Shown: positions 1-23,675 of the stretch, in pieces
Position numbering within the stretch: position 1 is the stretch's first letter
Layout of the letters: every line of letters starts with the position of its first letter
Source of the DNA: a virus
DNA length: 23,675 nucleotides
Reading direction: 5' to 3' (one strand)
IMG/VR virus record: IMGVR_UViG_3300017782_000228
Span: 1-23,675 of that record
Notes under the pieces: generated by a model
What the model saw: only the letters and a program-made list of their open reading frames with translations
The model's database searches: none
What the model was told of the DNA's origin: nothing
Program-made: the position numbers and the translations under genes

Positions 1-72
1 ATGTGGACAAAGCCTCAAGCAATAGAAATGAGATTCGGCTTCGAAGTAACGATGTACATAGCCAACCGATAG
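1..72 (+). CDS. pqqA: PqqA-like PQQ precursor peptide (23 aa)
   Basis: The reading frame opens at base 1 with ATG TGG ACA AAG and stops at TAG (70-72), giving 23 residues. The peptide begins MWTKP and contains R-F-G-F-E-V-T-M-Y followed by I-A-N-R. This is the PqqA pattern, known from family sequences beginning MW.KP and containing GFEVTMY. The Glu and Tyr that PqqE cross-links to make pyrroloquinoline quinone fall at positions 15 and 19, as in the classical 23-residue precursors. The length, both ends and the E-x3-Y core all match. No pqqB-E genes are visible here, so any processing would need host enzymes. The Shine-Dalgarno would lie outside the window. A competing reading frame (3-146) overlaps the whole gene. 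The family call rests on pattern recognition without a search. The role in a phage is unknown: host metabolic supplementation or a decoy substrate are both inference. Confidence 0.72.
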   Translation: MWTKPQAIEMRFGFEVTMYIANR

Positions 73-146
73 ACAAAGAAGTAGAAGAACACAAAGAAGT
101 AAAGGTAGACATACGCAAACTAATTGAAACATTAGATTGCGAATAA
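3..146 (+). CDS. Overlapping ORF or 3' end of an upstream gene, unknown
   Basis: A second frame is open from base 3 (GTG) to TAA at 144-146 and covers the PqqA-like gene in the +2 frame. Its last 25 or so residues (DKEVEEHKEVKVDIRKL then IETLDCE) look like ordinary charged phage coding sequence, and its stop lies one base before the terminator stem. It may be the tail of a gene starting before the window, a GTG-started small gene, or chance. The part over pqqA is the less protein-like half. No family is recognised. Confidence 0.3.
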   Translation: MDKASSNRNEIRLRSNDVHSQPIDKEVEEHKEVKVDIRKLIETLDCE

Positions 147-147
147 A

Positions 148-174
148 GAAAGGATCTTCGGATCCTTTTCTTTT
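148..174 (+). terminator. Intrinsic terminator with C(UUCG)G loop
   Basis: GAAAGGATC (148-156) pairs with GATCCTTTT (161-169; the outermost pair is G-T) around a TTCG tetraloop closed by C-G, an exceptionally stable RNA loop. The right arm runs into a T-rich tract (166-174, interrupted by one C). It lies directly after the stop at 144-146 and before the promoter at 209, so it isolates gp32 from upstream transcription. Confidence 0.88.
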
Positions 175-208
175 GGCTAAACAAATCTATTTTAAATTAA
201 AAATAGAC

Positions 209-237
209 TTGACGGGCTAAATAAAAGAGCATATAAT
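209..237 (+). promoter_or_regulatory. Sigma70-type promoter of the gp32 operon
   Basis: TTGACG (209-214) and a perfect TATAAT (232-237) are separated by 17 bases. The predicted start of transcription is near 244, giving a leader of about 55 bases. The near-consensus match suggests recognition by the host housekeeping polymerase, that is, early or middle expression. Confidence 0.8.
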
Positions 238-243
238 ACATAG

Positions 244-298
244 TATGCATTAGGCATAAAATGACATTTTTTATTAGGCAAACAAAGGAGGCTAACAA
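244..298 (+). promoter_or_regulatory. gp32 mRNA leader: 5' hairpin, repeated ATTAGGCA, strong RBS
   Basis: The predicted transcript starts with TATGC (244-248) and GCATA (254-258), a 5-bp hairpin with loop ATTAG. The octamer ATTAGGCA occurs twice, at 249-256 and 273-280. An A/T-rich single-stranded stretch follows, then a strong Shine-Dalgarno AAAGGAGG (284-291) seven bases before the ATG. Loop bases TTAG (250-253) can pair with CTAA (292-295) between the Shine-Dalgarno and the start, making a possible pseudoknot. In T4, gene 32 is translationally autoregulated through a 5' pseudoknot plus an unstructured leader. The same role here is inference. Confidence 0.5.
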
Positions 299-1306
299 AT
301 GGCATCATTAGCAGAAATTCGTGCAAAACTGCAGGAAGCAAACAATCGCTCAACTGGTAATTCTACTGGAGGCGGTGACAACGCAATTTACCCACATTGG
401 AATATGCAAGAAGGCAGAGAAGCCGTGGTAAGATTCTTACCCGACGGTAACACTGACAACACATTCTTTTGGGTAGAACGTGCGATGATTAAATTACCAT
501 TCGCAGGTATTAAAGGTGAAACGGATAGTCGTAATACTATTGTGCAAGTTCCGTGTGTGGAAATGTACAATGACGGTACTACTTGTCCAATTCTATCTGA
601 AGTACGTGGTTGGTTTAAAGACAAATCACTAGAAGATATGGGTCGTAAGTATTGGAAAAAACGTTCATATATCTTCCAAGGGTTTGTAAACGACGATCCT
701 CTTAACGAAGAGAGAACACCAGAAAATCCTATTCGTAGGTTTATTATTGGTCCACAGATTTATCAAATCATTAAAGGTGCTTTGATGGATCCGGAGTTGG
801 AAGAGTTACCAACTGATTTCCTTCGTGGTGTTGACTTTAGAATCAAGAAAACATCAAAAGGTGGTTATGCTGACTACTCAACATCACAATGGTCACGTAA
901 AGAGCGTGCATTGGCTGAGAATGAGAACGCAGCAGTTGAACAACACGGTTTGTTTAACTTATCAGACTTCCTTCCTAAGAAGCCAGGCGAAGTTGAGCTT
1001 AAGGTTATGAAGGAAATGTTTGAAGCATCTGTAGATGGTGAAGCATATGATGCAGATCGTTGGGGACAATATTTCCGTCCAGCGGGTATGCAACAGCGTA
1101 CAGGAGATCCGAATAAGGCACCACAAACGCCAGCGGCATCAGCACCTGTAACTGCTCCGACTGCTCCGGCAGCACCAGTAGCAACTGCTCCAGTAGTAGA
1201 AGCAACTGCGGCTCCAGCGGCAGCACCAGAAACAGTAACTACTGAAGACAATGGATCGGGTCGTGCGCAAGACATCCTTGCAATGATTCGCAACCGTCAG
1301 CAATAA
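299..1306 (+). CDS. 32: Single-stranded DNA-binding protein gp32
   Basis: This protein coats and protects single-stranded DNA during phage replication and recombination and contacts UvsX, UvsY and the polymerase and primase machinery. The 335 residues show the gp32 layout. The basic N-terminal segment (1-20) fits the cooperativity domain. The OB-fold core includes the stretches YWKKRSYIFQGFV, ENPIRRFIIGP and LMDPE, typical of marine T4-like gp32. An Ala/Pro-rich linker covers roughly 265-315, and the tail ends AQDILAMIRNRQQ. The T4 zinc site has three Cys and one His; here C86 and C96 are seen and the second Cys of T4's CPxC is replaced (CPIL), so zinc binding may be altered or lost. The tail is much less acidic than T4's. 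The start is fixed by AAAGGAGG seven bases upstream. It is the first gene after a sigma70 promoter and is followed by uvsX. Confidence 0.93.
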   Translation: MASLAEIRAKLQEANNRSTGNSTGGGDNAIYPHWNMQEGREAVVRFLPDGNTDNTFFWVERAMIKLPFAGIKGETDSRNTIVQVPCVEMYNDGTTCPILSEVRGWFKDKSLEDMGRKYWKKRSYIFQGFVNDDPLNEERTPENPIRRFIIGPQIYQIIKGALMDPELEELPTDFLRGVDFRIKKTSKGGYADYSTSQWSRKERALAENENAAVEQHGLFNLSDFLPKKPGEVELKVMKEMFEASVDGEAYDADRWGQYFRPAGMQQRTGDPNKAPQTPAASAPVTAPTAPAAPVATAPVVEATAAPAAAPETVTTEDNGSGRAQDILAMIRNRQQ

Positions 1307-1315
1307 AAAAGAGTT

Positions 1316-1367
1316 TATGAGAGTTCCGGCAAAAACCTCCGTACGGTAACCAGCGAGGTCTCTCATA
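1316..1367 (+). ncRNA. Structured RNA, probable pseudoknot between gp32 and uvsX
   Basis: A perfect 8-bp stem pairs TATGAGAG (1316-1323) with CTCTCATA (1360-1367). Inside, ACCTC (1335-1339) pairs with GAGGT (1355-1359), which abuts the outer stem. TTCCG (1324-1328) can pair across with CGGTAA (1344-1349, one bulged base), giving an H-type pseudoknot inside a closing helix. It occupies most of the 83-base gap between gp32 and uvsX and ends just before the uvsX Shine-Dalgarno. There is no U-tract, so it is not an intrinsic terminator. It could be a cis-regulator of uvsX translation, a 3' stabiliser of gp32 mRNA, or a protein-binding site. I do not recognise a known riboswitch class. Confidence 0.55.
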
Positions 1368-1389
1368 CTTTAACAAAGGAAAGGTAATT

Positions 1390-2469
1390 ATGGCAAAAGC
1401 GTTTGACGTAACTAAATTTAGAAAGAGTCTTACAAAGTCTATTGACGGGCTTGGTATTGGCTTTAATGATCCTACAGATTGGATCAGCACAGGCAACTAT
1501 GCACTTAACTATCTTGTAAGTGGCGACTTCCACAAAGGTGTTCCACTAGGCAAGGTAACTGTATTAGCAGGAGAATCGGGTGCAGGTAAATCATATATTG
1601 CTGCCGGTAATATTGTAAAATCGGCACAAGAACAAGGTATCTTTGTAGTACTAATTGACACAGAGAATGCCTTAGATGAGAAATGGCTACACGCATTAGA
1701 TGTAGACACATCTCCAGAAAAGATTCTTAAACTTAATATGTCAATGATTGATGATGTTGCTAAAACAATATCAGAGTTTATGAAAGAATACAGAGATATG
1801 GCAGAAGAAGAACGCCCTAAAGTATTGTTCGTAATTGACTCACTTGGTATGTTACTAACACCTACAGATGTTGATCAGTTTAATAAAGGTGATATGAAAG
1901 GTGATATGGGTCGTAAGCCTAAAGCACTAACATCACTTGTACGTAATACTGTTAATATGATTGGTAGTTATAACGTAGGTATGGTATGTACTAATCACAC
2001 ATATGCATCACAAGATATGTTTGATCCAGATGACAAGATTAGTGGTGGACAAGGCTTTATCTATGCATCAAGTATTGTTGTTGCTATGCGTAAACTTAAA
2101 CTAAAAGTAGACGCAGATGGTAATAAGACTACTACAGTACAAGGTATTCGTGCTGCGTGTAAAGTTATGAAAACACGTTATGCAAAGCCGTTTGAAGCAG
2201 TACAAGTACAGATTCCATATGAAACAGGAATGGATCCATACAGTGGCTGTGTTGACTTGTTTGAAGCAAAAGGTTTGCTGAAGAAAGATGGTAATCGACT
2301 TAAATATACAGACTTAAATGGGGAGGTCCATTTAGAGTATCGTAAAAACTGGACTGGCGATAAACTAAACTTAATTATGGAAGAGCTTGGTAAAGAGCCA
2401 GAGACTGTAGAAGTAGAGGAACCAGTCGAAGTCGAGTTAGAGGAACCAGTAACAAGCAACGGAGAATAA
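1390..2469 (+). CDS. uvsX: UvsX recombinase (RecA/Rad51 family)
   Basis: UvsX is the phage strand-exchange ATPase that forms filaments on single-stranded DNA for recombination-dependent replication and repair. The 359 residues carry Walker A GESGAGKS (61-68) and a Walker B strand ending VLFVID (about 145-150). A loop region TNHTYASQDMFDPDDKISGG (201-220) resembles the DNA-binding L2 region. The length is close to T4 UvsX (about 390). The C-terminal 25 residues are a run of Glu/Val/Pro (EEPVEVE-like), an acidic tail. The start is supported by AAAGGAAAGG upstream of ATG. It sits between gp32 and the uvsY candidate, the order expected of a recombination operon. Confidence 0.95.
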   Translation: MAKAFDVTKFRKSLTKSIDGLGIGFNDPTDWISTGNYALNYLVSGDFHKGVPLGKVTVLAGESGAGKSYIAAGNIVKSAQEQGIFVVLIDTENALDEKWLHALDVDTSPEKILKLNMSMIDDVAKTISEFMKEYRDMAEEERPKVLFVIDSLGMLLTPTDVDQFNKGDMKGDMGRKPKALTSLVRNTVNMIGSYNVGMVCTNHTYASQDMFDPDDKISGGQGFIYASSIVVAMRKLKLKVDADGNKTTTVQGIRAACKVMKTRYAKPFEAVQVQIPYETGMDPYSGCVDLFEAKGLLKKDGNRLKYTDLNGEVHLEYRKNWTGDKLNLIMEELGKEPETVEVEEPVEVELEEPVTSNGE

Positions 2470-2474
2470 AAAGT

Positions 2475-2711
2475 ATGAATAGTGATCTAATAGCAGATAT
2501 ATGGACTATAATGGTTGAACACATCGAAGAGAAGAAAAAGAAAGATGTGGCAGCAAGTTATATAAATGCGCTACTAGATTATGGTGTGAGCGAATCAGTT
2601 ATTCAAGGACTGTTTGGCATTGACACTTATCTAGATGAAGCAGTCGAATACGTCTTGGATGATGAAGAAGTCGAAGACTATGATGAAGATGAAGATGATC
2701 GTTGGGATTAA
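2475..2711 (+). CDS. Small acidic protein downstream of uvsX, unknown
   Basis: The 78 residues have a helical-looking N-terminal half (DIWTIMVEHIEEKKKKDVAA) and a segment LLDYGVSESVIQGLFGIDTY. The extremely acidic C-terminus is nearly all Asp/Glu (EEVEDYDEDEDD). A GGAG lies nine bases before the ATG. It sits between uvsX and the uvsY candidate with only 5- and 3-base gaps, so it is surely co-transcribed and probably linked to recombination. The acidic tail may mimic DNA or contact a basic partner; that is inference. I do not assign a family, although small proteins of this look follow uvsX in other marine T4-like phages as I remember them. Confidence 0.75.
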   Translation: MNSDLIADIWTIMVEHIEEKKKKDVAASYINALLDYGVSESVIQGLFGIDTYLDEAVEYVLDDEEVEDYDEDEDDRWD

Positions 2712-2714
2712 AGT

Positions 2715-3173
2715 ATGACAAATTGGTATGATCTAGTTTCGAAAGACATCAGCAAGATACCAGACGCTGTTGATTATTTCAATACGGAACTAATATCTGC
2801 AAAAGCAGAAATTAAAATTACTGGACGGATCGAGAAAGCATCAGCACACTTGCCTGCTTCCGTAGAAACTAGATTCAGCCAACTTCAAGAAATTGAAGCG
2901 ATACTTGAATATCTTAATATTGAACTTCGTAGATTACGATCTTCACACTTTAGAAAATACGTTGAAAACTATCAAAGACAATTAAGTTCACGTGATGCAG
3001 AGAAATTTGTAGACGGTGAAGCAGACGTAGTTGACTTTGAAAAAATTATTAACGAATTTGCTCTTATACGAAATAAGTGGTTAGGGATTATTAAAGGACT
3101 TGATCAGAAACAGTGGCAATTGACTAACATTGTTAAGTTAAGAACTGCTGGACTTGATGATGCTACTTTGTAA
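2715..3173 (+). CDS. uvsY: UvsY-like recombination mediator
   Basis: UvsY helps UvsX displace gp32 from single-stranded DNA. The 152 residues compare with T4 UvsY's 137 and are mostly charged and helical, with no membrane segment or catalytic motif. The middle (IEAILEYLNIELRRLRSSHF) and the DAEKFVDGEADVVDFEKIIN region parallel the UvsY layout. The C-terminus (WQLTNIVKLRTAG) resembles the end of T4 UvsY, which closes with a short amphipathic helix and a charged tail. Position just downstream of uvsX supports the call. Identity is by layout and context rather than a diagnostic motif. The last 11 bases overlap the convergent kinase gene. Confidence 0.6.
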   Translation: MTNWYDLVSKDISKIPDAVDYFNTELISAKAEIKITGRIEKASAHLPASVETRFSQLQEIEAILEYLNIELRRLRSSHFRKYVENYQRQLSSRDAEKFVDGEADVVDFEKIINEFALIRNKWLGIIKGLDQKQWQLTNIVKLRTAGLDDATL

Positions 3174-3537
3174 TTTCTAACGCTTTTTTCTTTTTCTCAA
3201 GATAATTTTTTACTACATCCGCAAGTTGTGCGTGTGTATCATTAAACCACGTGGCTACGTGATAATTAAATTTTTTAGGTTTTTGAAAATCTGAATTGCT
3301 AGTTACTGTATCCATCCAAACAATATAGTCTGGTTCTAAGTAATCTTTAGCATCATTTGAGTTACAGCGTTTGTCGATTATTACAATCTTGCCTGCTGCA
3401 ACTATACCATCTACGTATCCACGTAGTTCATTTTGGTAACTATCTTTGTTAATATAAACTCCACCAACCAGCTCTGCGAATGGTTTTGCTAGTGTTGTTT
3501 TACCTGACCCTTCTGGTCCACAAATTAGTATTTTCAA
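3163..3537 (-). CDS. Short P-loop kinase, adenylylsulfate-kinase-like
   Basis: The 124 residues begin with a nucleotide-binding loop GPEGSGKT (7-14). Next come YINKDSYQNELRG, a strand IVIIDKRCNSND, and VWMDTV...FQKPKKFNYHV, the order seen in APS-kinase-like P-loop kinases. It is shorter than typical cellular APS kinases (about 175-200 aa), so the substrate is uncertain; a small phosphate-accepting metabolite is likely. The start is TTG at 3537: the minus strand carries AAGGAGG five bases before it and no ATG fits. It is divergent from the glycan operon and overlaps the uvsY candidate tail to tail by 11 bases. Confidence 0.75.
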   Translation of the reverse strand: MKILICGPEGSGKTTLAKPFAELVGGVYINKDSYQNELRGYVDGIVAAGKIVIIDKRCNSNDAKDYLEPDYIVWMDTVTSNSDFQKPKKFNYHVATWFNDTHAQLADVVKNYLEKKKKALEITK

Positions 3538-3554
3538 TATGTCCTCCTTGTTTC

Positions 3555-3595
3555 ACTTCTATATTTACACATAAACTGAGCATATAAATAGAAGT
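3555..3595. promoter_or_regulatory. Divergent promoter region with T4-late-type TATAAATA
   Basis: The 58-base gap between divergent genes contains TATAAATA (3583-3590), identical to the T4 late promoter consensus, five bases before the ATG at 3596. An 8-bp inverted repeat, ACTTCTAT (3555-3562) and ATAGAAGT (3588-3595), bounds the region. The minus strand therefore also reads an A/T element followed by the same ATAGAAGT, ahead of the kinase RBS. Late use by a gp55/gp33-type sigma complex is inference. The plus transcript would start at or beside the ATG. Confidence 0.55.
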
Positions 3596-4366
3596 ATGAA
3601 AACAATTGTATTAGTAACCGGTGGCTTTGACCCACTACACAGTGGACACATTGCCTATTTCAAAGAAGCAAAGAAGCTCGGCGACAAACTTATTGTTGGC
3701 GTGAATAGTGACGATTGGCTTACACGTAAAAAAGGCAGACCATTTATGCCTTTTGATGAACGTCTTGCAATCATTAGAGAACTAGCAGTCGTAGATGATG
3801 TACTTTCGTTTGATGATAGTGACGATAGTGCGTGTGGTGCAATTTTTAAAGCAATGGCCACAAACGGCGCAGTTAAAATTCTATTTGCAAATGGTGGCGA
3901 TAGAGAACAAACTAATATTCCTGAATACGAAACATACGGTGATCATCCTAATGTAGAATTTGCATTTGGTGTAGGTGGCCAAGATAAAAAGAATTCAAGT
4001 AGTTGGATACTTCAAGAATGGAAAAATCCTAAGACAGAACGTGCTTGGGGCTATTATAGAGTACTTCACGAATACGGTAAAAAAGTTAAAGTAAAAGAAC
4101 TTACTGTAGAGCCAGGTAAAAAACTTAGTATGCAACGTCATCAAGATAGAGCAGAACATTGGTTTGTAGCAAAGGGCGAAGCAAGTGTATATACTATTAA
4201 CAACGCAACAGACTACGAACTTCGTGGCACATTCAAAGAACACAAGTCACTGCACATAGGTAATAAGGAGTGGCATATGTTAGCAAATGAAACAGATAAA
4301 CCGCTTCAAATAGTAGAAATTCAATACGGACGTAATTGTGTTGAAGAGGATATCGAACGCAAATGA
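3596..4366 (+). CDS. Nucleotidyltransferase-cupin fusion (sugar nucleotide enzyme)
   Basis: Two domains are fused in 256 residues. Residues 1-125 are a cytidylyltransferase/HldE-C-like nucleotidyltransferase: GGFDPLHSGH (9-18) holds the HxGH motif, and DKLIVGVNSDDW and VVDDVLSFD follow as in heptose-1-phosphate adenylyltransferases. Residues 150-256 are a cupin like the C-terminal domain of type II mannose-6-phosphate isomerases: WGYYRVL, VEPGKKLSMQRH, then RAEHW and VAKGEA, with H182, E187 and H188 as likely metal ligands. The protein may make a nucleotide-activated sugar and isomerise or epimerise a sugar phosphate. Separate activities are known for the families, but this pairing and its substrate are not determined. 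There is no Shine-Dalgarno, and the promoter-like TATAAATA is almost at the ATG. It heads the first glycan operon and overlaps the next gene by ATGA. Confidence 0.82.
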   Translation: MKTIVLVTGGFDPLHSGHIAYFKEAKKLGDKLIVGVNSDDWLTRKKGRPFMPFDERLAIIRELAVVDDVLSFDDSDDSACGAIFKAMATNGAVKILFANGGDREQTNIPEYETYGDHPNVEFAFGVGGQDKKNSSSWILQEWKNPKTERAWGYYRVLHEYGKKVKVKELTVEPGKKLSMQRHQDRAEHWFVAKGEASVYTINNATDYELRGTFKEHKSLHIGNKEWHMLANETDKPLQIVEIQYGRNCVEEDIERK

Positions 4367-5175
4367 ACGATTGGATATTCTTAAGTAAGGATAATAAAGA
4401 TCCGTATATTAATGAATTTGCAGCAGGTTGTAAATCTAGTACAACCGATGCCAACGACTTTAAGTATGACAGTGAAGATGAACGTCCAATCGTGCTCAGA
4501 GGAATACTTAAAAAGAAAATTATGCACAAGTGTTTTGAAGATAATAGAGATTTCTATTATATGGATACAGGATACTTTGGCAATGAAGTTACAAAAAGCA
4601 ATCCTAACGGTTGGAAGTATTGGCACAGAATTGTTAAAAACGATTTACAACACGGCAATATTATTGAACGACCAGATGACAGATTTAAACAGTTTAAGAA
4701 AGAGTTTGCGCCTTGGAAGAAAAGCGGACGTAAAATTTTAATTGCTGCTCCTGATGAAAAGCCTTGTAAATTCTACGGTATTAATTTGGAAGAGTGGTTG
4801 CACACAACTGTTGCTCAATTAAAAAAATACACTGATCGTCCTATCGAAGTAAGACGCCGAGATAAACAAAGAAGCACACGTTTAACAGATACATTAGAAC
4901 AAGCATTAAACAAAGATGTATTTGCACTAGTTACATTCAACAGCAATGCAGCAACAGAGTCAGTATTTCACGGTATACCTGTGTTTCCACTAGCGCCTGC
5001 AAACTCTGCAATAGCAGTTGGGAGTAAAGATTTAAGTCTAATAGAAACACCTTACTATCCATCAGAAGATAAAAGATATGCTTGGGGTTGTCATTTAGCA
5101 TACGGCCAATATCACGTAAGTGAATTAAGAACAGGCAAGGCCAAAAAACTTTTGGAGGAACAATGGAAAAACTAA
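4363..5175 (+). CDS. Putative GT-B-like glycosyltransferase, paralogue A
   Basis: The first of five related proteins in the window, 270 aa. Family hallmarks are MDTGYFGN (67-74), YWHRIVKN (86-93), a P-D-D-R (104-107), KKYTDRPIEVR (154-164), and NSNAATESVFHGIPVF (193-208). The last block resembles the C-terminal nucleotide-sugar site of capsule-type and CDP-glycerol-type GT-B enzymes, where a Ser/Asn-rich loop and a 'GxPV' strand follow each other. The C-terminus shares a 'hydrophobic-YGQYHVSELRTG-A' ending with the other copies. There are no membrane segments or signal peptide, so it is cytosolic. The start overlaps the previous stop (ATGA) with AGAGGA upstream. Transferase activity and substrate are inference; family membership among the five is seen directly. 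Confidence 0.72.
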   Translation: MNDWIFLSKDNKDPYINEFAAGCKSSTTDANDFKYDSEDERPIVLRGILKKKIMHKCFEDNRDFYYMDTGYFGNEVTKSNPNGWKYWHRIVKNDLQHGNIIERPDDRFKQFKKEFAPWKKSGRKILIAAPDEKPCKFYGINLEEWLHTTVAQLKKYTDRPIEVRRRDKQRSTRLTDTLEQALNKDVFALVTFNSNAATESVFHGIPVFPLAPANSAIAVGSKDLSLIETPYYPSEDKRYAWGCHLAYGQYHVSELRTGKAKKLLEEQWKN

Positions 5176-5852
5176 AAGTATTTGTAGGATATGATCCTAG
5201 AGAAGACATTGCATATCAAGTATGCAAACACAGCATTGAGTCGAGAAGTCCTAATGCAGAAGTAATACCTTTAATACAAAAAGATTTAAGAGAGCAAGGG
5301 TATTATGACAGACCAATTGACAAACTAGCAAGTACAGAATTTACATTTACAAGATTCTTAGTACCTGAACTAAGCAACTTTAATGGCTGGGCAATGTTTA
5401 TGGATTGTGATATGATCCTTACAACAGACATTGCAGAACTATTTGCACAAGCAAATGACGACTATGCTTTAATGTGTGTAAAGCACGACTATACACCTAA
5501 AGCAGGTATTAAAATGGACGGACAAGCACAAACTGTGTATCCACGTAAAAATTGGTCAAGTGTAATGCTTTTTAATTGTAGTCATCCAAGCAATCAAGAT
5601 ATTAACGTACAACTTGTTAATGATCCAACAGTTACAGGAAAATATTTACATAGATTTAGTTGGCTTGACGATAAAGAAATTGGAGAACTAAGTCCGGAGT
5701 GGAATTGGTTAGTAGGTTGGTATAAAGAACCACAAGACGGAACTCCAAAACTGTTACACTATACAGAAGGCGGTCCTTGGTTTGAAAACTACAGACACTG
5801 TCAATATAATCAACTATGGAAAAAAGAACTAAGTGAGATGATGAATGGATGA
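5163..5852 (+). CDS. GT8-like (GT-A fold) glycosyltransferase
   Basis: The 229 residues begin KLKVFVGYDPREDIAYQVC, continue with STEFTFTRFLVPEL, and reach the metal-binding DxD, MDCDM (DCD at 81-83). This is the order of GT8 and related retaining transferases that use UDP-sugars and Mn2+. A late LLHYTEGGPWF segment fits the second half of the donor site. It probably acts in the cytosol or on a membrane-attached acceptor. The start is decided by GGAGG about six bases before ATG, inside the end of paralogue A (13-base overlap). It sits between paralogues A and B, so it is likely part of one glycan-building series. The sugar donor and acceptor are unknown. Confidence 0.82.
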   Translation: MEKLKVFVGYDPREDIAYQVCKHSIESRSPNAEVIPLIQKDLREQGYYDRPIDKLASTEFTFTRFLVPELSNFNGWAMFMDCDMILTTDIAELFAQANDDYALMCVKHDYTPKAGIKMDGQAQTVYPRKNWSSVMLFNCSHPSNQDINVQLVNDPTVTGKYLHRFSWLDDKEIGELSPEWNWLVGWYKEPQDGTPKLLHYTEGGPWFENYRHCQYNQLWKKELSEMMNG

Positions 5853-6624
5853 AACACTAGGACTTGAAGAATCATTAGTAAAAGGTAGCAACAACCGTCT
5901 TACGTTAGATGCTAACGATACTACTAAGCCGCAAGTTATACGTGGTGTAATCAAAGACCATCATCGAAATAATGCACAAGCGATTGGAAGAGATTATTGG
6001 TATATTGATACAGGTTACTTTGGAAACTTTCCTAGTGCTGGTAACAAGAAAGGCCAAAAGAAGTGGCACCGTGTTGTTAAAAATGAAAATCAACAAGTTG
6101 ACATTGTAGATGTTCCATCAGACCGTTGGGAAAGATTAGTTAATGACGATCCAAGACTAGTTTGGAAAGGATGGAAAGATTACGATAAAAAAATACTGTT
6201 AGTAATGCCTAATCCAAAAGCCTGTAAATGGTATAACATCAATTACGATAAATGGGTTACTGATACACAAGAACAAATTGCCAAATACAGCGACTTGCCA
6301 GTTGAAGTACGTATAAAAGGATCACGCAGAGAACGTAATGCAGGCTATACAATATATGATGCATTTGATAGTGGTGTTTATGCTACTGTTGCAATGAATA
6401 GTATGGCTGCACTAGAATCAGTTCTATACGGTATTCCTGCTTTTGTAAGTGTTCCGTGTGCTGCTAGTCCTTTAGCATCAATGGACTTATCACAACTAGC
6501 AAATCCAGTTAAACCTAAATTTAAACACATAGAAAGGCATTGTAAGAATCTTGCATACACACAATTTACTATTGAAGAAATACAAAGTGGTATTGCATAT
6601 AAACTTACTGAACAATATCGATGA
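5845..6624 (+). CDS. Putative GT-B-like glycosyltransferase, paralogue B
   Basis: 259 aa, closest in layout to paralogue A: IDTGYFGN (54-61), KWHRVVKN (73-80), P-S-D-R (91-94), AKYSDLPVEVR (146-156), and NSMAALESVLYGIPAF (185-200). The 'TDRP' of the other copies reads SDLP here, and NSNAA reads NSMAA. It overlaps the GT8-like gene by 8 bases and the next paralogue by ATGA, so expression is translationally coupled. Its N-terminal 28 residues are unlike the other copies. The function is inferred as for A, with a different donor or acceptor likely. Confidence 0.7.
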   Translation: MDETLGLEESLVKGSNNRLTLDANDTTKPQVIRGVIKDHHRNNAQAIGRDYWYIDTGYFGNFPSAGNKKGQKKWHRVVKNENQQVDIVDVPSDRWERLVNDDPRLVWKGWKDYDKKILLVMPNPKACKWYNINYDKWVTDTQEQIAKYSDLPVEVRIKGSRRERNAGYTIYDAFDSGVYATVAMNSMAALESVLYGIPAFVSVPCAASPLASMDLSQLANPVKPKFKHIERHCKNLAYTQFTIEEIQSGIAYKLTEQYR

Positions 6625-7736
6625 AACTACTTTTAAATGACAAAGAAATAGCAAACTACTTACTGCACACTATCGGTGTGCCAGCAGGACTGTATAAATT
6701 AAGACCAACTGACAGAAATGCTGCCGAATGTGTACAGGCTTTCCTAAAGCGCAAAAACAAAGTCCGTGAATGGAATATGAATCCAGAAGTTGCAAGAGCA
6801 GAGAAGAAAAAGTTTGCAAATAAACTAAAAAAAGCAGTTGCTAACGATTTAACTGATTATCGTAATGCTGTGAAGCAAGAAAAATTTAATTTACGTAATG
6901 CATACTTTAATACTATTCATAAAGAGATAGAAACACTAATAGAGCATTTCGGCGAAGACAATATTCTTAAAAAATATAAAAAAAGCGATGTTACAGAGTT
7001 TGTAAAAGGCTGCGGACTTAACTTAGACCCTAAAGGGCAGTTAATGCGTAGACATAAGTTCACTAGTTACACAGAAGATTGTGTAATTAGAAATACTGTT
7101 GGTAATGAAGAATTATTAGTTAATAAAATAGACAATAATCACCCTATGTGGTTTATTGACAGCGGATATACAAACTTTTTAGAACAAAATAAGAAATGGC
7201 ATAGACTAGTACGCAACCATTTACATTACGGAGAGTTTTTTCAAGCACCTGCAGATAGATTAGGCAACTTTAAAACGTTTCCTAAGCCTTGGAGAGAAGA
7301 CGGCGAGATAATCTACGTAATTGAGCCAGGACCATTTGCTGCAAGTGTATTTCATTGCGATTTAAAGACTTGGAAATATGATGTAGCAAGAGAGTTACGT
7401 CAGTATACTGACAAGCGCATTAAATTTAGATCCAAAGCACCTAAAAGACAACGCACAAACTTATATAAAGAACTAGCAGACGATGATTATTGCTGTGTTG
7501 TCAGTATTAATAGTAATGCTGCTACAGAAGCAATTTGGCAAGGTGTACCAGCCATTACATTAGGCGCACACGTAACTAATCCAGTAACTGTAGACAAACT
7601 AAGTGACATAAACAACCTATATAGGGGTCCATTAGGCGAATGGTTATGTATGTTAAGTTACCAACAGTTTACTAAGGAAGAAATTGTAACAGGAACAGCA
7701 GGGAACTTGGTTAAAAAGTATACGGTCAATGAGTAA
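6621..7736 (+). CDS. Putative GT-B-like glycosyltransferase with helical N-terminal extension, paralogue C
   Basis: 371 aa. Residues 150-371 match paralogues A and B: FIDSGYTNF (178-186), KWHRLVRN (192-199), P-A-D-R (210-213), RQYTDKRIKFR (260-270), and NSNAATEAIWQGVPA (297-311). Residues 1-150 are an extra Lys/Glu/Asn-rich, mostly helical domain (for example ARAEKKKFANKLKKAVAND). It has no recognised fold and may bind the acceptor or a partner. The coupled start is ATGA. The extension is encoded in the same reading frame with no sign of a frameshift. The glycosyltransferase role is inferred from the shared family motifs. Confidence 0.7.
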   Translation: MKLLLNDKEIANYLLHTIGVPAGLYKLRPTDRNAAECVQAFLKRKNKVREWNMNPEVARAEKKKFANKLKKAVANDLTDYRNAVKQEKFNLRNAYFNTIHKEIETLIEHFGEDNILKKYKKSDVTEFVKGCGLNLDPKGQLMRRHKFTSYTEDCVIRNTVGNEELLVNKIDNNHPMWFIDSGYTNFLEQNKKWHRLVRNHLHYGEFFQAPADRLGNFKTFPKPWREDGEIIYVIEPGPFAASVFHCDLKTWKYDVARELRQYTDKRIKFRSKAPKRQRTNLYKELADDDYCCVVSINSNAATEAIWQGVPAITLGAHVTNPVTVDKLSDINNLYRGPLGEWLCMLSYQQFTKEEIVTGTAGNLVKKYTVNE

Positions 7737-8652
7737 GAGAACAGCAGTAGCATATTTTGCTGGCATTCCGCCACAAAATAACAATCCAGAGAAACCATTA
7801 ATACTAAAAAACTTTATCGAAGGTGTAAATGCCGCTGGAGACACTGGTATTTCACATCAAGGCTTTAATGTTCTTGAGTGTGACGTTGCATTTATACAAG
7901 GTTTTGTACACGAACACGGAAAAACATCGCCGCATTTACTATTACGCAGAAACGCAGTAGAAAAACAAAAACAAGTGGGCAAACGGTCACTAATTGTTGA
8001 TAGTAACTTGTTTTTATATGCAGATCAAGGTAATACAAAAACATATCTGCGTTACAGTTTCGATGGAGTCTTTCCTACTACAGGATTTTACTTTGATAAG
8101 GATATTGATCCTGCAAGATGGAAAAAAATTAGTGCAGAACTTAATTTACCACTTAAAAATTACAGAAAAGATGGCAAACATATCTTAGTTTGCTTACAAC
8201 GTAACGGTGGATGGTCAATGAAAGGCATTCCTGTAATGCAATGGCTAACTGATACTATTAGAGAAATTAAAAAACACACTGACAGACCAATTGTAGTAAG
8301 AGCGCACCCAGGTGATAAAAAAGCAAGAAGATATTTGCATATTAATGAGCCAAATGTGTTTGTATCCTGGGCACCAAACATACGAAATGACTTACTTAAT
8401 GCTTGGGCAACTGTAGTTTACAATAGTTCCCCTAGTGTAGCAAGTTTAATTGAAGGAGTACCTGTATTTGTTACAGATACTGACCCAAGTGTAAGCCAAG
8501 TTAATGGAGTTTGCAATACAAACTTAAAAAGACTAGAAGATCCAAAAATGTATGACAGACAAGAGTGGATAGAAAGACTATCAATGTGTCATTGGAACTT
8601 TAACGAACTAAAAAGTGGTGAAGCCTGGTCTTTTTTTAGGAGATACATATGA
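7729..8652 (+). CDS. Putative GT-B-like glycosyltransferase, paralogue D (capsule-type HP motif)
   Basis: 307 aa. It belongs to a second branch of the local family, with paralogue E. It has KGIPVMQWLTDTI (165-177), KKHTDRPIVVRAHPGD (181-196), YNSSPSVASLIEGVPVFV (231-248) and the shared C-terminal WNFNELKSG-A. The R-x-HP and the Ser-rich loop with 'GVPVF' resemble the C-terminal halves of capsule-synthesis transferases of the KpsC/KpsS type. The N-terminal half (1-150), with AGIPPQNNNPEKPLILKNFI, fits a first Rossmann-like domain. It lacks the D-x-GYFGN/KWHR block of A-C. It overlaps C by 8 bases and ends by ATGA into the methyltransferase gene. Substrate unknown. Confidence 0.72.
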   Translation: MSKRTAVAYFAGIPPQNNNPEKPLILKNFIEGVNAAGDTGISHQGFNVLECDVAFIQGFVHEHGKTSPHLLLRRNAVEKQKQVGKRSLIVDSNLFLYADQGNTKTYLRYSFDGVFPTTGFYFDKDIDPARWKKISAELNLPLKNYRKDGKHILVCLQRNGGWSMKGIPVMQWLTDTIREIKKHTDRPIVVRAHPGDKKARRYLHINEPNVFVSWAPNIRNDLLNAWATVVYNSSPSVASLIEGVPVFVTDTDPSVSQVNGVCNTNLKRLEDPKMYDRQEWIERLSMCHWNFNELKSGEAWSFFRRYI

Positions 8653-9401
8653 GAAAACTAGCCAATGGATGGCACGTACCTGAAGGTGATACAAAAATGA
8701 CAAGACATATCGAAACAGATAAGTCACCGTCACTTGCAGAGTATGAGCAAAAGCAAAGAAAAACAATTTTAGAACATATTCCGCAAAAAAATACTTTTGT
8801 TGACGTAGGTGCTAACGTTGGTGTATGGAGTATGACACTACAACAACATTTTAAGCACGTTGTAAGTTATGAGCCAAGCAAACGTAATGTAGAATGCCTC
8901 GAGAATAATGTTCAAGGCAAGACAGAAATTAGAAATACTGCACTTTCCGACTTCAATGGCGAATCACAGTTTCACGATGAAATTAAAAATTGCGGAAACA
9001 GTAAATTATGGGCAGAATCATCACAGACTGGGTTATACAAAGTACCCGTAAGAAAATTAGACGATGAAAATATTGAAAATATTTCACTAATTAAAATGGA
9101 TGTTCAAGGATATGAATGGCAAGTTATACAAGGCGCACAAAATGTTATAGAGACACAACAACCTTGGATAGCATTTGAAGTAAGTGCTGATGTAGACGTA
9201 ATTTGCAAGTTTTTAGAAGATAGAAATTACGATATGATTGATAATAAGAGTAAACGTATTCTTATCTATGCACCGAAATCAGGAATCAATGCACCTACAC
9301 AAAATGCATTTGGTAGACGTATGGGTCCTGGACCTTATGTGTTACTATTACCTGAAGATAAACAACAAATTGCAGCAGCACGCCACGGAAATTTATCGTA
9401 A
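8649..9401 (+). CDS. FkbM-family SAM-dependent methyltransferase
   Basis: FkbM-type enzymes O-methylate sugars and other small molecules using S-adenosylmethionine. The 250 residues show SAM motif I FVDVGANVGVWS (50-61), an acidic end of strand 2 (VVSYEPSKRNVECLENN), and the family's late motif LIKMDVQGYEWQVIQGA with WIAFEVS. A TAGGAG lies seven bases before ATG; the gene overlaps paralogue D (ATGA) and closes the first glycan operon. Its stop overlaps the convergent glycosyltransferase gene by 9 bases. A sugar hydroxyl on the operon's glycan is the likely target, by context only. Confidence 0.88.
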   Translation: MRKLANGWHVPEGDTKMTRHIETDKSPSLAEYEQKQRKTILEHIPQKNTFVDVGANVGVWSMTLQQHFKHVVSYEPSKRNVECLENNVQGKTEIRNTALSDFNGESQFHDEIKNCGNSKLWAESSQTGLYKVPVRKLDDENIENISLIKMDVQGYEWQVIQGAQNVIETQQPWIAFEVSADVDVICKFLEDRNYDMIDNKSKRILIYAPKSGINAPTQNAFGRRMGPGPYVLLLPEDKQQIAAARHGNLS

Positions 9402-10238
9402 TTGATTTTGCCAGTAAGGCTCAGTACGCATAATTTTTAAATCATCACGCTTACTATGTCCTAATTGTTTTCTACCACCTTTAAGATGATCTAAGTATGC
9501 ACCCCATTCACAATTAATTAATGGATGCCCTTCCCCTGTACTCATTCCAGGTCTTGGCCTAAGATCTCCAAGGTTAGATGACCAACTGTGTGACGGCATT
9601 TTTGGAAACTTCCTTCTAACTTCATCAAATACAAAACTATCGTGCCATTCTGCCATTGTAAAGATTCCGTTTTCTGCTTCATCGTATACACGCTGGAATT
9701 CACCAAGGAATCTTTTAATACTTTTTGTACCTAACTTCATTGCATACAGTCCACATTCACTATATTTGCCTCTACGCCCTAAGTAAAACAATTCAGACGG
9801 TGCCGGAAGCAATCGTTGTATATCAGCGTGAGTAATTTTTGAGTGACAAATTGTATCAGCATCCATCCACATCAAATATTCTGTATTGCATTCTTTAGCA
9901 CAAGCAAAGATACTATAAGCTTTGTGTGCAAAGCGAACAGCGTGCCATTTAAAACCTTTGCCACTGTCTCTTCTTCTAGATCTAATTGGATCAGCAGATA
10001 CATCGCCATTTGCTTTGGGTACATTTTTCCATTTATCTTTAAATGCAACAAGTTCAGGACTTGCTTGATGTAAATCTTTAACAATTAAATTATCTGCTGT
10101 TTCTTCTACTATGCAATCTTCAGCATATACATATAAATTAATATCTGCAGGCCAGTTTTCTAAGAAAGTCTTAATCATTCTTTTGCCGTATGTATCGTAA
10201 CCTGCTTTGTGAAATGTTGTAACTATACTGATATTCAT
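9393..10238 (-). CDS. GT-A-like glycosyltransferase, copy 1
   Basis: 281 aa on the minus strand. It begins MNISIVTTFHKAGYDTYGKR, followed by VRFAHKAYSIFAC (101-113) and a DxD metal site YLMWMDADT (DAD at 126-128). Then LGRRGKYSECGLYAMKLG matches the region after DxD in copy 2 at 15791. The pattern 'F-(W/Y)-x2-(V/K)-RFAHK-(A/S)-Y' before the DxD is shared by both copies and is a good fingerprint of this subfamily. An Arg-rich insert (PIRSRRRDSGKG) is unique to this copy. No transmembrane segment is seen. Its start overlaps the stop of the upstream minus-strand gene (TGA inside the ATG region), so the two are coupled. Donor and acceptor are unknown. Confidence 0.76.
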   Translation of the reverse strand: MNISIVTTFHKAGYDTYGKRMIKTFLENWPADINLYVYAEDCIVEETADNLIVKDLHQASPELVAFKDKWKNVPKANGDVSADPIRSRRRDSGKGFKWHAVRFAHKAYSIFACAKECNTEYLMWMDADTICHSKITHADIQRLLPAPSELFYLGRRGKYSECGLYAMKLGTKSIKRFLGEFQRVYDEAENGIFTMAEWHDSFVFDEVRRKFPKMPSHSWSSNLGDLRPRPGMSTGEGHPLINCEWGAYLDHLKGGRKQLGHSKRDDLKIMRTEPYWQNQLR

Positions 10239-10636
10239 TTAATTTTGTCCCATATATGATATTTGTCGCCTTGTACTAAACAATTATAATTAGCCGCATA
10301 AAGTGCAACACTTCTGTCTCTTCCAATAACTTCTTTACCTTCGACTATAACTTCAGGACCTGGATTATGGTATAACGGTGATATTAAATCCAACGCCTTA
10401 ATGTGTTCAAGGTCAACAAATACTGCCGACACTGATGACAACGCATACAAAGTTTTCATTTCTCTTCTATATACTACTTTTTTGTCTTTAACATACATTC
10501 CTGTTCTACTGTGTATAAAAACAGTATCAAACATTTCGATAATAGAAGGTAATAAGTTCATTCCTGAGCCTATTACAATTGCATCTTTAGGAGTATGCAG
10601 TAAAGTTTTTTGTAATCTTTTGGTATGTTTTTTCAT
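10235..10636 (-). CDS. Unknown protein, Rossmann-like N-terminus
   Basis: 133 aa, first gene of a two-gene minus-strand unit with the GT-A-like gene (4-base overlap). It contains AIVIGSGMNLLPSIIE followed by TVFIHSRTG and VSAVFVDLEHIKALDLI, an alternation of strands and helices that suggests a small alpha/beta nucleotide- or SAM-like fold. No catalytic motif is recognised. I do not know the family. Coupling to a glycosyltransferase suggests a role in the same glycan pathway (inference). No clear Shine-Dalgarno precedes its ATG. Confidence 0.7.
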   Translation of the reverse strand: MKKHTKRLQKTLLHTPKDAIVIGSGMNLLPSIIEMFDTVFIHSRTGMYVKDKKVVYRREMKTLYALSSVSAVFVDLEHIKALDLISPLYHNPGPEVIVEGKEVIGRDRSVALYAANYNCLVQGDKYHIWDKIK

Positions 10637-10655
10637 TGGCTAATTTACTTTAATA

Positions 10656-10709
10656 TATTTAAGTAATTTGTCCATTCTGCACAAAATTATTGGCTACTGT
10701 ACTTAAATA
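10656..10709. promoter_or_regulatory. Divergent promoter candidate: inverted TACTTAAATA pair
   Basis: The 79-base divergent gap contains a perfect 10-base inverted repeat: TATTTAAGTA (10656-10665) and TACTTAAATA (10700-10709). Each strand thus carries TACTTAAATA ahead of its own gene, 19 bases before the minus ATG and 6 bases before the plus ATG. The core (TTAAATA) is two changes from the T4 late element TATAAATA, and no -35 hexamer is evident. A late-type bidirectional promoter is the likeliest reading. Confidence 0.45.
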
Positions 10710-10715
10710 CTACTG

Positions 10716-11576
10716 ATGCGTTTTAAGTTATATAGACAACACGGTGCGTTAAACAGTCCTAGTATTTTTGATGCATTTCAGACAGGACTAATAGCACAAG
10801 GACACAAAGTCGTAAATGACAACGAAGATGTTGCTGTCATTTGGTCAGTATTGTGGAACGGCCGTATGTCTGCTAACCAACAAATTTATGAAAAATGTCG
10901 GAAAGATAACAAGCCTATAATTATTATTGAAGTAGGCAACTTAAAAAGAAATACAACTTGGCGCATATGTCTTAATCATATTAATGGATTAGGAGAGTTT
11001 GGTAGTGACGCCGACTTAGATGTAAACAGACCTAAAAAATTAGGTTTACAAATGTCGCCACCTAATACAAATAGACGTAACGAAATCCTTATTGCAACAC
11101 AACATCATAAAAGTTTGCAATGGCAAGGAATGCCGTCAATGGCTGAATGGACATTACAAACTATAGAAAAAATTAAAAAATATACAGATCGTCCTATTGT
11201 TATTAGGCCGCATCCAAGGTCACCTATGTCTGGCATCGAACACGAATTTACAAATGTAAAAAGACAACAACCTGTAAAATTATCTGGAACATACGACAAC
11301 TTTGATATCGATTATAACTATCACGCTGTTGTTAATCATAATAGTGGACCTCCTATACTTGCTGCTATTGCAGGCACTCCAGTAATTACAGGCGACAGCA
11401 GTCTTGCATATCCTGTTAGTGATACTATAGAAAACATTGACAATCCTAAACTTCCTGATGATAGACTTTTATGGTTTACAAAACTTACGCATTGTGAATG
11501 GACTGTTGACGAAATAAAACAAGGCACTCCGATAAAAAGATTAGAAAAGTTTATAAAAATGCAAGTAAGTTATTGA
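10716..11576 (+). CDS. Putative GT-B-like glycosyltransferase, paralogue E
   Basis: 286 aa, the fifth copy, separated from the others by the minus-strand pair. It pairs with D: WQGMPSMAEWTLQTI (136-150), KKYTDRPIVIRPHPRSP (154-170), NHNSGPPILAAIAGTPVIT (207-225), and a C-terminal CEWTVDEIKQGTP. The conserved R-x-HP and the NS-rich loop with 'GTPV' match capsule-type transferases. The N-terminal half starts FKLYRQHGALNSPSIF and includes a strand DVAVIWSVLW, consistent with a first Rossmann domain. No Shine-Dalgarno is visible; a TTAAATA element ends six bases before the ATG. It is a single-gene unit followed by a separate sigma70 promoter. Confidence 0.7.
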   Translation: MRFKLYRQHGALNSPSIFDAFQTGLIAQGHKVVNDNEDVAVIWSVLWNGRMSANQQIYEKCRKDNKPIIIIEVGNLKRNTTWRICLNHINGLGEFGSDADLDVNRPKKLGLQMSPPNTNRRNEILIATQHHKSLQWQGMPSMAEWTLQTIEKIKKYTDRPIVIRPHPRSPMSGIEHEFTNVKRQQPVKLSGTYDNFDIDYNYHAVVNHNSGPPILAAIAGTPVITGDSSLAYPVSDTIENIDNPKLPDDRLLWFTKLTHCEWTVDEIKQGTPIKRLEKFIKMQVSY

Positions 11577-11601
11577 CTTCTTAAGTTATAGACTTTATAA
11601 T
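11566..11601 (+). promoter_or_regulatory. Sigma70-type promoter with tandem operator-like repeat (uvsW operon)
   Basis: TTGACT (11573-11578), 17 bases, then TATAAT (11596-11601). A 14-base direct repeat with one mismatch, TAAGTTAT(T/A)GACTT, occurs at 11566-11579 and 11582-11595. One copy covers the -35 and the other fills the spacer up to the -10, with a 16-base period. The -35 lies inside the last codons of paralogue E. The -10 ends six bases before the ATG at 11608. Confidence 0.7.
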
Positions 11602-11607
11602 AAACTT

Positions 11608-12783
11608 ATGACACATTTAACTTACATAGAAGATCTATTCCTCAAGGTTATGGACATTATGGACCAGAACCTATTAGGTATGCAACATCACGATCAGTCT
11701 GCTGCTAGAAGTTTTTATAACAGTATTAGTGCAGGAAAAGATTTAACTGAAAAACAAGGTGCATATATTTTAAAGATTATTTACAAATATAGAAATAGTG
11801 TAAGGCCGTTTATCGAGGTTGAACCTTATCTAGATCATCCTCTGTGGAGTAAACCCTTTAGAGTTGTTGACCTAGCAAAAGAAGTGTGGGTAGAACAAGA
11901 TACTATCAAGACACCATTGATATGTCTTAAATTTCCATACAGTCTAAAAGATGACTTTGAAAATGTGTTCAGACCAAAGATTGAAAAAGGTCATTACTGG
12001 AACGCTGATAGACGTATTAGACAAATTAATCTTTACAAAGCAAATGTTGTAGAGATAGAAGAATGGTGTGTGAATAACGAATTTACTATTGACGATACAT
12101 TTACAAGTTGCGTTGACCAAATAGAAGAAATATGGCAAGAGCGTTCTACATACGAACCACATAGTATTGTAGACGAAGGCGAAGTACAACTTGTAAATTG
12201 TAGCGAAGATACAGAAACATACTTTCTTAAAAAGTCAAATGGTAATATTGTTAATGATATGTTCCTTGCAAAAAGTATGGGATATCCGCTTCTTAATCCT
12301 GATAGATCTCTTGCACAACAAATAAGCAGTAACCGAGATAACACGTTTTGGATAAAAAATGTAGATGAGTTTTTAGAGTTAGGATATCAAGTAAACGGTC
12401 AAATTGTTATACTATTAGATAGAGCAGCAGATGCATTAGACTATATGAAAGAGTTAAAAAACACAATAGATTACTACAAATATAACACAAATGACTTTAG
12501 AGTTTGCTTTAGAACCAATAACAAAGACAATCCAGAATTTAATGTTTGGGTACGTGATAACAAGTTTGGAGGAAAAATAGATGGTGCAAAGTTTCTAATC
12601 TTCCAACATAAGCCACCTAAGTGGTTGTTCAAACAGAAGAATGATGTTATAATAGTGGCTACTAATAACTTAATGCCTTCTACGTATGGCTTGACTAGAG
12701 ATATGTTAGAGTCAAGTCCTATTGTATTTTACGTAGGAGAAATTGAACCAAGTAAAGGACGAAAGAAGATTGTCGAACTGTAA
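11608..12783 (+). CDS. Unknown protein upstream of uvsW (391 aa)
   Basis: This soluble 391-residue protein has no P-loop or other catalytic motif that I recognise. The N-terminal quarter includes LTEKQGAYILKIIYKYRNSV. The middle, HYWNADRRIRQINLYKANVVEIEEWC, resembles the small substrate-recognition segments that precede helicase cores. The C-terminal half has alternating strands (GQIVILLDRAADALDYMKEL, FRVCFRTNN, DVIIVATNNL). Its 3' end overlaps uvsW by 14 bases, so the two are translationally coupled and probably work together in DNA branch processing (inference). No Shine-Dalgarno precedes ATG 11608, and the promoter's -10 ends six bases upstream, so the mRNA may be leaderless. An internal ATG at 11650 with a weak AAGG is the alternative start. 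A degenerate helicase-related fold is possible but unproven. Confidence 0.78.
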   Translation: MTHLTYIEDLFLKVMDIMDQNLLGMQHHDQSAARSFYNSISAGKDLTEKQGAYILKIIYKYRNSVRPFIEVEPYLDHPLWSKPFRVVDLAKEVWVEQDTIKTPLICLKFPYSLKDDFENVFRPKIEKGHYWNADRRIRQINLYKANVVEIEEWCVNNEFTIDDTFTSCVDQIEEIWQERSTYEPHSIVDEGEVQLVNCSEDTETYFLKKSNGNIVNDMFLAKSMGYPLLNPDRSLAQQISSNRDNTFWIKNVDEFLELGYQVNGQIVILLDRAADALDYMKELKNTIDYYKYNTNDFRVCFRTNNKDNPEFNVWVRDNKFGGKIDGAKFLIFQHKPPKWLFKQKNDVIIVATNNLMPSTYGLTRDMLESSPIVFYVGEIEPSKGRKKIVEL

Positions 12784-14227
12784 GTTAATTATTAAAGATG
12801 AAGTAAACGTAAAGTTTGAAGGACTTGCCGTTGAAACACGAAGAAAAATTGTAAACAAACTAAAGTTTGATTTGCCGTATGCTCGTCATATGCCTGCATT
12901 TAAACTAGGTAGATGGGACGGCACTGTAAGTTTCTTTGGTATTGGCGGTAACGGATATCTTGCACACTTAGACGTTGCACTGCCAATTGTTGAGAATGAC
13001 GGATATGATATTGAAGTAGTTGATCAACGTGTTGCACCTAATCTTGAGTTTGATAAAATTACAGAAAACTACTGGGCTGATCAAGGAAAGACTTGGCCTA
13101 AAGGACATCCTGAAGAAGGCACGCCTATTGTGCTACGTGACTATCAGTATGATGTAGTAAACAAGTTTTTAGAAAATCCACAGGCACTACAAGAAGTTGC
13201 AACAGGCGCAGGTAAAACAATCACCACAGCAACACTAAGTCATTTATGTGAACCATACGGTCGTACAATGATTATTGTTCCTAACAAAAGTCTTGTTGTA
13301 CAAACTGAAGAAGACTATGTTAACTTAGGTTTAGATGTTGGTGTATACTTTGGTGATAGAAAAGAATTAAACAGAACACACACTATTTGTACGTGGCAAA
13401 GTTTAAACGTACTAGATAAGAAAAGTAAAGACTACGAAGCAGTACTAACACTTGCAGAATTTATTGAAGGTGTAAGTGCAATTATAATTGACGAAGTGCA
13501 TCAAGCAAAAGCAGATGTACTTAAAAAATTACTTACAGTAAACTTCCGTAATGCTCCTATACGTTGGGGACTTACAGGCACAGTGCCTAAAGAAAAGTGG
13601 GAGTTTCAAGGCATACTTGCAGGTATTGGTCCTGTAATTAATAACGTATCAGCGCACGACTTGCAAGAAAGAGGCGTGTTAGCAAACCTCGATATACAAA
13701 TTTTACAAAGTAAAGATATCGAAACCTTTAGAAACTATGCCGAAGAATATACTTGGCTAGTAACTGATAACAACCGTTTAGATTGGATTAGTGATCATAT
13801 CAATAAGATTATCAAAGACGGAAATACACTTATACTTGTTAATAGAATTGACACTGGTAAAAAACTACTAGAGAGATTACCTGATGCTACATTTATCAGA
13901 GGAGATGTAAAACTTGATGATAGAAAAGAGCAATATGATGAAATTAAAACAAGCGATGGTAAAATTATTATCGCTACTTACGGCGTTGCCGCAGTGGGTA
14001 TTAATATTCCTCGTATTTTTAACCTTGTTCTTATTGAGCCTGGTAAGTCTTTCATACGTGTTATTCAGTCAATTGGCAGAGGCATACGAAAAGCAGAGGA
14101 CAAGGATTTTGTCCAGATTTGGGATATGACTTCAAGTTGTAAGTACGCAAAGAGACACCTAACAGAAAGAAAAAGATTCTACCGTGAAGCAAAGTATCCT
14201 CACAGCGTCACGAAAGTAGATATTTAA
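12770..14227 (+). CDS. uvsW: UvsW superfamily 2 DNA/RNA helicase
   Basis: UvsW unwinds branched DNA and R-loops and helps the switch from origin- to recombination-dependent replication. From TTG 12770 it has 485 residues, close to T4 UvsW (about 500). The N-terminal domain contains FKLGRWDG, matching the small DNA-recognition domain of T4 UvsW. Helicase motifs follow: RDYQ, Walker A ATGAGKT (144-150), DEVH (241-244), WGLTGT (266-271) and the late QSIGRGIR arginine-finger motif. A further TTG lies at 12743 in frame, but the product would start with residues unlike the family; TTG 12770 starts just before the conserved CKLIIKDE with AAAGGA upstream. It overlaps the preceding gene by 14 bases and is followed by an AAGGAG-led gene. 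Confidence 0.92.
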   Translation: MSNCKLIIKDEVNVKFEGLAVETRRKIVNKLKFDLPYARHMPAFKLGRWDGTVSFFGIGGNGYLAHLDVALPIVENDGYDIEVVDQRVAPNLEFDKITENYWADQGKTWPKGHPEEGTPIVLRDYQYDVVNKFLENPQALQEVATGAGKTITTATLSHLCEPYGRTMIIVPNKSLVVQTEEDYVNLGLDVGVYFGDRKELNRTHTICTWQSLNVLDKKSKDYEAVLTLAEFIEGVSAIIIDEVHQAKADVLKKLLTVNFRNAPIRWGLTGTVPKEKWEFQGILAGIGPVINNVSAHDLQERGVLANLDIQILQSKDIETFRNYAEEYTWLVTDNNRLDWISDHINKIIKDGNTLILVNRIDTGKKLLERLPDATFIRGDVKLDDRKEQYDEIKTSDGKIIIATYGVAAVGINIPRIFNLVLIEPGKSFIRVIQSIGRGIRKAEDKDFVQIWDMTSSCKYAKRHLTERKRFYREAKYPHSVTKVDI

Positions 14228-14236
14228 GGAGAATAA

Positions 14237-14743
14237 ATGAGAATATTAACACTCGAGAATAAGGCGTTTGATCTAAACGAACTGCCTGAAGAAGTAGAAG
14301 AAGATGCTAGATTCAGTGTGCTAGATAATAGTACACCTGCTGAGCCCGACTTTTTCTTTATGCCTCTTATATTTTTAGAAAGTTTTAACAGTCCTGCTAT
14401 ATGTTTAAACATTGGCGGATATGATATACAGATGCCGTTAGACTGGTGTATGCTTGTAGGAGATAGCGAATGTGGTGCTGATCCTGAAGTTATGCCATTA
14501 ACAAGCATCAATGAAAGAGGGTTTGAAGCAATGGTTTACAACCCAATTAAAGGATATAGAATAGACTTCCAACCAGTAGAAATTACTAACATATACCAAG
14601 ATGTACGCTGGTTCTTCCCCAAAATGAAAAACGGACAATTACTTACAGTGCCGTTACACAATGGCCATAATCCTCCGTGTGCATATTTTGTAAAAGAAAT
14701 TAGTCGTCAATCAGAAATGGTTGATATAATGCAACTTTTATAA
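14237..14743 (+). CDS. Unknown protein downstream of uvsW (168 aa)
   Basis: 168 residues behind a strong AAGGAG seven bases before ATG, nine bases after uvsW. It has an acidic N-terminus (LNELPEEVEEDARF), then alternating hydrophobic stretches (PDFFFMPLIFLE, AICLNIGGYDIQMPLDWCMLVG). A middle GFEAMVYNPIKGYRIDF and a C-terminal VPLHNGHNPPCAYFVKEI follow. It looks like a compact soluble beta-rich protein with no known catalytic motif. Co-transcription with uvsW suggests DNA metabolism or regulation of late functions. Small partners of this kind follow uvsW in related phages, but I cannot name this one. Confidence 0.78.
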   Translation: MRILTLENKAFDLNELPEEVEEDARFSVLDNSTPAEPDFFFMPLIFLESFNSPAICLNIGGYDIQMPLDWCMLVGDSECGADPEVMPLTSINERGFEAMVYNPIKGYRIDFQPVEITNIYQDVRWFFPKMKNGQLLTVPLHNGHNPPCAYFVKEISRQSEMVDIMQLL

Positions 14744-14781
14744 TAATTACTAATAATAGAACAACAGGTAAGGAAGGACTA

Positions 14782-15141
14782 ATGACTATGAAAGCAGGAA
14801 AGATTTGGGGTCAGACAGAATTGATCCACGCAAACGGTGTGCTAGAATTTCATCGTATCGAATACAAAAAAGGTTTCAAATGTTCGGAACACGAACATCA
14901 ATATAAGTGGAATGGCTTTTTTGTAGAGTCGGGTAAGATGATTGTCCGTGTGTGGCAAGACGCTGATCAAGCAGGTCTTGTTGATGAAACTATCTTAGGG
15001 CCAGGCGAGTTTACACAAGTTAAGCCAGGCAAGATACATCAATTTGAAGGTGTTGAAGATGGTGTTGCATTTGAATTGTATTGGGCAGAGTTCAATCACG
15101 ATGATATTGTAAGACGTACAGTTGGCACAAAAATCAAATGA
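14782..15141 (+). CDS. Single-domain cupin, sugar-phosphate isomerase-like
   Basis: 119 aa with one cupin barrel. Motif 1 is HEHQYKWNGFFVESGKM (HEH at about 36-38, the metal-binding His pair), and motif 2 is PGEFTQVKPGKIHQF (second His site). Cupins of this size act as sugar-nucleotide isomerases, epimerases or dTDP/GDP-sugar modifying enzymes, or as carbohydrate sensors. It heads the second glycan operon, behind AAGGAAGG before ATG, and ends in ATGA with the FkbM gene. It differs from the fused cupin at 3596 in having no RxHxxRAEH block. The substrate may be the GDP-deoxysugar made by the dehydratase in the same operon (inference). Confidence 0.82.
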   Translation: MTMKAGKIWGQTELIHANGVLEFHRIEYKKGFKCSEHEHQYKWNGFFVESGKMIVRVWQDADQAGLVDETILGPGEFTQVKPGKIHQFEGVEDGVAFELYWAEFNHDDIVRRTVGTKIK

Positions 15142-15794
15142 CCAATCCGACCATTGAAGGATTACAGAAGTTAAAACAGTACATTCCGCAAGATAATATT
15201 AAGTGTCTTGACGTTGGTGCTAATATCGGACAATGGGTCAATGCAATTAGAGAAGTATATTCCGCACCTGATATTTTTAGTATCGAAGTAAATCCTCACT
15301 GCGAAGGTCGCCTTGCTAGTAAGCAAGTAAAATATAAAATTATAGGACTATCTGATAAAGTTGGGCAGATGGAACTAAAAACATTTGCAACGAAACCTAG
15401 ATCGAAAGGTGCAAGTTTTTATACACAATCTGATTGGCGTGACAAGGAAATTATGAAATTTGAAGTTCCAGTGTCAACACTAGATGTATTGTTTCCAGAA
15501 CAAACATTTGATATACTTAAGATTGATGTACAAGGTGCAGAGCTAGATGTTATTAATGGCGGCATTGAATTCTTAAAAAGACATCAGTATGTCCTTGCTG
15601 AAGTTGCTCTAACAGATTATAATAGCGGTGCACCGCAAGCAAGTGTTGTAGTTGCTAGACTTCAAGAACTTGGTTTCTACGTTGTAGATTGTTTAGAAGA
15701 ACATTTGTACGGCGATAAAATTATACAGATTGATTTGCTTTTTAGTTCTAAAGAAACAAAACACAATAAGAAAGTTTTAGGAAAATATGTATGA
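15138..15794 (+). CDS. FkbM-family SAM-dependent methyltransferase, second copy
   Basis: 218 aa with SAM motif I CLDVGANIGQW (23-33), strand 2 acidic residue IFSIEVNPHCEG, and FkbM late motifs TFDILKIDVQGAELDVINGG and VLAEVAL. It keeps the family order of the 8649 gene but shares only the family motifs, so the two are old duplicates or separate acquisitions. ATGA-type overlap at both ends couples it to the cupin and the following GT-A-like gene. The likely role is O-methylation of a sugar in the glycan built by this operon, by context. Confidence 0.88.
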   Translation: MTNPTIEGLQKLKQYIPQDNIKCLDVGANIGQWVNAIREVYSAPDIFSIEVNPHCEGRLASKQVKYKIIGLSDKVGQMELKTFATKPRSKGASFYTQSDWRDKEIMKFEVPVSTLDVLFPEQTFDILKIDVQGAELDVINGGIEFLKRHQYVLAEVALTDYNSGAPQASVVVARLQELGFYVVDCLEEHLYGDKIIQIDLLFSSKETKHNKKVLGKYV

Positions 15795-16492
15795 TAGGAA
15801 TTGTAACTACATTTAGTGATGCAAACTTTAGTGAGTATGCACATCAATTTATTAATAGTGCAAGGCAATATGTACATCACGACATTAAAATGTATCTATA
15901 TGTTGATAATGCAAGACCAGAACTTGCAAAGAATATGCAAACACTAGGACTAGAAGAATCTAATCCGCAACTAACACAGTTTAAACAAAGACACAAAGAT
16001 AAAGACGAATCAAATTTTATGTACGGAGGCAAACGCTTTGCACATAAAAGTTATGCAATCTGTCACGCAGCATTAAATAGTGATGTAGAAAAACTGTTTT
16101 GGTTTGATGCAGATACTGTATTTCAACAAGCAATTACACCTGAATATCTTAACAAGTTTTTACCTAATGGCACATTCACTTGCTATTTAGGCAGACCTGG
16201 TAGATATACTGAAACAGGATTTATCGGATATAACTTAAAAGATCCTGCCTGTGTAGAGTTTATGGAAACGTATATTAGTTACTACAACGAAGATAAAATT
16301 TATGATTTACCGTTTCAAACTGATTGCCACGTATACGATGCAACCAGAGAACAAATGGTAGCACAAAATAAAATTAAAGCAACTGACCTTACACCAGGGA
16401 TGGGTAAAAGTAATTTTAACTTTATTCATAAAGGCTTTGCAGTACATAACAAAGGTGAACATAAACTTGGTAAAACCAAGAGGAAAAAATGA
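15791..16492 (+). CDS. GT-A-like glycosyltransferase, copy 2
   Basis: 233 aa. It is clearly related to the minus-strand copy at 9393: both start with a short VTTF strand, share RFAHK(S/A)Y, the DxD block WFDADT (DAD 106-108), and LGRPGRYTETGFIGYNL after it. It lacks copy 1's Arg-rich insert and part of its C-terminus. The DxD implies a metal-dependent nucleotide-sugar transferase. It directly follows an FkbM gene, repeating the FkbM/GT-A neighbourhood at 8649-10238. Start ATGA and end ATGA overlaps show tight coupling. The donor may be the GDP-deoxysugar of the next gene (inference). Confidence 0.78.
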   Translation: MIGIVTTFSDANFSEYAHQFINSARQYVHHDIKMYLYVDNARPELAKNMQTLGLEESNPQLTQFKQRHKDKDESNFMYGGKRFAHKSYAICHAALNSDVEKLFWFDADTVFQQAITPEYLNKFLPNGTFTCYLGRPGRYTETGFIGYNLKDPACVEFMETYISYYNEDKIYDLPFQTDCHVYDATREQMVAQNKIKATDLTPGMGKSNFNFIHKGFAVHNKGEHKLGKTKRKK

Positions 16493-17466
16493 TGAGTAAA
16501 ACAGCGTTTATTACAGGAATGACAGGACAAGATGGTCCTTATCTTGCTAAATTTTTATTAGAAAAAGATTACAAAGTCTATGGACTTGTAAAAAGATATA
16601 GCAATCCTAATTTTGATAATATGGATTTTTTAGGTGTAACTGATAAAATTGAATTAATTACAGGTGATATTACAGACGAAAACTGTATGAATCATCTTAT
16701 GAAATCACTAAAACCAAATGAAGTTTATAACCTTGCAGCACAAAGTTTTGTTGGTGCAAGTTGGGATCTTAATAAACTAACTACTGAAGTTAATTCAATA
16801 GGTCCATTAAATATTTTAAACGCTATTAAGAACAACACGCCCGATACACGTTATTACCAAGCAAGTACAAGTGAACTATACGGCAATGCTAATACAGAAG
16901 GTTTACAAGACGAAGACACACCATTCAAACCTAGATCACCTTATGGTGTAAGCAAACTATATGCATACTGGATGACTGTTAATTTTAGAGAAAGTTATAG
17001 TTTACACGCATCTAACGGTATCCTGTTTAATCACGAATCACCTATTAGAGGTATTGAATTTGTAACACGCAAGATTACTGACGGTGTTGCTAAAATTAAA
17101 CTAGGACTTGCTAAAGATATTACATTAGGTAATTTGAAAGCAAAACGTGATTGGGGATTTGCTGGAGACTACGTTGAAGCAATGTGGGCAATGGTACAAA
17201 AAGATGAACCAGGCGACTATGTTATTGCAACTGGTAAAGAATACAGTATCGGCGATGTATTAGATATTGCTTTTCAACACGTAGGTATTAATGACTATCT
17301 AAGTTTAGTTAAAAGCGATCCTAGATTCAAACGTCCAGCAGAGTTACACGCATTACGTGGTAATCCGCAAAAAGCAATAGATGAACTAGATTGGAATCCA
17401 CAAAAAACTACATTCGAACAAATGATTAAAGATATGGTAGATGCCGATTTAGAAAGGTTATCGTAA
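16489..17466 (+). CDS. gmd: GDP-mannose 4,6-dehydratase
   Basis: Gmd converts GDP-D-mannose to GDP-4-keto-6-deoxymannose, the entry to GDP-fucose, rhamnose, perosamine and related sugars. The 325 residues have the NAD(P) loop TGMTGQDG (9-16), NLAAQSFVGAS (81-91) and STSELYG with T127/E129. The catalytic pair is Tyr152-x3-Lys156 in SPYGVSK. The GDP-binding segment FNHESPIRG follows, differing by one residue from the usual NHESPRRG. The length is slightly below the usual 340-370. No partner reductase (fcl), perosamine synthase or epimerase is recognised in the window, so the keto-sugar must be finished by host enzymes, another phage gene, or one of the unassigned proteins. It lies mid-operon, overlapping both neighbours. 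Confidence 0.94.
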   Translation: MMSKTAFITGMTGQDGPYLAKFLLEKDYKVYGLVKRYSNPNFDNMDFLGVTDKIELITGDITDENCMNHLMKSLKPNEVYNLAAQSFVGASWDLNKLTTEVNSIGPLNILNAIKNNTPDTRYYQASTSELYGNANTEGLQDEDTPFKPRSPYGVSKLYAYWMTVNFRESYSLHASNGILFNHESPIRGIEFVTRKITDGVAKIKLGLAKDITLGNLKAKRDWGFAGDYVEAMWAMVQKDEPGDYVIATGKEYSIGDVLDIAFQHVGINDYLSLVKSDPRFKRPAELHALRGNPQKAIDELDWNPQKTTFEQMIKDMVDADLERLS

Positions 17467-18200
17467 TGCAATTTCCATATCACTACGGTGTAAAAAATCT
17501 TGAACCATTACCTTACGAACGCTTAGGATTTGCACAGCACGGCGAAACAGGCATTATCGAAACAATGACTGATGCTATTAAAAACAAAACTAAAACTTTT
17601 TTTGAAATTGGTTTTAGTAGCGGTGCAATGAATATGACTAGAGATTTGTTTACTAAAGACTGGAGTGGTGTTGGAGTTGATATGTTTGACAAGCCGTCAG
17701 ATAAACTAGGCCCGTTACCACAAGTTAAGTATATCAAATGTAAAGCAGAACCAGATAACTTAATAGACATACTACAAGAAGTTGACATACAAGTTGACTT
17801 TTTTAGTTTAGACATTGACAGTTACGATTACGATATAGCCAACAAACTATTATCGTTAGGCTGGCAACCAAAGACAGTTTGTTTAGAGTTCAATCCTAAG
17901 TTTGGTCCAACTGCTCACGCAAGTTTTCCTTTTGCTGTTGGAAAGAAACTGTTTAACAAAAAAGGTTTATATGGTTCTAGTTTAGCAAAGTATATTGATT
18001 TATGGACATCACACGGATACAAGTACTTCGGATTTGACAGCACACTTACTAACGTATTCTTTTATCATCCAGACACTGTAAATGATCTGAGTAGTTTAAA
18101 AATATATCAACCTCAAGATCTTCCGTTTGCAAACGATGAAATTATGCGTACTATGATCAAGATGCATTCTGTTTGGGAAATTGGAGATATTTGGAAGTAA
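17466..18200 (+). CDS. FkbM-like methyltransferase-fold protein, third
   Basis: 244 aa with FFEIGFSSGAMNM (45-57) in the place of SAM motif I, DWSGVGVDMFDKP for strand 2, and DFFSLDIDSYDYDI in the FkbM late-motif place, then VCLEFNPKFGP. The glycine loop (EIGFSSGA) is looser than the usual DVGANxG, so it may bind SAM differently or use another cofactor. It closes the second glycan operon, joined to gmd by TAATG. It may methylate the same glycan; loss of activity is possible. The C-terminus (DEIMRTMIKMHSVW) has no known match. Confidence 0.72.
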   Translation: MQFPYHYGVKNLEPLPYERLGFAQHGETGIIETMTDAIKNKTKTFFEIGFSSGAMNMTRDLFTKDWSGVGVDMFDKPSDKLGPLPQVKYIKCKAEPDNLIDILQEVDIQVDFFSLDIDSYDYDIANKLLSLGWQPKTVCLEFNPKFGPTAHASFPFAVGKKLFNKKGLYGSSLAKYIDLWTSHGYKYFGFDSTLTNVFFYHPDTVNDLSSLKIYQPQDLPFANDEIMRTMIKMHSVWEIGDIWK

Positions 18201-18202
18201 AT

Positions 18203-18237
18203 TAAAGATTGACATACAGTCAATTCTTTAGTATAAT
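18203..18237 (+). promoter_or_regulatory. Consensus sigma70 promoter overlapped by a dyad
   Basis: Perfect TTGACA (18209-18214) and TATAAT (18232-18237) at 17-base spacing, with expected start near 18244 and an AGGAG RBS before ATG 18270. A dyad of TAAAGATTGAC (18203-18213) with GTCAATTCTTTA (18219-18230, one bulged T, loop ATACA) covers the -35 and spacer. It could be a repressor operator. As RNA from the upstream operon it could also form a hairpin, but no U-run follows, so it is not a clean terminator. Confidence 0.85.
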
Positions 18238-18269
18238 GTATATACTACAAACAAACAGGAGTAGAACGT

Positions 18270-18467
18270 ATGCTTCATAAGATAAGCCAATTTTGCGATA
18301 AAATAGACGGAATCAAAAAAGATGCTGATAGACTCCGTGAAATCAAATACAATAATCCAAAGACAAATCATCGTGATCATATGATCCAAGGACTAATCGA
18401 ACAGATACAATCCGATTGTTACATAGTTAGTCAAGACAAGCAGGACTATAATAAAACGGAGGACTAG
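18270..18467 (+). CDS. Small basic/charged protein, unknown
   Basis: 65 aa, first gene after the consensus promoter, with AGGAG upstream. It is helical and Lys/Asp/Gln-rich (ISQFCDKIDGIKKDADRLRE), with no Cys pattern or membrane segment. Its strong promoter suggests early expression and a host-directed or regulatory role, as for many small early phage proteins (inference). No family is recognised. One base separates its stop from the next start. Confidence 0.72.
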   Translation: MLHKISQFCDKIDGIKKDADRLREIKYNNPKTNHRDHMIQGLIEQIQSDCYIVSQDKQDYNKTED

Positions 18468-18468
18468 A

Positions 18469-19017
18469 TTGATAAGTCAAGACTATAAGAAAGTTCTAAC
18501 AGACATTCACGCAAAAACCAAGTTTGGTAAAAGACGTAAACTGCCTTCGATGTTAGAAGATTACATTACAGAAAAGAATCCTAAAAGTATTTTGGATTTT
18601 GGATGTGGTAAAGGCAATCTGGTAGAAACTCTTAAAGAAAAATATCCACACAGAGAAATACTTGGATTTGATCCTGCTAATCCTAAATATGATATGTCGT
18701 TATGTAAAGTTGATATGATTATATCAACAGACGTACTAGAACACATTGAACCAAACTTACTTGCTGATACACTGCTTGAAATAAAAGCACATAGCAAATA
18801 CATATTCCATCTTATTAGTTGTGCGCCTGCAAAACTTATTTTGCCTGATGGACGTAATGCACACTTAATACAAGAAACACCGGAATGGTGGAAACAACAG
18901 TTTGCTAATCTTGGATATACTGTAACAAAAGAACATTACACTGAATTATCTAAATATTCAAAACAACTCAAAAGAAAACTTCCTGTAAAAAATTATTACA
19001 TAATGGCACAACAATAA
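18469..19017 (+). CDS. Class I SAM-dependent methyltransferase
   Basis: 182 aa. SAM motif I is ILDFGCGKGN (41-50), strand 2 ILGFDPANP, motif II-like DMIISTDVLEHIEP and a post-motif YIFHLIS, the pattern of small-molecule methyltransferases (Methyltransf_23-like). The start is TTG 18469, fixed by GGAGG six bases upstream; an ATG at the same place is absent. The target is unknown: a sugar, a lipid or another small molecule. It is separate from the FkbM family of the glycan operons by its G-C-G-x-G loop and DVLEH motif. Confidence 0.84.
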   Translation: MISQDYKKVLTDIHAKTKFGKRRKLPSMLEDYITEKNPKSILDFGCGKGNLVETLKEKYPHREILGFDPANPKYDMSLCKVDMIISTDVLEHIEPNLLADTLLEIKAHSKYIFHLISCAPAKLILPDGRNAHLIQETPEWWKQQFANLGYTVTKEHYTELSKYSKQLKRKLPVKNYYIMAQQ

Positions 19018-19018
19018 T

Positions 19019-19249
19019 ATGACTAAGATATACGAATCGCCAGACGGAGGAGAAACTGTATTCGAACGTGACACTGATACTAACGAACGAATAATAGTTG
19101 AAAAGAAGATGTACCCAGATTGGTATCTTGATGATCATCAATTTAGTGAAATACAACATAAAGCAGTTAGGGGAAATAAGGTCTTGCAAAAAACACTAAA
19201 AGAGCTTAAACTGTTATATATGTTAACTAAGGATCCTACTAATGAGTAA
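19019..19249 (+). CDS. Unknown small protein (76 aa)
   Basis: 76 residues, starting two bases after the methyltransferase stop. Features are ESPDGGETVFERDTDTNER, KKMYPDWYLDDHQF, and a helical basic C-terminus ending LLYMLTKDPTNE. It is soluble, with no known motif. It overlaps the next gene by 8 bases, so it is coupled to it. I do not recognise the family. Confidence 0.72.
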   Translation: MTKIYESPDGGETVFERDTDTNERIIVEKKMYPDWYLDDHQFSEIQHKAVRGNKVLQKTLKELKLLYMLTKDPTNE

Positions 19250-19712
19250 ACAGCCTGGACTAAAACTAAATGAGATTTTAGGAGCCGTTGATTTGAACGG
19301 TAAAGAAGTATGGGATGATCTTACAGAAGAGCAACGTAAGAGTGTCGTATTCTTCACGCTTAACCACTATATAAGCAGCGTACAAGGGTCTCGAGAAGAT
19401 ATGGAGCACTTTGTACTACTAGGAAATGAACGCTTTAATAAGCACCTTTTCCTGCTGTTAAACAAGCATAACAAACTGCTTTGGCAACTTGCTTGTAGTT
19501 GCGGACACGAATCCAAAAAAGTATTTTTCCATAAATGGTTGAAACTTACAAAAACTAAAAACAAGAAAGAAGAGTTTTTAGGTACACTATTTCCGAATAT
19601 GAAAACAGCAGACATACGTACAATGGCAGCAATTACTAGTGATAAAGAAGTTAAAGAATACTGTAAAGAACTAGGTTGGGATAAGAAACAGATCAATGCA
19701 ATTAAGTTATAA
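19242..19712 (+). CDS. Unknown helical protein; possible gp62-like clamp-loader subunit
   Basis: 156 aa, all-helical by composition. The run from VVFFTLNHYISSV through GNERFNKHLFLL to a Trp-containing basic helix (HKWLKLTKTKNKK), with the ending KEYCKELGWDKKQINAIK, recalls the order of marine T4-like gp62. In that protein a short helix, 'MN-x-hydrophobic' and 'R-x2-F-x-W-x-K' precede a C-terminal helix. gp62 is the small subunit that holds the gp44 ATPase and loads the sliding clamp. gp44, gp45 and regA, the usual neighbours, are not in the window, so the call is weak. It overlaps the zinc-finger gene by 17 bases. Confidence 0.7.
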   Translation: MSKQPGLKLNEILGAVDLNGKEVWDDLTEEQRKSVVFFTLNHYISSVQGSREDMEHFVLLGNERFNKHLFLLLNKHNKLLWQLACSCGHESKKVFFHKWLKLTKTKNKKEEFLGTLFPNMKTADIRTMAAITSDKEVKEYCKELGWDKKQINAIKL

Positions 19713-20379
19713 GTGCGAGTATTGTGGTAAATCATTTGCTAAAGAAAAAACTTTGGCAGTGCATATCTGCGAGCAAAAGCGTAGACATCTAAGTAAGAAT
19801 GAAAAGCACGTACAACTTGCATTGCTAACGTATCAGCGTTTTTATGAAATAGCACAAGGCGGAAAAAAGAAAAGAGAATTTGAAGACTTTGCAAAAAGTC
19901 CTTACTATAATGCGTTTGTAAAATTTGGTAGTTTCGTATCAAATGTAAATCCGTTGATGCCTGATAGGTTTGTTGAGTATGTTGTACGCAGTGGTGTAAA
20001 ACTTGACCATTGGTGTAGAGATGAATTATATGACAAGTATCTAGCAGAACTTGTTAGAATTGAGCCAGCCGAAAGTGCAATCACACGTAGTTGTAGTACA
20101 ATGGTAGAATGGGCTAATGAAAATGATGCAGACTGGAATCATTATTTTAGTTATGTAAATTTGAACAGAGCAACACACGATATTAAAGAAGGAAGAATTA
20201 GTCCTTGGATATTGTTAAACTGCAAAGCAGGTAAAGATATGTTGCAGAATATGAATGACGAACAGTTAGCAATTGTATCACCGATAATTGATCCTAAGTT
20301 TTGGATGAAGAAATTTAAGACATTACCAGCAGACGTAGAACTAGTTAGAGAAGTAGTACGAGAAGGCAAAGTAACGTGA
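19696..20379 (+). CDS. Zinc-finger protein of unknown function
   Basis: 227 aa. The N-terminus has a C2H2/C2HC-type finger: C7-x2-C10 (KCEYCGKSF), then H23 and C25 or H31 as the second pair. The rest is mixed alpha with Trp/Tyr-rich segments (HWCRDELYDKYL, WNHYFSYVNLNRATHDI, SPWILLNC) and no catalytic motif I know. The finger points to nucleic-acid or protein binding. It starts inside the previous gene (17-base overlap) and ends in GTGA with the next small gene. Replication or transcription control would fit the context, but this is not shown. Confidence 0.78.
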   Translation: MQLSYKCEYCGKSFAKEKTLAVHICEQKRRHLSKNEKHVQLALLTYQRFYEIAQGGKKKREFEDFAKSPYYNAFVKFGSFVSNVNPLMPDRFVEYVVRSGVKLDHWCRDELYDKYLAELVRIEPAESAITRSCSTMVEWANENDADWNHYFSYVNLNRATHDIKEGRISPWILLNCKAGKDMLQNMNDEQLAIVSPIIDPKFWMKKFKTLPADVELVREVVREGKVT

Positions 20380-20555
20380 ACACAAGAAAACTTAAAGACG
20401 GAACGGAAGTACAAGAACTTGACAAAAGTATACAATTAAGTATACTAACTAAGTGTCCTGGTAAATGGAAAATAGTTGATATGGAAACAGGACAAGAGTA
20501 TGTTGCTAGTGGCGACTATGAAATGTACAAACAATGGAAAGAAATTAAAAACTAA
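20376..20555 (+). CDS. Small protein (59 aa), GTG start
   Basis: A compact open frame fills the space between the zinc-finger gene and the DnaE-like gene: GTG at 20376-20378 overlaps the previous TGA (GTGA), and TAA at 20553-20555 overlaps the next ATG (TAATG). The product begins MNTRKLKDGTEV and contains CPGKWKIVDMETGQEYVA, ending YKQWKEIKN. The two-sided start/stop overlap and protein-like composition argue that it is real and translationally coupled. No family is recognised; the beta-strand-like middle suggests a small nucleic-acid or protein-binding domain. Confidence 0.72.
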   Translation: MNTRKLKDGTEVQELDKSIQLSILTKCPGKWKIVDMETGQEYVASGDYEMYKQWKEIKN

Positions 20556-21133
20556 TGCCAGATATTGATATAGACTTTAAGGATCGAGAGAAAGCACTTG
20601 CGTTATTCAAGCACGTAAGAGCAAGTCGTATTGATGATGGCGAACTAACAAAGCATAACACTGGCGTATATATGCACGAGGTTCCGACAGATCCAAGTAA
20701 ATACATATGTTCAATAGAACACAAAGAAGCAGAAGAACAAGGTCTATTCAAGATAGATTTTTTAAATGTTTCCTTGTATAATGATATTAAAAACGAAGAA
20801 CATCTAGTCAAACTTACAGAAAAGGAACCGTTATGGGAATTACTCACCGAGCCAGACTTCAGCAACAAATTATTTCACGTAGGAGAACACAGTGGAGTTC
20901 TCAAAACAATGAAACCACAAACAGTGGAACAGTTAGCAGCAGTACTGGCAATGATACGCCCAGCGAAGAGACATCTGATTGGACAGCCGTGGGATACGGT
21001 GATGAGTCAAGTGTGGACGAAGCCAACTAACGGTGAATACTACTTTAAAAAATCACACGCAACAGCATATGCAGTTGCAGTTGTTGTTAATATGAATTTA
21101 ATATGTGAGCAATATAATGAATTGGGAAGTTGA
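20555..21133 (+). CDS. Miniature C-family DNA polymerase (DnaE)-like protein
   Basis: 192 aa collinear with the active-site blocks of bacterial DNA polymerase III alpha (about 1,160 aa). It starts at MPDIDIDF (DnaE MPDFDVDF: catalytic Asp pair, here D3 and D5). HNTGVYMHEVP is in place of the KHAGGVVIAP block, and GLFKIDFLNV matches GLVKFDFLGL with the third catalytic Asp at D68. EHSGVLKTMKP and EQLAAVLAMIRP match the RGM/LFRPGP region, and FKKSHATAYAV matches FNKSHSAAYAL. All intervening fingers, PHP, OB and beta-clamp regions are missing. The three acids are kept, so it is not simply a dead remnant. T4-like phages replicate with a B-family polymerase, so the job here may be repair, terminal synthesis, or interference with host DnaE. 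The start codon coincides with motif I. Confidence 0.78.
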   Translation: MPDIDIDFKDREKALALFKHVRASRIDDGELTKHNTGVYMHEVPTDPSKYICSIEHKEAEEQGLFKIDFLNVSLYNDIKNEEHLVKLTEKEPLWELLTEPDFSNKLFHVGEHSGVLKTMKPQTVEQLAAVLAMIRPAKRHLIGQPWDTVMSQVWTKPTNGEYYFKKSHATAYAVAVVVNMNLICEQYNELGS

Positions 21134-21356
21134 AGACTACAGAAAAAAAGAGCCCAAGCCTGACTTAGGTAGTTGGCCTTTTTGGACAGTGCCTGCTTGG
21201 TACGTGCCGTTATACTTGTTGCGAGTGATATTCTGGGTATTTGTGTTGCCTTGGGCATTCGGACAAACACTTACAGCTCTTGGAACACTAGTAACTTTTT
21301 GTTTAATTGATTATTGGATTTACTGGTCTATGAAGAAGGCTTACGGACAAGAGTAA
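21117..21356 (+). CDS. Small inner-membrane protein, two predicted TM segments
   Basis: 79 aa from ATG 21117 (or 83 from GTG 21105; neither has a strong Shine-Dalgarno). A charged N-terminus (EVEDYRKKEPKPDLG) precedes a Trp/Pro-rich turn and two hydrophobic stretches, about residues 28-47 (YVPLYLLRVIFWVFVLPWAF) and 52-70. A short basic tail follows. The aromatic-rich layout suggests a cytoplasmic membrane protein, perhaps acting in host envelope takeover or exclusion (inference). It overlaps the DnaE-like gene by 17 bases and the convergent gene tail to tail by 29 bases. Confidence 0.72.
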   Translation: MNWEVEDYRKKEPKPDLGSWPFWTVPAWYVPLYLLRVIFWVFVLPWAFGQTLTALGTLVTFCLIDYWIYWSMKKAYGQE

Positions 21357-21702
21357 TTGATCTACGCTTGATACGTTTTATAATAATATTATTTAAACTT
21401 GTAACAGGACCAAATTGAATCGTAACATCTTTTGTAGTATAGTTCCGTATAGCATACCTGTATTGTGCAATTTCACTCTTAAGAAATATGTTAATAGGAA
21501 TTTGTCTGTTTGATTCCCACCACCAAGCATCACCAAGCTCTAAGAAGTGTTTCTTTGCTTCATCACCCTCGATTAACTCGTAGTCATAGAAGCTCGTGAC
21601 ACTATTGTCTTGGTTTATAATGATGCCTACATATTCTTTGTCTGCGTGTGTTAAAACGCTGATAAATGGCATATTTTCTTTTAAGTTTTCTGTTATTCTC
21701 AT
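21328..21702 (-). CDS. Unknown protein (124 aa), minus strand
   Basis: From ATG 21702 the product is 124 aa, starting MRITENLKENMPFISVL. A TTG 39 bases upstream would extend it by 13 residues without a visible RBS. It has LGDAWWWESNRQIPINIFLK in the middle and a basic C-terminus (NNIIIKRIKRRSITLVRK). Soluble beta-rich proteins of this kind are scattered in marine T4-like phages, but I assign no family. Its start faces the structural gene across a 120-base gap. No Shine-Dalgarno precedes it; TATATT lies five bases upstream. Confidence 0.72.
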   Translation of the reverse strand: MRITENLKENMPFISVLTHADKEYVGIIINQDNSVTSFYDYELIEGDEAKKHFLELGDAWWWESNRQIPINIFLKSEIAQYRYAIRNYTTKDVTIQFGPVTSLNNIIIKRIKRRSITLVRKPSS

Positions 21703-21703
21703 C

Positions 21704-21711
21704 GATAAATA
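21704..21711 (+). promoter_or_regulatory. Late-promoter-like GATAAATA before the structural gene
   Basis: GATAAATA matches the T4 late element TATAAATA at seven of eight positions, with the predicted start near 21717 and a leader of about 105 bases to ATG 21823. A structural gene is expected to be late. The 120-base gap has no convincing sigma70 hexamer pair. Confidence 0.4.
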
Positions 21712-21822
21712 TAGTAAAGGTTTAGTAATCACATTATGCAATTAACTACAATATATTTATACCCAAACGTAGTCCAGGCCTATACAGAAATGGCTAGTGC
21801 TTACACACAGGAGAGATTTAGT

Positions 21823-22635
21823 ATGGTCTATAGCCGCGCAATAAAAATTTATCGAGCAACCGATAATAGAATAGATCTTCAAGTTAAAAAAGGAGATCAA
21901 AAGAAAATTAATTTAACAGGATCCACGGTAGTGTTTTCGTTAGTGAGCAGAGAGGACAGCGAACTTGTTCTTAAGAAAGATGCAACTGCTGACGATGCTG
22001 CACTAGGAAGATTTTATGTCATTCTTACTGAAGAAGAAATGCGTGATATAGAACCCGGACAGTATTCATACAGTTTTATCAAAGAAACTAGAGAAGAAGT
22101 TACGACAGGACAACATAAAGTTACTTCTTCATATCCGTTGTACTTAGATAGTCAGTACGGTGCTGAAGGAACAATAGAAGTAAATGGCGATGTATACGGA
22201 GAACCATACGACACTATTGAAGTTATTACGTTTAATAAAACTGTTAACTTCGACAAAACAACAACTAGTCGAGATGACGATCCACCGTTCGAAACTCCAA
22301 GACCTAACTATGCTAGACATACTCCGATTAGCGGCTATGAAGAGTTTTTTGAAAGCAGCATTATTGATGCACAAGGTAATCAATCAACACCATCAAGTCT
22401 ACACACTTTCCAAGTGTATGCAGATTCATACGAAGGCGAACTTAAATTGCAAGCAAGTTTAGACCCAGGTGCAGTACCAATTGATGAAAATTGGATAGAC
22501 ATAAAAACTTGGAATCTAACAGCAGCAGATGGTAATTTTTACCATAATGTAACTGGAAAGTACAATTGGTTTAGATTTAAGCACATAACAGCAGATAATA
22601 ACACAGGAACAGTTGACAAAATACTGTATAGATAG
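21823..22635 (+). CDS. Phage structural protein, baseplate/fibre (BppU-like N-terminus)
   Basis: 270 aa from ATG 21823, which has AGGAGAG seven bases upstream; an ATG at 21736 in frame lacks an RBS. The N-terminal 95 residues (IKIYRATDNRIDLQVKKGD, INLTGSTVVFSLV, and EEEMRDIEPGQYSYSF) read like the BppU/DUF2479 domain of baseplate upper proteins, a beta domain that begins virion adsorption proteins. The C-terminus (SSLHTFQVYADSYEG, KLQASLDPGAVP, WIDIKTW, WFRFKHITADN) resembles a discoidin-like beta sandwich often used for carbohydrate contact. A role in host binding or fibre attachment is likely. The start chosen removes 29 residues of unlikely sequence. It is followed by the primase promoter inside its last codons. 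Confidence 0.72.
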   Translation: MVYSRAIKIYRATDNRIDLQVKKGDQKKINLTGSTVVFSLVSREDSELVLKKDATADDAALGRFYVILTEEEMRDIEPGQYSYSFIKETREEVTTGQHKVTSSYPLYLDSQYGAEGTIEVNGDVYGEPYDTIEVITFNKTVNFDKTTTSRDDDPPFETPRPNYARHTPISGYEEFFESSIIDAQGNQSTPSSLHTFQVYADSYEGELKLQASLDPGAVPIDENWIDIKTWNLTAADGNFYHNVTGKYNWFRFKHITADNNTGTVDKILYR

Positions 22636-22649
22636 TATACTAACAGTAT
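22613..22649 (+). promoter_or_regulatory. Sigma70-type promoter of the primase gene, with palindromes
   Basis: TTGACA (22613-22618) and TATACT (22636-22641) at 17-base spacing, the -35 lying inside the structural gene. The -10 is inside the perfect palindrome TAGTATACTA (22633-22642). ATACTGT (22621-22627) and ACAGTAT (22643-22649) form an outer inverted repeat that includes the start codon. The -10 ends six bases before ATG 22648. The nested dyads could be an operator. Confidence 0.7.
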
Positions 22650-23667
22650 GACACTTGTACTTGACAAATTCAGAGATCTATTGCCACCTCGTGCTAAACA
22701 TAGCCCTAGTGGGTGGACATCTTTCAATGCTCCTTGCTGTCATCATCGCGGACATAGCACTGACAAGCGTAAGCGTGGCGGCGTAAGATTTGATACAGGG
22801 TTTGTATACAATTGTTTCAACTGTAAGTATAGTGCAAGTTGGCAACCTGGTAGACAAGTTAGCGAAAAGTTAAAATCATTATGCAGATGGTTAGGTGCTA
22901 GTGAAAATGATATCAATACACTGATATTCGAAGCACTAAAAACAGAAAGTGCTGAGTACAAACCTAGAGAACTACAAACAAGAGTTTCATTTGCAAAAAA
23001 AGAATTACCCGAACACAGTTTGCCTATAAGCGATTGGCTAGATGTAGATTTTGCAAGCGACAATGAACTTGAAACTAGTTTTGCAAAAGTAGTTGAATAC
23101 ATTTATGATAGAGGCTTTGATCCATTAAGCAATAATTTTTATTGGTCACCATCTACAGGATATGTAGACAGAACTATTATTCCTTTTTACTATAAAGGAA
23201 CAATTGTAGGTAATACTGCACGTAAAGTACGCAGTGGTCGTCCTAAGTATCTAAGTGATCATCATTCACAGTTTGTATTCAATGTTGATGCACAACAAGA
23301 GGATCAGCGTTATATATTTGTTACAGAAGGTCCGTTTGATGCTATGGCAATCAACGGTGTTGCATTACTTACAAACAATATTAGTGACCAACAGTATAGA
23401 ATAATACAAGGATTAGGACACGAGATTATTGTTATTCCTGATCAAGATGAAGCAGGTGAGAACTTAATTAAGAAAGCAATGGAGTATGGTTGGAGTGTTG
23501 CTTTTCCTAACTGGGAACCAGATGTAAAGGATGTTGCTGACGCTGTACAGCGTTATGGCAAGTTGTTTGTTACTGTTGATGCTATTAAGACAGCACAATC
23601 AGGCAGTATCAAGATAAGTGTTGCTAAGAAGCACTTTATGAATAAAATAAAAGAGGAAGTATTATAA
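22648..23667 (+). CDS. 61: DNA primase gp61
   Basis: gp61 makes RNA primers for lagging-strand synthesis together with helicase gp41. The 339 residues match T4 gp61 (342). The N-terminal zinc-binding region has C30-C31-H32-H33 and CFNC (C56, C59). The Toprim domain follows with FVTEGPFDAMA (E227 in motif I) and the metal-binding PDQDEAGEN (264-272). A later ARKVRSGRPKYL segment before it is the basic primer-template region. No Shine-Dalgarno is present, and the promoter -10 ends six bases before the ATG, so the mRNA may be leaderless. Its stop overlaps the next start (TAATG). Confidence 0.92.
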   Translation: MTLVLDKFRDLLPPRAKHSPSGWTSFNAPCCHHRGHSTDKRKRGGVRFDTGFVYNCFNCKYSASWQPGRQVSEKLKSLCRWLGASENDINTLIFEALKTESAEYKPRELQTRVSFAKKELPEHSLPISDWLDVDFASDNELETSFAKVVEYIYDRGFDPLSNNFYWSPSTGYVDRTIIPFYYKGTIVGNTARKVRSGRPKYLSDHHSQFVFNVDAQQEDQRYIFVTEGPFDAMAINGVALLTNNISDQQYRIIQGLGHEIIVIPDQDEAGENLIKKAMEYGWSVAFPNWEPDVKDVADAVQRYGKLFVTVDAIKTAQSGSIKISVAKKHFMNKIKEEVL

Positions 23668-23675
23668 TGTGGGTA
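23667..23675 (+). CDS. Start of a further gene, cut by the window end
   Basis: ATG at 23667 overlaps the primase stop (TAATG), and AGAGGAAG lies upstream, so translation probably continues into a coupled gene. Only codons M-W-V are visible, too few to identify it. Confidence 0.5.

Follow-up and report, generated by a model that had tools for sequence, protein, structure and literature searches.

The window analysed here (the whole stretch of DNA, 23,675 nucleotides, corresponding to an entire IMG/VR record) opens with a 23-codon gene for the precursor peptide of PQQ, and we consider it probable that this genuine, selected PqqA is a lone auxiliary metabolic gene sustaining host PQQ for methanol dehydrogenase. 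Hundreds of further viral sequences contain the same tiny gene by itself, suggesting that such viruses keep the methanol-burning enzyme of their hosts supplied during infection. On a broader scale, we lean towards the view that lone pqqA is among the commonest and most re-acquired metabolic genes in viruses of PQQ-making methylotrophs, which would carry the consumable only, often behind a capsid gene for dosage and, in one lineage, with a riboswitch.

The peptide translated from positions 1-72 (MWTKPQAIEMRFGFEVTMYIANR*, with E-x3-Y at positions 15 and 19) scored about twice the curated cut-offs of both family models, namely PF08042 (PqqA; 4e-11, 43 bits, cut-off 21.1) and TIGR02107 (the PqqA equivalog model in NCBIfam; 9e-11, 41.4 bits, cut-off 20). 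Searching the entire record with PF08042 gave 5.9e-12, no match to this model was found in 14 control genomes, and no relatives were found in the PDB. Judged by its sequence, and in line with the original prediction of a PqqA with Glu15 and Tyr19 at the cross-linking positions, the peptide is a genuine PqqA (Table 1).

Related phages, where the original prediction had proposed to look for it, also carry the peptide. These relatives were gathered by DNA patterns that fix part of the peptide; selection was therefore re-measured outside the patterns, and the Glu and Tyr residues were checked with a pattern stopping before them. Across nine distinct gene copies of the window's group, pN/pS was 0.21 in frame 1 versus 1.08 in frame 2 and 1.47 in frame 3, and, when only codons not covered by the search patterns were counted, it ranged from 0.21 to 0.33 across four large sequence classes. 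Purifying selection thus acts on pqqA in frame 1 only, the frame in which a test for constraint had been proposed. It had also been proposed that a chance match would reveal itself by conservation of the overlapping frame 3 (3-146) at the expense of the peptide, and the opposite was observed, with early stops in frame 3 in three relatives (L014, L064 and L112) that all retain PqqA. Furthermore, Glu15 and Tyr19 were present in all 226 viral PqqA (earlier matches pooled with 120 stretches from the scan ending before residue 15), and residues 16 and 18 vary.

Table 1. Features of the window and glutamine riboswitches of other viral loci.
Feature	Position	Strand	Basis or detail
pqqA, 23-codon PQQ precursor peptide gene	1-72	+	MWTKPQAIEMRFGFEVTMYIANR; PF08042, TIGR02107, pN/pS, ribosome-binding site
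Glu15 codon, cross-link residue	43-45	+	Sequence; Glu in 226/226 viral PqqA
Tyr19 codon, cross-link residue	55-57	+	Sequence; Tyr in 226/226 viral PqqA
Frame-3 ORF of the original prediction, unconserved as a full-length gene	3-146	+	Early stops, pN/pS 1.47 within pqqA
Terminator-like hairpin 3' of pqqA	148-169	+	GAAAGGATC-TTCG-GATCCTTTT then CTTTT
Sigma-70-like promoter of gp32 (predicted)	209-237	+	TTGACG-17-TATAAT, 11/12 matches
gp32-like single-strand DNA-binding protein, phage-lineage anchor	299-1306	+	phrog_1192 1.5e-65; tree
UvsX/RecA-like recombinase	1390-2469	+	PF00154 3.6e-16; 60-67% identity to large myoviruses
RF01739 between major capsid gene and pqqA	L048 7676-7722, L067 4406-4452, L041 718-764 (minus strand)		
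Further RF01739 loci of the T7-like group	L037, L068, L070, L082, L087, L101, L104, L115, L124		

The record begins exactly at the ATG of pqqA; this is merely a contig end, since bases 1-12000 of the window are 100% identical to the interior of two longer contigs (92,486 bp and 32,374 bp). In these contigs the ATG is preceded by a Shine-Dalgarno-like TATAAAGGAAACATT, and a terminator-like hairpin belonging to the upstream gene lies 5' of pqqA. At the position equivalent to the hairpin found 3' of pqqA, the three relatives with a broken frame 3 have hairpins of different sequence. Since gp32 has its own predicted sigma-70-like promoter (such matches being no more frequent in this region than in shuffles), pqqA is probably transcribed separately from gp32. 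The T4-type late promoter TATAAATA was no more frequent in the window than expected by chance, and a related motif showed no enrichment in L077. An Rfam search of the window returned nothing convincing, the glutamine riboswitch of other phages being absent here. Between pqqA and gp32, the stretch 73-146 (frame 3, ending ...RKLIETLDCE*) is kept in near relatives and may be what is left of a 72-aa gene (...IKLLAANGDCV*) occupying this place in L014, L064 and L112. The gp32-uvsX spacer (1306-1390) contains a strong-looking nested inverted repeat (TATGAGAG...CTCTCATA) with no Rfam match.

The 92-kb contig, from the same phage, encodes a terminase, a portal, a tape measure, a tail fibre and a tail sheath; to go by this gene content, the source of the window is a contractile-tailed phage. 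The terminase, portal, sheath, gp32 and uvsX genes share the contig with pqqA, so that a metabolic gene of host type sits within a bona fide phage genome. It lies ~95 nt 3' of a virion structural gene, and 226 nt separate it from the downstream gp32, itself followed by uvsX. Both gp32 and uvsX have their closest counterparts in large myoviruses (Phosso, Atu_ph07 and PA5oct, for example), in which no PqqA match was found. In a gp32 tree of 73 rows, the window's population (L095) fell in a clade of 14 (support 100/99), 11 members of which have pqqA 5' of gp32. A twelfth carrier (L686) was placed outside this clade, and the well-supported branches force at least three trait changes; within the window's group, retention of pqqA is clade-wide. 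Of the gp32 relatives that share 67-88% identity and extend far enough upstream, a count that leaves out the near relatives collected earlier, three had pqqA nearby and 68 did not. Together with the tree, this split shows pqqA to be a clade-specific gain, as a host-linked gene should be. Four stretches of the 92-kb relative, 68 kb in all, contained no tRNA genes that could have given a clue to the host.

Beyond this lineage, true phage matches in 50,697 phage records were restricted to nine Methylophilales/Methylophilaceae phages (MEP401/402, MEP301, Venkman, P19250A and four Melnitz isolates) and one spring-water podovirus. The nine methylophage records span three or more unrelated lineages (Venkman, P19250A and MEP301 may be related to one another); other named Methylophilales phages exist (MEP431-434, HIM624-A), and the observation concerns these nine carriers rather than all methylophages. 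In the cultured methylophages, pqqA is unannotated, or a hypothetical protein is called on the opposite strand. Viral contigs gave at least 120 matches for each of three C-terminal PqqA variants, 111 matches for the R[LI]GFE[VI]TMY class, and the alphaproteobacterial type (GMEINMY) in about 7 of 12 cases. Approximately 23 loci of the R[LI]GFE[VI]TMY class adjoin a cytochrome-like gene (no PHROG or Pfam match); these may be cellular and were excluded as evidence. PqqA genes of this second large class (PTYENVRLGFEITMYF, L262-L372) often lie directly 3' of phrog_267 or phrog_334 capsid genes. Acinetobacter phage MD-2021a was rejected as a pqqA phage of a non-methylotroph, its record CAKLQF020000010.1 holding ppk and pqqABCDE and being seemingly bacterial chromosome; a second record bears the same label (CAKLQH020000055.1, L008). 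One viral contig with pqqA (L061) also holds a betaproteobacterial two-piece tmRNA (2058-2433, minus strand; tag ANDERFALAA), either a phage tmRNA or an integration site, which points to a betaproteobacterial host.

In agreement with the original prediction of a precursor travelling without its maturation enzymes, PqqD and PqqE were absent from both the window and the 92-kb contig of the same phage. This lone state extends to other viral sequences, with no PqqE over the cut-off and no PQQ-dependent alcohol dehydrogenase in 48 records (including six complete phage genomes), no PqqD in 14 records, and no methanol dehydrogenase in the window, the 92-kb contig or 47 other records.

Sorted by their adjacent genes, 485 loci formed 71 neighbourhood groups, both neighbours being known in 61 of them. 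In 110 of the 485 loci, pqqA is the next gene after the major capsid gene, and five capsid families precede it: two T7-type phrog_267 groups, phrog_371, phrog_138 (T4 gp23) and phrog_334. A rough binomial for five capsid sites gave P values of 0.001, 0.02 and 0.09 for 21, 40 and 60 independent insertions, respectively, at 4% per insertion, this number of insertions being uncertain. The capsid-adjacent sites therefore give no more than a hint of a dosage effect. The gene is also found in the order regA|pqqA|hsp20|DNA polymerase and, for the clade of the window, as structural gene|pqqA|gp32, pqqA not being next to a capsid gene in the window's phage. One T7-like group has, in 12 loci, a glutamine riboswitch (RF01739; 53-57.5 bits, cut-off 35) ~125 nt upstream of pqqA. 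Between the two is a small ORF (MSWQDFCRKREL... or MLWTNYCRKNEI...), the latter version being in frame with PqqA. A tandem pair of glutamine riboswitches was also observed in L020 (3696-3808, minus strand); located ~1.7 kb upstream of pqqA, it was rejected as a pqqA regulator and probably serves another gene.

The MWTKP...RFGFEVTMY type of PqqA was found in 116 stretches of bacterial genomes. Of these, 80 were listed; the entries with a genus or family name belong to methylotrophs (Methylophilaceae, Methylophaga and relatives), and the others have broad names only. In 12 such genomes, 2-12 pqqA were present in each, and PqqE exceeded the cut-off in 11, with one apiece. Methylophilaceae are known to carry 3-12 pqqA and typically one pqqBCDE (PMC4109929), and of the two pqqA copies with the highest expression in a PQQ producer grown on methanol, one is a stand-alone copy (PMC9851590). 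The dependence on host PqqB-E expected by the original prediction, along with its proposal to seek pqqBCDE in candidate hosts, therefore finds its counterpart in bacteria that share this PqqA type and possess pqqE. The rest of the PQQ pathway is thus present in the candidate hosts; the host of the window's phage is itself inferred. The suggestion of the original prediction that the peptide is informative on host metabolism also gains substance, these bacteria being methylotrophs, and the phage very probably infects methanol-eating bacteria.

We propose that the phage PqqA peptide would be made inside the infected cell, where its Glu15 and Tyr19 would be cross-linked by PqqD and PqqE of the host, whose PqqB and PqqC would complete PQQ together with a protease. 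The cofactor would load host methanol dehydrogenase, so that the flow of energy and carbon from methanol could persist during phage replication. Only pqqA would be carried because PqqA is consumed, one peptide per PQQ, and the enzymes are reusable; a phage halting the renewal of host messages would see PqqA exhausted before PqqB-E, and a 72-bp substrate gene alone would maintain the supply of PQQ to methanol dehydrogenase at the lowest cost. Such a supply of a consumable would account for the lone pqqA, the link with methylotroph phages, the kept cross-link residues and the capsid-adjacent sites. Against this, hosts already possess many pqqA copies, and an extra one might add little; the position of pqqA in the window's phage, apart from any capsid gene, and the failure to find a T4-type late promoter also speak against it.

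Four other readings have to be weighed. The gene is short and a frame-3 reading frame overlaps it, as would be the case for a random short ORF, but the E-values of 4e-11 and 9e-11, the selection confined to frame 1 and the broken frame 3 of relatives rule out such a chance match, the probability of which is vanishingly small. It is very unlikely that a host pqqA was captured by recombination as a useless passenger: the many dispersed host copies make capture easy, but purifying selection, clade-wide presence in the window's group and the many separate sites occupied in small phage genomes argue against it.

The original prediction had considered both a raised PQQ output and a titration of PqqD/PqqE. 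The former, in the sense of raised or sustained output, is favoured here, and the latter is weakened, since Glu15 and Tyr19, unneeded by a decoy and expected to be lost in one, are invariant in the 226 viral sequences. A peptide occupying PqqD/PqqE could lower PQQ or divert the radical-SAM enzyme and shut down host methanol oxidation, and a lone precursor without enzymes is how a competitive decoy should look; yet the entire peptide matches working host PqqA and is identical to host copies in some phages, making this role quite improbable. A use of PQQ other than in methanol oxidation, as an antioxidant, for another quinoprotein (e.g. a sugar or alcohol dehydrogenase) or after release to neighbours, is unlikely. 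The R[LI]GFE[VI]TMY and alphaproteobacterial GMEINMY types in viral contigs do indicate that hosts are not all Methylophilaceae, but the nameable bacteria with the window's PqqA type, among the matches listed, are methylotrophs, and the cultured phages infect methylotrophs. The supply of PQQ to methanol dehydrogenase therefore remains our preferred reading.

Compared with known systems, the window's copy resembles Methylophilaceae PqqA (PF08042/TIGR02107) in its length, N-terminal MWTKP, RFGFEVTMY core, Glu15/Tyr19 and C-terminal NR/NK, and the stand-alone state is shared with some host copies (PMC4109929, PMC9851590); it differs by its location in a phage genome with no pqqBCDE after it. Phage pqqA is already known from the Lake Baikal T4-like virus VP_266, which has a predicted Methylophilaceae host and was proposed to aid methanol oxidation (Coutinho et al. 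2020, PMC7678222), and the window adds another case. The two are likened by description and, unlike the window's phage, VP_266 also has methanol dehydrogenase (PMC7678222). Among the viral genes listed in a 2026 study is pqqA, which is taken no further there (PMC13188868). The methylophages MEP401/402, MEP301, Venkman, P19250A and Melnitz likewise have one lone pqqA each, but belong to other phage lineages than the window's. Phage pqqA goes unmentioned in the papers on Melnitz, MEP301, MEP401/402 and Venkman, and the open-access literature yielded no prior account of how widespread it is, of its lone state, of its capsid-adjacent sites or of the riboswitch arrangement. Viral pqqA has probably been overlooked because 23 codons fall below the limits of gene callers.

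Cyanophages carrying psbA (photosystem D1) replace the fastest-used-up part of an energy machine. The parallel is only an analogy, psbA encoding a catalytic subunit and PqqA being a consumed substrate peptide. Consumable precursor peptides may represent a class of phage metabolic genes missed by annotation pipelines due to their size, and the 23-codon pqqA would be a cheap metagenome marker for viruses of PQQ-making hosts. Coastal seas and lakes are rich in methylotrophs such as OM43 and Methylopumilus, which burn methanol via PQQ-dependent enzymes; if most methylotroph phages bring a PQQ precursor, cofactor supply would be a bottleneck of infection and viruses would act directly on aquatic methanol turnover.

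Two further gene sets were observed in the window's phage population. A long sugar/glycosylation block spans positions 3596-18200 of the window and includes a cytidylyltransferase-cupin fusion, a family 8 glycosyltransferase, FkbM methyltransferases and a GDP-mannose dehydratase. In addition, three consecutive ORFs resembling phage tryptophan halogenases (phrog_2928) were found in L735 (14859-19381) and L736 (6-1163).

Follow-up and report, generated by a model that had tools for sequence, protein, structure and literature searches.

Probable KpsC-fold glycosyltransferase paralogues without the covalent nucleophile in a glycan module of T4-like aquatic phages

The stretch of DNA analysed here, hereafter the window, is a complete IMG/VR virus record of 23,675 bases, and it carries five homologous genes, A to E, that probably constitute an unannotated, rewired sugar-attaching toolkit recurring in many aquatic phages. 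We consider it rather likely that A-E are ancient paralogues with the predicted fold of the capsule enzyme KpsC, set in a glycan module and probably transferring sugars without a covalent Asp-Kdo intermediate, the latter since the nucleophilic aspartate of the QXXXD motif is gone from all five. The source of the window is a T4-like aquatic phage, with homologues of gp32, UvsX, UvsY, UvsW and primase, and two further viral contigs of 92 kb and 32 kb (L002 and L075) contain the gene A sequence at 100% together with all five genes. A cyanophage origin found no support, the psbA/psbD family being absent from 13 phage records.

The open reading frames that an initial sequence-only reading had placed at 4363, 5845, 6621, 7729 and 10716 were all recovered, each on the plus strand. 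A (4363..5175) encodes a KpsC-fold glycosyltransferase-like protein of 270 amino acids, and the paralogues B (5845..6624), C (6621..7736), D (7729..8652) and E (10716..11576) have 259, 371, 307 and 286 residues, C bearing an N-terminal extension of about 120-160 amino acids (the median length in clade C is 364 amino acids). Homologous loci, of which 80 were kept from a scan of viral contigs, mostly with 2 to 6 family copies each, allowed the neighbours to be compared. The first gene of the module is an rfaE-domain-II-like nucleotidyltransferase (HSGH) fused to a mannose-6-phosphate-isomerase-type cupin (3596..4366, plus strand; 77/80 loci), and the GT8-type (GT-A) glycosyltransferase next to A (5163..5852, plus strand) is an equally conserved partner, at 77 of the 80. 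Beyond D lie an FkbM-family methyltransferase (8649..9401, plus strand; 36/80), a probable GT-A glycosyltransferase with a weak Glycos_transf_2 match and homology to the gene at 15791 (9393..10238, minus strand), and a small conserved gene whose family was not recognised (10235..10636, minus strand; 29/80). Overlaps of 4-8 nt do join genes of the set as originally described, but that between A and the GT8 gene measures 13 nt, and E is situated some 2 kb past D, across one plus-strand and two minus-strand genes. A second glycan cluster nearby (14782..18200, plus strand), composed of a cupin, an FkbM gene, GT15791, a GDP-mannose 4,6-dehydratase-like gene and orf17466, may be part of the same pathway. 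In the promoter search, sigma-70-like sites were rarer than in shuffles, and TATAAATA was not above chance.

All ten pairs within the set are homologous by blastp (E 1e-52 to 2e-4), from A-B (37% identity, E 4e-52) through A-C (E 8e-30), D-E (E 5e-23), B-C (E 8e-23) and A-E (E 5e-15) to C-D as the weakest (E 2e-4), and the pairwise Smith-Waterman scores lie 7-70 standard deviations over shuffled sequence. The five-way alignment has 17 invariant columns. The (T/S)D block on which the family was originally proposed is real, TD/SD-x2-I/V-x-V/F/I-R being found in all five genes (TDRPIEVR, SDLPVEVR, TDKRIKFR, TDRPIVVR and TDRPIVIR), and the NS followed by G-x-P is likewise present in A-E. Other motifs are real as well, with small corrections: the common C-terminal ending exists with the pattern E(I/L)-x-x-G; A-C share D(T/S)GY and WHR-x-V-(K/R)-N, but the supposed KWHR reads YWHR in A; and D and E share RxHP, the D helix reading WLTDTI and not WTDTI. 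None of the five proteins has a credible family match in Pfam, PHROGs or NCBIfam, nothing in the window matched Pfam PF05159 (Capsule_synth, KpsC/KpsS) above the family cut-off, and 83 relatives compared with family libraries returned only weak GT-B-type matches, e.g. DUF6716 and DUF354.

Structure prediction provided the link to known enzymes. KpsC (GT107), WbbB (GT99) and KrkA (GT140) are retaining beta-Kdo transferases with a modified GT-B fold. AlphaFold2 models of A and E, generated on alignments of phage homologues, reached pLDDT values of 95.6 and 96.8 and pTM values of 0.91 and 0.92, and in Foldseek searches of the PDB the top 15 matches of A (best E 3.9e-5) and the top 28 of E (best E 1.3e-7) were all KpsC, WbbB or KrkA. 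A second aligner returned VIA Z scores of 11.8 for A and 13.6 for E, with the next, unrelated groups at about 9.4. The Foldseek TM-scores of these matches are moderate (0.46-0.51) with high rmsd, which we count against our preferred reading. As modelled, A and E have a KpsC-type modified GT-B fold, congruent with the GT-B-like fold proposed from the sequence, and B, C and D would share it by homology.

Profile comparisons were also made. Independently of the models, the D/E-side profile matched WbbB alone among all PDB sequences, weakly (E 0.045), over the stretch from RXHP to NS...G, and a D/E profile aligned with KpsC over 168 columns at 81% probability, Q falling opposite Q156, RXHP opposite KVHP and the conserved acid opposite E66. 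The WbbB match is marginal on its own; taken with the KpsC profile alignment and the fold, all agree. A whole-family profile had no match among PDB sequences, and the profile of a sister group of phage proteins that keeps QXXXD recovered nothing except a chance centrin match. For A-C the support from HHalign against KpsC is weak, a further point against our reading, and hence they are connected to it through their homology to D/E and through the modelled fold of A. KrkA itself represents a third group in which a KpsC-type fold goes with almost no sequence similarity to the other groups (PMC12887879), and thus offers a precedent for such divergence.

KpsC, WbbB and KrkA bind CMP through (K/R)XHP and form their covalent sugar adduct at the QXXXD aspartate (PMC10148158, PMC12887879). 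Where KpsC has QTFND-MSVTYG and QVEDD-ASIKTG, and the phage QXXXD sister group QLPGD-ASLRG, the aligned stretches are QRNGG-WSMKG in D, with Gly at the nucleophile position, QHHKS-LQWQG in E, PDEKP-CKFYG in A, PNPKA-CKWYN in B and PGPFA-ASVFH in C. A two-residue gap is possible in E and neither register yields a conserved acid, an ambiguity that we also count against our reading. D and E keep the Q, the RXHP (RAHP in D, RPHP in E) and the Ser, and throughout their clades the H is found in all members and the P in nearly all. A, B and C are without (K/R)XHP, P having replaced Q, and a basic residue together with other residues having replaced HP; retained are the Arg, the Ser and, near the ribose site, a Glu, which is present at the position where KrkA binds ribose in 93/93 members. 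Among 179 family members, an acid (D/E) that aligns by profile with the KpsC general base Glu66 is kept in about 174, Q in 70 and Asp at Q+4 in 4, all four outside the A-E clades proper. The substituted sites of the QXXXD region are fixed by clade (Pro in 41/41 A, Gly in 37/37 D and Ser in 29/29 E proteins), and therefore a new role is favoured over decay; dN/dS values of 0.07-0.15 for all five genes indicate purifying selection.

Compared with KpsC of group 2 capsules, A and E thus have a predicted fold in common over nearly the whole protein, and the likeness extends to the Ser at the phosphate site, in D and E to (K/R)XHP and Q, and probably to the acid that aligns near Glu66. The phage proteins differ in being single-module, in belonging to a phage module that lacks kps export genes, in the absent aspartate and in having no match to a sequence family. 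The fold predicted for A and E is also that of the N-terminal domain of WbbB, for whose nucleophile Asp232 A-E offer no equivalent, and of the N-terminal module of KrkA (PMC12887879), where Gln189 and Asp193 of QXXXD are both kept.

An intact active site is nevertheless found within the family. Of 186 non-redundant members, 33 have the full complement of Glu, Gln, Asp, RXHP and Ser, 71 have Q and HP without Asp, and 82 lack HP; on the 186-row tree these motif states require 3 changes, as compared to a mean of 80.8 with shuffled labels. The 33 proteins with the QXXXD Asp all fall in a separate group (examples are L074:5940-6971 and L062:8776-9765), which is of the same family by tree and operon but retains the covalent nucleophile; a scan with this group yielded 51 loci. 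No member occurs in the window or in the 92-kb contig, which has the same genes as the window, and the intact gene is often positioned between A and D, the site of B and C in the phage of the window. B/C and the QXXXD gene do not strictly exclude one another, the loci, which are fragments and not independent, comprising 38 with B/C only, 28 with QXXXD only, 10 with both and 17 with neither; the alternation is a tendency and no rule. The family trees are unrooted, and with KpsC-like enzymes as outside reference the intact QXXXD state is most simply taken as ancestral.

The division into an A/B/C and a D/E branch, suggested from motifs, was recovered with 98% SH-aLRT in a 179-row tree and with 96/85 in a 63-row mixture-model tree, and within the former A and B are probably sisters. 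The set had been proposed to originate from tandem duplications within a single operon, followed by divergence; paralogy is upheld, but a recent local expansion is not, as the copies of the window do not group together before the proteins of other phages. Rather, in the 179-row, 186-row and mixture-model trees the five genes fall into five separate clades, one for each gene with its orthologues in many other phages, and the duplications consequently predate this phage lineage. Moreover, D and E are each as near to the QXXXD group as to one another, so the set does not stem from one local burst; the 186-row tree joins D to the QXXXD group (94), and the mixture-model tree leaves the relationship of D, E and this group unresolved.

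A five-way A-E profile retrieved 496 relatives in one scan of viral contigs, and among named phages members were found in Pelagibacter phage Mosig and a group of Caulobacter giant phages, as well as in one spring-water podovirus. When bacterial and archaeal genomes were scanned with the D/E alignment, a single 4.7-kb MAG contig that may itself be viral was detected and no cellular source was found at the sensitivity of this profile; the family, with its members in phages, hence looks phage-borne. Across loci the order is rfaE/cupin fusion, GT8, A, (B, C), D, (FkbM), the glycosyltransferase on the other strand, E and orf11608, often with GT8 before A, and the module is located between gp32-uvsX-uvsY and uvsW. 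The same GT8 partner directly adjoins family members in Mosig and in the Caulobacter giant phages, in the latter downstream of tail genes and upstream of lysis genes. Neighbours of the same kinds, rfaE and GT8, are known among the LPS-type genes of pelagimyophages, where they were read as tools modifying the host O-chain; a text search of that paper returned no mention of the present family (PMC7029224).

From these observations we infer enzyme activity, mechanism, donor and acceptor as follows. An ancestor with a covalent mechanism would have given rise to glycosyltransferases working without the covalent step, and A-E would probably transfer sugars from nucleotide donors. Binding of a cytidine nucleotide is still probable for D and E, which retain RXHP and Ser, and the replacement of Q by P and of HP in A-C probably reflects a different donor or an altered site. 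The initial suggestion that divergent donors or acceptors would let one phage add several linkages is likewise conjectural. The acid aligned with Glu66 of KpsC could still activate the acceptor, as required for a direct transfer of the inverting or internal-return type. A CMP-sugar synthetase (PF02348) was not found in 21 phage records, some of them incomplete, and this too speaks against our reading; a cytidine donor would thus have the host or the rfaE-like nucleotidyltransferase of the module as its source. A-E would help to make a phage-specified glycan, carried by virion proteins or by the host surface, and the neighbouring genes suit either target, with the position beside tail genes in Caulobacter phages leaning towards the virion or adsorption. 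More tentatively, A-E, and especially A-C, may represent new glycosyltransferase families, nucleophile-less descendants of a double-displacement Kdo transferase with changed mechanism and donor, the intact form surviving in the same operon place in sister phages.

Other explanations were weighed against the same data. A lack of catalysis in some or all of A-E, which would then be GT-B pseudoenzymes that assist the GT-A enzymes of the module by binding glycans or as chaperones, would fit the lost nucleophile, the additional loss of the HP motif in A-C and the constant pairing of the GT8 gene with the family, and GT-B pseudoenzymes such as Asp1 are among the weaker structural matches. We nonetheless regard it as unlikely, considering that the phosphate-site NS and the conserved acid are still present, that A-C have the ribose-position Glu without exception and that the replacements have become fixed, as though a new function had been acquired. 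Somewhat less probable still are ordinary retaining Kdo-type transferases with a relocated nucleophile, using CMP-Kdo of the host as donor: all five proteins have another residue in place of the adduct-forming aspartate (PMC10148158, PMC12887879), uniformly per clade, and Q and HP are gone from A-C as well, even though the predicted fold is the same, RXHP and Ser survive in D and E, the acid near the KpsC general base is conserved and relatives from the same operons possess the full QXXXD set.

Glycosylation of the phage DNA, as by the T4 alpha- and beta-glucosyltransferases on hydroxymethylcytosine, might be expected from a GT-B-related fold encoded among recombination genes of a T4-like phage. 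We judge this highly improbable, as the structural matches are capsule enzymes and the FkbM, rfaE-like, gmd and GT8 neighbours are typical of surface glycans. Related phage records were also searched for PF00303 (thymidylate synthase/dCMP hydroxymethylase) as a sign of DNA modification, with hits in 0 of 13, several of these being incomplete contigs.

KpsC, WbbB and KrkA are among the few known glycosyltransferases that use a covalent intermediate, and here a large phage family with the same predicted fold has intact and nucleophile-less forms coexisting in otherwise similar operons. With the two forms side by side, how a transferase changes its mechanism becomes directly testable. The work also offers a likely function for a recurrent set of hypothetical proteins, encoded among the recombination genes of numerous T4-like aquatic phages and also present in Pelagibacter phage Mosig and in Caulobacter giant phages, and it points towards a phage-encoded glycan.

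Among the five paralogous KpsC-fold glycosyltransferase-like genes A to E, C (6621-7736, + strand) carries an N-terminal extension that is absent from its paralogues. The extension is rich in charged residues, probably helical, and kept throughout the C clade (median length 364 aa). As for the neighboring paralogue D, the viral contig L003 holds it as two overlapping open reading frames (7831-8752), while it is whole in L004 and L005, both near-identical to L003; the split represents either a frameshift or an assembly error.

A second cluster of glycan type lies near the A-E module, at 14782-18200. It comprises a cupin, an FkbM methyltransferase and a GDP-mannose 4,6-dehydratase-like gene, together with one gene without assignment and a glycosyltransferase whose homologue (E 7e-27) is the one encoded at 9393-10238. 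The conserved 391-aa protein encoded at 11608-12783 yielded no family matches; its gene, which ends 41 nt into the uvsW-like gene that follows, was recovered in at least 34 of the 80 related loci. In the replication region, the protein encoded at 21736-22635 has an N-terminal BppU domain, in other phages a baseplate or receptor-binding part. Moreover, a 192-aa reading frame at 20555-21133 weakly matches the bacterial DNA polymerase III alpha finger domain (E 0.04, below the cut-off).

Tandem pairs of family members were also observed in Caulobacter giant phages (L087, 6964-8642; L088, 6982-8663), directly following the tail genes and preceding a homologue of the conserved partner GT8 and lysis genes. 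In each pair, the CMP-binding RXHP motif is kept in one member and missing in the other.

Follow-up and report, generated by a model that had tools for sequence, protein, structure and literature searches.

The 192-aa protein encoded near the end of the window (the whole 23,675-nucleotide stretch of environmental virus DNA analysed here) belongs to the split minimal Pol III alpha family, which Iyer et al. (PMC7824862) described. It is the C-terminal half of that enzyme, and we refer to it as the C-half and to the product of the partner gene as the N-half. We consider it probable that the two proteins make up a minimal C-family polymerase that is accessory to a family-B replicase. The C-half ORF and its motifs are as follows.

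20555..21133, + strand: C-half of the split Pol III alpha (PHROG_11778), with motif I, the D555 strand, the finger stub and FKKSH
20558..20578, + strand: motif I, PDIDIDF; D3 at 20561-20563 (E. coli D401) and D5 at 20567-20569 (D403)
20744..20764, + strand: LFKIDF strand region; K66 (K553) and D68 (D555, codon 20756-20758)
20951..20962, + strand: MIRP finger motif; R135 (R639), invariant
21044..21076, + strand: FKKSHATAYAV block; H168 (H760), invariant

The translated ORF begins with MPDIDIDF, and its ATG overlaps the stop codon of a preceding 59-aa ORF. The top profile match of the protein was PHROG_11778, 'DNA polymerase' (E=2.8e-64), while the profiles of full-length phage DnaE proteins produced weak, collinear matches. 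The initial annotation had described the catalytic blocks of the protein as collinear with those of DnaE and had proposed a profile search against C-family polymerases; the ORF is real, and both the PHROG_11778 match and the alignment with E. coli DnaE agree with that description. The Pfam C-family models scored below their cut-offs, which may be the reason why the C-half is labelled 'hypothetical' or 'putative membrane protein' in many listed phage records, so that annotation often misses half of the enzyme. We also observed that in Atu_ph07 (NC_042013.1, 58304-58870) the annotated start of the C-half leaves out motif I, while the frame runs upstream through PDIDIDF.

Homologs of the C-half were found in at least 553 stretches of IMG/VR and in about 90 phage records. 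A scan of bacterial and archaeal species genomes gave three close homologs among the matches listed, all on metagenome-assembled contigs and probably of phage origin. Each of the 80 environmental homologs fetched was a separate ORF of 185-195 aa that began with motif I; therefore, the short form seen in the window is not a local truncation. With respect to three relatives the dN/dS of the C-half was 0.10-0.16, a value that indicates purifying selection and is comparable to those of the primase and virion genes nearby.

The three metal-binding aspartates had been correctly named in the initial annotation: in the alignment with E. coli DnaE, D3, D5 and D68 correspond to D401, D403 and D555, respectively, as K66 does to K553, H34 to H511, R135 to R639 and H168 to H760. 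An assignment of the catalytic pair to the second and third aspartates of PDxDxD was rejected, as the E. coli sequence points to the first and second (D401 and D403). When the aspartate columns were checked across homologs, as had been suggested, no variation was seen: D3, D5, D7, H34, K66 and D68 were invariant in 116 of 116 non-redundant homologs, some of the environmental ones having been retrieved with search words that covered motif I or adjoining blocks, while D68, K66, H34 and R135 lay outside all words of both virus scans. R135 was kept in 115 of 115 and H168 in 114 of 114 homologs in which the position was present. Isolate matches from a word-free tblastn search also retained D3, D5 and D68 (121Q, Phosso, PA5oct, Atu_ph07, Vibrio 2.275, RAS14, XacN1, SCTP-2 and Slicko01).

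The N-half (PHROG_11127; about 150-190 aa in most loci) holds the part of the palm that comes before the C-half, including the GRGS motif, and ends just short of motif I. A PF07733 search of whole C-half-bearing records revealed it in five isolates and in two contigs of environmental origin, each time as an additional short ORF; it passes the Pfam cut-off. The end of the N-half fell 35-43 residues past the start of GxGRGS in 80 of 80 fetched environmental loci. Since the N-half aligns to residues 320-392 of E. coli DnaE and the C-half begins at about residue 400, the two sequences appear as consecutive, non-overlapping pieces of one domain. The 192-aa protein does begin exactly at motif I, as claimed, and its being the C-terminal part of a split enzyme explains why. 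Among the fetched loci no fused or adjacent halves were found; the single locus matching both (L256) was a full-length bacterial DnaE. A split at a similar position may exist in further phage DnaE proteins, since those of two more phage families, PHROG_7513 and PHROG_13169 (about 460 aa), terminate a short way past the palm segment with GRGS.

The domain names used here are those of Pol III alpha, in which GRGS and R709/R710 are nucleotide-binding elements, with GRGS holding the triphosphate of the incoming nucleotide. The idea of the lone 192-aa protein as a working active site did not hold: it lacks the segment corresponding to E. coli G361-R362-G363-S364, which a gene of its own encoded in each of the 20 complete or near-complete C-half genomes tested. 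The catalytic acids and GRGS were invariant across both genes.

Seven concatenated pairs of N-half and C-half aligned end to end with E. coli DnaE, and 26 E. coli residues were identical in 7/7 pairs, among them R362, G363, S364, D401, D403, D405, H511, K553, D555, R639 and H760. The pairs lacked everything before about residue 318 (E. coli numbering), the thumb region (about 410 to 510) and everything beyond about residue 790, and the finger segment around 660-735 with R709/R710 was absent from every aligned pair. The PHP, clamp-binding, OB and tau-binding regions were absent as well. Judged by alignment, the pair thus amounts to a palm and a finger stub. With the thumb and the R709/R710 segment gone, a loss of templated synthesis is possible, and a pair without the PHP, thumb, clamp-binding, OB and tau-binding parts should be non-processive. 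Binding to the host clamp loader, one of the functions proposed earlier, would be unlikely to proceed as in DnaE, given that the pair has no clamp- or tau-binding region.

The AlphaFold model of the C-half, built from 50 homologs, had a mean pLDDT of 92.4. Its top 16 matches in the PDB were all bacterial Pol III alpha chains, nothing else scored well, and the best match was the Taq Pol III alpha-tau-DNA complex (E=1.3e-4). For the N-half model (pLDDT 92.2) the top 16 matches were all Pol III alpha or PolC. Both halves are therefore predicted to have the Pol III alpha palm/finger fold; for the C-half, this was the outcome of the comparison with the DnaE palm that had been proposed at the outset.

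A search with the N-half profile found the N-half in 20 of 20 complete or near-complete genomes holding the C-half, and none of these genomes had a C-half without it. The two genes were on the same strand in all 15 measured pairs, at distances of 11-224 kb. For example, they are 11 kb apart in Alishewanella phage Slicko01 (circular, 141 kb), while in the six environmental contigs with both halves the spacing was 163-187 kb in five and 55 kb in one. Among GenBank phages the record counts of the two halves (C-half/N-half) per host genus were nearly equal: Escherichia 34/34, Pseudomonas 11/11, Salmonella 8/8, Erwinia 8/8 and Klebsiella 11/10. The PF07733 search did not find the N-half in the 23.7-kb window, nor was it found in a near-identical 92-kb or an 87%-identical 132-kb relative of the window; this absence is uninformative because fragments of such length need not reach across 163-187 kb.

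The exonuclease domain of a family-B polymerase was present in 15 of 15 C-half genomes tested, and the polymerase domain itself was recovered from 8 of 13 searched records; the five without it were fragments. A family-B polymerase was not found in the window, which is a 23.7-kb fragment. Given that its relatives hold a separate family-B polymerase, the C-half is very unlikely to be the replicase. This coexistence agrees with the earlier suggestion of a separate function beside a B-family polymerase.

The genes surrounding the C-half in the window are listed below.

299..1306, + strand: T4 gp32-type ssDNA-binding protein (PHROG_1192, E=1.5e-65), in the conserved replication block
1390..2469, + strand: UvsX-like recombinase (PHROG_97, E=2.3e-69)
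2715..3173, + strand: UvsY-like recombination mediator (PHROG_231, E=6.3e-15)
12743..14227, + strand: UvsW-type helicase (PHROG_16, E=1.7e-76; ResIII)
19696..20379, + strand: conserved neighbour with a C2H2-like N-terminus (PHROG_11058, E=2.5e-64)
20376..20555, + strand: 59-aa ORF directly upstream of the C-half, its stop codon overlapping the C-half start
21328..21741, - strand: conserved convergent neighbour (PHROG_11637, E=4e-34)
21736..22635, + strand: virion structural protein-like (PHROG_14467)
22648..23667, + strand: Toprim primase (gp61/DnaG-like)

With SSB, UvsX, UvsY, UvsW and a Toprim primase present, the window fits the T4-like character ascribed to it. The order SSB, UvsX, UvsY, UvsW, small proteins, C-half, convergent ORF, virion protein, primase, helicase is common, as far as each stretch shows, to 121Q, Phosso, PA5oct, Atu_ph07, Vibrio 2.275 and the window, which ends at the primase; a small convergent ORF occupies the matching place in the five isolates. 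The N-half has a block of its own, made of the N-half, a small conserved protein and Cpn10, plus a gp44-type clamp loader in 121Q and PA5oct.

Several other features of this region were observed. The 59-aa ORF at 20376-20555 matches PHROG_4098 (559 residues) over just its final 54 positions. An 83-aa ORF with apparent membrane helices (21105-21356) overlaps the 3' end of the C-half by 29 bases, and RAS14 and XacN1 likewise have a small ORF at that end. Sugar-nucleotide, glycosyltransferase, cupin and methyltransferase genes lie within the replication block of the window, at 3163-11576 (between UvsY and UvsW) and at 14782-19017 (past UvsW). They include GT8, FkbM, GDP-mannose 4,6-dehydratase and heptose adenylyltransferase-like genes, accompanied by several similar ORFs without an assignment (4363, 5845, 6621, 7729 and 10716). 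In 121Q and Vibrio 2.275 (L083 2293-5120 and L087 2318-5233, compared with window 2715-12743) a DnaQ-like exonuclease gene is located between UvsY and UvsW. We detected none in the window or in environmental phages with both halves, and a DnaQ proofreading exonuclease was rejected as an obligate partner on account of this absence.

In the mechanism that we propose, the C-half would be the metal-binding, template-side half, and the N-half, made from elsewhere in the genome, would supply the GRGS palm segment. The two chains would rebuild one Pol-beta-type palm with a finger stub and an active site across the interface, to which the N-half would contribute GRGS and the C-half D3/D5/D68, K66, R135 and H168. 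We regard such assembly in trans as highly likely, and template-directed synthesis by the pair as somewhat favoured. The assembled enzyme would most likely be a second polymerase, accessory to the family-B replicase. Its likeliest tasks would be primer extension or the filling of short gaps during recombination-dependent replication, because the C-half neighbours SSB, UvsX, UvsY, UvsW, primase and helicase, and the N-half lies near Cpn10 and a clamp loader; we put forward this assignment of task tentatively. The complete proposal, in which a trans-assembled pair devoid of the thumb and of R709/R710 is an enzyme dedicated to primer extension or gap filling beside a family-B replicase, is a shade more doubtful still. 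If true, it would be a phage counterpart of the division of labour seen with eukaryotic Pol alpha and Bacillus DnaE. To our knowledge, the two-chain pair, if a polymerase, would be the smallest C-family polymerase known.

The same pattern of loss, in which the thumb and the R709/R710 segment are gone and the metal ligands and GRGS are kept, could also be produced by a pair that assembles into a Pol-beta-fold nucleotidyltransferase (end-adding without a template, or nucleotide-modifying) or an exonuclease instead of a templated polymerase. A passage in PMC9226535 describes prokaryotic X-family polymerases that have lost polymerase activity and act as exonucleases. We consider this reading unlikely, given that the MIRP and FKKSH finger motifs retain invariant residues and that the C-half gene sits in a replication block; the nuclease role raised by the initial annotation was not supported. 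Catalysis might be dispensed with altogether if the C-half imitated host DnaE, attaching to DNA or to replication proteins of the host and thereby commandeering or obstructing its replisome. Its small size and a fold matching the DnaE palm and fingers would suit such a mimic, but neither the catalytic acids nor GRGS varies in the two genes, the DnaE regions that bind the clamp, tau and other partners are missing, and the N-half is always co-retained (20/20 genomes), which makes mimicry quite improbable.

Marginally less probable again is a C-half active alone, with a separate job for the N-half. The distance of 11-224 kb between the genes and the confident folding of each half by itself speak for it; against it, the halves cover consecutive, non-overlapping pieces and each is without half of the active site. 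Finally, most of DnaE is gone, and the protein was called truncated in phage CBB (PMC5259590), as might be expected had a full-length dnaE of phage or host origin decayed to a remnant. The 80 environmental homologs share their length and start, dN/dS is about 0.1, like that of the neighbouring primase and virion genes, and the active-site residues do not vary. On these grounds a remnant, which the initial annotation had also argued against, is extremely improbable and was rejected. We retain the accessory two-protein polymerase as the preferred reading.

The closest known system is that of the 'group 2.2' jumbo phages, for which Iyer et al. 2021 (PMC7824862) described, from sequence, a minimal Pol III alpha split into N-terminal NTP-binding and C-terminal Mg/template-binding proteins, encoded at distant loci beside a family-B polymerase. 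The window has the same family (PHROG_11127 + PHROG_11778 in those phages) and the same synteny, but its virus is environmental, the 23.7-kb fragment does not give its full size, and a phage of 141 kb, too small to count as jumbo, has the pair too. Pol III subunits were also noted in Atu_ph07 (PMC6102473), and a literature search found no experimental work on either half. For the marine jumbo phages 'PGC_A', the account in PMC9123017 gives PF07733, the Pfam family of the N-half, as the sole group-unique gene in at least half of the members (51.9%); that account reports the Pfam domain without mention of the split enzyme or the C-half.

The phage pair shares with bacterial DnaE the palm catalytic residues, the finger motifs and the predicted fold. 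Conversely, bacterial DnaE has PHP, palm, thumb, fingers, clamp-binding and OB parts in one chain, whereas the pair is split at motif I and is without PHP, thumb, the 660-735 segment, and the clamp-binding, OB and tau-binding parts. The full-length DnaE of phage G and others (PHROG_405) is likewise a C-family polymerase, but the versions that bear a PHP domain are the phage's own replicase (PMC7824862), while the relatives of the C-half use a family-B enzyme instead. A Pol III-type site cut mid-way, whose parts are kept in genes far from each other in phages infecting many hosts, offers a natural test of a minimal replicative polymerase. It is also puzzling that a phage should retain a second polymerase when it already has a proofreading replicase. 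What is new with respect to PMC7824862 is the breadth of the split mini polymerase, far more widespread than the giant phages described in 2021, together with the exact cut point, the elements kept and lost (including the loss of the thumb and R709/R710), the invariant catalytic residues in both halves, the two conserved blocks of genes and the co-occurrence in 20/20 genomes.
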